DNA from: Deltaproteobacteria bacterium | GTDB lineage: Bacteria; Myxococcota_A; Polyangia; HGW-17; JAJRWW01 | Length of the DNA stretch: 59,829 nt | Direction: 5' to 3' | Assembly: GCA_029938605.1 (NCBI GenBank) | Contig: JAOZUO010000027.1 | Span: forward strand, 1 to 59,829 | Shown here: piece after piece, positions 1 to 59,829 of the stretch | Numbering within the stretch: position 1 is the first letter of the stretch | Layout: each line of letters begins with the position of its first letter | Translations under genes and position numbers: made by a program | Notes under the pieces: generated by a model | Seen by the model: the letters and a program-made list of their open reading frames with translations, nothing else | Told to the model about the DNA's origin: nothing | Databases searched by the model: none

Positions 1-83
1 GTAGTGCACATCCGACGCACCTGGCACGCTTTCGCTTCGAACCCACTTCTGGGGTAGGAACTAAATTACGATGATTGGACAAC

Positions 84-107
84 ATGATCTCCTCCACCGG
101 GGATCAT
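84..107. repeat. Inverted repeat, 9-bp arms, unassigned
   Basis: Arms ATGATCTCC (84-92) and GGGGATCAT (99-107) pair over nine positions with one T.G wobble around a 6-nt loop. There is no T-run on either side, so it does not look like an intrinsic terminator. It could be an operator or part of a gene lying left of the window. Nothing else is recognisable in positions 1-177 apart from the hairpin at 141-164. Confidence 0.35.
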
Positions 108-140
108 ATCACGTGGACGCTCAACCAGAACCGAAGAACC

Positions 141-164
141 CCCACGGGGCCCAAACCCCGAGGG
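141..164 (-). terminator. Possible terminator downstream of the SDR gene
   Basis: CCCACGGGG (141-149) and CCCCGAGGG (156-164) form a 9-bp GC-rich stem with one mismatch and a 6-nt loop, 14 bases past the stop of the minus-strand SDR gene. On the minus strand it is followed by a T-containing but not T-only stretch, so the call is weak. Confidence 0.35.
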
Positions 165-177
165 TGGTGGGAACTAT

Positions 178-957
178 CTACACCAGCCCTTTTGTCCAGC
201 CGCCGTCCACTACCAGGGTCTGGCCGTTGATATAGCCTGCGGCGGGGGCGCCCAGGAACACCACCGCTCGGGCCACCTCCTCGGGGCGGCCCAGTCGCCC
301 GGCGGGGATGGTCGCCTCCCAGCCCGCCATGACCTCACAGACGGGAGCTCCCCGCGCCTCGGCCAGGGTGGCGGCAAGCTGCTCCAGCCGCCCGGTGCGG
401 GTGTAACCGGGACCCACACAGTTGGCGGTTACACCGTCTGAGGCGGCCTCGGCCACGATCGTCTTACACAGGGCCGTTACCCCGGCCCGAAGGCTGTTGG
501 ACAGCGCCATCCGCTCCAATGGCTGCTTCACGGTGAGGGAAGTGATGAACACAATGCGGCCGAACCCGCGCTCCCGCATGGTCGGCAACACCGTCCGGCA
601 GAGCCGCACAGCGGACATGAGGGTGAGCTCGAAGGCCGACTGCCACTGGTCGTCGTCGATGTCGGCGAAGGCCAAAGACGGCGGCCCACCGGCGTTGACC
701 ACGAGCACGTCCGGCGGCCCCAACCGCGCCAGCGCCTCCCGGGCGAAACCCGACACTCCATCGGCCCCGGAGACGTCGGCCCGCAAAATCACCGCTTCGT
801 CTCCCAGCGCTTCGGCCGCCGAGGCGATCCCCTCGGCGCTCCGTCCGCACAGGGCCACCCGCGCCCCCTCGGCCCCAAAGGCCTGGGCACAAGCGAGCCC
901 GATACCGCGCGTCCCCGCCGCGATCCACACCGTCCGGTCTTTGAGGCCCAGATCCAT
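178..957 (-). CDS. SDR-family oxidoreductase with atypical active site
   Basis: 259-aa Rossmann-fold short-chain dehydrogenase/reductase. The nucleotide-binding glycine motif is AGTRGIG at residues 14-20. An NAGG block follows beta-4, and GYINGQTLVVDGGW near the C-terminus is the usual family ending. Length fits classical SDRs of the FabG type. At the place of the catalytic YxxxK, however, the chain reads MALSNSLRAGV: neither Tyr nor Lys is where it should be. An SDR subgroup with this S-N-x-x-R pattern exists, so it is probably not a sequencing error, but the substrate and even catalysis are uncertain. The start ATG is preceded by AGGAGA. It lies 57 nt downstream of the L,D-transpeptidase gene on the same strand, with a hairpin (983-1003) between them. 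Confidence 0.88.
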   Translation of the reverse strand: MDLGLKDRTVWIAAGTRGIGLACAQAFGAEGARVALCGRSAEGIASAAEALGDEAVILRADVSGADGVSGFAREALARLGPPDVLVVNAGGPPSLAFADIDDDQWQSAFELTLMSAVRLCRTVLPTMRERGFGRIVFITSLTVKQPLERMALSNSLRAGVTALCKTIVAEAASDGVTANCVGPGYTRTGRLEQLAATLAEARGAPVCEVMAGWEATIPAGRLGRPEEVARAVVFLGAPAAGYINGQTLVVDGGWTKGLV

Positions 958-982
958 TTTCGTTCTCCTGGAACCATAAGGA

Positions 983-1003
983 CACGTGCCGCAAAGGCGC
1001 GTG
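983..1003 (-). terminator. Weak hairpin between L,D-transpeptidase and SDR genes
   Basis: CACGTGCC (983-990) and GGCGCGTG (996-1003) pair around a GCAAA loop with one imperfect pair. It follows the L,D-transpeptidase stop by about a dozen bases on the minus strand. There is no clear T-run, so it may be a processing or attenuating hairpin and not a full terminator. Confidence 0.25.
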
Positions 1004-1014
1004 CAATTGTGCTG

Positions 1015-2574
1015 CTACTTTTTGTCCCGGAGCTGCATCATGCGGATGGTCTTTTGCCGCATGCGTTCCTGGTAGGCCTCGTCCAGCCGCTTGACCGCCT
1101 CGGGTGGCGCCAGCTTGCGGGAGTACCGTAGGAAGGGCACCTCGTGGTCCACCTTGTGGCGCACCCGCACGATGGTGCCGGGGTTCTTCTCGTCGGCGTA
1201 GCGGCTCAGCCAACCGTCCGGCACGTGGGGCCGGGTCCAGTCGTAGAGCCACTTGGCATCCTTGGGCGCCAGGTTGATACACCCGTGGCTCCGGCGGTTA
1301 CCCCAGTCCGAGTGCCAGTAGGCCCCGTGCAGGGCCTGGCCCAGATAGAAGAACTGCGCCCAGGGAACATCGTCCACCCGATACCGCTCTGCGCCGGCCA
1401 TGGACGACGTCATGTCCGTCTGGGCCTTCTTCCACCACATGCGGAAGATCCCGTACTTGGTGGGGTGCCGCTTGTCACCGGAGGTGATCATGGTGACGTA
1501 CACGGGCTCGGTGCCCTCGTAGGCCACCAGGGACTGGTGATCGACGACGATCTCGACCCACCTCTCGCAGGGCTTGAGCCCCGGGGGGATCTTGGGGCTG
1601 GGCCAGGCACTGATCACCCGGCGGGCACGGATCCACCGCCCCTCGCCAATGCGATAGAACTTGGTGCGCAGCTTCTTTCTGGGCTCCTTAATGCGTTTGG
1701 ACTCGAAGATCTCGTGGACACTGTGGTGAACGACACGCTCGAGGATCTTCCCTCCAGGACGATCGTAGATGGCCGCGCCCTTGCGCTTGGCGCGCACGAT
1801 GGCCACGGGGAGGTCGTAGTCCAACGCCCGCAGATCCGCACCCTGGTAATCCGAGGGCCGGTGTCGCAGCAACCGGCTGGCCTTGATCAGGTAGTGCTTG
1901 GAGTTCTGCCAGAAGGCCACGCCCTTGAGGCTGACGGTCTTTTTCCATCGGACGATGAAGCCCGCGTCGATGTTACCGCTGGGCTTGTCGTCGGCAGCCG
2001 CCTGGCGGTTGGGGTAGAGCTTGGCGCCCCCCTTGCGCACCCAGGCGTAGCGCCCCGGGAGGTACCGACCGGGCTTCATGATGGGCTGGGTACGCATGAG
2101 CTGCCCCCGCCGATCGGCCTGCAGGTAGTCGCCGCAAACCCAGCCCCGGGGGCTCACACGCATCCAGTACTTACGGCAGCCATCCCGGCCGGTGACATAG
2201 GACGCCAGGGCCAGGCGGGAGTACCGCTTGATCTCCCCTTCGGGGGCGCCCTGGGTAGAAGGCTTCCGCCGCACGGTGAGCTTCCGCATCACCTTGAGGG
2301 TGCGGGCAAACTTGGGCAACCGCTCCTTGATATTGGGCAGGTCCGTGGGCATGGGCTCGGCGATCTCGACCTTGGGGACACCGCACTTGCGCTCGGCACG
2401 CCGGCTCTTGTGGGAGCCCTTTCGCGCCAACGGCCCCCCTGGCTCCGGCACGTTGCCCAGGTTGGGGTCGGTGTTTTTGTTGCCCTTGCTGTCGGCTGGC
2501 TTTCGCGTACAGGCGCCGCCCAAAGACAGCAGCACCGCCAACACCAGGGGCCCGAACCTACGCAGTGATCTCAT
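1015..2574 (-). CDS. YkuD-family L,D-transpeptidase lipoprotein
   Basis: 519-aa exported protein. The N-terminus MRSLRRFGPLVLAVLLSLGG followed by ACTRK is a lipoprotein signal with Cys at the lipobox, so I place the start here and not at the longer in-frame ATG at 2832, which adds 86 unlikely residues. A long N-terminal region (about residues 60-330) contains segments resembling repeated SH3-like wall-binding units. The YkuD domain follows, with the signature HG...SHGCINL; the nucleophile is Cys432 and its His430. Such enzymes make 3-3 cross-links in peptidoglycan or attach proteins to it in the periplasm. Tyr, Lys and Arg content is high. The gene is read away from the sigma-54-type promoter region at 2575-2912. 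A TATACT box at 2589-2584 would give an almost leaderless mRNA. Confidence 0.9.
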   Translation of the reverse strand: MRSLRRFGPLVLAVLLSLGGACTRKPADSKGNKNTDPNLGNVPEPGGPLARKGSHKSRRAERKCGVPKVEIAEPMPTDLPNIKERLPKFARTLKVMRKLTVRRKPSTQGAPEGEIKRYSRLALASYVTGRDGCRKYWMRVSPRGWVCGDYLQADRRGQLMRTQPIMKPGRYLPGRYAWVRKGGAKLYPNRQAAADDKPSGNIDAGFIVRWKKTVSLKGVAFWQNSKHYLIKASRLLRHRPSDYQGADLRALDYDLPVAIVRAKRKGAAIYDRPGGKILERVVHHSVHEIFESKRIKEPRKKLRTKFYRIGEGRWIRARRVISAWPSPKIPPGLKPCERWVEIVVDHQSLVAYEGTEPVYVTMITSGDKRHPTKYGIFRMWWKKAQTDMTSSMAGAERYRVDDVPWAQFFYLGQALHGAYWHSDWGNRRSHGCINLAPKDAKWLYDWTRPHVPDGWLSRYADEKNPGTIVRVRHKVDHEVPFLRYSRKLAPPEAVKRLDEAYQERMRQKTIRMMQLRDKK

Positions 2575-2730
2575 GGGTACGGTAGTATAGGCGATTCGCG
2601 CACAGATTCCAGTCCGGGACATGGCGGTCCTCCAGCATCGGCTTACGTCCCATCCCCACCAGACGTTCCCCGGGGGCTTTCGACCGCCTCGGGCTCCCCC
2701 GTCTCCCCCCCGCATCCCGTGGATCGAGAT

Positions 2731-2748
2731 CATGACATTCGTGTCATG
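2731..2748. promoter_or_regulatory. Palindrome, candidate enhancer-binding site
   Basis: CATGACA (2731-2737), TTCG, TGTCATG (2742-2748): perfect 7-bp arms. It lies about 108 bp upstream of the -24 box of the sigma-54 promoter at 2856, the usual distance for a bacterial enhancer-binding protein site. If transcribed it would be a UUCG-capped hairpin, so an RNA role is the alternative. Confidence 0.45.
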
Positions 2749-2771
2749 GATCCAGGGTCGACCCTCGATCC
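2748..2771. repeat. Near-perfect 24-nt palindrome next to the first
   Basis: Eleven-base arms centred on CG at 2759-2760 pair with a single mismatch (GGATCCAGGGT on the left, ACCCTCGATCC on the right). It shares its first base with the end of the palindrome at 2731-2748. Two symmetric sites side by side suggest cooperative binding of a regulator. Confidence 0.4.
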
Positions 2772-2855
2772 GCACTCCGGACAGGTCCGAGCAACCGAAC
2801 CGGCTCCATGGGTAATTCGGGCGTATTAACAACTAGATGGCGCAATAACTCCAAC

Positions 2856-2872
2856 TTGGCAAGGTGGTTGCA
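2856..2872 (+). promoter_or_regulatory. Sigma-54 (RpoN)-type promoter
   Basis: TTGGCAAG (2856-2863), four bases, TTGCA (2868-2872). Compared with the consensus YTGGCACG-N4-TTGCW only one base differs, and the GG/GC spacing is exact. Transcription would begin near 2883, about 30 nt before the ATG at 2913. This implies control by an ATP-dependent enhancer-binding protein. Confidence 0.6.
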
Positions 2873-2912
2873 ATTGGAGACTGGCAAGCGGTCACTTGGA
2901 AAGGAAGCCATC

Positions 2913-4007
2913 ATGAAAAATCTCAACGCCTTGCACATTATCCCGGCCCTTTTAGTCGCCACCCTGTTGTTCATTCCCCAGGCTCATGGCCAATCAGCCC
3001 CTCCCCCGCCTCCTCCAGCGACCTCCAAGGCGCCGGCGACCTCCTCCCAGGTCACCGTGACCCGGAGCCGCGGCTGCGTCACCGTGAAGGTGTGCCCCGG
3101 TCCGCGCTGCGCCACCCCGACGGCGACCCCAACCGTGGCCGCGCCCGTGCCTGCGCCGCCCCCCGCCGCGCCCCGGGCCACCCACCCGGCACCCCCGCAG
3201 ATGGTCTGCACCCCCTACGCCCCTCGCGCCCTGGAGCACCCCTCCTCCACCGCCCCGGTCCAGCTTCCCCAACGCAAGCCCCTGCCTGACCCGGCCAATA
3301 CCCGGTTGGGACTCTCCAACACCGCGGAGGTCCTCGGTCACGGCCAGTGGGAGTTTCTCGCCAGGGGCCTCGGCGCGCTCATCGAGCTCTCCGTGGGCCT
3401 GGGTGATCGCTTCCAGCTCACCTTCAAGACCGCGCCGCCCACCTGGTTCATCCCCGATCTCAAGCTCAAGGACAGCCTCATGGCCGGTGAGATCCGAGCC
3501 CAGATCGTGCGCACACGGCGCTTCAAGCTCACAGCCGACGCATCCTACTTCCATGTGTCCTCCTTCCACGGCCTCAAGCTGGGCCTCTCCGCGAAGATCG
3601 GCACGGACAAGCTGGCCCTTCACGTGGGCGTCGGCGCGGTGATGATCTTCGCCCCCGGCATGGCCATGGACACCTGCGCCGGTCCGGTGGCCCGGGAGGA
3701 CGGAAGCTACGACGATTCCACCTACGACAGCTACGACTGCGGCGGCAACTACTCCACTCCTCAGCCCTTCACCATCCTCACGGCCAAGCTGGGCGTAGAA
3801 GTGAGGCTCTGGCGCTACGGCAAGTTCTTCGTGGACGCCTTCGTGGCCCATATGAATGACGAAGGCATGAACACCACCGTGTTCACCCTGGTTCCCGGCA
3901 TGCGATTCCACTCCAAGGGCTTCGCCGCCGACGTCGGTATCGGCGTCCTGGGCGTGGGCGAGATCAAGATCCCCCTGCCGGTGGTCAACCTCTCCTACCG
4001 CTGGTAA
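2913..4007 (+). CDS. Secreted protein, probable outer-membrane beta-barrel
   Basis: 364 aa. The start at 2913 is chosen because AGGAAG lies just upstream and a Sec signal peptide follows directly (hydrophobic core to residue about 24, cleavage after AHG). The upstream in-frame ATG at 2808 would add 35 hydrophilic residues. After cleavage comes a low-complexity Pro/Ala/Thr region (residues about 27-110) with several Cys, then a beta-rich region of alternating polar and hydrophobic strands that ends in NLSYRW. A final aromatic residue is typical of outer-membrane barrels recognised by BamA. No named family recognised. It is the first gene behind the sigma-54-type promoter and is followed by three more envelope genes on the same strand, each with its own ribosome-binding site. 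Confidence 0.7.
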   Translation: MKNLNALHIIPALLVATLLFIPQAHGQSAPPPPPPATSKAPATSSQVTVTRSRGCVTVKVCPGPRCATPTATPTVAAPVPAPPPAAPRATHPAPPQMVCTPYAPRALEHPSSTAPVQLPQRKPLPDPANTRLGLSNTAEVLGHGQWEFLARGLGALIELSVGLGDRFQLTFKTAPPTWFIPDLKLKDSLMAGEIRAQIVRTRRFKLTADASYFHVSSFHGLKLGLSAKIGTDKLALHVGVGAVMIFAPGMAMDTCAGPVAREDGSYDDSTYDSYDCGGNYSTPQPFTILTAKLGVEVRLWRYGKFFVDAFVAHMNDEGMNTTVFTLVPGMRFHSKGFAADVGIGVLGVGEIKIPLPVVNLSYRW

Positions 4008-4069
4008 TCCCCCCCTACCCTCTCTGATCCGGCGGTCCGCCCCCACTCCCCATTCCTGCGTGACTTGAA

Positions 4070-4081
4070 GGCATGAATGCC
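4070..4081. repeat. Short palindrome upstream of coiled-coil lipoprotein
   Basis: GGCAT-GA-ATGCC, five-base perfect arms, 35 nt before the ATG at 4116. It overlaps a weak promoter-like stretch (TTGAAG at 4065). Possible operator. Confidence 0.25.
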
Positions 4082-4115
4082 GTATCTTATGTGGATTCTC
4101 CATGGAGGAAACCAA

Positions 4116-4886
4116 ATGAGAGTACTCACTGTTTGCGCAATGATTCTGGCCATTTTTGCTGTTAGCTGCAGCTCCGACCCGCTGAAATACCGGGTGGATG
4201 ACAAGCTCATCAACCGCCTGCCGGGCGAAAAACTCGTGGACGCCAAGAAGATCAAGGCCGAGTTCCTGGTGGCCAAAAAAAACTGGGATGTCTCCAAGCT
4301 CAAGCTCAAGCTCTATGAGATGGAGATGGAGGCGGCGGTGCGCTACGCCGCGGCGGCGGTGTTCGCCGTGAAGGCCACCCGGGAAAAGATCGCCCTGCAA
4401 AACAAGGGCCTCAAGATGGACGTGGAAGCAGGCACCCTTGCCAGAATGATCACCGAGTCCGCTCTGGCCAAAAAGAATCTCAAATACAGAAAGCTTCTAT
4501 TCGAGCTCCACGAGAGCGCGGTGGAGCACAAGTTCCTGCTGTACCACCAGCTCCGTGCCGACTACTTCGAGAAGATAGTGAACATCATGCACTCGGCCGG
4601 TGACAAAAAGGACATCGACAAGCATCGCAAGTCCACCTACGTGCGGCAGGCCGCCGAGCGCAAGACCATGGTGGCCGAGGCCTTGGAGGAGGTGGAGAAG
4701 GGGATGCGCGTGATCAAGGAGTTGGAGAAGGAAGTCAAGCCGCTCTGGGCGCCCAGCCTCTCCTGCCATCCCACCTCGGCGCCCGCGCCCGATACGCAGC
4801 CCGAGACCAAGCCCGATCCCGCGCCCACGCCTGAGACCAAGCCCGATCCCACACCCACGCCCGACCCCAAGCCCGAAGACAAGTAG
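4116..4886 (+). CDS. Coiled-coil lipoprotein with Pro/Asp/Lys-rich tail
   Basis: 256 aa. The chosen ATG has GGAGGAA at 4104-4110 and begins a lipoprotein signal ending AVSC (lipid Cys at residue 19). The body is almost entirely helical and charged, rich in Lys, Glu and Ala with heptad-like spacing (residues about 45-215), so a coiled coil in the periplasm is likely. The last 40 residues are a disordered tail of TKPDP/TPTPD-type repeats. No family recognised. The shape recalls outer-membrane-anchored spacer or scaffold lipoproteins. The next gene starts 64 nt downstream. Confidence 0.72.
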   Translation: MRVLTVCAMILAIFAVSCSSDPLKYRVDDKLINRLPGEKLVDAKKIKAEFLVAKKNWDVSKLKLKLYEMEMEAAVRYAAAAVFAVKATREKIALQNKGLKMDVEAGTLARMITESALAKKNLKYRKLLFELHESAVEHKFLLYHQLRADYFEKIVNIMHSAGDKKDIDKHRKSTYVRQAAERKTMVAEALEEVEKGMRVIKELEKEVKPLWAPSLSCHPTSAPAPDTQPETKPDPAPTPETKPDPTPTPDPKPEDK

Positions 4887-4950
4887 CCAACAGTTCGCAC
4901 CACGCTTCGGGGTCTGGGCTGTCGCCCACAGGCCATCTAAGAGGTAGACC

Positions 4951-5682
4951 ATGCATCGCAAGCTCCTACTGACCGCCGCGCTCGCCGCCGGGACCCTGGC
5001 TTTGGCCCTGGTCGGGTGCACATCCAAAACCGATGACCACTACGAGGGCAAGGTCAAGGCGAACCCGCCCTCGTCCATGAGCCCCGGCGCCACGGCCGCA
5101 ACCGACGGCAAGAACCTCCGCCGGGTGACGCCCAGGGATACGGGTGGCAAGCGCCCGGTGACGCTCGTGACCCCGGACGGAAAGAACCCCCGGGTGGTGA
5201 TCAAGACCAGCCTGGGCAGCATCCTCGTCGAGCTGTTGCCCGGCAAGGCCCCCATCACGGTGAAAAACTTCCTGCGCTACGTGAACGACAAGTTCTACGA
5301 CAACACCATCTTCCACCGGGTGATGGCGAACTTCATGATCCAGGGCGGAGGCTTCACCACGGACCGGCAAAAGAAACCCACCCGGGCGCCCATCAAGAAC
5401 GAGGCAGACAACAAGCTGAGCAACACCCGCTACACCTTGGCCATGGCCCGCACGTCGGCCGTGAACTCCGCCACAGCGCAGTTCTTCATCAACGTGAAGA
5501 ACAACCAGCGCCTGGACCACAAGGGTCCGGGGCGACAATTCGGCTACTGCGTGTTCGCGCGGGTGGTCGGGGGCAAGGACGTCGTGGAGAAGATCCGCAA
5601 CACGCCCACCCGGCGGGAGGGCAGCCTCACGCACCTGCCCGAAAAGCCCGTGGTCATCCTGCAGGTCCGCCGCCTCAAGTAA
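4951..5682 (+). CDS. Cyclophilin-type peptidyl-prolyl isomerase lipoprotein
   Basis: 243 aa. Lipoprotein signal with lipobox LVGC (Cys23), an Asp/Lys/Pro-rich linker to about residue 85, then a bacterial cyclophilin domain. The hallmarks are visible: IFHRVMANFMIQGGGF carries the catalytic Arg and the Gln of the active site, and MARTSAVNSATAQFFINV is the second conserved block. The enzyme speeds cis-trans isomerisation of Xaa-Pro bonds; here it would act on exported proteins at the membrane surface. AGAGGTAG precedes the ATG. It sits among other lipoprotein genes, which fits a periplasmic folding role. Confidence 0.92.
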   Translation: MHRKLLLTAALAAGTLALALVGCTSKTDDHYEGKVKANPPSSMSPGATAATDGKNLRRVTPRDTGGKRPVTLVTPDGKNPRVVIKTSLGSILVELLPGKAPITVKNFLRYVNDKFYDNTIFHRVMANFMIQGGGFTTDRQKKPTRAPIKNEADNKLSNTRYTLAMARTSAVNSATAQFFINVKNNQRLDHKGPGRQFGYCVFARVVGGKDVVEKIRNTPTRREGSLTHLPEKPVVILQVRRLK

Positions 5683-5781
5683 GACGCCGCCGCCCCGAGT
5701 ACACGAGCTCCACCAGAATAATTGGAACCCTCGCCTGGTGGCGTTGTCCTGATAAAGAGGACATGCTACCCAGGAGGCCCA

Positions 5782-7053
5782 ATGACGCCACTCATTTTCA
5801 AAAACCTGGTCCCACTCCTGTCGACCCTGGCCGTGGTGCTAAGCTTGGCGGGCTGCCCCAAGCCGGGAACCACACCAACCAAGCGACCGTCCACAGGGAG
5901 CGTGACCCGGCTCACCATGGAGCCCATCCTGATCGTCGCCCATCGGTCGGGCGGAAAGTACACCTCCGTGGCCTTCTCCGCCGAGGGACTCTTCCGCAAG
6001 GGACTCGTCGCCCAGCGCCAGGGGAAATGTAAGCCCGCCCTGACCGCTTACGGCCAGCTCCTCAAGCACTTCGGCCGGTCTGTCTACGCCGCCCCGACCC
6101 ACTACAACGCCGGCCTGTGCTGGCAGCGGCTGCGGAAGTGGCTCCAGGCTGGGCGCCACTTCGAAGCGGCCGGCCAGAACGTGGCAAAGCCCGCCGAGCA
6201 GATCCAGGCCCTGGGCGCCGCCGGTGTAAACTTCGCCGCGGCCAAGCGATGGACCGACTCCCAACGCTGCTTCGCGACCCTGTTGGCCAGGCAGGACCTG
6301 AAAGTGCATCAACGCATCGAGGCCCACGCCCGCCTCGCCTACGCCTGGTACGAGTCCGGAAACAACGCTCGCACGCGCCACAACGTGGACCGGGCCCTGG
6401 CCCTGTACCGCAAGACCCGCGCCAACGTGCGCCTGCCGAGCCTCTACTACGTGGCCATGGCCGCCTACTACAGGGCCGCCATCTACCACCGCCTCACCAG
6501 CCAGACTCCCATCCGCCTGCCCGTCGAGCAGATGCAGCAGGACGTCGAGACCATGGCCACCTGGATGTACAAAGCCCAGAAGGCCTATTGGCACGCCGTC
6601 TCGTACAAGAACCACGTCTGGGCCATGGCCGCCACCTACCAGGTGGGCACACTGTACTGGGATTTCCGCCGGGCACTCATGGGCGCACCGCTCCCCCGCT
6701 TCTCCGGCGTCAGGTACTTCGACAAGACCCTCAAACGCTACGAAACCATCACCGCCGCCGAGCAGCGCGCGGCCTACTTCGCCAAGATCCGCACCAAAAC
6801 CCGCGTCCTGCTCCGCCACGCCATGGTGGTCTACCAAAAGGGAATCTCCACCTCAGAGCGCATCGGCGCCAAGAATCTCTGGGTCACCAAAATTCGCCAG
6901 GGGCTCGCCGCCGTGAAGCTGGCCTACGCCAAGGACCCCCAGCGTACCGACGGCCCCGCCGCGATCCCTCGCAAACGCAAACCCACCCGCTCCCCACTCG
7001 TCCCCCGAAACATGGATCCCAAGACCTATCGCCCCTCCGCCGTTGGGATCTGA
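5782..7053 (+). CDS. TPR-like lipoprotein
   Basis: 423 aa. The ATG at 5782 has AGGAGG at 5772-5777 and starts a lipoprotein signal (SLAGC, lipid Cys near residue 25). The helical body shows TPR-type spacing, for example the GLVAQRQGKCKPALTAYGQL block and THYNAGLCWQRLRKW, consistent with a helical repeat scaffold for protein binding in the periplasm. It is very basic in the last 60 residues. No specific family recognised. It ends 25 nt from the convergent radical SAM gene, with no obvious terminator between them. Confidence 0.7.
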   Translation: MTPLIFKNLVPLLSTLAVVLSLAGCPKPGTTPTKRPSTGSVTRLTMEPILIVAHRSGGKYTSVAFSAEGLFRKGLVAQRQGKCKPALTAYGQLLKHFGRSVYAAPTHYNAGLCWQRLRKWLQAGRHFEAAGQNVAKPAEQIQALGAAGVNFAAAKRWTDSQRCFATLLARQDLKVHQRIEAHARLAYAWYESGNNARTRHNVDRALALYRKTRANVRLPSLYYVAMAAYYRAAIYHRLTSQTPIRLPVEQMQQDVETMATWMYKAQKAYWHAVSYKNHVWAMAATYQVGTLYWDFRRALMGAPLPRFSGVRYFDKTLKRYETITAAEQRAAYFAKIRTKTRVLLRHAMVVYQKGISTSERIGAKNLWVTKIRQGLAAVKLAYAKDPQRTDGPAAIPRKRKPTRSPLVPRNMDPKTYRPSAVGI

Positions 7054-7078
7054 GCGGGACCCTCAAGCAGCCTAAGAT

Positions 7079-8074
7079 CTAACGAACGGTGGCGATGAGG
7101 TAGGTCTCGTGGTCGCGGCGCTCGGTGCGGAGTTGGCCCTGGGCTTCGAGCTGTTGGGCGACCCGCTTCAGGGTGAGCTCGTCATGGCCCAGGGAGGCGG
7201 CGAGGCGGGCGAGGGTCTCAGGGCGGCGGCGGATCACGGCCAGGAGGGCTTCGGCCAACTGAGCCGGAGCCTCTGAAACAGCGTCGGACGCGCTGGTCGA
7301 CGCCGCGGCCGCGGTGAAGGTGGCCACGGGGGCGGCGATGGAGCCGAACCGGGCCAGGGCCCGGGCAAGGGAGGCCTGGGGAGCGGCGGTGATGGTGGGG
7401 TCGGTACCCGGGCGGGCGGCGGTGTTGAGCTGGACGCGGTCCGGAGCAATGCGGGCGATGGCGTCGGCGAGGAGATCCAGCTCGGAGTCCGAGTCGTTGA
7501 TGCCCTCCACGAGCAGGACCTCCAGCCAGATCTGTCCGGGGAAGTCCTGGCGTAGGGCGATGAGGGCGTCGACCAGTCCGGCGGCGGTGAGGGACGGGTG
7601 GGGACGATTGATTCGCCCAAAGACGTCCTCGCTGACTGCGTCGAGGGACGGGCAGATCAGCGAGAGCGGGGCCAGCTCAGCCCGCAGGGCCCGATCGCCC
7701 AGCAATGTCCCGTTGGTGAGCAGGGCCAGGGGGATCTGCGTGCGTCCGGCGAGCCAGGCTGCGAGGCGGCCGAGGTCGGCGTGTAGGGTGGGCTCTCCGG
7801 CACCGGAAAATGTCAGGTAGTCGGCCGCGGCCGGAGCGTCGGCCGCAGCGTCGGACGGAGCGAGCCAGGACTCCAGCTCGGCCATGACCGCGTCGGGATC
7901 CACCCAGGCGCGGCGCTCCAGGGTTCGCGTGGTGGTGGCGCCGCACTCGCAGTAGACGCAGTCGAGGGTGCAGATCTTGTGGGGCACCAGGTCGATACCC
8001 AAAGAACGCCCCAGCCGGCGGGAAGGCACGGGGCCGAAAAGATGACGATATCCAGGTGACTTAGTCGTAAGCAT
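7079..8074 (-). CDS. Radical SAM protein (COG0731 type) with C-terminal winged helix
   Basis: 331 aa. The sequence HLFGPVPSRRLGRSLGIDLV followed by C35-TLD-C39-VY-C42 is the 4Fe-4S/SAM binding signature of the COG0731 Fe-S oxidoreductases, which are distantly related to wyosine-synthesis enzymes. LTFSGAGEPTLH is the SAM-binding GEP-like motif. The last 80 residues look like a small winged-helix domain (LARLAASLGHDELTLKRVAQQLE). The reaction is unknown for this family; RNA or protein modification are both possible. The start is 24 nt after the stop of giant TPR gene one, so the two are probably co-transcribed. GAGG precedes the ATG. Confidence 0.87.
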   Translation of the reverse strand: MLTTKSPGYRHLFGPVPSRRLGRSLGIDLVPHKICTLDCVYCECGATTTRTLERRAWVDPDAVMAELESWLAPSDAAADAPAAADYLTFSGAGEPTLHADLGRLAAWLAGRTQIPLALLTNGTLLGDRALRAELAPLSLICPSLDAVSEDVFGRINRPHPSLTAAGLVDALIALRQDFPGQIWLEVLLVEGINDSDSELDLLADAIARIAPDRVQLNTAARPGTDPTITAAPQASLARALARFGSIAAPVATFTAAAASTSASDAVSEAPAQLAEALLAVIRRRPETLARLAASLGHDELTLKRVAQQLEAQGQLRTERRDHETYLIATVR

Positions 8075-8098
8075 GGGATCCGTGCCTCAAATGATGGT

Positions 8099-11000
8099 CT
8101 AGCGGTGGGGTAAGGTCACCCTTCGACGCAGCAGAGTCGGGTACAGCGGCGAGGTACCGAACCCCATGAGGGCGGCCAGTTGCGGCTGGCTGGCCACCAG
8201 TCCGTCTCGAATGGAGCGATCGAGGGGGGCCGGGTGGCCCAAGGAGTCTAGAGCCACCTCGCCGCCGGACTCCACGAAGAGCTGAACTGCCAAGGCATGG
8301 AGAGCGTGGTCGAGCTCGCCGGTAGCCAACAGGGCGATGCGGTTGGCCGCCTCCAAAGCGGCGGAGCGGTACTCGGCCAGGCCCACGGGATCCCGCAGGT
8401 GGTTAAAGAAAGCCACCTGCAGACCCTCCATAGCGGCGTTGTCGAAATGCTCGGTGCTAAAACCACGATCCTTCAGTCGCCGTAGAATGGAAAGATCAGG
8501 GGTGGCGCTCTTGGGCAGTGGGATGTCAAATACCTGGGCCACGGTGTCCAGAATCAGCAGGACCTGCTCGGAGGGGTAGGACAACAGCAACAGGGACCCT
8601 GCGCGGACGAGCTCCAGAGCCCGGGCGAGGACGAACCGTGCCTGGGGCGGAGGCCAAGAAGCCATCCGCGGATCCACGAGCAACACCGGCGGGAAGGAGA
8701 AAATCACCGACACAGGCGCCTTGGGACGCCGGGCAAAGACCGCCCCCACGGGGCCGGGATCCAGCATCTCCTTGAGGACCTCGAGGGTGGCGGCGATGTC
8801 AGATCCGTGCTCGTCGTCAATCTCCGGCCCGAGCTCCGAAGGATCGATGGGCGGCGCCAAGCGGCCCAGTTGAGGGTGGAGCCCGGAAAAGATCGAGCGA
8901 AGGGGAACGTTGGCCGTATCCGGTACGGCCGGACCGAAGACGGCGAGGCTCTTGACGAGGGCGCCACGTATTTTGGATTCCGCGATGGAGGGCAGTTGCG
9001 GTTCAGGAGGAGTGCCTTCGAGGAAGCCCAACACAGCCTTGTGGTTCACTGACTGGATGGAGTCGCCGAGCCGGGCACAAAGCCGCACCATGAACCGCCG
9101 CAGTGGCACCTGGGACGGATCCTTGTTCAGGAGCCGCTCTCCGGTACGGGTCCAGGTGGGTAGGGCGCTGCGCCCCAGGGCCGAGTCCAGCAAGTCGAAG
9201 ACCCGTCGCAAATCCATGGCGTCGGCAGACGTGGAATGAAGCCCCTGGACGATGTCCGCCAGCAGCCAGGTGGCCTGCTCGGGGTTGAGGTCCGAAACCT
9301 GCATCTCTCGGATGATGGTGGGGGCTAGGCGCGCGGTGTCCCCGCCTCCGAGGAGGGATGCGACGGAGATGCCGAGGATGGCTGACGCCAACGCCGCCGG
9401 GGGAGTGTCTCCCCGCTCCTCGAAGAGCTGACGCTGGTGAAGGTGCGCCGCCTGCAGCTCGGGCCATCGCCCGGTGCGGGCATAGTGCGTCGCCACCCGG
9501 GCGAGGATCTCCAGATCGTCCGAATCCAGGTCCGCCGCCGTGAGGAAGCAGCGCGTGGCGCCACGGTCGTCCAGAAGCCGCTCGGCCCGAAGCCGACCCT
9601 CTTCATACAGGAGCCGGGCCCGCCGCTGGGGTTCGGCGGTGATCCCAGAAAGCCTCTGGTACGTATCGGCCAGATCGGTCCAACGCTTAGCCGATCGGTA
9701 GATCTCCACGAGTAGGGCCAGGATGTTCCGGTGATCCGGATAGCTTTCGTGGAGCCGCTCCAGACCAGCGGCGGCGCGATCGGGTTCCCCCAACCGGAGC
9801 TGCACCCGGGCGAGCTGGATCCCCGTGGCCCAAAGGCGGTCCTGATCCGTGGGCGGCACGACATCGAACAGCGCCTCCAGGGTGGTCGCAGCATCAGCGT
9901 CCCGGCCATTCAACAGCAACAGCCGCGCCTGGGCCTCCAACGAACCCAGGTGCCCCCCCCGCAGCCGGATGGCTTCGGCATAGTGGGACAGGGCGCCATC
10001 CTCGTCGCCCAGGGCCTCGGCGATGACACCGCGGCGGTAGGCGAGATCAGACGCCTCCAGGGAGCCGGCGCGATCGCCGAGCCGTTCGTAAAGCTCCGCC
10101 GCCTCGGCAAACTCGGCGCGGGTGAAGGCGAGGTCCGCCCGGGCATCCAGAGCGGCGAGATCATCCGGGCGCAGAGCGAGCACCTCGTCAAAGACACGAG
10201 CCGCCGCGTCCAGGTTCCCGATCTTATCCCGCCACAGGGCCCCCAGGGCCATGAGCAGGTCCAGCTTCTCCTCGGCCGACGCCGTCACCACCCGCTGCTC
10301 CAACAGATCGGCCAGCCCCTCCGAGTCCCCTTCTCGCTCCAACACGCGCCGGCGATGCTTGAAGGCGCTGCGGTCGTGGGGATCCTCGGCGAAGAGCGCC
10401 TCGGCGTGGCGCTCGGCGCGCTCGGTCTCCCCCTGCTCGGTCGCCAACCCCACCAGGTGGCGCAAAAAGGCCCGCCGCAGGGCGCCGGTCTCGAGGTTCT
10501 CGAGACGGGACTCGAGCAACTCCATGACCTCGGCTCGCAAGGGCTCGGTGGTGGCCCTGACCAGGTACTCCGCCGCCTCCTGCACAAAGGCCACCCGACT
10601 GGTGCGAACCACCTCGGCGTGCAGGGCGAAGGCGTCGGCGGGCTGATCGGCTCTCCCGTACAGCCCCGCCACCTTCATGAGGGCTTGGGCGCGCACCGTG
10701 GCGTCGGACTCGCCTTCGGCCAGGGTCCGCTCCAAATCCGCCGCCCGACCCCACTGGTGATTGTTCGCCAGGAGCCTGGCGAGGGTTCGCCGGACCTCCA
10801 GGTCCTCGTCTCCCACCAGGTCGTGAGCCTCTTGAGCAGCCTCAACCGCATCCTCGAGCCGTCCCAGCCGGTTCTCCAGCAGATCGGCACATTTGAGCTT
10901 CAGCTTGGCCCGAGCGCGGGGCTCGGTCTCCGCTTCGAGCTCTCGCTCCATCAGGGTCAGAGAGGTCTCCCAGTCGCCGCGCTCGAGGGCAAAGTCCCGC

Positions 11001-14000
11001 AGAGCGGCCACGGCCTCGACATTGTGGGCGTCCACCGCCACGGCCTCGCGGAAGCAGCGCAGGGCGTCGCCCCCGAGGTTGAGGATGTCACGGTACAACA
11101 GCGCCCGGCGATACCACAGTCGTCCCCGGGCCTTGGGCTCCACGGTCAGCCCGATCTCCTTGCCCATGGCGTCGGCCAGCTTCTCCCAGTTGCCCAGGGC
11201 CGTGTAGAGCCGCACCAGGTCTTGGAGCACCCCCAGATTGGTGGGGTCGAGCCGGGACGCCGCCACCAGATGGTCGATGGCCGCCTCATTGTCGTCCAGC
11301 TCCTGGCAGATCTCGCCGGCCAGGGAGTGGGCCACGGCTTGAGCGCTACCCTCGGCACCCTGGATGGCCGCCTTGGCGTGATCCAAAGCGGGCCCGGCAT
11401 CACCCTGCTCAAACCACACCCGCGCCGCTCCCAGGTGCGCCTCTACATGGCCAGGCGCCAGGTCCAACACCTTGAGGTACTCCTGCAGTCCCTCGTCGGC
11501 GCAGTCGAGTACCTGCACGAGCAGATCGCCCCGCTCCAGGTGCAGAGCCGCTTTCTCAGCGTCCCGAGACACCTGTAGCTCTTCATCCAGGACCGCCAGG
11601 GCGTCCCGGGGGAGCTGCGCCCGCACCAGGAGCTCTCGGGCCATGCGGCCCAGCTTCCGCCTTCGGTGGGGCTCGATACGGAACAGCTCCAGGAGCATGG
11701 CCGCCGCCTCGGCAGGCTGCCCCAGGTGATCGGCCAGCACCCGGGCGCGCTTGACCAGCAGACGCTGGCGGACGGGGAGCTCCTCGGTGCGATCTGCGAG
11801 CTCCTCCAACAGTGCCGCCAGATCCCTGAAGCGACCGTTGGACTCATAAATCTCCACGAGCAGCTCGCCGCCCCGAACGGTCAGGGCGCCCCGACCCCGG
11901 GCGCGCTCGAACACCGCAAGGCCCTTGTCCGGACGGTCCAGCTTCTCCAGGTAGGTGCGGCCCAACAAGGCAAAGAAGCCGGAAGCGGACTCGGCGTCCA
12001 GCACCATAGTGTCCACAGCCTCGTCCAAAATCTCCACAAGCTCGACCCACTGCCGCTGGTTCGCCAGCAGATCCACCAGGGCTCGGAGCCGCCGAACATC
12101 ACTGGGGGCAGAAAGCAGGGCCTGGCGGCGGTAGTTCTGGGCGGCGGCCGGATCTCCCAGGTGACTGATGGCGAGCTCGGCCAGCTCGTCGGCCACAGTG
12201 GCCCGCTCCGGCCCATGCATCCGCTCGAAGGAGGTCTCCAGACGACCAAACAGCTCGGCCCAATGCTCCCCTTCGCGCAGCAGGGTAAGCAGCTCCCTAC
12301 CGGCCCGCTCATTGTCCGGGTCGGCCTCCAGACCGTCCTCGTAAAAACGAATTGCGTCGGAGGGACGATTCAGCCGCCGGGTAGAGATCTGGGCAGCGCG
12401 CAGAAGCTGGACAGCGCGCTCGGCTCCCGTCTTCTGTCCAGCGAGATCCACCACCAGCTCGAGTAGCTCCTCGTAGGCCTCATCCTGTACCAGAAGCTGC
12501 TCCAGCCGACTGGAGATCTCCTCGGCGGTGGGATCCACCACCAGGGCCAGGCGTAGCTGGGCCCGAACCGCCAGACGGTCCTCAAGGGCCAGGGCTACGT
12601 CCGCGAGCATCAGATGCACCGCGACGGCCCGCTCCTCGGGCGGGCCACCGAGCTCGCGCAGACGGAGACCGTAATCCCAAGCCACGAGCCACTCCCGACG
12701 CTCGCCGTGGTAGCTCACCAACGATGCCAACAGCTCGGCGTCGTCCGGGCCCGCGGTGAGTCCCAGGGCCCAGAACGAGGCGGCGCGATCCAGGTCGTCG
12801 AGCCCCTCGATGGCCACCCGCGCCATCTCCGTGTAGGCGGCCCGACGCTCCTCGGAAGACAAGGCCCCGAGCCGTAGGGACCACGCTGAGATATGGCGCT
12901 CGTGGTCCTGGGCCAACAGACATCGAGCGCGGGCCTGATCGAAGGCCTCCTCATGGGCCGGGTTGAGCGACAGCGCTCGAAGTAGCAGCTTCAGGGACCG
13001 CTCTGAGCCACCCTCCTCGTCGGCCAGTAGCCCCGCGGCGGTGACCAGATCCTCCGCCGCGCTCTGGCGGTCGGACTGTCCATCGGCAAGCCGGGCGGCC
13101 TCCTCCAGAGCCTCCACGGCCCGTTGCGATTGCCCCGTGGAACGACAGGCGATGGCCAGACGGCGAAGCACACCCGGATCCTCGGGTCGGGCCTGGCGCA
13201 GATGCTCATAGATCTCCAGGGCGCCGGTCCACGCGGCCCGCGCCTCGCACAATGAGGCTAGGCGATCCATCTCCAGCGACTCCGCCACGCCGAGCTCGAA
13301 CAGATCCCGGAGTCCCGCCTCCTCGTGCACGGCGTCGTCTTGCTCCCGGGCTAAAACCACCACGGTGCGCAACGCCAGGGACCGACGGTGGGCCAGCCGG
13401 GTCTCCTCGGCGGCCTGGCGGGCGTACCGTCGAGCCAGCGCGAGATCCCCTACGAGGTCCCGCTCCAACTCGCTCCGGCGCAAGGAGATGACCGACCGCT
13501 CCTCCCGGTGGTCCTCGGGCAGTAGATCGTGGGCCGTTGCCAGGGCAAGTCGGGCGGTCTGCAGATCCCGGGTCTGGGAGGCAGCCTCAGCAAGGCGCAG
13601 GTGGATCTCCGCCTCACCGGGAACCAACTCCACCGCCTGGCGCAACCGCTCCTGGGCCTCGGGCCAGGACTCCTGGGCCGCCAGCGCGTCTCCCAGGGCA
13701 GCCAACCAGGCTCCCCTGGAGGCCGGCTCGGACGCCAGGTCCACCAACCACTCCAGGGCCCGTAGCTGCCCGGTGGTGTCGCCCACCTGGTCACAGGCCT
13801 CGACCAAATCCCGCAGCAGGGCCTCGGTGGCCCCGTCGTCGACCGGCTCCCGATCACCAACCTCCACCAGCCGCCACAGGTGAGCAATGCGCGCCGGATC
13901 GTCTCCCCGCCGGGCCGCCAGGTCCACGGCGCGGCGCAAGATCGGCTCGGGATCATCGGCGCCATCGGCCAATTTACCCAGGGTGACCTCCGCCTCCTCG

Positions 14001-17000
14001 AGCCGATCCAGCTCCTCCAACAGGCGAACCCGGAGCTCCAGGGTTTCGCCCATCGGATCGTCCCTCGGGACCTCGCCGCCCGACTCCGCCTGTCGCCTCT
14101 CCGGAAGGTCAGGCAGCCGGTCCAAAAGCGCCAGCGCAGCGTCCGGCTGCGCCAGGTGCTCGGACAGGAGCCGAGCTCGCCTCAGACCCAGGCGACTCCG
14201 CTCTTCCACAGGCAACGCTGACCCCTCACAAGCCTGCTCCAGCAACCGCGCTAAAGGCTCGTACTGCCCTTCGCGCTCCTTGTGGGTGGCGAGTCGAAGC
14301 AGATCATCCAACCGCTCGGGCGCATGGGCCACGACGGCCTCCAACCACGCATAGGCGAGGTCGGGATCGGAATCGGCGGCGGCGGCTCCATCACCTTCGA
14401 TCCAGAAGGTCACGATGTCCGATAGCAGCGCCGCATCCTCGGTGGACGCATCCTCGCTGTCAACCAGCCGCGCCGCCAGGTCTTCCCCAGCCCGCCTCAC
14501 CGCCCCCACCAAACGCAACCGGTTGCGAGCGCTTCCACCTCCTCCTTCGATCAGGCGTCCGAGGGCCTCGGCCGAGGTGGGGTTCTCCTCGAGCACGAGC
14601 AGCAGACAGGTCTCGGCCTTCTCCGGCTCACCCGCGCGATTCAAATAGTGCTCGGCAGCCTCCAGCAGCAGCCCTTGACGATGCGCTGGCTGGTCGGCCC
14701 GTCGGGCATCCTCCTCCAGGGCCCGGGCCAGATCCCCATAGCGCCCCGCGTCACTGAGCAGTTGACGCTCCCGCGTTCTCAGAATCCGGGTCAGCTCCCC
14801 CGCCGGCCGGCCGGGCTCATCCGGGGCCGAAGGCGCCTCTCGGAGCACCCGCAGGGCGTCATCCAACCGCCCGAGGTGCTCGTACGCGTCGGCCAAAGAC
14901 AAGGCATCCCGGGGCTCGACGCGCAGATCCCGCAGCCACTCCATTACCTCCGCCGCCTCCCCCCACTCCTGCTCCGCCAATGACTGCAGAGCCCAACGGT
15001 GCAGCACCTGAATCAGTCCATCCCCCTCCATGGACGCCGAAGCGGCACGCCACGCCTTGCGGGCCAGCGCCGGGTCCTTAAGTGGCCCCAGCCACAAGTC
15101 CGCGATCTCGCGGTACAGTCCGGCCAGGAACGTCCGTCGCTCCGGCTCAAGGTGACCCTCAGACTTCAGGCGCCGCCCCAGCTCCTCGAGCTCCTGGACG
15201 CAGAGCTGATGGTCCCGCCGGATCGCCGCCGACTGGGCCAATCGAAAACGCGCCAGCTCATGGGTGGGATCGCGCTCCAGAGCCGCGGAGCAGCGTGCCA
15301 TCGCGTCCTCGGCATGATTCGGCACCAGCAGGTACAACCGTCCCGCCTCGGTCTGCAGGTCCGACACCCCCTCGTCGCCCCGGTCCAAGGCAGCAGCGAT
15401 GCGGCGGTCAATGACCGTGAGCAGCTCATAGGCCTGCCGCTGTTGCCGAGCCACCTCGCCCAACCGTTCCAGGGCCTCGGCATGATCCGGACGCAGCGCG
15501 AGGATCCGGTCGGCGGTCCGCGTCAGCTCTTCGGGATCATCCAGCCGATCGGCGGCCAGGGAGAGCATGGCATCCAGAGCTGCCAGGGAGAGGTCCTCAT
15601 CCCCCCGCAACCCGGCGCGATCGGCGAGCTCCGCACGAGCCTCGTAGGCCTCATTCCAGTCTCCCCGGGCTTCGTGGATCCGCGCCGCCAGCCCGTAGAC
15701 CTCGTCGCTGCGCTCATCCGCGGTCAGCTCCTTGAGGGCCTGCAGCGCTCCGGCAGGGTCGGCCAGGGCGTCGAGGCGCAGCGCACCCCTTTCGCAGATG
15801 GCGGCCACCCGTTCGACATCGTCGTCGGTATGCTCGGCGAGCCGGCCCAGGGCAAGCTCCAGCTGGGTTGGGTGATCCGCTTCGCGGGCGAGATCCACCA
15901 GGGACCGTAGCAGCGAAACCTCCTGACAGCCCTCAGCGTAGGCCTCCTCCAACAACTGGGCCCCGGCGGCCCGTTCGCCCAGCTCCTGTCGCAGAAGCGC
16001 CCCCAGCTCAAAGAGCAACTCGCCTCGGGAGGGCAGGCTCGCCGCCCCATCCGCCTGCGCCAGGGCAAGCAGACGCTCGAGGGTACGTCGCCGCTCCACC
16101 GGGTCCTCCCGAAGCTGCCGGAGCAGCCCCGCCAAGCGATTCAGGGTCGAGACATCATCCGGCGTGCGCCTCAGAATCTCGCGACACACCGCTGCCGACT
16201 CCCGGGGCAGGTCCAAGCGCTCCCCGAGGATCACCGACAGCCTGAGTAGCTGCTTCGCCGCCGCTCCCGCGTCAGACTCCCGCTCGGCGCGATGCCGCAC
16301 CACCTCGGCCAGTTTTTCCCACTGCCGCTCTCCTGAGTACAGCTCGTCGAGCAACTCCAGGGACTCACCGTCGGCCGGCTCGAGCTCCAGCACCGCCGCC
16401 AGGTGAGACTCCACCGCCTCGATCTCCGACCCCGCCAAGGCGATCTGAGCGAGGGCACGGTGTATGTCGAGGCGCGCACTTCGCTCCGCCTCGGGAGACA
16501 GTCCTTCGGAGGGACCCAGCTCCAATAGCCGAACGAAGGACTTTTGGGCCGTTTGGTGATCACCACACGTCAGGGCGTCCTGTCCCACGAACAGCAGACC
16601 AGCACGGTGATCTCCATCCAGCTCGAGGACTCGATCGTAGGTGGAACGCGCCGCCTGGGGGCGGTCGAGCCGCTCGGCGTACAGCATGGCGAGCTCATCG
16701 AGCAGAGTGACCGCGTCGTCGGTGGCATCCAGCAGCTCAATCTTACGCTCCAGTAGACGCGAGACCTCTTCCCAGTCTTCGGAGCTGGCCGCGATCACCG
16801 TGAGCCCGTTGAGCGCCCCGAGGTGATCTGGGCGCCGCCGCCCTATGCGCTCATAGAGCCGCCCTGCGCCGTCCGAGTCGCCAAGGCGCCGGCGCCGGAT
16901 CTCAGCCGCCGCGAAGAGTCGATCCACACGACTGGACTCCCCGAGCTCCGCCGCCTCGTCCTCTCCAGCCGCCTCCATGGTGTCAGCCGCCTCACCCCAA

Positions 17001-19897
17001 CGCCCCGCCCGCGCCAGGAGATCCTGCAACGCGTCGTAGCACTCCACCGCCGTCGCGCCCGAGGGGCTAGCCTCCAGCGCCTCCTTCAGCAGATTAATGG
17101 ACGCCTCGGACTCTCCCCGCCGGGCGGCCAGTTGTCCCAGCCGTAGGAGCACCTCCCCGGGGCGACCGTGGGCGGGATGATCCCCGTGCTGGACCTGGCC
17201 AAACATGGATTCGGCCTCGTCCCAGTGCTCGAGGGAGAAAGCCACATCGCCCAACAACACCAGCGCCTCGGGATCCTGGGGCGCCAGCCGCACCGCGGCC
17301 TGCAACACCACATACGCGTCCTCCAATCGCTCCTGCTCCCGGCGCAGGGAGCCGAGCTCCTTGAGGGCGGCGCCCTGTCGCAGGGCATCTCCCTTGCCCT
17401 CGGTCACGGTGGCCAGCCGCTCCAGGAGACTCTCCCGTTCGGCCTGCTCATCGGGGTTGCCGAGCAGGTCCGTGAGGGCCATCAGAGGCCGTGGATCGTT
17501 GGGCACCGCGGCGTGCAGTCGCCGGAGCTGTCGCTTGGCCTCGTCGCGCTGGGCGTCCATCCCCGAGAGAATTCCCCCCAGAGTCAACATCCACACCACG
17601 TCCGACTCATCCACCTCCCCGCCGGCAAAGACGTGACCCGAGAGCACCTGGAGGGTACGGAGCAGAGGATCGGACCGCCCTGTCTGCTGCTGAATCTGCG
17701 CCACCAGCCCGAGCGCCTCCCTGGCGGCTGGCAGCTCCGAATCCACCACGGGCTCTAAGCACTCGATGGCCGCCGCTCCCTCGTCCAGGGGATCGATCAG
17801 TAGCCGCGCACGATGCAGCAGCAGCCCGGCTTGTTCCTGCGGATCATCCGTGCGGGCGGCCCGACGCGCTAAAAGCTCAGCCATCTCCCCGAAACGCTCC
17901 TCATCCTCGGCCAGCCGGAGGGCGAGGGCGAGCCCCTCATCCGTCTCCTCGGCGGCCAGGGAGGCGTCCACGAAGATTCGCGCGCCAGCGGGATCGGCCA
18001 ACCCCTCGAGCCGAACCCGCGCCAGCTCCAGCGACACCAGGGACCGACTGTGGGTGGTCATGGAGTCCAAGGTCAGTAACCGCTCCAAGGTCTCGGCGGC
18101 CAGGTCCCACTGCCCGGCTCGGGCACAGAGCCGGCCGTGCTGCTCCAGGACATCGGGCTCCTCCGGCGCGGTCTTCAGCAGCCCGCCGGTGACTTCGAGG
18201 GCCCGACCGATGTCTCCCGCGTCAGCCCAGGCCTGGGCCATGCGGCGCCTCGCCAGAGACATGGCGTCGGTGTTGCCCGTGGTCTCGCATAGGGTGACCA
18301 CGCGCTCGAGGGCCTTGCGCTCCTTATCAAAGGCACCGGCCAGTCGATGGGCCTCGGCCAGCCCGTTCCAGGCGGGGAGGCTGGAGTCGTCCAACCGCAC
18401 GGCGCGCTCATACTCGGCCCGCGCGCGGAGGGGATCGTCCATCAGGTTGAGGTAGATCTCCCCCAGGGTCAGGTGACCCCGCAATCGCTCACGGCGACCT
18501 GTGGCCCGGGCCAGGTAACGCCGCTGGAGCCGGAGCAACTCCGGAAGACGCCCCGCCACACGATACAGTCCAATGAGGGCCTGCACCGCCTGCGGTAGGT
18601 CCGGGTCCAAGGCGAGGGCGCGCTCGTACCAGGATGTGGACCGGGCGGGATCCGTAGCCGAGAGCAGGCGGCCACAGGCCAGGGTAGCGAGCACTGCTTC
18701 GCGCACGTCTCCCCGTCGTTGGGCCATGGTGGCCAGAGCGGCATACCGCGAGGCCGCGTCCTCCACCTCGCCGAGCTCCTCGGCGGTGCCGGCCAAAACA
18801 AAGAGAGCGGGCTCGTGCTCCGGTTCTTCGGCGAGGGTGCGTCGTGCCAGGCGACGGGCCTGCTGGATCGTGTGAGGCGAGCAAGAGAGTAGCTCCAGCA
18901 GCCGCTGTAGGACGAAGGGGTCCTCAGGGTCGATTCGATGGAGACTGTCATACTGGGCGAGGGCGCCGGCCACATCTCCAGCGGCCAGCAACCGCTCACC
19001 CTTGCCGAAGCGATCGATGAACTCCGCCTCGGCGAACGATTTCGGCAACCCACCCGAAGCCGTAACCTGAAGAACATGGCGAGGGGCTTCGCCTCCGGCC
19101 TCGCCCTCCCCGGCCTCACCCTCTCCGGCCTCACCCTCCCCGGCCCGGACATCGGCAAATCGTACTGAGCCGGACACGTCCGTGGAGATATCCTCAGGCG
19201 TTGCATACACGACCTGCAAGCCGTCAGGAGACACCTGCAGCCGCTCGAGCACCACTCCGTGGACGGCGGGTAGGCGCCAGCCATTGGCGGGCAGCAACTG
19301 TCGGAGCACCAAGCCCAGGAAATCCACCTCCACGGCAGTGGCCCCCTCCAGGTGGTACAGCGGACGCGGCGGATCTTCGGGGACGGCGCGCACCCCGGCC
19401 GCAGCCACCAGGCCGACACCGAGCAACGGCGATGGCAGGGGCAGATATCCATAGGGACGCCAGTGGTCCAGCACCAGCCGAATCCGCAGGTCGTTAGAGG
19501 CCACCACGCTGACCCGGGACGTGAAGGGGACCTGCCGATCCCCCAGGCGGGCGACCCCTTCGACGCGGATAGCCCCGTCCATCCACCGAAGGGAGAGCTG
19601 ATGGAACCCGTAAGACGCCAGGGAATCCCGAGCAACAAACCAGGAAGAAAAAGCCTCGGCCTCTACCGAAGCCTCGTACCGCCGCAAACGACATCGCCGG
19701 TGCCGAAAGCGCCCCGCACCGCCGCTGACGTCAAAGGGGAAGGAGACCCCCGGAACCTCCAAGGCGAGATGATCCAGCCGGACCAAGCCGCTCAGGTGGC
19801 GACGTCCTAGGGTCACGTGTGCCTTGCCCCCCAGGAAATCCAGGGCAAACCCAAGCGGGTTGTCGCTGCGCTCTTTGGAGCGCCCGTCCGTGGTCAA
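8099..19897 (-). CDS. Giant TPR protein 1 with degenerate M48-like C-terminus (GltI/AgmK-like)
   Basis: About 3,930 aa, no signal peptide, very acidic, so most likely cytoplasmic. Three parts are visible. (1) A beta-rich N-terminal domain, residues about 25-230, with alternating strands and conserved-looking FPFDVSGGAGRF. (2) An acidic EGEAG repeat linker and then roughly 3,300 residues of tetratricopeptide-type helix pairs, with recurring LxxLY, WxxA and LDPDxxxAL patterns. (3) A C-terminal domain resembling an M48 metallopeptidase without metal ligands (8581-8655 and 8305-8375). There is no ATG: the frame opens with TTG at 19909, and a second TTG at 19897 has GGAG six bases upstream, so I use 19897. 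The size and make-up resemble giant TPR protein 2 and GltI (AgmK) of Myxococcus. It is probably followed in the same mRNA by the radical SAM gene. Confidence 0.85.
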   Translation of the reverse strand: MTTDGRSKERSDNPLGFALDFLGGKAHVTLGRRHLSGLVRLDHLALEVPGVSFPFDVSGGAGRFRHRRCRLRRYEASVEAEAFSSWFVARDSLASYGFHQLSLRWMDGAIRVEGVARLGDRQVPFTSRVSVVASNDLRIRLVLDHWRPYGYLPLPSPLLGVGLVAAAGVRAVPEDPPRPLYHLEGATAVEVDFLGLVLRQLLPANGWRLPAVHGVVLERLQVSPDGLQVVYATPEDISTDVSGSVRFADVRAGEGEAGEGEAGEGEAGGEAPRHVLQVTASGGLPKSFAEAEFIDRFGKGERLLAAGDVAGALAQYDSLHRIDPEDPFVLQRLLELLSCSPHTIQQARRLARRTLAEEPEHEPALFVLAGTAEELGEVEDAASRYAALATMAQRRGDVREAVLATLACGRLLSATDPARSTSWYERALALDPDLPQAVQALIGLYRVAGRLPELLRLQRRYLARATGRRERLRGHLTLGEIYLNLMDDPLRARAEYERAVRLDDSSLPAWNGLAEAHRLAGAFDKERKALERVVTLCETTGNTDAMSLARRRMAQAWADAGDIGRALEVTGGLLKTAPEEPDVLEQHGRLCARAGQWDLAAETLERLLTLDSMTTHSRSLVSLELARVRLEGLADPAGARIFVDASLAAEETDEGLALALRLAEDEERFGEMAELLARRAARTDDPQEQAGLLLHRARLLIDPLDEGAAAIECLEPVVDSELPAAREALGLVAQIQQQTGRSDPLLRTLQVLSGHVFAGGEVDESDVVWMLTLGGILSGMDAQRDEAKRQLRRLHAAVPNDPRPLMALTDLLGNPDEQAERESLLERLATVTEGKGDALRQGAALKELGSLRREQERLEDAYVVLQAAVRLAPQDPEALVLLGDVAFSLEHWDEAESMFGQVQHGDHPAHGRPGEVLLRLGQLAARRGESEASINLLKEALEASPSGATAVECYDALQDLLARAGRWGEAADTMEAAGEDEAAELGESSRVDRLFAAAEIRRRRLGDSDGAGRLYERIGRRRPDHLGALNGLTVIAASSEDWEEVSRLLERKIELLDATDDAVTLLDELAMLYAERLDRPQAARSTYDRVLELDGDHRAGLLFVGQDALTCGDHQTAQKSFVRLLELGPSEGLSPEAERSARLDIHRALAQIALAGSEIEAVESHLAAVLELEPADGESLELLDELYSGERQWEKLAEVVRHRAERESDAGAAAKQLLRLSVILGERLDLPRESAAVCREILRRTPDDVSTLNRLAGLLRQLREDPVERRRTLERLLALAQADGAASLPSRGELLFELGALLRQELGERAAGAQLLEEAYAEGCQEVSLLRSLVDLAREADHPTQLELALGRLAEHTDDDVERVAAICERGALRLDALADPAGALQALKELTADERSDEVYGLAARIHEARGDWNEAYEARAELADRAGLRGDEDLSLAALDAMLSLAADRLDDPEELTRTADRILALRPDHAEALERLGEVARQQRQAYELLTVIDRRIAAALDRGDEGVSDLQTEAGRLYLLVPNHAEDAMARCSAALERDPTHELARFRLAQSAAIRRDHQLCVQELEELGRRLKSEGHLEPERRTFLAGLYREIADLWLGPLKDPALARKAWRAASASMEGDGLIQVLHRWALQSLAEQEWGEAAEVMEWLRDLRVEPRDALSLADAYEHLGRLDDALRVLREAPSAPDEPGRPAGELTRILRTRERQLLSDAGRYGDLARALEEDARRADQPAHRQGLLLEAAEHYLNRAGEPEKAETCLLLVLEENPTSAEALGRLIEGGGGSARNRLRLVGAVRRAGEDLAARLVDSEDASTEDAALLSDIVTFWIEGDGAAAADSDPDLAYAWLEAVVAHAPERLDDLLRLATHKEREGQYEPLARLLEQACEGSALPVEERSRLGLRRARLLSEHLAQPDAALALLDRLPDLPERRQAESGGEVPRDDPMGETLELRVRLLEELDRLEEAEVTLGKLADGADDPEPILRRAVDLAARRGDDPARIAHLWRLVEVGDREPVDDGATEALLRDLVEACDQVGDTTGQLRALEWLVDLASEPASRGAWLAALGDALAAQESWPEAQERLRQAVELVPGEAEIHLRLAEAASQTRDLQTARLALATAHDLLPEDHREERSVISLRRSELERDLVGDLALARRYARQAAEETRLAHRRSLALRTVVVLAREQDDAVHEEAGLRDLFELGVAESLEMDRLASLCEARAAWTGALEIYEHLRQARPEDPGVLRRLAIACRSTGQSQRAVEALEEAARLADGQSDRQSAAEDLVTAAGLLADEEGGSERSLKLLLRALSLNPAHEEAFDQARARCLLAQDHERHISAWSLRLGALSSEERRAAYTEMARVAIEGLDDLDRAASFWALGLTAGPDDAELLASLVSYHGERREWLVAWDYGLRLRELGGPPEERAVAVHLMLADVALALEDRLAVRAQLRLALVVDPTAEEISSRLEQLLVQDEAYEELLELVVDLAGQKTGAERAVQLLRAAQISTRRLNRPSDAIRFYEDGLEADPDNERAGRELLTLLREGEHWAELFGRLETSFERMHGPERATVADELAELAISHLGDPAAAQNYRRQALLSAPSDVRRLRALVDLLANQRQWVELVEILDEAVDTMVLDAESASGFFALLGRTYLEKLDRPDKGLAVFERARGRGALTVRGGELLVEIYESNGRFRDLAALLEELADRTEELPVRQRLLVKRARVLADHLGQPAEAAAMLLELFRIEPHRRRKLGRMARELLVRAQLPRDALAVLDEELQVSRDAEKAALHLERGDLLVQVLDCADEGLQEYLKVLDLAPGHVEAHLGAARVWFEQGDAGPALDHAKAAIQGAEGSAQAVAHSLAGEICQELDDNEAAIDHLVAASRLDPTNLGVLQDLVRLYTALGNWEKLADAMGKEIGLTVEPKARGRLWYRRALLYRDILNLGGDALRCFREAVAVDAHNVEAVAALRDFALERGDWETSLTLMERELEAETEPRARAKLKLKCADLLENRLGRLEDAVEAAQEAHDLVGDEDLEVRRTLARLLANNHQWGRAADLERTLAEGESDATVRAQALMKVAGLYGRADQPADAFALHAEVVRTSRVAFVQEAAEYLVRATTEPLRAEVMELLESRLENLETGALRRAFLRHLVGLATEQGETERAERHAEALFAEDPHDRSAFKHRRRVLEREGDSEGLADLLEQRVVTASAEEKLDLLMALGALWRDKIGNLDAAARVFDEVLALRPDDLAALDARADLAFTRAEFAEAAELYERLGDRAGSLEASDLAYRRGVIAEALGDEDGALSHYAEAIRLRGGHLGSLEAQARLLLLNGRDADAATTLEALFDVVPPTDQDRLWATGIQLARVQLRLGEPDRAAAGLERLHESYPDHRNILALLVEIYRSAKRWTDLADTYQRLSGITAEPQRRARLLYEEGRLRAERLLDDRGATRCFLTAADLDSDDLEILARVATHYARTGRWPELQAAHLHQRQLFEERGDTPPAALASAILGISVASLLGGGDTARLAPTIIREMQVSDLNPEQATWLLADIVQGLHSTSADAMDLRRVFDLLDSALGRSALPTWTRTGERLLNKDPSQVPLRRFMVRLCARLGDSIQSVNHKAVLGFLEGTPPEPQLPSIAESKIRGALVKSLAVFGPAVPDTANVPLRSIFSGLHPQLGRLAPPIDPSELGPEIDDEHGSDIAATLEVLKEMLDPGPVGAVFARRPKAPVSVIFSFPPVLLVDPRMASWPPPQARFVLARALELVRAGSLLLLSYPSEQVLLILDTVAQVFDIPLPKSATPDLSILRRLKDRGFSTEHFDNAAMEGLQVAFFNHLRDPVGLAEYRSAALEAANRIALLATGELDHALHALAVQLFVESGGEVALDSLGHPAPLDRSIRDGLVASQPQLAALMGFGTSPLYPTLLRRRVTLPHR

Positions 19898-20056
19898 GTC
19901 TATCTCCAATCCCTATACCCCGCGAGTCATCTTCTTTAGGAGGCCAATGCTCGCTGTCGCAGTGTATCTCCCCGCCCCCGCCAATACCATAGGGAATCTG
20001 GCCAGTGACCTCACCCCCGGAGTCCATCATCAAGTCCACATCAGTGGAGGTACCGG

Positions 20057-20085
20057 TTGCCTATCGGAAGGACCTTGACTACACT
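20057..20085 (+). promoter_or_regulatory. Sigma-70-type promoter for the beta-propeller gene
   Basis: TTGCCT (20057-20062), a 17-bp spacer, TACACT (20080-20085), each 4 of 6 to consensus. The start would be near 20092, just before the AGGAGG at 20111. Confidence 0.4.
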
Positions 20086-20120
20086 TCCGGCGTCTGCGCT
20101 TTGGAAGTCTAGGAGGTCCC

Positions 20121-22553
20121 ATGTTTTCCGCTGCAAAAATGCGTCTGGGCGGCATCGCCGTCGCTACCATCTCCGTTCTGGCTCTCGCCGCCCTGTCGGC
20201 TTGTCCCCAGGCCATCAAACCGCGTCCCCGTCCGCAGGTCGAACAACCACCGCCGAGTTATCCATACCGCGGCAAGACCATCCGGGTAGACGGGCGCATC
20301 CACATCTTTGACCGTACCAAAACCCGCGCCCTGGGCGTGTTGTACCAACCGGCCGCCGGTGGCCTGGTCAAGCCCACGGGTATTGTGGGCATCGACACCC
20401 GTCGGGGCTCCACGCGCTGGACCAAGAGCGTGGACTTCAAGCTGCGCGACCCCAACGTGCCCTGGAGCTTCGAGCTCGCGCTCAACGTCACCTACCTGGC
20501 CGCTTGGGTCAAAGGGGACAAGATCCGCGCCTTCGACATCTACGGCCGGGACGCCTGGACCTGCAAGCTCTCCGGCGCGCTGGGCGTGACGAAAATCGGT
20601 GAAGGGTTCATCACCGCCAAGGGGTCGAAAATCTACTTCATCGACCGAAAGACTGGCAAGCCGAGCCCCGTGGCCGACCTGGGCGCACCCATCACAGCGC
20701 CGCTGGTGGCGCTGCCGGAGGGGGAGGTCATCGCCCTGACCGGAGACTTCCTGGTGGGCGTCAACCTGGACGGTAGACCCGGCAAGAAGGTGCTCTTTCG
20801 CCACCGACTCAAGCAGCTCGAGGGGCTCGTTGCCACCAAGCCTCAGGTCAAGGGTGACATGCTCGTGGTGGGCTCCAAGGCGACCCCTCTCATTATTAAG
20901 ACGGAGGTCTCCCGCCTGGATCCGGTCACACTCAAGGCCCGCTGGAAGAAGCTCCTCCCAGGACGCATCCGCAGCCACAACTCTCTGTTTGTCCTAGGCA
21001 ATCAGGTGCGAATCATCAACCGCATCCCGGGCCACCCCGACCAGATGTTTCTCCTCAATGGCAAGGACGGCCAGCTGGTCGGTAAGATCCAGACCGGCGC
21101 GCGACGGGGCTGCCAGTACGGCTCGGGGCAGATGTTCTGTGTGACCAAGAACGCCGTCGTGGCCTACGACAAAAAAACCCTGAACGAGGTCTGGCGTCGG
21201 GAGACGCTGGAGGACATCCGCTCCAACCAGCACTTTGCCCACGGCTCTACCTTCTACATCGCCGAGGGGCGCAAGGTGGTGGGCGTGGGCGCAGAGGGTC
21301 GGGTGAAATTCTCATACGAGATCAAGTCCGCGCCCTACCGCCCGTCTGTCAATCGAGTGCTCGGCGTGGTCAAAAACACGCTGATCATCACGGTTGTGGA
21401 CTGGATCCGCCAGAAAGGAATGGCCCAGATCTGGGGCATCAACCTATCCACAGGGAAACGGCGTTGGACGGTGCGGTGGAACATGTTCACCGCTACGCAG
21501 GCCTACGCCGAGAAAGCCGTACAGCTCGTCGGCGACAGGCTCATCTTCGCCGACAAGGTCTGGGTTCGGGCCTACAACGCCGCAACGGGCTTGGCCATGG
21601 GCGGCATCCCCCACCGGATCAACGCCCACAAGACCAAGGTCCCCACGATCAAAACCATGGGTGGCCGCGTCTGGCTCGAGCGCGTAGGCACCCTCGCCAT
21701 GCTGACCACCAAAGGAAGGATCCTGTGGCGACACAAGCTCGCCGGCGGTCGGGTCGTGGCCGTGGGGCCGACCCTGATGTTCATTAAGGCCCCGGGGGGC
21801 AAGATCCGCGCCCTGGACCTGAAAAAGAGCGGCCGCAAGCGCTGGACGGTGAAATTCAAGCCGACCCTACGACCCAAGATCGTGGAGGTGGCTGGGGGCG
21901 TCATCTTCTCCCACCACAGCGTCGCCCTGGTCATCGACCCGGTCACGGGCAAAAAGAAGAGCACCTGGAAGCCCGGCGGCTGGCACCTGACGATGATGGG
22001 CAAAACCCCCTTGCTGGCACGCGTGCTGACCTTCCGTCCCAAGCAGTCCGGCCTGCTAGAGGCGGTGCGGTACGACCGCGAAGCCAAGAAGGCGAGTCGC
22101 GCCTGGGTGACCCTGGTGAACAAGCCCACAAAGAAGCTCCAACCCCTGGCGTCCGTGGTCAAGGGGCAGTTCCCCTGGTTCCATGTTGGGGCTGATCTGG
22201 CCATGTATCCCGTCGACGGAGGTCGCTGCCTGGTAGCCCTGGATCTGTTCGAGGGCACGGGGCGATGGAAGAAGTGTGGTCTGGCCTGGCCTGCGCCGCC
22301 CCGCGCCTATGGGGGCCATCTTTACATGACCACCGGCACCGTGGTGGCTGGACAGCCCGAACAGCAGCAGGGCCTCTTTGCCATCAACGAGAGCAATGGC
22401 AAATCCAAGCGGCTGTTCAAGATCCCACGGTCCGGAAGCGAACGGTTCATGCGACCGCAGTATGGCCCGGTCTTCGGCGGCGAGTTCTTCGTGCTCACCC
22501 AGGGAGATCGGCTCCGCCAGCTCTTCCTTGCCAAGCCCCTAGGCAAACGCTAA
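20121..22553 (+). CDS. PQQ-type beta-propeller lipoprotein
   Basis: 810 aa. Strong AGGAGG before the ATG; lipoprotein signal ending LSAC (lipid Cys about residue 28). After a proline-rich linker come repeated beta-blades with the Trp docking pattern, for example RWTKSVDFKL, ARWKKLLPG, RRWTVRWNMF and KRWTVKFKP. Between them run GxxxAYDxKT-type turns typical of PQQ-like or BamB-like propellers. At this length there may be two propellers, about twice BamB. Such proteins usually act as protein-binding platforms at the outer membrane's inner face; quinone-enzyme activity is unlikely as no catalytic residues are evident. Divergent from giant TPR gene 1 (about 220 bp apart); pepT starts 39 nt downstream. 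Confidence 0.82.
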   Translation: MFSAAKMRLGGIAVATISVLALAALSACPQAIKPRPRPQVEQPPPSYPYRGKTIRVDGRIHIFDRTKTRALGVLYQPAAGGLVKPTGIVGIDTRRGSTRWTKSVDFKLRDPNVPWSFELALNVTYLAAWVKGDKIRAFDIYGRDAWTCKLSGALGVTKIGEGFITAKGSKIYFIDRKTGKPSPVADLGAPITAPLVALPEGEVIALTGDFLVGVNLDGRPGKKVLFRHRLKQLEGLVATKPQVKGDMLVVGSKATPLIIKTEVSRLDPVTLKARWKKLLPGRIRSHNSLFVLGNQVRIINRIPGHPDQMFLLNGKDGQLVGKIQTGARRGCQYGSGQMFCVTKNAVVAYDKKTLNEVWRRETLEDIRSNQHFAHGSTFYIAEGRKVVGVGAEGRVKFSYEIKSAPYRPSVNRVLGVVKNTLIITVVDWIRQKGMAQIWGINLSTGKRRWTVRWNMFTATQAYAEKAVQLVGDRLIFADKVWVRAYNAATGLAMGGIPHRINAHKTKVPTIKTMGGRVWLERVGTLAMLTTKGRILWRHKLAGGRVVAVGPTLMFIKAPGGKIRALDLKKSGRKRWTVKFKPTLRPKIVEVAGGVIFSHHSVALVIDPVTGKKKSTWKPGGWHLTMMGKTPLLARVLTFRPKQSGLLEAVRYDREAKKASRAWVTLVNKPTKKLQPLASVVKGQFPWFHVGADLAMYPVDGGRCLVALDLFEGTGRWKKCGLAWPAPPRAYGGHLYMTTGTVVAGQPEQQQGLFAINESNGKSKRLFKIPRSGSERFMRPQYGPVFGGEFFVLTQGDRLRQLFLAKPLGKR

Positions 22554-22592
22554 GGGCCAAACAACCAGCCTCCCAACAGACCGGGGGACCCT

Positions 22593-23837
22593 ATGAAGAC
22601 ACAACAATTCGAGCCGCTGCCGCCGGTAGTGCAACGCTTTTTGAGGTATGTGGCCATCGACACCCAGTCGGTGGAGGACTCCACGGACTACCCCAGCAGT
22701 GCCAAGCAAAAACACCTGGGCCAGCTCCTGGTGGAGGAGCTCGAAGCGCTCGGGTTGGCGGACGCCGTCATGGACGAGTGGGGCTACGTCACCGCCACCC
22801 TGGAGCGAACCGAGGGAACAAAAGGCCCCGTCATCGGGTGGATCGCACACATGGACACCTCGCCCGAGGTGTCCGGCGCTGACGTCAAACCCATGACACA
22901 CAGCGACTACCAGGGCGGCCCGCTCACGCTGGCCACGGGCATCGAAATCCACCCGGACTCCAGCCCGGAGCTGAACCAGTGCCACGGCCACGATATCATC
23001 ACGTCCGACGGCTCCACCCTGCTGGGCGCCGACAACAAGGCGGGCATCGCAGCCATCATCAGCGCCGTGGGGCACCTGCTCGATCATCCGGAGCTCCCCC
23101 ACACCACGGTGCGGCTGGCATTCACATGCGACGAAGAGATCGGCCGGGGAACCCTGCACTTTGACGTGGACGAATTCGGTGCCGCGCTCGCCTACACCAT
23201 AGACGGTGAAACGGTGGGCGAGGTAGAGAACGAGACCTTCTGCGCAGACATGGTGACCCTCACGATCAACGGGTGCAACGTGCACCCCGGCTACGCCAAG
23301 GACAAGCTCGTCAACGCTCTCAAGGCCGCATCGGCCATCGTGTTGGGGCTCCCCCAAGACGAGGCGCCGGAGACCACCGAGGGACGCCAGGGCTACTTGC
23401 ACCCCATCAGCATCACCGGCGGCGTGGAGAAGGCGGAGGTCAAGCTGCTCGTACGGTCTTTCACCGAGGACGGCCTCGCGCGTCTAGCGGAGACCTTGGG
23501 GTCCATCGTCGCGGCGACCACCGAGCGGTTTCCGGGCGTGGTCATCGATTCCGAGCTACGGCAGCAGTACCGCAATATGCGCACCCTGCTCGACGAACGG
23601 CCTGAGGTGGTGGAAAAGGCCATGGAAGCCGTGCGAAGTGCCGGCGGCGAGGCCAAGCTGTCCTTCGCTCGGGGGGGCACCGATGGAGCCATGCTTACAT
23701 TCAAGGGCCTCCCCACCCCCAACATCTTCACTGGCGGCCACAACTTCCATTCCACACAGGAGTGGATCTCCATCCAGGATCTATCCTTCACGGTCGACAC
23801 CCTCATCGAGCTCGCGCAAATCTGGGCTGAGGAGTAG
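22593..23837 (+). CDS. pepT: Peptidase T (tripeptide aminopeptidase)
   Basis: 414 aa, the normal length for PepT of the M20B metallopeptidases. Two-zinc-site motifs are in place: AHMDTSPEV with His86 and Asp88, GADNKAG with the bridging Asp, TCDEEIGRG with the catalytic Glu pair, CNVHPGYAKDKLVNA in the lid domain and GGHNFHS at the end. It releases the N-terminal residue from tripeptides in the cytoplasm. GGGGGA precedes the ATG. It may be co-transcribed with the propeller gene but is functionally unrelated; it converges on the sensor-kinase gene with only 24 nt between stops. Confidence 0.96.
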   Translation: MKTQQFEPLPPVVQRFLRYVAIDTQSVEDSTDYPSSAKQKHLGQLLVEELEALGLADAVMDEWGYVTATLERTEGTKGPVIGWIAHMDTSPEVSGADVKPMTHSDYQGGPLTLATGIEIHPDSSPELNQCHGHDIITSDGSTLLGADNKAGIAAIISAVGHLLDHPELPHTTVRLAFTCDEEIGRGTLHFDVDEFGAALAYTIDGETVGEVENETFCADMVTLTINGCNVHPGYAKDKLVNALKAASAIVLGLPQDEAPETTEGRQGYLHPISITGGVEKAEVKLLVRSFTEDGLARLAETLGSIVAATTERFPGVVIDSELRQQYRNMRTLLDERPEVVEKAMEAVRSAGGEAKLSFARGGTDGAMLTFKGLPTPNIFTGGHNFHSTQEWISIQDLSFTVDTLIELAQIWAEE

Positions 23838-23861
23838 GGCCCAGGGATCAGCCCTCAGACC

Positions 23862-25337
23862 TCAGGCCATGGGCACGCGGATCGTAAACCGTGATCCTCC
23901 TTCGGGGGCACTCTCCACGTCGATGCTGCCGCCATGCTCGAGTACGATCTTCTTCACGATGGCCAGGCCCAGGCCCGTGCCCGAGCCCTTGGTGGTGAAG
24001 TAGGGATCGAAGACCCGATCCCGTAGGTCGTCCGGAACGCCGGGGCCGTTGTCGGTGAGGGTAATAAGCGCCACACCGGAGTGCACCAGGCGCCGCGCCT
24101 GAATCGATACTCGGGGACGATCTCCCGCCTCCTGGGTGGCTTGGTAGGCGTTCTCCACAAGGTTGAGGAGCACCCGCCTAAAGAGCAGACGGTCGACCTT
24201 GATGTCAAACTCCGGCACCGGCGGCGTCCAGTCCAACTCGCCCACATCTTCCAGCTCTCCCAGAGAGCGGCGGAGGTCGTCGACCACCAGGGATATCTGG
24301 GTGGGCTCAGGCTGTACCTGGGGCAGCTTGGCAAAGGCGGAGAATGCCTCCACCAGTCGCCGCAAACCGTCCACTTCCTCGTGCACGATCTCCGCCGCCT
24401 CGTCGAGCAGCTCGCGGTACCGTGGATCGTCTCCGTCGTACTTTCCCTGGACCTGCTGTATGGCCAGGAGGATGGGGGTCAGCGGGTTCTTGATCTCGTG
24501 AGCCAAGCGGCGAGCGACCTCCTGCCAGGCGCTGATCTTCTGGAGATAGGCGATCTGAGCGCGGTTCCGCCGCAGCTCGGCGACCATCTCGTTGAAGGCG
24601 GCGTTGAGTTGGCCAATTTCGTCACGGGCGCGGGTCGGAACGGCCACGTCGAGATCACCGGCGGCGACACTCTTGGTGGCCCCCGAAAGGCGACTGAGAC
24701 GTTTGGAGAAACGCCGCGCAAACACCAACCCGACGACGGTGACGATGAGCATGGCGCCGCCAAAGAAGCGGAGAAACGACCAAACGGAGTAGCGCTGCAG
24801 CTTCTGATCAGCCTTCTTCACGTGGGGGGATTCCACATCGAGCTTTCGGACCAGATGCTGGAACCGCTCGGTGGCCTGGCGTTGAATCGGGAACTCCACC
24901 ACGAGAGTCCAACCCGTGGCACCGATGGGCTTGTACAACCGAAAGCGGCGCCCCTGATCCCCTTCGGAGCCCTGGACTGCCACCATCCGCTCCGAAGGAT
25001 CCCGTACGGCGAGCCGCTCAAGGTCCTCGTTGCGACTCATGGCCTGGGCGAGGGCCTGTCGCATCTCCTCGGGGTCCCGGTTCCACACGGCGTGCGTCAA
25101 CAGGGGCAACTCGGCCACCGAATCGGCGATGATGTCGTATCTCTTTTTCTGGGTGCGAAACAGCTCTCGATACACCGGAGGGACCGTCCGCAGCTCCGTC
25201 TCCAGCTCGCGAATGTACCCCCGCAAGGTAGCGGTGGAGACCTGCACGGTGGAGTCGACCAAATACAGCGAGAAGAAGAAAAAGCTCGCCGAGATCAGCA
25301 GCAACAAGAGCACCAGTTTGACGCCGAATCGCCCCAT
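23862..25337 (-). CDS. NtrY-like membrane sensor histidine kinase
   Basis: 491 aa. Membrane segment at residues about 7-27, an extracytoplasmic domain to about 194, second membrane segment about 195-217, HAMP linker about 208-260. The H-box is RLAHEIKNPLTP with the phosphorylated His280, and the ATP-binding domain has the N-box NLVENAYQA, DNGPGVPD, FDPYFTTKGSGTGLGL. The HEIKNPLTP form and the layout resemble NtrY-type kinases. The usual partner, an NtrX-type sigma-54 activator, is not adjacent. It starts 4 nt after the DUF4390-like gene, so it is the last gene of the operon running from 27616. Confidence 0.92.
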   Translation of the reverse strand: MGRFGVKLVLLLLLISASFFFFSLYLVDSTVQVSTATLRGYIRELETELRTVPPVYRELFRTQKKRYDIIADSVAELPLLTHAVWNRDPEEMRQALAQAMSRNEDLERLAVRDPSERMVAVQGSEGDQGRRFRLYKPIGATGWTLVVEFPIQRQATERFQHLVRKLDVESPHVKKADQKLQRYSVWSFLRFFGGAMLIVTVVGLVFARRFSKRLSRLSGATKSVAAGDLDVAVPTRARDEIGQLNAAFNEMVAELRRNRAQIAYLQKISAWQEVARRLAHEIKNPLTPILLAIQQVQGKYDGDDPRYRELLDEAAEIVHEEVDGLRRLVEAFSAFAKLPQVQPEPTQISLVVDDLRRSLGELEDVGELDWTPPVPEFDIKVDRLLFRRVLLNLVENAYQATQEAGDRPRVSIQARRLVHSGVALITLTDNGPGVPDDLRDRVFDPYFTTKGSGTGLGLAIVKKIVLEHGGSIDVESAPEGGSRFTIRVPMA

Positions 25338-25341
25338 AGAT

Positions 25342-26049
25342 CTATGGCCCCACGTTCCACGTAGATTGTGTGCAGTACTTGACCCGCTTGAGGGCCCGGC
25401 TGATCCGGCTGTGTACTCGGATCACCACCGCGGGTGCGATGGGAGAGCCCCCACGGATAATGCGCGACTTTCCCTGGTTCATGATCCACCGACGGATGCG
25501 GGCGGCCAGAGACTTGGGCATGGGCGCGAAGAGAATGCGGATCTCCACGTAGAACTTCATCTTCACCGGGAACCGCTTCATGGCCCCCACCAGCAGGGTC
25601 ACATTCGCAATGCGCCTCAGCGCCTTCCGGAGGCTATTTTCGCGGTAGAAGTGCGCACCCCAGGAGTCGTGCACAGAAATGCGATAGGTGCCTGCCCATA
25701 CGTCGTAGGAGACCCGGCAGTCCCGGATGATGGTCTTGATGCGCCGGTTCCCCTGCTTGCGAAAAACCGTAGCCTCCAGGTAGATGTGCCGTGAAATGCC
25801 CGACTTGAGCTTCTTCTTCAACCGCTTATCAAAGAACTTACGAAACTTGAAGGACAGCAGGATGTTCTTCTTCCGGGGGTCCTCGAAAAAGCGAACCACC
25901 TTCCAGCGACCATGGTGACACCTACGCGCAAAAGCGGGTTCCACCGATGCCGCCAGGCCCATGAGCACCAATAGCGCGACCAGCAGCACCCGGGGGGTGC
26001 GGCGACCACGGCTACGTGGGCCTTTACCTTGGTATCCAGCCCAGCGCAT
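25342..26049 (-). CDS. Secreted DUF4390-like protein
   Basis: 235 aa. The ATG at 26049 overlaps the end of the barrel gene by 26 nt and opens a basic N-region plus hydrophobic signal segment (VLLVALLVLMGLAASV, cleavage after AFA). The mature part is strongly basic: LLSFKFRKFFDKRLKKKLK, a beta strand region with VSYDVWAGTYRISV, then an EIRILFAPMPKSLAARI block. The order of elements and its place directly before an NtrY-type kinase match DUF4390 proteins known from other proteobacteria, whose function is unknown. A longer in-frame opening back to 26454 lies wholly inside the upstream gene and is rejected. The ribosome-binding site is weak, so translation is probably coupled. Confidence 0.62.
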   Translation of the reverse strand: MRWAGYQGKGPRSRGRRTPRVLLVALLVLMGLAASVEPAFARRCHHGRWKVVRFFEDPRKKNILLSFKFRKFFDKRLKKKLKSGISRHIYLEATVFRKQGNRRIKTIIRDCRVSYDVWAGTYRISVHDSWGAHFYRENSLRKALRRIANVTLLVGAMKRFPVKMKFYVEIRILFAPMPKSLAARIRRWIMNQGKSRIIRGGSPIAPAVVIRVHSRISRALKRVKYCTQSTWNVGP

Positions 26050-27616
26050 TGCCAAAAGAGAGGATGAAGACCCCGACGTAGGTATCCAGCCGGAAGCCAA
26101 CATCGAAGACCATATCAATGGGGGTGGCCTGCCGCAGCCCTTCGTCTCGGACGCGGAAGTCGTCCTCGGAGAGCATCGTGAGAAGCCCCACCGAGACGTA
26201 GAAGTTGGAGTTGTACACGAGTCGACCGCCCCGCGACAGCGGGATGTCGTAGCGTATGGCCATCCGTCCGGCGATGGTCTCATAGCGCTTGTCCACGATG
26301 GAGTTTGAAAAGAGGTTCCGACTCGGGCGGGTGGCAAAGTTGAGCCCCAGGGCCCTCCGGGGCACCTGCTCGTTGAGGTCACCGATGAAGAACTTGTTGT
26401 AAAGAGGGGTCTTGCCAATGATGACCCCTGCGTAAAGCTGCAGTGAGACGACATGGTGGTACCACGGCATCAGCCAGTACTTCTGAAATGACGCCACCAC
26501 CTTGGCGAACTGATAGCTCGATCCGATGTAGGTAGTGGCCAGCTCGGCGGCGATCTCCAGACGCATGCCGCTTGTGGGCATCACGGGGTCATTTCGGGTG
26601 TCCCGGACGAAGGTGGCGGCTACCGAGGACAGGAAGCTGTTGCCGTCAATCAGATCGAACGAGAGCCGCTCGGGGCGCCCGTCCGGGAAGAACCGCACGG
26701 CCCCCTGGGGAAGACTCGCGGTGATCCACTCGAACCGGAAGTCCAAATAGACCATGTTCTGGGAACCCAGGGCGCTAAACAAACCCAGGATGCCGCCCAG
26801 GCGGCTATAGCGCACCGCCGAGAAGTTCTCCACGTCCGAGCCGTTGGGGTTCTCGCCCTTGATGCGAAACAGATCGGACGCCTCTGCGTGCAGGAGCATC
26901 AGGGACATGCCCACCCGCCGGGCGAAGAGCCGTGGGTAGGAGAAGCGGAGCTGCTCCGCATGCTGAAGCCGTGCACCAGCGGCGACGTCCTTGGCCGCCG
27001 CCCCTACGACGAACGCGGCCGACAGATGCAATCCACGACCCAGGAAATTGTTCTCGGCCAGATCCAGCCCTCCCCAAAACGGCGTCGCGTTCGAGTATCC
27101 CAGGTGTAGCGCCTGCACGACGATGGTGCCGCGTTCACGCACCCAGATATTCAGGATCACGCGCCCGGGCTTCGACCCCTTGGACAGGGAGAAGGAGACG
27201 TCACGGAACAGGCCGCAGGCGAGTAACTTCAACCTCGCCTTGGCGATGCGCGGATCGGAGGCGGTGATAACGTCTCCCTTGCGGATCTCCAGCTTGTTCC
27301 GGATCACGCTGGGGTGGGTGGACCGGCGGCCTTGGATGCGGATGCGCTCCACCGTGTACCGGGGCGCATCGTCGGAGACGAACGCTCCCGGATGGGGCGA
27401 CAGCGCCGGACGCCCGGGTCGCGCATTCCCAGGACGCTCCACCGGTGCGGCCCGGGGACGCTCCACCGGTGCGGCCCGGGGACGCTCCACCGGTGCGGCC
27501 CGGGGACGCTCCACCGGTGCGGCCCGGGGTGCCGCGACCGCCTCGGTCCAAACCAGGCAACCAAGCACCACCATGGAGCAAGCGCCAGAGCGCCAAATGT
27601 GCGAAAGCCGCGGCAT
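26024..27616 (-). CDS. BamA/TamA-family outer-membrane barrel with short POTRA region
   Basis: 530 aa. Start at 27616 fits because GAGGAGG lies 6 nt upstream and a signal peptide follows (cleavage near AVAA). Residues about 28-65 are four nearly identical RPRAAPVE units encoded by a 24-bp tandem repeat. One POTRA domain follows (VERIRIQGRRSTHPSVIRNK to VILNIWVRERGTI, about 80-175), then a long beta-rich region consistent with a 16-strand Omp85 barrel (LGYSNATPFWGGLDLAENNF opens it). With a single clear POTRA it is smaller than BamA, which has five, and is more likely a TamA-like or specialised Omp85 protein than the essential BamA. First gene of an operon with the DUF4390-like protein and sensor kinase. 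Confidence 0.82.
   Translation of the reverse strand: MPRLSHIWRSGACSMVVLGCLVWTEAVAAPRAAPVERPRAAPVERPRAAPVERPRAAPVERPGNARPGRPALSPHPGAFVSDDAPRYTVERIRIQGRRSTHPSVIRNKLEIRKGDVITASDPRIAKARLKLLACGLFRDVSFSLSKGSKPGRVILNIWVRERGTIVVQALHLGYSNATPFWGGLDLAENNFLGRGLHLSAAFVVGAAAKDVAAGARLQHAEQLRFSYPRLFARRVGMSLMLLHAEASDLFRIKGENPNGSDVENFSAVRYSRLGGILGLFSALGSQNMVYLDFRFEWITASLPQGAVRFFPDGRPERLSFDLIDGNSFLSSVAATFVRDTRNDPVMPTSGMRLEIAAELATTYIGSSYQFAKVVASFQKYWLMPWYHHVVSLQLYAGVIIGKTPLYNKFFIGDLNEQVPRRALGLNFATRPSRNLFSNSIVDKRYETIAGRMAIRYDIPLSRGGRLVYNSNFYVSVGLLTMLSEDDFRVRDEGLRQATPIDMVFDVGFRLDTYVGVFILSFGNALGWIPR
27432..27527. repeat. Four perfect 24-bp tandem repeats
   Basis: Exact copies start at 27432, 27456, 27480 and 27504, in frame with the barrel gene, and encode the RPRAAPVE units just after its signal peptide. 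An in-frame minisatellite can change copy number without breaking the gene. Confidence 0.95.
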
Positions 27617-27634
27617 AGCCTCCTCGGCATGAGA

Positions 27635-27643
27635 TGATATAAT
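27635..27643 (+). promoter_or_regulatory. Extended -10 promoter for lipoprotein/receiver operon
   Basis: TGATATAAT: a perfect TATAAT at 27638-27643 preceded by TG at the extended -10 position, with no good -35. It would start transcripts near 27650, just before AAGGAG and the ATG at 27670. The minus strand of the same AT-rich patch (TATTAT) may serve the divergent barrel operon. Confidence 0.5.
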
Positions 27644-27669
27644 ACCCACCGATACTAAAGGAGTTCACC

Positions 27670-28155
27670 ATGCCGGGGCAATCCTTCCAAACATTTCTCG
27701 GTGAAACTGCGAGACGACGGATCTCCTTCGGGATCCTGCTGACCACGCTGCTTTCCGCGGGCTGTACGGATTTGCGGGACTATACCGGCACCTGGCGAGG
27801 CAATATAGTACGCAGCTCATACCTGCGACATGGATTCGACTCCGAGACCAGCGCGGTACTCACGGTCGTGAGTATCGATCGATCGACTTTGACCGGCCAT
27901 CTCCAATTGACCCCGAGCCAAGACTCCACCTCCGGGTTCGACGCGACACTCATTCCGGTGATGGAGGCGGAGAACGACGCCCTGGGAGACATGAGCTTCG
28001 ACGGAGATCCCCTCGCGACGTACATCTTTTTCGTGTCTCCGGTAGACACCAACGAAGCCAGCGCCCTGGTAATTCTGTCGGCTCACTCGAGGGACCGCAT
28101 GGAGATGCGCATCCTACGCCACGATCTCTACGGCGTCTTCAACCTAAGCAAATGA
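27670..28155 (+). CDS. Small lipoprotein of unknown function
   Basis: 161 aa. AAGGAG precedes the ATG. Lipoprotein signal with lipobox LSAGC (Cys32) after an Arg-rich N-region. The mature part begins DLRDYTGTWRG, reminiscent of the opening strand of lipocalin-like or other small beta-barrels, and continues with alternating strands (AVLTVVSIDRSTLTGHLQLT). No family recognised. Its last codon overlaps the start of the receiver-domain gene by ATGA, so the two are translationally coupled, which suggests the lipoprotein belongs to the same signalling unit. Confidence 0.72.
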   Translation: MPGQSFQTFLGETARRRISFGILLTTLLSAGCTDLRDYTGTWRGNIVRSSYLRHGFDSETSAVLTVVSIDRSTLTGHLQLTPSQDSTSGFDATLIPVMEAENDALGDMSFDGDPLATYIFFVSPVDTNEASALVILSAHSRDRMEMRILRHDLYGVFNLSK

Positions 28156-28541
28156 CCCTCTCATCAGACGACAAACTCTCCTTGCCCACGGTCGTCTACA
28201 TCGAAGATGACGCCCTATGTGCCGAGCTCGTGTCCGACGGACTGGCAGAGGTCTGCAGGATCCTGCGAGCCGCGGACGGACTGGCAGGACTGGATCTCGT
28301 GGAAAAGGTTCTCCCCGCGCTGGTGCTGGTGGACCTCCATCTGCCCGCCCTGTCAGGCTTTGACGTGATTGAGAGGCTGCGCACCAACTCGCAAACCTCC
28401 GACATTCCGGTGCTGGCCATCAGTGCCCGGATCATGGCTGGTGAGGAGGCCCGAGTGCTGGCAATGGGTTGCCGAGACTTCGTGGCCAAGCCCTTCCGAC
28501 TGGCCACCTTACGTCAGAAGGTAACTACTGCCCTGAGCTGA
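28152..28541 (+). CDS. Single-domain response regulator (CheY-like receiver)
   Basis: 129 aa, receiver domain only. The acidic pocket is E18-D19-D20, the phospho-acceptor is Asp61 in VLVDLHLPALSG, the switch Ser91 lies in AISA and the invariant Lys113 in VAKPF. There is no output domain, so it must act by protein-protein contact or as a phosphate relay. The start overlaps the lipoprotein gene (ATGA). An orphan sensor kinase is encoded about 3 kb away on the other strand, so pairing is possible but unproven. It converges on the CoA-transferase-family gene with 5 nt between the stops. Confidence 0.93.
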   Translation: MTLSSDDKLSLPTVVYIEDDALCAELVSDGLAEVCRILRAADGLAGLDLVEKVLPALVLVDLHLPALSGFDVIERLRTNSQTSDIPVLAISARIMAGEEARVLAMGCRDFVAKPFRLATLRQKVTTALS

Positions 28542-28546
28542 CCAAC

Positions 28547-29749
28547 CTATTGCTGGTCGGGATCTGGAGGTTCGGCGAGGACACAGGACGCCACAAGGGC
28601 CTCGATCTGTGGGTCCTCATAGCCCGCCTCCCGAAGCACCTCTCGGGAGTGCTCGCCGAGCTGCGGCGCCACACGCTCTGGCCCCGACCGTGTGCAGGGT
28701 GTGTGCACCGGACCATCGGCAGACAAGCCCCAGCCCGTTTCACCGGTTCGCAGCACCCCACGGGCCTGGTGCTGGGGGTGTGAGGCGAGCTCGTCAGGAG
28801 CCAGGGCCGGCTCGCAACACACGTCGTGGCTACCGAGCACCTCCATCCAGACATCCCGATTTCGGGTCGCCAGGGTCTTTGCGATCTGCGCTCGCAGCTC
28901 CCGCTGGCGCTCGGGCCCGGCCAACATGTCATCCGCCCGGGCCTCAAACCCGACCAGGGGACCAAGCCCGGCCGAGAACTTGGGTTCCAGGGCGCCCACC
29001 GAGATCAGGTTCGCGTCGGCCGTTTTATACACGCTGTAGGTCGCTAGACCACCGGTTAAAAGCGCCTCTCCCGGTCCAGGCCGGCCCTTGCCCGCCGCGA
29101 GGAGATCCGCCAGCTCAGCGCCGATGAGCGCCAGGACCCCCTCGGTCATGGAGATGTCCAGGTGCAGGGGTCCACCCTGCCGCCGTTGTTGCTCGAGCCC
29201 GGCCAGGATAGCCACTACCCCAAAGAGCCCACCACCCACCAGATCAGCGATCTGTACCGGTAGGGGCCGGGGAAGCCCCTCCCCTGCCATCTCGGCCAGG
29301 AGCCCAGACAGTGCGAGGTAGTTCAGGTCATGGCCGGCCCTCGCCGCGAGGGGACCGGTCTGCCCGTAGCCACTGATGGAGCACAGAATCGTGTCGGGGT
29401 TGACCTCGCAAAGGGCGGAAAAACCTATGCCGAGCCGATCCACAACCCCGGGTCGGAACCCCTCAACTACCACGTCGGCATCTCGCGCCAAACGCAGTAG
29501 CACTTCTCGTCCGGCCACGCACCCCAGGTCGAGGGCCACCGAACGCTTTCCGCGGTTTACAGCCCTGAAGCGAGCGCCAACGCCATCGAGCAGGGGCGGC
29601 AGCATCCGCAGATAATCGCCTGCTCCGGGCTGCTCGATCTTCACGACGTCCGCACCGAGATCGGCGAGGATCAACGTTCCAAAGGGCCCGGGGAGCAGCC
29701 GGGTCAAATCCAGCACCCGGAGTCCTTGCAGCGCCTGAGTCAGTGGCAT
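28547..29749 (-). CDS. Family III CoA-transferase / alpha-methylacyl-CoA racemase-like
   Basis: 400 aa, usual length for the CaiB/BaiF family. The start at 29749 is preceded by GGAGGGGG; a longer frame from 29785 is less likely. Family blocks are clear: LRVLDLTRLLPGPFGTLILADLGADVVKIE, an NRGKRSVALDL block, VVEGFRPGVVDRLGIG, SGYGQTGP and AGHDLNYLALSG, which holds the catalytic Asp region. The GHDLNYLALSG form is closer to alpha-methylacyl-CoA racemase than to carnitine CoA-transferases. It would act in the cytoplasm on branched-chain acyl-CoA. The SCP2 gene lies 41 nt upstream on the same strand, a lipid-metabolism pairing. Confidence 0.9.
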   Translation of the reverse strand: MPLTQALQGLRVLDLTRLLPGPFGTLILADLGADVVKIEQPGAGDYLRMLPPLLDGVGARFRAVNRGKRSVALDLGCVAGREVLLRLARDADVVVEGFRPGVVDRLGIGFSALCEVNPDTILCSISGYGQTGPLAARAGHDLNYLALSGLLAEMAGEGLPRPLPVQIADLVGGGLFGVVAILAGLEQQRRQGGPLHLDISMTEGVLALIGAELADLLAAGKGRPGPGEALLTGGLATYSVYKTADANLISVGALEPKFSAGLGPLVGFEARADDMLAGPERQRELRAQIAKTLATRNRDVWMEVLGSHDVCCEPALAPDELASHPQHQARGVLRTGETGWGLSADGPVHTPCTRSGPERVAPQLGEHSREVLREAGYEDPQIEALVASCVLAEPPDPDQQ

Positions 29750-29790
29750 ATTTTCCCCCTCCGCCAGACCACCAGCAATGATCACCGACC

Positions 29791-30123
29791 CTACTTCAGA
29801 AGGCTGAACACCTTCTGCAGCTTCATGGCGGCCATGGGGTTGTCGATGGTCATCTTTTTCTGACTCATGAACTGCATGGCGAGCATGAGGTTACCGATGA
29901 GGGCCTGGAAGTTCTCCAGACTGATCTCGATGGTGCAGGTGGCATCGCCGTCACCCTCGGTACAAGTGGGCGGCTCGGACTTGGCGTCCAGGCACCAGGT
30001 GCCACCGTCATCCCCGGTGATCACGAACTTGAAGATCTCGTTGATCCCCTTGAACTTATCCGGGTGCTCCGTAAGTGCGGTGGGGAGCTTTTCGTTGAAC
30101 ATTTCGGCTGCGGTCATGGCCAT
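29791..30123 (-). CDS. SCP2 sterol-carrier domain protein
   Basis: 110 aa, a stand-alone SCP2 domain: FKFVITGDDGGTWCLDAKSEPP, then CTIEISLENFQALIGNLMLAMQFMSQKKMTIDNPMAAMKL, which is the lipid-tunnel helix and C-terminal segment of the family. It binds lipids or acyl-CoA in the cytoplasm. AGGAAG precedes the ATG. It lies between the GlmU-like gene (71 nt upstream) and the racemase-like gene (41 nt downstream), all on the minus strand, so it may share the long transcript from giant TPR gene 2. An inverted repeat (30145-30158) in its leader could make this boundary regulated. Confidence 0.9.
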   Translation of the reverse strand: MAMTAAEMFNEKLPTALTEHPDKFKGINEIFKFVITGDDGGTWCLDAKSEPPTCTEGDGDATCTIEISLENFQALIGNLMLAMQFMSQKKMTIDNPMAAMKLQKVFSLLK

Positions 30124-30144
30124 GGTCTGGTCTTCCTTTCAATT

Positions 30145-30158
30145 GCCCTGTTCAGGGC
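30145..30158. repeat. Perfect 14-nt inverted repeat in the SCP2 leader
   Basis: GCCCTG-TT-CAGGGC, about 20 nt upstream of the SCP2 start codon and next to its ribosome-binding site. It can form a 5-bp hairpin with a 4-nt loop or serve as an operator. Confidence 0.4.
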
Positions 30159-30194
30159 TCCGGTGCGTACGGCCCGGGCGGCCACCACATCGGG

Positions 30195-31232
30195 TTATTG
30201 GGAATAATCTGTACTCTGCGCGTCCACCGCCCGATGGGTGTGAGGTGCCACCTGGTCACCAGACTCCAGGCGCACTCCTTCCAATACGCAGTAGGGTTTT
30301 ACATGCACTCCATCGGCGAGGTGACAGTCACGCAAAACCACGCCCGTCTCCAGCCGACAGCGGTCGCCGATACGGGTCCGACCTGTAATCTCCACGCCGG
30401 CGGCAACCCGACAGTCGGTGCCGAACCGCACCGACGAGTGGACCACCACGCGCTCGGGGTCCTCCAAGAAAACCCCGCGGGCCATGAGCTTTGTCGACAC
30501 CCGTCGCCGTAGCACCTGGGCCACCGACGCGAGGTCTGCCCAGGTGTTCACCCCAGCAACCTCCAGGGGATCGCACTGCATCGCCACGGCGGAGTCATGG
30601 TCGCCGGCGGCGGCCACAAGATCGGTCAGGTACACCTCTCCGGTGGCGTTATCCGCACCCAAGCGACGGATCTCACGGCGCAAAAAACCCAGCTCCACGC
30701 AGTAGATTCCTGCGTTCACCTCGTCCACTTCGCGCTCCGGCCCGCTGGCGTCCAAGTACTCCACCACACGCCGCACCTGACGCCCCTCGCGTATCACCCG
30801 CCCATAGTGCGCGGGATCTTTGGGCCGCATGGTGAGCACGGCCATCTGGGCGTTACGCCGCTCCCGGAGCCGACGCAAACGCCCCAGGGTGCGAGCGGTG
30901 AGCAACGGCACATCTCCCGAGAGGATGAGCACCGATCCCTTGCGACCGCGCACCTTTGGGAGCGCCGCCGCCACAGCATCTCCAGTACCACGCTGCTGGC
31001 GTTGCAGGGCGAAACGAAGAGACTTGCCTTTGAACTGCCCCCTCAGCGCCCTCTGCACCGCCTCCTTTTGGTGACCCACCACCACCACCACCTCGCTCCC
31101 CTTCAGGCGCAAGGCCATTCGGACGGGATGTGCCACCAGCGGGAGCCCATCGAGGGGGAGAAGCATCTTCGAAAGAGAAGCGCGAAGCCGGGTGCCCCGG
31201 CCTGCGGCCATCACAATGCAGGATGTTGCCAT
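30195..31232 (-). CDS. GlmU-like sugar-1-phosphate nucleotidyltransferase
   Basis: 345 aa. The N-terminus MAAGRGTRLRASLSKMLLPL is the nucleotide-binding signature of NTP-transferases. The uridylyltransferase blocks of GlmU follow: QQRGTGDAVAAALP, SGDVPLL (metal-binding Asp), NAGIYCV and DNATGEVYLTDLV. A short left-handed beta-helix of hexapeptide repeats ends the protein (FGTDCRVAAGVEITGRTRIG onward). It is about 110 residues shorter than full GlmU, lacking the C-terminal acetyltransferase part. It therefore probably makes a UDP- or NDP-sugar without acetylating it, or depends on a second enzyme. It starts 21 nt after giant TPR gene 2 and shows no ribosome-binding site, so coupled translation is likely. 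Confidence 0.83.
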   Translation of the reverse strand: MATSCIVMAAGRGTRLRASLSKMLLPLDGLPLVAHPVRMALRLKGSEVVVVVGHQKEAVQRALRGQFKGKSLRFALQRQQRGTGDAVAAALPKVRGRKGSVLILSGDVPLLTARTLGRLRRLRERRNAQMAVLTMRPKDPAHYGRVIREGRQVRRVVEYLDASGPEREVDEVNAGIYCVELGFLRREIRRLGADNATGEVYLTDLVAAAGDHDSAVAMQCDPLEVAGVNTWADLASVAQVLRRRVSTKLMARGVFLEDPERVVVHSSVRFGTDCRVAAGVEITGRTRIGDRCRLETGVVLRDCHLADGVHVKPYCVLEGVRLESGDQVAPHTHRAVDAQSTDYSQ

Positions 31233-31253
31233 TGGCGGAAAGGGTGGCGAGCG

Positions 31254-42941
<11,688 letters not shown>

Positions 42942-43206
42942 CTGTCAAGATCCTTCAAGAGTTTTGGTGGAAACAGTCCGGAAATCCGGAAGGTATTTTT
43001 ACCACAATTCCCTGGGGCGGATCAAACGAAAAACCGTGCTGTTTTTGTGTGGTTCTGTGCGGTTAGGCCGGAAAAACCCGAACTGGTGGGAGATCCGCAC
43101 GGAGGACTGGCTCATCCGGCTATAACCGGCTCAGATCAGGTGTTGGACACAGGAAGCAAGAAGGAGTGGCACCAGCGGTGCCGGGGAGGAGGGAGACAGG
43201 ATTGGA
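42942..43206. other. Intergenic region between the FHA/AgmX gene and giant TPR gene 2
   Basis: 265 bp containing the hairpin at 43168-43182 and a TCCGGA-AA-TCCGGA symmetric element at about 42977-42990. A plus-strand reading frame crosses it but has no ribosome-binding site or recognisable protein. The leader of giant TPR gene 2 lies here; I see no convincing promoter. Confidence 0.4.
43168..43182 (-). terminator. Hairpin after the FHA/AgmX gene
   Basis: GGCACC-AGC-GGTGCC, perfect 6-bp stem, 25 nt past the stop at 43207, followed on the minus strand by a pyrimidine-rich but not T-only tail. Could be a partial terminator that lowers expression of giant TPR gene 2. Confidence 0.35.
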
Positions 43207-45468
43207 CTACCCTTTGGGTTTGAAGTGGAAGGGATAGCTCACGAAGGGCATGCTGCCTTCGGGCTTGGGGAACCGCCAGCGCCGAACGGCGCTCTTGATG
43301 CAGCCCTCGGTGCCGCCGTGGTTCAGAGTGGACTGCGAGATGGACACACGGCCCACGCCACCAGACGAGGTGATGGTGAAGGAGACCTTCACCATTCCTG
43401 CCAGCTGCGGGTTGCTGGGGAGACCGATGCTCATGTAGCAGTACTTGATCTCCGAGAGATGGCGCCGGATAACACGACGGATTGTCGCCGCGTCGAGTCC
43501 ACCAGTCACCGAAGCACGGCTCATGAAGACCCGGGGGCTGCGAGAGCGATATTTGCCCACGCCGAAGCCACGACCGCCGAGACCGAAGCCACCGCCGCCA
43601 CCGCCGCCGCCGCCCTTACCGAAGCCACCCCAGCCGCCGAAGCCCTGGCCACCAGCGCCGGAGCCACCGCCACCACGACCACCGCCGCCCAGACCCAGGC
43701 CGCCAAGACCGGATTCGTCACCCACCGTATGGCCCATGAGGGCGCCGAGGGCGTCTTCCGCCTCGGAGGAGACCGCAGAGTCACGACTGAACATGGATCC
43801 CAGTGTCTTATTCATGGACGAGAGCACGCCGAGCATACCAGCTCCCTTGCCCACCGAAGGCTTGGAGGAGGAGGCGTTGGGGTTGGGGGGGCCTGAGCCA
43901 AGAGCCTTGACTCGATCGTCGACCTTACCCGCAGGTCCCTTGATCTTCACGTTCTTGTCGAACTTCTGATTCTTCTTCTTTTCCTCTTCCTTCTTCGGCT
44001 TCTGCTTCTCCTCCTTGCGCTGGGCTTTCATCTCGTCCCGCAGCACCTTGGAGAAGCGCCCCTTACCCTCGAGGCTGTCGGACTCAAGAGAGTCCGCGCC
44101 GGTGGGTTTGAAGGCAAACAGAAGTGCGAACAGCCCGATCACCACAAAGGATCCGGTGGTGGTGAGGGTAATGGGCGCTGTGACCAGACCCGCGGCCGCC
44201 TCTGGGATTCCGCCACCAGCGATGGCCTTGCCGCTCGCTACGGTGTTGATGACGAAGGAGTTGTCGGCGAACTCGATCTTGGCGTGCAGCCCTTCGGGGA
44301 TGGGGAACTCATAGGCACCCTGGATCTCTCCGGAGGGGGTTGCCTGTCCCTGCTGGACCAGGTCCTCCAAAGACACCCGCGCGCCGCCGCCGATCTCCGC
44401 GTATCCATCCATTTTCGATGTGAATGTCATCAGGAACGCGTTGCCATCAGAGCGGACCAGAGGGAACTGAGCCGCTTCCGGGGGCAAGGCTTCCATAGGC
44501 GTATGGAAGGTGTTCTTGGGATGCTCCCCGATGGTGAAACGCGGTTTCTGGAGATCGTCCCGGGAGCGAAACACCCCCCAGAGGAATCCAAAGAGACCCA
44601 CGACAAATCCGAAGAAGCCAGCGAACTCCACACTCGAATTGGTACGAATCTTCGGCACGAACTTCTCGGGCAGACCGCGCTCCTTGATGAACTCCTTGAC
44701 CTTCGCCTGGTACACTTCCTGGCGCTTGACGTGCCAGACCTGTGCACCCATGGCGGCCGCACCGGCTACGGTCAAACCAAGGCCGAGGACCAAAGCGAGG
44801 ATCGCGACCATGGTCAGCCTCCCGGCCTTGGGATCCGGGAAATGGCGCACCATGTGGGCCGAGGTCTTGTACATGGCGATGACTTCGACGCTGCGGCTTC
44901 CGTCCACTGACTCCACAGTAGCGAGGTCGTCGGCCGTGAGCTCGGTGGCCACGAAGGACGAGGATCGCTTGAGCCCACCACCGGCACGGGCCACCACCGG
45001 AGGCTGGTAGCCCGCGCCCACATTCACGCCGGGCACAGCGGCCATGCCGGGCGCGGCGGGGATGGCGGGCGCCCCCATGGGAGCAGCGCCGGGAACCGGA
45101 GCGGACTGCAGCGTGGGAACGGCCGGAGCGGCAGCGCCGGCGGTGGCCGCTGCGGGAGCGCCGATCTCCACGACCACCTCGGTGTCGCCCAAGCGGATCC
45201 GATCGCCGCTGTTGAGCTTCGCCTTGTTTACCCGCTGTCCATTGACGATGGTCCCCTTTGCGGAACCCAGATCCGAGATGAAGATCTCGGTGGGGCTCGC
45301 CACCTGGATGTACGCATGCATCCGGGAGACAGACTCGTCATCGATTCTCAGGTGAGCGGAAGAAAGCTTACCTACCTTGATCACATCTTGTGTCAAGGTC
45401 TGCTCGCTAATCTGAGCGCCGCCCTTGAAAATTTTGAAGGTCAGCGGCACATTGCCTGCGCTACTCAT
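43207..45468 (-). CDS. gltG: FHA / AgmX-PglI C-terminal membrane protein (GltG/PglI candidate)
   Basis: 753 aa. Residues 1-103 are an FHA domain (IKVGKLSSAHLRIDDESVSRMH and SDLGSAKGTIVNGQRV are the phosphothreonine-binding loops). An Ala/Pro linker follows, then membrane segments at about 218-240, 282-300 and 434-453, a Lys/Glu-rich linker (460-520) and a Gly-rich hinge (588-640). The last 110 residues are an AgmX/PglI C-terminal, TonB-like domain (TIRRVIRRHLSEIKYCY, then GCIKSAVRRWRFPKP). With three membrane segments the FHA domain is cytoplasmic and the C-terminus periplasmic, as expected for a coupler that reaches through the cell wall. In Myxococcus, GltG (PglI) combines an FHA domain with TonB-like regions. 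GAGGAGGA precedes the ATG. It lies between the GltF-position gene and giant TPR gene 2. Confidence 0.85.
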   Translation of the reverse strand: MSSAGNVPLTFKIFKGGAQISEQTLTQDVIKVGKLSSAHLRIDDESVSRMHAYIQVASPTEIFISDLGSAKGTIVNGQRVNKAKLNSGDRIRLGDTEVVVEIGAPAAATAGAAAPAVPTLQSAPVPGAAPMGAPAIPAAPGMAAVPGVNVGAGYQPPVVARAGGGLKRSSSFVATELTADDLATVESVDGSRSVEVIAMYKTSAHMVRHFPDPKAGRLTMVAILALVLGLGLTVAGAAAMGAQVWHVKRQEVYQAKVKEFIKERGLPEKFVPKIRTNSSVEFAGFFGFVVGLFGFLWGVFRSRDDLQKPRFTIGEHPKNTFHTPMEALPPEAAQFPLVRSDGNAFLMTFTSKMDGYAEIGGGARVSLEDLVQQGQATPSGEIQGAYEFPIPEGLHAKIEFADNSFVINTVASGKAIAGGGIPEAAAGLVTAPITLTTTGSFVVIGLFALLFAFKPTGADSLESDSLEGKGRFSKVLRDEMKAQRKEEKQKPKKEEEKKKNQKFDKNVKIKGPAGKVDDRVKALGSGPPNPNASSSKPSVGKGAGMLGVLSSMNKTLGSMFSRDSAVSSEAEDALGALMGHTVGDESGLGGLGLGGGGRGGGGSGAGGQGFGGWGGFGKGGGGGGGGGFGLGGRGFGVGKYRSRSPRVFMSRASVTGGLDAATIRRVIRRHLSEIKYCYMSIGLPSNPQLAGMVKVSFTITSSGGVGRVSISQSTLNHGGTEGCIKSAVRRWRFPKPEGSMPFVSYPFHFKPKG

Positions 45469-45688
45469 TCGGTCCTCCTCTTCTGGCCCATAAGGCCATC
45501 CAGGGGCGAAAGTCTAACTGCCTCTAGGGCAGGGTTTGAGATATCGGACCTCGCCGCCGCATTGATTCTGTCTCTCTGCGGCACTTGGACAACCTCAGGT
45601 CCAGCCCGGTTCCATCTTTTTTTACAATGACCCGTTACCCTGTGGAACGTGGCCACCACGATCTGGAATCCGGACCCGCTGGGTCGCT

Positions 45689-45940
45689 TTAAATATCTTC
45701 AGCGGTCTTAAGCATTTCCGGAATAAAATCGAACCGATACTCAATCAAACTCTTGTGAATCGGCTTGACCCGGCCACCGAGGAACTCCCCTTCAGGAGTA
45801 AGCAGAGCACCCTCGATATTATCCCCTTCGAAGTCAAAGACCTTCTTTTTGGCGTAGCCCTTCTTCTGGGCTGAGGCGATGCCCACCCCAGCCAAGGTAA
45901 TGGTCAACGCCACCGTGATTCCGAGGATCTTCTTCCACAT
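45689..45940 (-). CDS. Small secreted protein in the GltF position
   Basis: 83 aa. Strong AGGAGG before the ATG; Sec signal peptide (cleavage after IASA, residue about 24). The mature 59 residues begin with a Lys-rich segment and then KVFDFEGDNIEGALLTPEGEF and a C-terminal helix IPEMLKTAEDI. It is too short to classify by known domains. It lies between the GltE-like and GltG-like genes, where Myxococcus has gltF, a gene for a small periplasmic protein, so that identity is likely from order alone. Terminator-like hairpins separate it from the upstream gene, so it probably has its own promoter. Confidence 0.75.
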   Translation of the reverse strand: MWKKILGITVALTITLAGVGIASAQKKGYAKKKVFDFEGDNIEGALLTPEGEFLGGRVKPIHKSLIEYRFDFIPEMLKTAEDI

Positions 45941-46006
45941 ATCGAACCTCCTGCGGTGCGGCGATCACCGGGTCACCCGACCCATGGACAACCACCAGAC
46001 ACCTTC

Positions 46007-46044
46007 AAAAACCTGGCACACCTGGCCGATTGTAACCGACCAGG
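46007..46044 (-). terminator. Intrinsic terminator candidate between the GltE- and GltF-position genes
   Basis: Read on the minus strand, 46044-46021 folds into a stem of 9-10 pairs including two G.U pairs that form only in this strand's RNA, with a short UACA-type loop. A run of five T (46011-46007) follows after nine bases. The strand preference of the wobble pairs supports function in the leftward transcript. Confidence 0.5.
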
Positions 46045-46068
46045 GGGATCAAACTCCAGAAGTAGTTA

Positions 46069-46107
46069 CCCGGGAGAGTATCACAATGAGAGAAACACTC
46101 TCCCGGG
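46069..46107 (-). repeat. Long inverted repeat, 11-bp perfect arms
   Basis: CCCGGGAGAGT (46069-46079) and ACTCTCCCGGG (46097-46107) around a 17-nt loop, 42 nt past the stop of the TPR lipoprotein gene. Directly beside it is the 12-nt palindrome TTGAAATTTCAA (46110-46121) and AACTAGTT (46120-46127). It probably protects or ends the upstream mRNA. Confidence 0.7.
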
Positions 46108-46149
46108 AATTGAAATTTCAACTAGTTACATCCCACGAGACATGGCCTA

Positions 46150-47661
46150 CTAGGGTCGCCTCATGGCCGGAGGCGACCGACGCGGCCGATTCCGACGCCG
46201 CTTGGCGTCCTCCTCCATCTTTTTCATCTTCGCCTCAACCACCCGCTGGTACGCGATCTCAGAGATCTGCTCCTTGGCCTCTTTGCGGGCCGAGCGACTC
46301 GTATACTTTCGCGGCTTGGCCAGATACTGCTTGTACCATCTCTCGGCCTTGTCCTTGTCGTTCACGTAGTCCATGTACAGATGGCCCAGGTTGTAGATCG
46401 CGTTTCCATAGTTGGGGTTGATGGACAGCGCCTTTTTGTACTGGGCGGCCGCCTTTTTGTAGAAACCATCCCGCCTCATGGGCGCTACCGTGGAGGCGAG
46501 GCCACGTAGAGCCACGCCCAATCCAACGATGGCGTCCACGCGCTTGGGCTGCTGCTTCAACACCCGGGTGAAACTGATGTGCGCGATCTTATAGCCACGG
46601 AACCCCAAGGCGATGGCCGCCCGGTTCATGTGAGCCTCGATGTTGTTGGCGTCGCACTTGAGGGCGGCCTCGAAGCGGTGCATGGCCTCCACCAGACGCT
46701 TGTCTCGGAGCAGGAGCAGACCGGTGAGGTTACGTAGCTGCGCCGCGGCCAGGTCGAAATCCGTGGGCGTCTCGGGGGTCTTGCAGTACTTATCCTTGAC
46801 CATGGGCCGCTTGAAGACCTTGAGGGCCTCCTTGAGCACAAGCTTGGCCAACATGAGCTTGGAGCGGTGCTTGCGCTTCTTCGACTGCTGGAAATACAGC
46901 AGGGAAAGCAGAGTATACGCCTTGAGGTTGAGCACCGCGGACCGCACGTCCTTGCCCGCGGAAGCCCGGGCCAACACCATGCGCAGGTGCGCTTCGGCGA
47001 TGTCGAAGGAGGTATTGGACTCGAACTTGAGCTTCCGCCAAAACCGCTTGAGTACCTCCGGCGCAGGCTCGCCCTTGCGCGCCTTTCTCTCAAAAATCAC
47101 CGCCAGATTATAGTTGGCGTCGATGTTCTGTGGGCGCGCCAGGAAGGCCTGGAGGAAGGTCTGGTAGGCCGCGGAGTGATTGCCGCCGCGGGCCGCCAGC
47201 TCGGCCAGGTTCACCTTGGCCGGAGCGTAGTTGGACACCGAGTTGAGGGCGGACTGATAGGCGCTCTTGGCCTTGGAGTCCAAGGCGCACTTGGAGTAGG
47301 CAACGCCCTGATTGAACCGGGCGCGGGCCACGGCCATCTTCTCACCGGAGACCTGCCGGGCGACACTATCGAAGGCGTCGGCCACCTTCTCGCAGTCGGA
47401 GCTGGTCCACTTGCCACCACGATTCGCGGCCTCCTTGAGGATGGCCTTGACGTCCTTCTCCACCTTCTTGAAAGCCTTCTTGGCCTTCTTGGAGAGCTTC
47501 TTCTCCTTTTTCTTCACGAAGACACTACCGCCACCGGTGCCGTCATCGGTGCCGTCACCGGTGCCGTTGCCGCCCGGGGTAGTGCCACCTTTCTTGCCGT
47601 TACAAGCCACCGCCAGCAGGAAAGAGCCGGCGACCATCAGTATCACGATTCGTTTTTTCAT
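46150..47661 (-). CDS. gltE: TPR lipoprotein (GltE/AglT candidate)
   Basis: 503 aa. AAAGGAGG precedes the ATG. Lipoprotein signal MKKRIVILMVAGSFLLAVAC, then a Gly/Thr/Asp-rich linker and a Lys-rich helix (residues about 52-75). TPR-type repeats fill residues about 105-460: RFNQGVAYSKCALDSKAKSAYQ, ANYNLAVIFERKA, AHMNRAAIALGFRGYKIAHISF, YGNAIYNLGHLYMDYVNDKDKA. The last 40 residues are very basic. It is a periplasmic TPR protein anchored to a membrane. In Myxococcus, gltE (aglT) encodes a TPR lipoprotein between gltD and gltF, matching this gene's place exactly. The gene begins 15 nt after the 1178-aa TPR gene. Confidence 0.8.
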   Translation of the reverse strand: MKKRIVILMVAGSFLLAVACNGKKGGTTPGGNGTGDGTDDGTGGGSVFVKKKEKKLSKKAKKAFKKVEKDVKAILKEAANRGGKWTSSDCEKVADAFDSVARQVSGEKMAVARARFNQGVAYSKCALDSKAKSAYQSALNSVSNYAPAKVNLAELAARGGNHSAAYQTFLQAFLARPQNIDANYNLAVIFERKARKGEPAPEVLKRFWRKLKFESNTSFDIAEAHLRMVLARASAGKDVRSAVLNLKAYTLLSLLYFQQSKKRKHRSKLMLAKLVLKEALKVFKRPMVKDKYCKTPETPTDFDLAAAQLRNLTGLLLLRDKRLVEAMHRFEAALKCDANNIEAHMNRAAIALGFRGYKIAHISFTRVLKQQPKRVDAIVGLGVALRGLASTVAPMRRDGFYKKAAAQYKKALSINPNYGNAIYNLGHLYMDYVNDKDKAERWYKQYLAKPRKYTSRSARKEAKEQISEIAYQRVVEAKMKKMEEDAKRRRNRPRRSPPAMRRP

Positions 47662-47676
47662 CGCTCGCCTCCTTTC

Positions 47677-50600
47677 CTAATTCTCACCGAATTTGAAATC
47701 GGCCTTATCAATGGTGGTTGACAGATATCCCGGCTTGGCTCGCCGCTCGTTCGCCAGCGGATAGTGGTCAGGCTCCAGACGATTGATCTCCCGCTCACAG
47801 AGCCGGGACCACTCGTTGAACCACCGCAGCTTCTTGGACAGGGCCAGGCAGATCTTGTAGCCTCCCTGCGCCTTGGCGAGCAGCGGATTGGCCACCTTCT
47901 CCATTTGGGCCTTGTAGGCGTCCCGGGCCGCGAAGCCCTTGAGGAACTTCGGCACCGGTGCGCTGAGCATCAGCTCAGCGAAGTTGTGGAAGATCATTCC
48001 GGCCCGGGCCACCGAGGCGATGGACCAGTGCGCGTCACCGCGCTTCTTACCGCCGATGTTCACTCGGATGGCGGTAATGACCGACATGAACTTCTTCACC
48101 AGCTTCCCGCCCGAAATCATCTTCGACTTGAGCCACTTGGTGAAGCGCTGAATGGACCGCTTCGCCTTCTTGGGATTTCTGGGGTTGAAGTCCATCTTTC
48201 GGGGTAGGCTCAATTTGAGGTACGCCTCGAACTGGAACTCCGCGCTCATGAACGCCGCCTGGGCGGCGTAGTTCCGGGCGTTGTTGATCTTCGACAACCG
48301 CTCCGGATCGTTCTTCGGGATCTTGAGCAGTCCGCGGCCCTTCGCCCAGACCCGCAGGGCACGGGCGAAGTACCGCTTCGCCGTACGCACGGTGGTGCCG
48401 ACCCGCTGGAGGTAGATGATCTTCTTCTGCTTCTTCTTTTTGCCTTTGCGCCGGTAGTACCGGATCCGAATGCACTGGCCGTGGGTCTGGGTCACCTTGC
48501 AGCTCCGTCGCCACCAGATGGCTCCCAACTTGGACAGGGCCTCTATGTACTTGTCCACCTCGCCCGCCTTGCCGTATTGCCGGGCGTAGCGGCTCAGGTT
48601 GATCAGGACCTTGTCCTCGTCGCCCTGGTTCTCGTACATCTTGACCACCAGCCAGAAGGACTTGGCGGACAGTTTCTTGTACTTACCGCCCTTGCGACTG
48701 TAGCGCTTGATGAACGCCGCGGCGTTTTTCATCATCTTGCGCTCCTCGCCGAGACCACCGCGGAGCACGATGCCCCACATGAGGCTTTCGGGCGCTTCCT
48801 TGCGCTTGGAGTACTTGTCGAAGAACAGCTCGTACCACTTGGCGGCCTCCTTGAAGAACGCCAGGTTGTGGAAGTTCCCCGCCAGGTAATACATGGACAG
48901 GGCGCGGTGCTTGGACTTTTTGAACCGCTGCACGATGGTACGGCGCATCTTCACCGCCGGACCCAGCATGCCGGCCGCCTCGTAGCAGGATCCAGCGTTC
49001 CAGAAGAAGGTGTCGAGGTTGCCCGCGGAGGTGTAGCGCGTGGCCATCTCCTCGTACGCAGCGCCGCACTCGGCGTACTTCTTGGACTTGCTGAGCTGCG
49101 TGGCGTCCGCCCACATGGCCTTCAGCTTGAAGTCATGCATCTTGGCGGCAAACTCCTCGTCATCCATGAGCTTCTTGCTGGCGATGAACTTGTCCACGTA
49201 CCGGCGAACGTCCCTGTAACGCTTCTTCACGGTGAGCATTCCGATGATCCGGAAGGCCGCCGTGCGCGCCGCCTTGGGCATGTCCTTCACGTGGTTCAAG
49301 GCCACCTTGAGGAACAGCGGGATCGCCTTGTCGAAGTGGTTGTGCTTCCAGTACATGTGGCCGGTGTTGAACACGATGGCCGGCAGGTACTTGGACTTGG
49401 GCACGTACTTGATGTAGGTCTTGAAGGCCTCGAGCATGGCCATCTGGGGGGCCGGGATCTCCGCTTTCGGATAGAGATAGGTCCACTCGACACAGCGCCG
49501 ACGCTTCCTCTTGGCGCAGACCTTTTTGCTCTTGGCCTTGCTGCCCATGGAGCTGATCTCTTTGCTGGTGATCTTGTTGGCCTTCATCCAACAACGCACC
49601 GCGGCCAAGGCCGCATCGTTGCGCTTTTTGATGTAGATCTTCTGGGTCATGGTGCGCGGCTTTGACGTCTTGACGATTTCCGTAAAGACGTGGGCCAGCT
49701 TCACCCACTCGTGCAACGGCACGTTCGGATTCTTCTTGTTGAAGAACCAGAGCAGGTCCGCGTACTGGTAGCGCATCAGGTAGATGACCTTCGATTTGGG
49801 ATAGGTCTTGATGTACTCCTCGTACAGGGAACGGGTCTTATCGAGGGTGTCCATGTTCTTGGTCTTCAGACCTTCAGCATGCCACTGGGTGGCCAGCATC
49901 TTCATGGTGTTCTCAGTAGAGCTCCGACACTGGATGACCTGCGGGGCCTTGCGGCCAAACTGCCTGGTCAGACTGAGGGTGACCTTACCGAGCAGCCTCA
50001 CGGAGGCCACCTGAGCGGCCTTGTTCCCCATATTGATGGTGGCGTCCACCATGGTGGTGGCCCACTGGCAGCGGTTCTTGTCACGGGGCCAGCGCCGCCG
50101 GGCTTCGCCGAAGACCTTGATGCAGTCGATATTCTTACCCTGGGCGTAGTACATGGTGCCCAGCAGCACGAACATCATCTTCGAAATGCGCGGACGCCCC
50201 TGGGACACGTTGTGGAAGAAGTTGTACGCCTTGTCGGGCCGGCCGATGTGGGTGTAGGCGCGGACCACGTCCTTGCGCGCCGCCTGGATCAGGTTCTTGC
50301 CACCCCGTTTGCTGCGGGAGACCTCGACGAACTTAGACAAGGCCATGCGATACTTTTTGAGGTTGAGGTAACACCAACCGATCTTGTAGTTGGCGTAGGG
50401 CGCCAGCGGCGAGTTCTTGTACCGGGCCACCTTCTGGAAGACGGCGATGGCCTCCACGATGCGGCGGTTGTTGAAGAAGAACTCTCCCTTGGCCAACAGG
50501 GCGTCCGGGATAAACCGGGAGCGCGGATGCTCCTTCACCAGACGACTGAACATGGCCATCATGATCTGCGAGTACTGCCGGGCCTTGGCATGTTTGCCGC

Positions 50601-51213
50601 GCTTCTTCTCCTGCTCGGCGAGACTCTTGGCGATGTCACCAACGGTGAAGATCACTTCGTCCATACGGTTGTAACTACCGTACTTTTTGTTGGTGGTGAT
50701 GCGCACGTACTTGGTCAGGGACTTGCGCAGCCAGTAGTTGGCCCGGGCGAAGTACAGCTTCTGCCGCTTGCGCAGCCTGTTGGCCAACCCTTTATTGCCC
50801 GCCTCCCCGGCCCGGAAGATCTTGTCGTGCATCGACATCCCGGCCTTCCACTGGTTCATGCGCATGGCGTTGTAATGCTCTGCCACGCGGAACAGGTAGT
50901 CCGGGTACTTGCCGGAGTCGGGATCTGCCAGCTTCAGGGTCGACTCGAGCAGCCGGATGCCCCGACGGATGAGCCCTTCCTTCTTAGAAGCGAGCTTCCG
51001 CAGCTTGGCCTGGGATTTTCGGATGTCCGACGCCGTGATCTGCTTGGCGGCGGTCATCTTCTTGGCAGCGGCCTTGGACAGCCTCTTGTGCTTGCCCATC
51101 TTTTTGATTTTGGACCCTTTACGCGTGCCCAACTGGGCTTGTGCGGTCTGGGCGCTCAGCAGTCCCAACGTGGCGGCAACCACGATGGCAAACGCAGTAC
51201 GCGATCTCATCAT
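47677..51213 (-). CDS. gltD: Large periplasmic TPR protein (GltD/AgmU candidate)
   Basis: 1,178 aa. GAGGAG lies 6 nt before the ATG at 51213. Sec signal peptide (hydrophobic core residues about 8-22, cleavage after AQA). The mature protein is unusually rich in Lys, Arg and aromatic residues and consists of TPR-like helix pairs, clearest at about 210-310 (SRLVKEHPRSRFIPDALLAK, EAIAVFQKVARYKNSPLAPY, YKIGWCYLNLKKYRMALSKF) and again at about 610-660 and 760-860. Size, export signal, TPR content and the position just before the TPR lipoprotein match GltD (AgmU), the large periplasmic TPR protein of the Myxococcus gliding complex. The extreme positive charge could help it bind the cell wall; that is inference. 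Confidence 0.8.
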   Translation of the reverse strand: MMRSRTAFAIVVAATLGLLSAQTAQAQLGTRKGSKIKKMGKHKRLSKAAAKKMTAAKQITASDIRKSQAKLRKLASKKEGLIRRGIRLLESTLKLADPDSGKYPDYLFRVAEHYNAMRMNQWKAGMSMHDKIFRAGEAGNKGLANRLRKRQKLYFARANYWLRKSLTKYVRITTNKKYGSYNRMDEVIFTVGDIAKSLAEQEKKRGKHAKARQYSQIMMAMFSRLVKEHPRSRFIPDALLAKGEFFFNNRRIVEAIAVFQKVARYKNSPLAPYANYKIGWCYLNLKKYRMALSKFVEVSRSKRGGKNLIQAARKDVVRAYTHIGRPDKAYNFFHNVSQGRPRISKMMFVLLGTMYYAQGKNIDCIKVFGEARRRWPRDKNRCQWATTMVDATINMGNKAAQVASVRLLGKVTLSLTRQFGRKAPQVIQCRSSTENTMKMLATQWHAEGLKTKNMDTLDKTRSLYEEYIKTYPKSKVIYLMRYQYADLLWFFNKKNPNVPLHEWVKLAHVFTEIVKTSKPRTMTQKIYIKKRNDAALAAVRCWMKANKITSKEISSMGSKAKSKKVCAKRKRRRCVEWTYLYPKAEIPAPQMAMLEAFKTYIKYVPKSKYLPAIVFNTGHMYWKHNHFDKAIPLFLKVALNHVKDMPKAARTAAFRIIGMLTVKKRYRDVRRYVDKFIASKKLMDDEEFAAKMHDFKLKAMWADATQLSKSKKYAECGAAYEEMATRYTSAGNLDTFFWNAGSCYEAAGMLGPAVKMRRTIVQRFKKSKHRALSMYYLAGNFHNLAFFKEAAKWYELFFDKYSKRKEAPESLMWGIVLRGGLGEERKMMKNAAAFIKRYSRKGGKYKKLSAKSFWLVVKMYENQGDEDKVLINLSRYARQYGKAGEVDKYIEALSKLGAIWWRRSCKVTQTHGQCIRIRYYRRKGKKKKQKKIIYLQRVGTTVRTAKRYFARALRVWAKGRGLLKIPKNDPERLSKINNARNYAAQAAFMSAEFQFEAYLKLSLPRKMDFNPRNPKKAKRSIQRFTKWLKSKMISGGKLVKKFMSVITAIRVNIGGKKRGDAHWSIASVARAGMIFHNFAELMLSAPVPKFLKGFAARDAYKAQMEKVANPLLAKAQGGYKICLALSKKLRWFNEWSRLCEREINRLEPDHYPLANERRAKPGYLSTTIDKADFKFGEN

Positions 51214-51332
51214 GAGGTACTCCTCACCTTTCCCCGGCGGCTATTGAGGATGTCTTCAGGCTGGCTGCCCAGAGGTCGACCTCCTCCGAACGGCTCAACT
51301 TTCAGTTTACACTGTTTTTGCATGCACGCACG

Positions 51333-53063
51333 CTACTTCGATGCCGCGGCACACTTGTTGCGCACCTGGAACCGATAGTAGCCCAGCTCGTCTTTCCAGT
51401 ACTCCCCGGTAAACGGCCAGATAACGTGCTCGTCATCGACTTTCACTTTCTGCAACTTGACCTGGACCTTGATGACCTGGCCACGCATCTTGACGTCGAT
51501 GCCCTTGATCTTGACCTGGTTGATCTCGTACAGGATGTTATTCGCCTTCACCAGCATGCCCCGGATCTCACTGAGCAGCCGCTTGAGGCGCAGCCTGGAC
51601 ATCTCGCCGGCCTTGGCCACGGCGAGGGACTTCTGCAGCGAGAGGTCCTGCACGATGGAGTCGGCAATAGCCGTGGTTTTCCAGTCCCGGGCCGCGCTCT
51701 CGACCTGCTTGAGCTCGCGATCCAGCTCGTGCACGTAATCGAACTGCCGACGCAGGGTGCGGTCCACCAGGGCGGACTTGGCGAAGCGACCGATCTGCTC
51801 GTCGAGATCCGAGGTACCCTTAATGATCTTCTTGGCGAAGTTGTAGAACTCGTTGTTGTCGTCCTTGTTGCGCTTGACGACCTTCCGCATGGATTCGAAG
51901 AGCGTCATGTACTTGGTGCGGAACTCGTTGACGGACTCCGTGGAAGCCCGATAGCGACAGTTCTTAAAGTAGATCACCGCCCGCAGCAGGAAGGACTCGG
52001 GGAAGAACATGGTCTCGAAGAACGGAGCGTTCAGCGTATGGATGTTTCCCAGCGCCTTCTGGAAGCCCGCGAAGTCCTGCTTAAAGATTCGGCGAAGCTC
52101 GGCGTCGAGCATGAAGAAGGACCAGCTCTCCTCGAAGAGGGACTGCAGCCAGTTCGGCGACCGCTGCGGGATCTCCTCGTAGTACTTGACGGCAAGGTGG
52201 AACATGTTCTTCGCCGCGCCGTACAGCTTCATCATGCGATCGGCCTTGGACCGCTGGGCGGCGGACAGGGCGATCTGACCGGCCTGGTAGAACACCCGGG
52301 CCAGGGAGAGCTTGGCGAGCTCCATGAACATCTTGATCCCGGGGCCCTTCTTCTGGATCTTGCCGGCCTCGCGGAGGATCTGCTTGAAGGCGCGGGAGGC
52401 CTTCACCGGGAAACCGCGGCGCACGTAGGTAACGCCCTCGAAGAACTTGGATCGGATGAAAAACTTGGAAGTGGGCTCGATGCGGCGGAAGAGCACGATG
52501 GCCTTGTCCCAGCTCTTGGTGTCGCCTTGACGATAGAAGAACCGGCCCAGGTAGAAGATCAGCTCGTCCCGGATGGAGGCCAGCTCCGGCGCGTCCAGGG
52601 CGGACTCCGGATACTTGCCGATCTTATCGAGGATACCCGCGGACTCAGGCAGCTTCCGCTGGAGGGAAGCCAGCCAGATCAACGTGGCCTTGTAATATTT
52701 GTGGGCATCCCCCTTCTCGACGATCTTGTCGAAGTAGCTCAGGGAGGCCGAGTAGAACCGTAAATGATAGAGCGACTTCCCCATGAAGAACTGGGCGCGC
52801 TCCTTCGTGGTCTCGTCGTCCTCCTTATGAGTGAGGACCTTGTGCAGGAAGATGGACCCGCTGTAGTAGTCCTTGTTCCCGTAGAACTTGATGGCTCGTT
52901 TCATGGTCTTGGACTCAGGCTTCGACTTGCCCACCTCGACCGGAGCGAAGACCATCTCTCCGCCCTCCTTATCAGCCTTTTTACGACCCTGTGCCTCGGG
53001 CACGGTAAAAACGACCACGAGTGCCACTGTCAGCAGGCCTACGCCAAGCTTGAACGCGCCCAT
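51333..53063 (-). CDS. Periplasmic TPR protein, first gene of the Glt-like cluster
   Basis: 576 aa. The start at 53063 is preferred over 53102 because AAAGGGG precedes it and a signal peptide follows directly (AFKLGVGLLTVALVVVFTVP, cleavage near AQG). TPR-type helices are seen at about 40-130 (AIKFYGNKDYYSGSIFLHKV, AQFFMGKSLYHLRFYSASL) and 165-260. The C-terminal 100 residues change to a beta-like segment (INQVKIKGIDVKMRGQVIKV). A periplasmic TPR protein near the cluster fits GltC of Myxococcus, though there gltC lies in a different locus; I therefore give no symbol. A sigma-70-type promoter (53164-53137) and nested inverted repeats sit upstream. The next gene, GltD-like, starts 119 nt downstream. 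Confidence 0.78.
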   Translation of the reverse strand: MGAFKLGVGLLTVALVVVFTVPEAQGRKKADKEGGEMVFAPVEVGKSKPESKTMKRAIKFYGNKDYYSGSIFLHKVLTHKEDDETTKERAQFFMGKSLYHLRFYSASLSYFDKIVEKGDAHKYYKATLIWLASLQRKLPESAGILDKIGKYPESALDAPELASIRDELIFYLGRFFYRQGDTKSWDKAIVLFRRIEPTSKFFIRSKFFEGVTYVRRGFPVKASRAFKQILREAGKIQKKGPGIKMFMELAKLSLARVFYQAGQIALSAAQRSKADRMMKLYGAAKNMFHLAVKYYEEIPQRSPNWLQSLFEESWSFFMLDAELRRIFKQDFAGFQKALGNIHTLNAPFFETMFFPESFLLRAVIYFKNCRYRASTESVNEFRTKYMTLFESMRKVVKRNKDDNNEFYNFAKKIIKGTSDLDEQIGRFAKSALVDRTLRRQFDYVHELDRELKQVESAARDWKTTAIADSIVQDLSLQKSLAVAKAGEMSRLRLKRLLSEIRGMLVKANNILYEINQVKIKGIDVKMRGQVIKVQVKLQKVKVDDEHVIWPFTGEYWKDELGYYRFQVRNKCAAASK

Positions 53064-53085
53064 GTGCAAAACCCCTTTATTCGTC

Positions 53086-53109
53086 CGGTTTCTAACCGTC
53101 ATTCGGTTA
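53086..53109. promoter_or_regulatory. Interlocking inverted repeats in the leader of the Glt-like cluster
   Basis: CGGTT (53086-53090), AACCG (53094-53098) and CGGTT (53104-53108) share one core, so the middle arm can pair with either neighbour; with the right one it makes TAACCG-TCATT-CGGTTA. Mutually exclusive hairpins between promoter and start codon suggest either a repressor with a repeated half-site or an attenuation switch. Confidence 0.4.
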
Positions 53110-53136
53110 CCACCCAGCTACAATAATGCGTGGTGG

Positions 53137-53164
53137 AGTATACGAAAACCACGGCGATCCGCAA
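53137..53164 (-). promoter_or_regulatory. Sigma-70-type promoter of the Glt-like cluster
   Basis: On the minus strand TTGCGG (53164-53159), a 16-bp spacer, TATACT (53142-53137; 5 of 6 to consensus). Transcripts would begin near 53130, about 70 nt upstream of the start codon at 53063. Confidence 0.45.
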
Positions 53165-53291
53165 GGAAAAATACTCGATTTTCGGGGCGTTGTGGCGCCG
53201 GCGGATCTCACGGCGAGGTCTAGAGATTTCGCTGGGGTATCGGGTGAGGACCCTTGGCGTCTTTTTTTTTCGCGAGAACCCATGTGCTGGC

Positions 53292-53319
53292 TTGACTCAC
53301 AAATCCGTTTGAATATCAT
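53292..53319 (+). promoter_or_regulatory. Sigma-70-type promoter for the Cys-rich lipoprotein
   Basis: TTGACT (53292-53297), a 16-bp spacer, TATCAT (53314-53319), each 5 of 6 to consensus; the best such match in the window. The leader to the ATG is about 60 nt. Confidence 0.55.
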
Positions 53320-53387
53320 GGTTATGCTTTCGTAATTGGTGTAGACTCCGCGCATCCAGCCAGTCATCTGAGTTCAGGAGAGTGTTC

Positions 53388-53867
53388 ATGCTTCAGTCAG
53401 CGCGTATCGTGCCCATGCTTTTTGTCGTGTCCATGATCGTCGCCGGATGCAACCAGAACGACCTAGGTCGGTACTGCTTCGTCGGCGCCGAGGGCGGTGA
53501 AAACTCGAATTCCATGTCCCTCACCATCTTGAACACGGAGGCTCCCGAGTGCGGAGAGCGGCTCTGTCTCAAGCAGGGTGGGTACAAGTGCGTCGAAGGA
53601 GTCGATAACTGCTCGACCATTCCGGAAGACCAGGTGAAGATCCAGCCCATGTGCACCAAGGAGTGCACCGAGAATAAGGACTGCGAGAAGAGCGACGAGA
53701 ACGTGAACAGCTGCGCGAAGTACGTCTGCCAGGAGCAGGGCGCCGAGACCGGCTTCGGAGAGCACTGCATCTGCGTGTGCCTGGACTACATCAGGAACGA
53801 ATCCGGCAACCCCATCACCGTCGAGACCTACAACGACGAGGAGGACTACAACTCCTGTACCCTGTAG
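53388..53867 (+). CDS. Cysteine-rich lipoprotein
   Basis: 159 aa. The ATG at 53388 has AGGAG at 53375-53379; a GTG two codons earlier is less likely. Lipoprotein signal ending IVAGC. Besides the lipid Cys, the mature chain has 14 more Cys in 135 residues, spaced as short CxC, CxxxC and CxxxxxC groups, with many Asp, Glu and Asn. An even number suggests up to seven disulfides, so a small knotted surface domain is likely, possibly EGF-like or metal-binding. No family recognised. It has its own promoter and is divergent from the Glt-like cluster. Short Cys-rich lipoproteins of this kind are common in myxobacteria. Confidence 0.75.
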   Translation: MLQSARIVPMLFVVSMIVAGCNQNDLGRYCFVGAEGGENSNSMSLTILNTEAPECGERLCLKQGGYKCVEGVDNCSTIPEDQVKIQPMCTKECTENKDCEKSDENVNSCAKYVCQEQGAETGFGEHCICVCLDYIRNESGNPITVETYNDEEDYNSCTL

Positions 53868-53934
53868 TCACCCGCCTCGCCTCATCCCGCCCCCCCCCTA
53901 AATAAATAAGTATCCGACACCTCCGGTAGGTTGG

Positions 53935-54324
53935 CTACCGCCAGGGGTCATTGACTTCAAAAGCGTTGGGGATCAGGCGTATCCGCTCCAGATTTTCACC
54001 GGCGAAGGTCACCACGTCAAAGCGCACAGGCACCTGTTCGAGGTCGTGGCACCGGAGATACCCCCGGGCAGTGCGGATCACCGCCGCCTGCTTCGCGACC
54101 CCGATGGACTCGGCGACATCGCCAAAATCTTCCCCGCGCCTGGCGCGCACCTCCACGAACACCAACACGTCACCATCCCAAGCGATGATGTCCAGCTCCC
54201 CGCGCTTCTCCCGATAGTTGCGATCCACAATGCGGTATCCGCGCCCTTCGAGCAGCGTCGCCGCGCGATCCTCGGCCATACGACCCGTGAGGTTGTGGTC
54301 TCCGATCCCCATCTTCGTCGGCAT
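53935..54324 (-). CDS. yraN: YraN/UPF0102 nuclease-like protein
   Basis: 129 aa. Typical UPF0102 pattern: GRMAEDRAATLLEGRGYRIV, then NYREKRGELDIIAWDGDVLVFVEVRAR with the conserved Glu, Asp and ExR/K residues of a restriction-endonuclease-like core. Biochemical role unsettled. I start at 54324; the frame stays open to 54492 but that part lies inside rplS. It follows rplS by 40 nt as the last gene of the rpsP operon. MGIGD at 54312 is an alternative start. Confidence 0.88.
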   Translation of the reverse strand: MPTKMGIGDHNLTGRMAEDRAATLLEGRGYRIVDRNYREKRGELDIIAWDGDVLVFVEVRARRGEDFGDVAESIGVAKQAAVIRTARGYLRCHDLEQVPVRFDVVTFAGENLERIRLIPNAFEVNDPWR

Positions 54325-54364
54325 CAATAAGGTAGCGAACAGGTGGCCTGGGGCCGTTGGGAGG

Positions 54365-54742
54365 TTACTGCTTCTTCTTGGACTTGGTGAAGGTGCGGGC
54401 CTTGATGCGGGCCGCGCGACCACGGCGCTCACGCAGGTAGTACAGCTTGGCCCGGCGAACCACGCCCCGCTGCTTGATCTCGACCTTCTCAACCCGGGGC
54501 GCCTTCAGGGGGAACACCCGCTCGACGCCCACGCCGTAGGAGACCTTGCGTACCGTGAAGGAGCCACCGCAGGAGCTGCGGTGAAAGCCGATGACCGCGC
54601 CCTCGAATACCTGCACGCGCTCTTTTTCGCCCTCGCGGATCCGCACATGGACGCGGACGGTGTCGCCCACGCGGAAATCAGGCAGCTCCGCGCCGGACTG
54701 TTCCTTGTTGATCATGGTGAGGATGGCGTTGACGTTACTCAT
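54365..54742 (-). CDS. rplS: 50S ribosomal protein L19
   Basis: 125 aa. FRVGDTVRVHVRIREGEKERVQVFEG and SYGVGVERVFPLKAPRVEKVE are hallmark L19 segments; the C-terminus has the usual basic tail KARTFTKSKKKQ. AGGAG precedes the ATG. It sits in the trmD operon as in most bacteria, here with the methyltransferase gene between trmD and rplS. Confidence 0.98.
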   Translation of the reverse strand: MSNVNAILTMINKEQSGAELPDFRVGDTVRVHVRIREGEKERVQVFEGAVIGFHRSSCGGSFTVRKVSYGVGVERVFPLKAPRVEKVEIKQRGVVRRAKLYYLRERRGRAARIKARTFTKSKKKQ

Positions 54743-54861
54743 GAAATCTCAAGCTCCTGAGCCCCAAACCACGCGAGGGCCCGAAAAAAGGTACTCCGTT
54801 CTAGAGGCAAAGCCCGCCGATGTAAAGGGGAAAGATGAGATCCGAGGGGATCTAAGGGCAT

Positions 54862-55425
54862 CTAACGCCCAAAGAGGCGATCCAGGGCGATGGCCACCGC
54901 TGAACGCACCGAGAGGTGGTTGTAGCTCGTGGGCCCCCACACGGGGGACAGCCGGATCTGGGCTTGCTCGAATACCTGGTCCGCCAGCCCCCAGCCTGTG
55001 CCGAAGAGCATCATCACCGGTCGAGAATCGTCCTCACAATCCTGGCGCCAGCGTTCCCACTGTACGGTATGGGCCGCCGGACGTGCAGCCGTGGCGGCCA
55101 ACAGGGGGGCCGCTCCATGGTCCCCGGTGATCCGCTCCACCGCCGCGGCCAGGCTGGGCACGACCCTGACCAGCTCCATGGCTTGGCGGCGGGGTTGGTC
55201 GGGTATGCCTTCGTTCGCCATCCAGTGGGCGACGATGTCGGACACCAGCTTCCGTTGGAGCAGCACCGGAGTCACGATGAAATAGCCGGCCAGGCCGTAG
55301 GTGCGGCTGGCGCGCGCGATGTCGTGAATATCGAGGTTGGTTACGGCGGTGGTCACCACCCGCCCCTCCCGGTTGTAGACCGGGTGGTGCACCAACGCCA
55401 CATAGGTCCGCGCAGCGAAGGTCAT
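54862..55425 (-). CDS. SPOUT-type RNA methyltransferase (PF09936 family)
   Basis: 187 aa. VALVHHPVYNREGRVVTTAVTNLDIHDIARASRTYG is the start of the family recalled as SAM-dependent RNA methyltransferase PF09936. Near the C-terminus LFGTGWGLAD and SYNHLSVRSAVAIALDRL resemble the trefoil-knot SAM-binding loop. Its RNA target is unknown. The ATG overlaps the trmD stop (ATGA), so the two are translationally coupled. This gene between trmD and rplS is known from several former Deltaproteobacteria and Aquificae, supporting the taxonomic guess. The frame extends to 55635, but that part lies inside trmD. Confidence 0.85.
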   Translation of the reverse strand: MTFAARTYVALVHHPVYNREGRVVTTAVTNLDIHDIARASRTYGLAGYFIVTPVLLQRKLVSDIVAHWMANEGIPDQPRRQAMELVRVVPSLAAAVERITGDHGAAPLLAATAARPAAHTVQWERWRQDCEDDSRPVMMLFGTGWGLADQVFEQAQIRLSPVWGPTSYNHLSVRSAVAIALDRLFGR

Positions 55426-56222
55426 GGGGTCCCATCCCCGTTTCCATCCCCGTTTTGGGCCTTTGGCGGAGGATGATCCCGCATGACCCGGCGATCCGCA
55501 TCGTCGAGATCCAGCCGGGCGAAGAGATCCGGACGTAGGGCCTTGGTGCGGTGTAGAGCCTGGGCCCTGCGCCAGGCGCGCACCCGGGCGTGATCTCCCG
55601 ATCGCAGCACCGCCGGGACCTCCCTCCCCTCCCACAGGGCGGGGCGGGTGTACTGGGGGTACTCCAGCAGCCCCTGGGTGAAGGACTCATCCTCCGGCGA
55701 GGCGGCGTTGCCCAGCACGCCGGGCACCAGCCGGGTCACAGCCTCCACCACCACCATGGCGGCCACCTCACCGCCGGAAAGCACGTAATCACCGATGGAG
55801 ATCGTCTCGTCCACCACGCTTCGGATCCGATCGTCTATGCCCTCGTAGCGGCCGCACACCAGGATCAAGCCTGGCGCCTGGGCCAGCCCCTCGGCCCGTC
55901 GGTGATCCAGGGAGGGGCCCTGGGGGGTCATCAAAGCGCAGACCGCGCCCGCCGGGGCGAGATCCCGCGCCCGGGTGATGGCGGCCGCCATGGGCTCGGG
56001 CTTCATGATCATTCCCGCGCCGCCACCGAAGGGCGCATCGTCCACCGTTCGGTGAACGTCGCTGGTGAACTCCCGGGGATCCACCCGGTGCTCCTGAAGG
56101 ATCCCGGAGTCGAGCCCCTTGCCGATCAGGCTCGCTCGGAAAAAGGAGTCGAACATCTCGGGAAACAGCGTGATGACCACCACACCGAAAGGTCCGCCAG
56201 CAGGTGCGCTATCGTCCATCAT
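55422..56222 (-). CDS. trmD: tRNA (guanine-37-N1)-methyltransferase
   Basis: 266 aa. Knot and catalytic motifs are all present: VITLFPEMFDSFF, PFGGGAGMIMKPEP, CGRYEGIDDRI, SIGDYVLSGGEVAAMVVVEAVTRLVPGVLGN. It methylates G37 next to the anticodon and prevents +1 frameshifting. The ATG overlaps the rimM stop, and its own stop overlaps the next gene's start. A short Asn/Gly/Asp tail at the C-terminus (QNGDGNGDG) is unusual but harmless. Confidence 0.98.
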   Translation of the reverse strand: MMDDSAPAGGPFGVVVITLFPEMFDSFFRASLIGKGLDSGILQEHRVDPREFTSDVHRTVDDAPFGGGAGMIMKPEPMAAAITRARDLAPAGAVCALMTPQGPSLDHRRAEGLAQAPGLILVCGRYEGIDDRIRSVVDETISIGDYVLSGGEVAAMVVVEAVTRLVPGVLGNAASPEDESFTQGLLEYPQYTRPALWEGREVPAVLRSGDHARVRAWRRAQALHRTKALRPDLFARLDLDDADRRVMRDHPPPKAQNGDGNGDGTP

Positions 56223-56773
56223 TTTTTATCCAAATGGCCCACGGCGTCCCAGAGCCCATCGGGGAGATCCAGCACCAGCCGCCGGCCGTCGAAGTCCGCG
56301 ATGAACTGCGAAACGGCGGGCACGTTGTGGATCCGTTGGTCTCGTCGAATGAGCAGAAGGGACTGCGCCCCGTTGTCTCCGATCTCCTCCACGGTGCCCA
56401 GGACCTCTCCCTCCGGGGTCTGGACCGCACATCCCACCGTGTCCCGCAGATAGAACTCATCGGGCTCCAGGGGCTCGAGCTGCTCCCGAGACGCCAGGAC
56501 CAGGGCTCCCCTCAACGCCTCGGCCTCGTCACGATAGCAGCAGCGCTCCAACTGGACCAAGGGCAGCCCCTTGCTACCGGGCTGCACCCGCACCAGCGCG
56601 TGCTCCACCTCGCGGCCGTCCGGCAGACGCAGCACCACCCGGCGCAACCGCTGGAGGATCTCCGGATCCACGGCGAAGAGCTTCACCCGGATCACACCGT
56701 CCAGACCATGGGCCCGGGCCACAACACCAATCTCAATTAGCTGGTTCACAGGGTAGGGGTCCGCCGGAAACAA
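56219..56773 (-). CDS. rimM: 16S rRNA processing protein RimM
   Basis: 184 aa. N-terminal domain IEIGVVARAHGLDGVIRVKLF and the PRC-barrel-like second domain FYLRDTVGCAVQTPEGEVLGTVEEI. It helps 30S assembly by binding S19. The annotated start is TTG, with AGGCGG six bases upstream; a GTG at 56749 is the main alternative. Stop and trmD start overlap (ATGA). Confidence 0.96.
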   Translation of the reverse strand: MFPADPYPVNQLIEIGVVARAHGLDGVIRVKLFAVDPEILQRLRRVVLRLPDGREVEHALVRVQPGSKGLPLVQLERCCYRDEAEALRGALVLASREQLEPLEPDEFYLRDTVGCAVQTPEGEVLGTVEEIGDNGAQSLLLIRRDQRIHNVPAVSQFIADFDGRRLVLDLPDGLWDAVGHLDKK

Positions 56774-56821
56774 AAATAACCGCCTGGGATCTCCGCTCCG
56801 GTCTCGAGCCGCGCTCCGTCG

Positions 56822-57085
56822 CTATTCGAGGATCTCGAGGAGCGCGCGTTTTCGCAGCTTGGTGGACGCGGCGGTGAGGATCAGGCGCATGGCGCGAGCC
56901 GTCCGGCCCTCCTTGCCGATGACCTTGCCCAGGTCCTCTTTCGCCACCCGGAGCTCAAGCACCGACGTCTGATCCCCCCGGATCTCGTTCACATGCACCT
57001 GTTCTGGGTTGTCCACAAGCATCTGGGCGATCAAGGTGATCAGGTCTTTAAGGGAGCTGTCGTTCGCTTGTCCGTTTTCGCTCAT
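56822..57085 (-). CDS. khpA: KH-domain RNA-binding protein
   Basis: 87 aa. A lone KH domain with the GxxG loop in [18 protein letters not shown], preceded by [17 protein letters not shown]. It matches KhpA (YlqC) in length and in its location between rpsP and rimM. Known as a global RNA-binding protein partner in other bacteria. AGAGGTG precedes the ATG. Confidence 0.94.
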
Positions 57086-57134
57086 CTGCGCACCTCTGAT
57101 CGCTCGACACCACCATCACACCCGAAACGCGGAG

Positions 57135-57158
57135 CTACGGAACTACGGAACTACGGAA
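57135..57158. repeat. Three exact copies of CTACGGAA
   Basis: Tandem 8-bp repeat at 57135, 57143 and 57151, in the gap between rpsP and khpA and preceded by a related AGCTACGG. It lies in the transcribed leader of khpA and could be a slippage product or a protein-binding motif. Confidence 0.8.
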
Positions 57159-57212
57159 CTTTCAAGGCCTTTGTCCCAGTCTAGGAGACGACAGCCTGAC
57201 AGCAGCGCGAAG

Positions 57213-57476
57213 CTACTGACCAGCGACTGCGACTGCCTCTTCCCGGGCCCTCTTCGCCAATGCGGTCACCGTTCGGCTGGTCTTCGCTCCGTTTTCGAGC
57301 CAATAATCGAGCCTTCCCAGATCGAGTTTTATCTCGCCCGGGTCCTTCAGGGGATCGTAGTGCCCGATGGATTCAATGAAGCGTCCGTCGCGCGGGCTGC
57401 GCACGTCGGTCACGACGATCCGATAGAAGGGACGCTTCTTCGCGCCTTTCCTCGAAAGTCTCACTCTGACTGCCAT
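57213..57476 (-). CDS. rpsP: 30S ribosomal protein S16
   Basis: 87 aa. [20 protein letters not shown], then [12 protein letters not shown] and [13 protein letters not shown] are diagnostic. GGAGAGGA precedes the chosen ATG at 57476; a longer opening to 57527 lacks family residues. First gene of the operon rpsP-khpA-rimM-trmD-methyltransferase-rplS-yraN, driven by the promoter at 57678-57650. Confidence 0.98.
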
Positions 57477-57806
57477 CGCTCTGTCCTCTCCGAACAGATC
57501 CCATCGGGTCGCGTTCCACTGACGCAACGCATCTTTGAGAGATGCCCGACGTCATATCGCATTTACTGTAGCACAGGTTTGTGCCTCGTACACCCAGGGA
57601 CCGGTCCTCCTAATACTTGGGTCGTGGCGACCCGAATTCAGAACTCGCGTTACTAATCGAGCGCCACTGGTCTGTCAAGCCCTTGCAATTACAAGTTTCG
57701 CTGCCGAACCCCCAAAGCACGAGCGCCGCGATCACTCGCGATAACCGCACCTTGACACCCCTTGGCGCCCCGAAAGACCAAATGGTCTGTCTCGGGGTAG
57801 GTCAGT
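57477..57806. other. Leader and promoter region of the rpsP operon
   Basis: 330 bp between tRNA-Val and rpsP. It holds the rpsP promoter (57678-57650) and, just upstream of its -35 box, a near-palindrome CTTGCAATTACAAG (57682-57695) that could be an operator. No protein gene seen: the plus-strand frames across it have no supporting signals. Confidence 0.55.
57650..57678 (-). promoter_or_regulatory. Sigma-70-type promoter of the rpsP operon
   Basis: On the minus strand TTGACA (57678-57673; perfect), a 17-bp spacer, TAGTAA (57655-57650). Start near 57643, giving a leader of about 165 nt before rpsP. Confidence 0.5.
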
Positions 57807-57878
57807 TGGGCGATATTGGATTCGAACCAATGACTTCCACCGTGTGAGGATGGCACTCTTCCGCTGAGTTAATCGCCC
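57807..57878 (-). tRNA. tRNA-Val (anticodon CAC)
   Basis: 72-nt cloverleaf on the minus strand. Acceptor arm GGGCGAT pairs with ATCGCCC, D-arm ACTC/GAGT, anticodon stem CCATC/GGTGG with loop CTCACAC and anticodon CAC, T-arm ATTGG-TTCGAAT-CCAAT, discriminator A. The 3' CCA is not encoded. CAC reads GUG valine codons. Confidence 0.95.
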
Positions 57879-57957
57879 GGCAGAACGGACCGCCTTGTAA
57901 CATACGGCCTCCGGTCACGCAATGGAGAAAGTGGAGCCCTGGCACCGGGTCCTGGGC

Positions 57958-58239
57958 TCAATCATCCACGGACACGACCTCGCCCCGCAACCGCTCAGCT
58001 TTCTGGTGATTCTTGCACCCCGTCTCGAAGGCCTTGAGCAGCCGCTTGGCAGCCTCGTAGCTCCGGAAGGGCAGCAACATCACGTGGCCTCCTTCGTCGG
58101 TGGTCCGAATGTCGTACAGCGCCTCCTCCAAGGGCACACCGGACTCCCCGCGGCCCACGAGAAAACGCAGATAGTCGCGCTCCCGATCCCGTGTGGGGAC
58201 CACGGTAAAGCCGGCGGACACAGGTAGCAAGGAAGCCAT
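57958..58239 (-). CDS. Small conserved protein, possibly DUF4911-like
   Basis: 93 aa, start ATG with GAGGG six bases upstream. Soluble alpha/beta-type sequence: RERDYLRFLVGRGESGVPLEEALYDI, then a GGHVMLLPFRSYEAAKRLLKAF block that resembles small domains of the DUF4911 kind; the assignment is tentative. It starts 10 nt after the DUF362 gene, so the two are co-transcribed and may act together. Confidence 0.6.
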   Translation of the reverse strand: MASLLPVSAGFTVVPTRDRERDYLRFLVGRGESGVPLEEALYDIRTTDEGGHVMLLPFRSYEAAKRLLKAFETGCKNHQKAERLRGEVVSVDD

Positions 58240-58249
58240 GAACGACCCT

Positions 58250-59557
58250 CTATCCCAAGGTTTTCGTCACGTGCTGGATCCTCTTCAGATCCGCCGTGCC
58301 CAAGCCCAGCTTCTCGGCCGTGGCGATGTAGTGGGGCCGCCCCTTGGGGCGCGTCTTGGTCAGGGGCTTGTCCATGAGCTTGGGGAGCCTGGCCTTGACA
58401 CGGAGCGCATCGATGATCTCCCAAGCCACCTTGTCCATGGCCACCGGATCCTGCGCCGCGAACACCGAGTGCAGCTTGCGCTGGCCCCGGGCGTTGCCCT
58501 TGGGTCCGCCGTCAATGATGATGTTGAAGGCATCGGCGAGGATCAGTCGGACCTTGTCCTTGATGGGCGGCAGGGCGTAGATCTCGGGGACCATGGGATC
58601 GCACATGCGCTTGCCCTGCTTATTGGTATGGAAGATGGCCGGCTTGGGCACCGACCCCAGAGCCATGTTCTTGATGGAGCAGGTGACCCCCGTGAGGTCG
58701 TGGTCCTTGAGTACGGGGATATTCACCACGGCGTCCACCGCCAGCAAGGCCTTGGTGAACTGCACCGACGGACCCGAGGCGATCTTGTACTTCTTGCGCG
58801 AATATCCCCAGGTCTTGATGTTGTTCACCTTCATCTTGGAGTTGCGGTACCGCCGAGCCAGGGGGGAGGCGTTGAAACCCCACATGTCCCACATGACCAT
58901 GTTCGCGTGGTCCACCCCCGCCGACACCAGCCCCTCGATAATCGCATCCACCGTGGCCGCGTGGGGCCAGCACAGGTGACGCCCCAGGCAATTGGGCTTG
59001 AGGCCGACTTTCTCCGTGGGCTTGAACAATGAAGACCAGGCATCCTTGGGGGTTTTGGCGCCGGTGAGCTCCATCACCGCACGATCCACCATGACCTTTA
59101 CGGGCCCGGGATCGGGCCTGCCCTTGGCGTCGTAGGCCTTGCTGTTGACAACCTGCACCACCCGCGACTTCTTCGCACCCGCGGGGCGGGGAGGCTTGGT
59201 GGGGTCAGGCCCAGGCGCCTTGCGGGCCATGGGCGCCTTGGGGTCGGGGCCGCCGGCCTTGGGGTCGGGGCCGCCGGCCTTGGCCTTAGACGGCACGGAG
59301 GTCTTGCCGCCGGTGGGCTGGGCCGCGCCCTTCTTCGTTTTCGACCCTTGGCCTTGGCCTTGGCCTCGGCCTTGGCCTTTACAAGCCGCCAGGCCCACCG
59401 CCGCTCCCACGGCCAGACCGACCTTCAGGAAGCCACGCCGCTGATCGTCGGCGTCAGCACCAGGGGTGTCGTCTTCGTTGATCTCGCAAGCCAGGTCTTG
59501 TGACAGCTCTTGGTCTAGGTTGTAATTGCAGCAGTCGTGATCGTCCGATCGGGTCAT
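58250..59557 (-). CDS. DUF362-family lipoprotein with Tat-like leader
   Basis: 435 aa. GGAGGTG precedes the ATG. The N-terminus is a long Asp/Cys-containing stretch, then RRGFLKVGLAVGAAVGLAACK: a twin-arginine-type motif and a lipobox together, suggesting a Tat-exported lipoprotein. Low-complexity Gly/Gln/Lys and KAGGPDP repeats follow (residues about 62-125; 21-bp and 6-bp DNA repeats at 59224-59385). From about 140 the DUF362 domain runs to the end: VGLKPNCLG, TVDAIIEGLVSAGVDHANMVMWD, NIPVLKDHDLTGVTCSIKNMALG, ADAFNIIIDGGP, DPVAMDKVAWEIID. DUF362 proteins often carry iron-sulfur clusters, but no 4Fe-4S ferredoxin motif is visible here. Function unknown. Confidence 0.85.
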   Translation of the reverse strand: MTRSDDHDCCNYNLDQELSQDLACEINEDDTPGADADDQRRGFLKVGLAVGAAVGLAACKGQGRGQGQGQGSKTKKGAAQPTGGKTSVPSKAKAGGPDPKAGGPDPKAPMARKAPGPDPTKPPRPAGAKKSRVVQVVNSKAYDAKGRPDPGPVKVMVDRAVMELTGAKTPKDAWSSLFKPTEKVGLKPNCLGRHLCWPHAATVDAIIEGLVSAGVDHANMVMWDMWGFNASPLARRYRNSKMKVNNIKTWGYSRKKYKIASGPSVQFTKALLAVDAVVNIPVLKDHDLTGVTCSIKNMALGSVPKPAIFHTNKQGKRMCDPMVPEIYALPPIKDKVRLILADAFNIIIDGGPKGNARGQRKLHSVFAAQDPVAMDKVAWEIIDALRVKARLPKLMDKPLTKTRPKGRPHYIATAEKLGLGTADLKRIQHVTKTLG

Positions 59558-59636
59558 CGGTGCACCTCCAGAGGAAACATCCCCACCTATATACTCTGAT
59601 TCCCTCGAGAGAGCGAGGAGACAGGGAGCTACTTAG

Positions 59637-59829
59637 TTGCGCTCTCGGGAGATCCGTCGGCGCACCAAAGTGGTGGGCTGTTTCCCCGATGGTCGGTCGG
59701 CCCTGATGTTGGTGGCCGCGCGGTTGCGGCACATCGCCGGAACCAAGTGGGGCACCAAGAAGTACTTGGATATCTCACTGATGAGCAGGCAGGAAATTGA
59801 GATGGAGCACGCGGCACAGTCGTTTTCCA
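59637..59829 (+). pseudogene. C-terminal remnant of an IS256-family transposase, runs off the window
   Basis: The plus-strand frame reads LRSREIRRRTKVVGCFPDGR, then SALMLVAARLRHIAGTKWGT and KKYLDISLM. This is the conserved C-terminal block of IS256/Mutator transposases (EIRRRTKVV, FPDxxSALMLV, W..KKYLD). A TAG stop lies immediately upstream (59634-59636), no start codon or N-terminal part is present, and the usual TNxIER(L) segment between LRS and EIRRRTK seems missing. It is therefore a truncated, internally deleted relic. It continues past 59829, so the right inverted repeat cannot be seen. Confidence 0.72.

Follow-up and report, generated by a model that had tools for sequence, protein, structure and literature searches.

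The closest described systems are the M48 metallopeptidases, the minigluzincins, the metallopeptidase pseudoenzymes and the myxobacterial gliding scaffold GltI, all of which are already known. In M48 (PF01435), including a soluble Myxococcota group with the motifs HELGH and ELSxDRAGLL, the order of the elements is helix, three strands, HExxH helix and Glu helix; the minigluzincins are represented here by proabylysin (PDB 4jiu). Inactive homologues of metallopeptidases are reported to act through protein-protein interaction, in a review of pseudopeptidases that does not mention M48 (PMC11266112). In Myxococcus xanthus the gliding genes are ordered gltD-E-F-G-H-I-J, GltD having 1191 aa and GltI being a TPR protein of 4132 aa without a signal peptide (PMC3169522), and GltI is regarded as a large scaffold that, together with GltG, couples the Agl motor (AglQ) to MreB tracks (PMC13104615).

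The stretch of DNA analysed here, referred to as the window (59,829 nucleotides of contig JAOZUO010000027.1, Deltaproteobacteria bacterium), encodes two giant TPR proteins, giant 1 and giant 2, with related C-terminal tails. These tails are predicted to follow the M48 order of elements, carry their motifs in register with those of M48 and are linked to it by profile matches down to E 6e-9; unlike M48, they lack HExxH, are fused to TPR arrays, possess an extra conserved C-terminal helix and escape the Pfam M48 model. Proabylysin is the best-probability structural match of the giant 1 model (E 1.3), although the tail, in contrast to the minigluzincins, has lost its active site and is a much larger domain. 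Giant 2 resembles M. xanthus GltI/AgmK in being a giant cytoplasmic TPR protein beside gltG in a glt cluster (PMC3169522), but differs from GltI as described in its dead M48 tail, since no such head on GltI or on other TPR giants was mentioned in the literature searched, the coverage of which was incomplete, so that this silence is weak evidence. The homology to M48, the zinc site missing from all members examined, the single dead clade and the linkage of the giant 2 tail to glt genes were computed here. Taken as a whole, it is probable that the tails form an M48-derived pseudopeptidase family that caps GltI and its paralogues and has been kept as a docking head.

The genes gltC-D-E-F-G-I form one run in the window (31254-53102, minus strand), a setting that the first-pass annotation had missed, with no gltH or gltJ recognised beside giant 2:

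31254 to 42941, minus strand: giant 2, a TPR protein of 3895 aa, most likely GltI/AgmK (single open reading frame; adjoins gltG; PMC3169522 Table 1)
31257 to 32156, minus strand: C-terminal degenerate M48 tail of giant 2, REISF ... EYSAN (profiles, hhalign, AF2)
43207 to 45468, minus strand: GltG-like protein, FHA plus TonB/AgmX-PglI C-terminal domain (NF033760, E 3e-95; NF033768, E 6e-27)
45689 to 45940, minus strand: GltF/CglF-like protein of 83 aa with a signal-peptide-like start (NF033764, E 1.4e-13)
46150 to 47661, minus strand: GltE-like TPR protein (NF033758, E 2.2e-15)
47677 to 51213, minus strand: GltD-like TPR protein of 1178 aa (by position and size only; TPR matches)
51333 to 53102, minus strand: GltC-like protein (NF033756, E 1.4e-85)

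None of the flanking glt genes comes up to its NCBIfam equivalog cut-off, and the NCBIfam scan of giant 2 returned no GltI match. The gene order, the size and the linkage to gltG identify giant 2 most likely as the cytoplasmic gliding scaffold GltI. Giant 2 could instead be another giant TPR protein that neighbours gltG by chance, as the missing GltI match and a comparison with M. xanthus GltI by gene order and size, not by sequence, might suggest; this appears quite improbable, given that the gene order is the same, that the sizes are similar (3895 versus 4132 aa) and that in 41 genomes GltG is encoded on the strand of the tail and 10.3-14.7 kb upstream of it, a distance taken only from genomes with both on one contig. 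GltG-like proteins of genomes devoid of tails have no recognisable GltI adjoining them; in the sample of the phylum no genome reached the GltG equivalog cut-off, and no cluster of the M. xanthus type was found. The AgmX/PglI C-terminal domain (NF033768) is found at 37 places in the genome of the window (G000). Directly after giant 2, and likewise in L113, there is a GlmU-like nucleotidyltransferase of 345 aa (window 30195-31232, minus strand); GlmU itself is longer, at about 450 aa. An Omp85/POTRA outer-membrane protein (window 26024-27649, minus strand) overlaps a DUF4390-like frame and has a kinase (23862-25337) on one side and a response regulator (28152-28541) on the other.

Giant 1 follows giant 2 on the same strand at a distance of about 11 kb, beside unrelated genes, and both giants occur in the same order on one contig of another genome (G003). 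Because it stands outside the glt cluster it was filed as a paralogue of GltI, a divergent one of giant 2:

8099 to 19909, minus strand: giant 1, a TPR protein of 3936 aa with a TTG start as listed (uninterrupted open reading frame)
8102 to 9031, minus strand: C-terminal degenerate M48 tail domain of giant 1, about 310 aa (profiles, hhalign, tree, AF2)
8270 to 8794, minus strand: M48-like core of this tail, with approximate limits (alignment to M48)
8609 to 8623, minus strand: RALEL at the HExxH position (motif and profile alignment)
8342 to 8356, minus strand: LEAAN at the ExxxD position, that of the third ligand (motif and profile alignment)

In G005, giant 1 has an orthologue of full length (3894 aa) that is 28% identical to it across residues 19-3920. 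The first approximately 260 aa of giant 1 (window 19119-19909, minus strand) make up a non-TPR N-terminal domain that is kept in the full-length orthologue in L078 and had no match in the Pfam scan.

The first-pass annotation had placed a dead M48-like domain at 8305-8655, with RALELVRAG where M48 enzymes have HExxH and AANRIALLATGELDHAL where they have ExxADRxGLL. Both motifs are inside that span and align in register with M48, the former starting at residue 3763 (Arg at 8621-8623) and the latter at residue 3854 (Asn at 8342-8344), whereas the domain itself is longer, at about 8102-9031. Its reading of the ligand positions as Arg/Leu and Leu is correct for giant 1 (RALEL, LEAAN), which has none of the ligands, both His of HExxH and the third-ligand Glu being gone; giant 2 retains the Glu of HExxH (REISF) and that of the third ligand (EYSAN), and lacks both His and the Asp of ExxxD. 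In giant 2 the Arg matching the giant 1 motif is residue 3744 and the Asn is residue 3837, so that the equal Arg-to-Asn distance claimed for the two giants holds, as an offset of 93 or 94 residues counted inclusively. Over 97 family members a spacing of 93 is the commonest (47/97; range 84-114), which indicates a real family trait and not chance. The single domain family that had been argued from this distance is borne out by the comparison of giant-1-type with giant-2-type tails, built from disjoint sets of sequences (hhalign probability 99.4 for a single pair, not calibrated against a database), and by the retrieval of giant 1, at E 2e-10, with a profile from which it had been left out.

The family is widespread: each of the 59 relatives searched (59/59) has proteins that match the final 300 aa of giant 2, most of these genomes having several copies, and the giant 2 tail profile finds matches in 97 of 189 genomes in a sample of the phylum. 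The genome of the window harbours 12 copies, of which giant 1 is the weakest. The copies are distributed over contigs C36 (twice), C289, C128, C115, C210, C328, C21, C358, C126, C78 and C8, their open frames range from 456 to 3937 aa, and some have no recognisable TPRs.

The descent of the tails from M48 is backed by HMM retrieval, profile-profile comparison, predicted structure and the tree. A profile built from dead members only was searched against 80 genomes picked for having no tail at E 0.001, and besides a few more dead tails it yielded many proteins of roughly 250-700 aa with HELGH and similar motifs, which mark them as genuine M48 peptidases (best E 6e-9). In L193 (E 6e-9 and 2e-8), L196, L194 and L204 the HELGH is aligned on the degenerate site, and the register sets HExxH against ARELT/REISF and ELSCDRAGLL against TANRAGLL; in the genome of the window, the only further profile match beyond the 12 tails is a genuine M48 protein. 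With an M48 profile made from peptidases of the same and related genomes, hhalign gave a probability of 96 (score 67.7) for the giant-2-type, or GltI-type, tails and of 55 (score 38) for the giant-1-type, compared with a maximum score of 16.1 in 40 column shuffles and 14.8 for the reversed profile as controls for the former, all of these values being for single pairs and uncalibrated against a database. The Pfam scan of the tails, the Peptidase_M48 model included, reported no significant family, and a sequence search of the PDB with the family profile returned chance matches only.

The structure prediction and fold search that had been proposed as a check gave a mixed outcome, with best-probability matches in the M48A and minigluzincin types and E-values that are not significant. 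The AF2 model of the giant 2 tail has a mean pLDDT of 90.8 and a pTM of 0.88, and that of the giant 1 tail, only moderately confident, a mean pLDDT of 69.5 and a pTM of 0.72. In Foldseek searches of the PDB the matches of giant 2 outstanding by probability (0.18-0.35) were Ste24p and ZMPSTE24, both M48A, and for giant 1 proabylysin 4jiu was found with a probability of 0.63 and a TM-score by target of 0.53; no E-value was significant for either tail (0.26-1.3), and the TM-scores were low over the full tail. The predicted secondary structure fits the M48/minigluzincin order, and the models, which agree with an M48 fold, support it while being no proof alone. An unrelated alpha/beta-helical domain with a chance resemblance to M48 would fit the lack of a Pfam match and the Foldseek E-values, but it is very improbable, as HExxH and ExxxDR of several independent genuine M48 proteins fall in register on two separate motif regions of the tail and the profile signal is far above the shuffled and reversed controls.

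The former active site of the family is eroded throughout. HExxH is found in 0/97 members, and both of its His are absent in all 97 bar isolated cases; the first ligand position is occupied by Arg in 56 and by Lys in 25 (together 81/97), the fifth position of the HExxH site mostly by Tyr, Phe or Leu, and the third ligand position by Asp in 39/97 and Glu in 34/97, with the Arg after ExxxD retained in 93/97. A salt bridge between the Arg/Lys of the first and the Asp/Glu of the third ligand position was considered and rejected, as the two showed no covariation (Fisher p = 1). Enzymatic activity through a non-canonical active site is hardly credible for these domains: the HExxH Glu and the third-ligand Glu are both kept in giant 2 and seven other members, which would suit such an activity, yet the His are lost almost everywhere, the first ligand is replaced by a basic residue in most members and giant 1 is left with no ligand at all. 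We infer that the tail no longer cuts and, placed at the end of the TPR solenoid, serves as a non-catalytic head for protein docking.

The most strongly conserved positions of the tail are not those of the former active site but the Trp/Arg/Asp of the Glu helix and residues of the C-terminal helix (L277 97%, R290 98%, G294 97%, I297 95%; also Ser283), and the conserved surroundings comprise the RPEH-type helix end, the W/R/D of the Glu helix and the C-terminal L-S-YF-R-LG-I helix, a distribution that suits a binding surface. A purely structural cap, closing and stabilising the TPR solenoid and having no specific partner, is an unlikely reading of the same domain; no partner is known, the zinc site has been replaced by variable residues and giant 1 keeps little besides the fold, as expected of a cap, whereas residues away from the active site and the helix following the M48 part are strongly conserved, which speaks against it, as does the presence of copies in proteins of very different size, from 456 to about 4000 aa. 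This conservation and these copies together suggest a portable function.

In a tree of 69 rows, comprising dead tails and active M48 enzymes, a branch with support 100/97 separates 52 dead tails from all HExxH enzymes, which are joined on their side by L112, a Pfam-M48 protein in which the motif pattern was not found. Giant 1 clusters with its orthologues L033-L035 (support 98/89). More distant dead tails come from other classes, in proteins of 800-960 aa (L190, L191, L192, L195 and L205), and those of them placed in the tree are sister to the main dead clade. As the active enzymes are outside the dead clade, the simplest reading, with which the tree is consistent, is that the active site was lost once, long ago, and that the tails then duplicated.

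Under the docking-head reading, the tail is a domain of M48 type (minigluzincin fold) that has lost both His of HExxH, and in giant 1 also the Glu ligand, and it belongs to one family of dead domains capping the giant TPR scaffold GltI (giant 2) and its paralogues. Docking would probably take place through the conserved surroundings of the former site, that is, the RPEH-type helix end, the W/R/D residues and the C-terminal helix, so that the tail of GltI would bind a partner from the gliding complex in the cytoplasm and that of giant 1 a different partner. The first-pass annotation had proposed that such a pseudo-protease could bind an unfolded or cleaved partner. A bolder version, which we regard as possible though on balance doubtful, is that GltI docks by means of its dead M48 domain, which would derive from an ancestral protease converted once into the piece that attaches this giant cytoplasmic scaffold to its partner in the gliding machine, and which would then have been copied to other TPR scaffolds, giant 1 among them, to build related envelope or motor complexes.

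The occurrence of related dead domains across many relatives of the myxobacteria suggests an old conversion of a protease into a docking part. The tails constitute a large and old clade of M48 pseudopeptidases, outside the Pfam models and undescribed in the literature searched. GltI is the largest cytoplasmic part of the myxobacterial gliding machine, and its conserved globular head would provide a defined piece of it to study.

What the first reader, a model, noticed from the sequence alone, without database searches (positions are those of the whole stretch)
30195..53063. Glt-like (Myxococcus gliding) envelope machinery cluster
Seven collinear minus-strand genes encode, in order, a periplasmic TPR protein, a 1178-aa periplasmic TPR protein, a TPR lipoprotein, an 83-aa secreted protein, an FHA plus AgmX/PglI-type membrane protein, a 3,895-aa TPR giant and a GlmU-like enzyme. 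From memory, the M. xanthus order gltD-gltE-gltF-gltG-...-gltI has the same architectures. Seen: order, sizes, export signals, domains. Known: the Myxococcus genes form a trans-envelope gliding complex. Inference: these are homologues. The missing AglRQS motor, GltJ and OM barrels mean this may be an ancestral or non-gliding use of the machine.
Basis: partly seen in the sequence, partly recalled or inferred. Interest (0 to 1): 0.92.

Follow-up and report, generated by a model that had tools for sequence, protein, structure and literature searches.

The report
Gliding-machine gene cluster lacking its motor
This is a genuine relative of the cell-envelope gene cluster that lets Myxococcus glide over surfaces, ordinary for its phylum in itself, but found in a whole branch of bacteria that lacks the specific motor that drives it, which makes it a good test of what the machine does and what powers it.

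Summary
Window 31254-53102 (- strand) encodes, in order, GltC, GltD, GltE, GltF/CglF, GltG and GltI homologues. Four match NCBIfam gliding models (GltC E 1e-85, GltG 3e-95, CglF 1e-13, GltE 2e-15). GltD and GltI were confirmed against Myxococcus genomes, scoring far above the Nfs paralogue (GltD) and matching to the C-terminus (GltI). The GlmU-like gene is a non-conserved neighbour.

The cluster is common: GltC-type genes occur in 229/284 genomes of the phylum and the GltI end-domain in 143/143 good genomes of the class. This was outlined in 2011 (PMC3169522).

'Missing parts' is half right. A GltJ-architecture protein and one GltA/B-like barrel lie on other contigs. GltH was not seen; K was not tested. 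The gliding motor AglRQS (M1) is absent from all 13 genomes of the order and from 20/20 of another family, including a single-contig 13.2-Mb genome.

The only Agl-type motor left is M2-type, in a separate core cluster. Its first TolR-like subunit carries Asn at the proton-carrying Asp in 22/22 M1-lacking genomes, and Asp in 11/11 M1-bearing ones.

Verdict: a motor-reduced variant of a known machine; its power source is open and testable.

The parts
51333..53102 (-). gltC homologue (periplasmic TPR protein; likely start at 53063)
   Evidence: NCBIfam GltC NF033756 E 1.4e-85; best Myxococcus hit is G2 GltC, 213 bits versus 81 for the Nfs cluster
47677..51213 (-). gltD homologue (exported TPR protein, 1178 aa)
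   Evidence: M. xanthus GltD 254 bits, 24% over 1198 aa, versus 125 bits for NfsD; GltD search E 8e-61; tree places it with GltD of relatives having the same cluster
46150..47661 (-). gltE homologue (TPR lipoprotein)
   Evidence: NCBIfam GltE NF033758 E 2.2e-15; best Myxococcus hit is the G1 GltE
45689..45940 (-). gltF/cglF homologue (83-aa secreted protein)
   Evidence: NCBIfam CglF NF033764 E 1.4e-13; G1 GltF 46 bits, the Nfs-cluster counterpart nearly equal at 44 bits
43207..45468 (-). gltG homologue: FHA domain, three predicted TM helices (220-238, 282-300, 435-453), Gly-rich linker, AgmX/PglI TonB-like tail
   Evidence: NCBIfam GltG NF033760 E 3e-95, tail NF033768 E 6e-27; Pfam FHA E 7e-17; hydropathy versus 1 TM in Myxococcus GltG
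31254..42941 (-). gltI homologue (3895-aa cytoplasmic TPR giant with conserved non-TPR C-terminal domain)
   Evidence: 26% over 3125 aa to M. xanthus GltI, 815 bits; last ~545 aa alone 110-160 bits; C-terminal family in 143/143 genomes of the class
30195..31232 (-). GlmU-like nucleotidyltransferase with shortened C-terminus; adjacent gene, judged not a member
   Evidence: matches GlmU models at positions 5-334 of 459; not next to gltI in relatives

Best explanation
The cluster encodes the trans-envelope part of a Glt machine. GltG (cytoplasmic FHA, TM segments, periplasmic TonB-like tail) and the cytoplasmic giant GltI form the inner-membrane and cytosolic platform. The exported TPR proteins GltC, GltD and GltE with the small GltF form the periplasmic/outer-membrane side. 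As in M. xanthus, proton-driven cycles of the TonB-like tails would pull on the periplasm/outer-membrane side and move surface-attached material along the cell. In this lineage the dedicated AglRQS (M1) motor has been lost. GltJ-like and barrel proteins are encoded elsewhere. The machine is either driven by the remaining M2-type motor, encoded with its own GltC/D/E/G set and bearing one Asp-less TolR-like subunit, or works as an unpowered envelope scaffold. Shown here: homology, order, conservation, unlinked GltJ-like and barrel genes, M1 absence, the Asp-to-Asn change. Inferred: assembly, force transmission, use of the M2 motor, loss rather than primitive absence.
For: NCBIfam matches to GltC, GltE, CglF and GltG. 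Best Myxococcus hit is the gliding paralogue for GltC, D, E and I. Same C-D-E-F-G-(lipoprotein)-I order in relatives and in near-complete or single-contig genomes. GltI end-domain in 143/143 genomes. M1 AglR absent from 13/13 genomes of the order and 40/143 of the class including single-contig G350. Motor tree separates M1 and M2, with the M2 motors of M1-lacking genomes as one clade, 94/87. Asn at the conserved Asp in 22/22. GltJ-architecture protein elsewhere in the genome.
Against: In M. xanthus the M2 AglR (MXAN_3003) showed no two-hybrid interaction with GltG or NfsG (PMC3858216), and deleting M2 did not affect motility (PMC3169522), so an M2-driven Glt is not expected by simple transfer. 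GltH was not seen in the cluster, GltK was not tested, and GltA/B pairs were not found in this 92%-complete genome. No experimental data exist for the organism.
Confidence: 0.6

Rival explanations
1. A full gliding Agl-Glt machine whose M1 motor and outer-membrane parts merely lie on unassembled contigs.
For: The genome is a 92%-complete assembly in 359 contigs; GltJ-like and barrel genes were indeed found on other contigs, and a same-genus genome has a GltB-GltA pair not found here.
Against: M1 is missing from all 13 genomes of the order, from 20/20 genomes of family f10, and from the single-contig G350, while the M2 motor is found in most of them.
Confidence: 0.07
2. A paralogous, non-gliding complex of the Nfs (spore coat) or G4/G5 type rather than Glt.
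For: Glt and Nfs share components A-H; GltF hits the G1 and Nfs-cluster copies almost equally; the GltG tail matches the Nfs copy best; the deep nodes of the GltD tree are weakly supported.
Against: GltI, which Nfs lacks (PMC3169522), is present and full length; GltC and GltD score about twofold or more higher against gliding copies than against the Nfs-cluster copies.
Confidence: 0.13
3. The ancestral core complex that never had the gliding motor.
For: Group B core genes exist in non-gliding bacteria (PMC3169522); no M1 in the order.
Against: The cluster holds the group A genes gltF and gltI; M1 is present in Myxococcus and in many families of the same class, so primitive absence would need repeated gain.
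Confidence: 0.15
4. Unrelated TPR proteins that happen to be adjacent.
For: TPR repeats are promiscuous and several Pfam hits are only generic TPR.
Against: Family-specific hits to non-TPR parts (GltG tail, CglF, GltC C-terminus, GltI C-terminus) and conserved order across families.
Confidence: 0.01

Closest known systems
Myxococcus xanthus Glt gliding transducer (G1 gltD-E-F-G-H-I-J, G2 gltK-B-A-C)
   Same: GltC, D, E, F, G, I homologues in the same relative order; same domains and sizes (GltI 3895 versus 4132 aa)
   Different: gltC is linked to gltD; no gltH between G and I; gltJ-like and barrel genes unlinked; GltG has three predicted TM helices instead of one; no AglRQS (M1) in the genome
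M. xanthus Nfs spore-coat complex (nfsA-H)
   Same: Single cluster with C-D-E-F-G order and paralogous components
   Different: Nfs has no GltI and has barrels A, B and H in the cluster; sequence scores are lower for GltC and GltD
Group B core complex / M. xanthus G5-M2-type cluster
   Same: GltC/D/E/G-type proteins; a second such cluster with an M2-type motor is on contig C243 of this genome
   Different: The window cluster has no motor genes and carries gltF and gltI

Membership tests
Glt gliding transducer | GltC, GltE, GltF and GltG family membership | tested here: met
   NCBIfam E-values 1e-85, 2e-15, 1e-13, 3e-95, all scoring below the curated equivalog cut-offs, i.e. divergent members
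Glt gliding transducer | GltD and GltI most similar to the gliding copies | tested here: met
   GltD 254 versus 125 bits (NfsD); GltI 815 bits, including the non-TPR end
Glt gliding transducer | GltH encoded with the cluster | tested here: not met
   265-bp gap between gltG and gltI; a different TPR lipoprotein sits there in several relatives; the whole genome was not searched for GltH
Glt gliding transducer | GltJ (ZnR-GYF-TM-TonB tail) | tested here: inconclusive
   Architecture present at G000:C53:11175-13046 but far below the GltJ cut-off
Glt gliding transducer | GltA/GltB outer-membrane barrels | tested here: inconclusive
   One barrel at C323, nearest to a different M. xanthus cluster (C209); unlinked pairs in relatives of the order, none found in this genome
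Glt gliding transducer | GltK | not tested
   No query was run for GltK
Agl-Glt gliding machine | AglRQS (M1) proton-driven motor | tested here: not met
   No M1-clade AglR in 13/13 genomes of the order; only an M2-type motor
Agl-Glt gliding machine | Gliding motility dependent on the genes | not testable with these tools
   Needs a cultivated strain and mutants
Nfs spore-coat complex | No GltI; barrels A, B, H in the cluster | tested here: not met
   GltI present, no barrels in the cluster

The most novel reading that the evidence does not exclude
In these clades the Glt machine is powered by an M2-type motor whose AglQ-like subunit has permanently lost the proton-carrying Asp (Asn in 22/22) while its AglS-like partner keeps it: an asymmetric, one-aspartate axle. 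That would show that AglQ- and AglS-type subunits work as obligate heterodimers, a point described as unknown in PMC9389320, and that a single proton site suffices.
Probability: 0.15. Interest if true: 0.75.

Novelty: new variant of a known kind. Interest (0 to 1): 0.5.

Why it matters
What Glt-type complexes do without the gliding motor has been open since 2011. A clade, including complete genomes and one whole family, that keeps the C-D-E-F-G-I set but lacks AglRQS gives a natural experiment. If such bacteria glide, another motor must drive Glt; if they do not, the conserved function of Glt is something else. The Asp-to-Asn swap in the remaining motor also bears on whether AglQ and AglS act as a heterodimer.

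Tried and rejected
GlmU-like gene as a component: rejected, not conserved next to gltI. The GltI C-terminal domain as a degenerate M48 peptidase (from the motif REISFLRPEH): no Pfam or PDB support beyond TPR, and the single-sequence AlphaFold2 model was unusable (mean pLDDT 38). The C57 orphan GltG (53% identical) as a second Glt cluster: no other glt genes beside it. C269 as GltJ: it is a Ser/Thr kinase with an AgmX/PglI tail. Whole-genome download was not available. The GltD tree did not resolve the deep order of Glt, Nfs and other paralogues.

Full report
WHAT IS THERE. Translations show a 345-aa GlmU-like enzyme, a 3895-aa TPR protein without export signal, a 753-aa FHA protein with a TonB-like tail, an 83-aa secreted protein, a 503-aa TPR lipoprotein, a 1178-aa exported TPR protein and a 589-aa exported protein. 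NCBIfam gives GltC E 1.4e-85, GltG 3e-95 plus AgmX/PglI tail 6e-27, CglF (GltF) 1.4e-13 and GltE 2.2e-15. All score below the curated equivalog cut-offs, so these are divergent homologues of the Myxococcus proteins. Pfam sees FHA and generic TPRs.

GLIDING COPY OR PARALOGUE. M. xanthus was reached through a scan with a GltC alignment. G1 and G2 loci of M. xanthus, M. qinghaiensis and an Archangium, and the paralogous M. xanthus clusters, were fetched. BLAST: GltD 254 bits against the gliding copy versus 125 for the cluster assigned to Nfs; GltC 213 versus 81; GltE 66 versus 49; GltF 46 versus 44 (not discriminating); GltI 26% over 3125 aa, 815 bits, with the last 545 aa alone giving 110-160 bits, so this is not only generic TPR similarity. 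For GltG the FHA end is nearest the gliding copy, the tail nearest the Nfs copy. The assignment of contig C31 to Nfs rests on its gene order matching the published nfsA-H. The GltD tree puts the window with relatives that share the cluster (100/99) but does not resolve the deep order of paralogues.

CONSERVATION. GltC-family genes are in 229 of 284 genomes of the phylum. Relatives (G003, G005, G014, G015, G017, and the 13.2-Mb single-contig G350 and near-complete G349) carry all or part of the same C-D-E-F-G-I run in this order; several have a TPR lipoprotein gene between G and I. The GltI C-terminal domain is in 143/143 genomes of the class (at least 90% complete), mostly in ORFs of 3300-4100 aa; shorter TPR proteins share it (for example G000:C289, 1411 aa). 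What follows gltI varies, so the GlmU-like gene is a neighbour only. Phylum Myxococcota is inferred from named records identical in contig length to relatives (SKYG55 = G014:C89; JAADFL01 = G021:C25).

THE 'MISSING' PARTS. On contig C53 (11175-13046, -) a 623-aa protein has a zinc ribbon, GYF-type segment, proline-rich linker, one TM helix and a TonB-like tail, the GltJ architecture. The NCBIfam GltJ model gives only 50.6 and 30.6 bits, far below its cut-off, so orthology is not settled. Contig C323 has a GltA/B-like barrel followed by GltC-, GltD- and GltE-type genes and a ZnR protein with TPRs; its barrel is nearest the M. xanthus C209 cluster. Unlinked GltB-GltA pairs occur in relatives of the order (G001:C115, G003:C102, G006:C4, G007:C25) but were not found in this genome. 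GltH was not seen in the cluster; GltK was not tested.

THE MOTOR. Own-genome MotA/ExbB proteins number five. Only the one on C243 is Agl-like, with two TolR-like genes and a full GltC/D/E/G-like set beside it. A tree of AglR-like proteins separates M1 (M. xanthus gliding AglR, 245 aa as published) from M2. With an M1 profile, genomes having M1 score at E 1e-76 or better (one truncated copy at 3e-60) and others at 1e-41 to 1e-59. By this gap M1 is absent from 13/13 genomes of the window's order, and from 40/143 good genomes of the class: 6/6 of the order, 20/20 of family f10, 9/10 of f11 and five others; 103 have it (counts made by hand from the table). The single-contig G350 excludes missing sequence as a general cause. 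Since M1 is also in Myxococcus, a different class, loss is the simpler reading; this is inference.

A SIGNATURE IN THE REMAINING MOTOR. The M2 motors of M1-lacking genomes form one clade (94/87) beside those of M1-having genomes (long branches noted there). In 22 of 22 M1-lacking genomes read, the first TolR-like subunit has Asn at the conserved Asp (NLLPIMNLICLL, DPLIPIMNLVCML, ANLIPIMNIMLLL), and the second keeps Asp where it was read. In 11 of 11 M1-having genomes, M. xanthus included, the M2 first subunit keeps Asp. Related genomes are not independent, so this is one or a few events, not 22. In M. xanthus the analogous AglQ D28N abolishes proton conductance and paralyses the machine, and the M2 AglR (MXAN_3003) does not bind GltG or NfsG (PMC3858216); M2 deletion leaves motility intact (PMC3169522). 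Whether AglQ and AglS form heterodimers is stated as unknown (PMC9389320).

MECHANISM. Following Agl-Glt models (PMC5349195), GltG and a GltJ-like protein would reach through the peptidoglycan with TonB-like tails and pull on the outer-membrane side; GltI would scaffold on the cytosolic side. GltG of this class has two extra predicted TM helices between FHA and the crossing helix (window, C57, G014, G018, G007), against one TM in Myxococcus GltG and NfsG; this does not track with motor loss, as G014 has M1. Power by the M2-type motor, or no power, remains open.

NOVELTY. The cluster belongs to a known kind: Luciano et al. 2011 (PMC3169522) described the core, its spread and gltI in Myxococcales. 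I found no paper in the library describing Glt without M1 or the Asp-to-Asn change, but most subscription papers are not held. I rate it a new variant with moderate interest.

Noticed in passing
window 8099-19909 (-): A second giant TPR ORF, 3936 aa with TTG start, outside the finding; Pfam finds only TPR families.
   Followed up: partly
G000:C57:16108-18333 (L013, +): Orphan second GltG, 53% identical to the window's, beside an ORF of about 2100 aa and no other glt genes; the same contig has an ORF of about 1540 aa with a GltG-like segment.
   Followed up: partly
L050 (G000:C243), 2222-3577 (-): The motor's first TolR-like subunit has Asn at the conserved Asp; the same in all 22 M1-lacking genomes read.
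   Followed up: yes
L312, L313, L314, L315, L316, L311: In several M1-having genomes the M1 and M2-type motor operons lie side by side and divergent; some M1 loci have two AglR copies in tandem.
   Followed up: no
L051 (G000:C269), 961-2943 (-): Ser/Thr protein kinase ending in an AgmX/PglI TonB-like tail; this tail is spread over many proteins of the genome.
   Followed up: no
L290 11374-13014; L063 4941-6551; L289 13751-15760; L298 14867-16585: An FHA-domain protein gene converges on gltI from downstream in several relatives, but not in the window.
   Followed up: no
window 26024-27649 (-): 541-aa Omp85/POTRA-type protein with a PRAAPVE repeat near its N-terminus.
   Followed up: no
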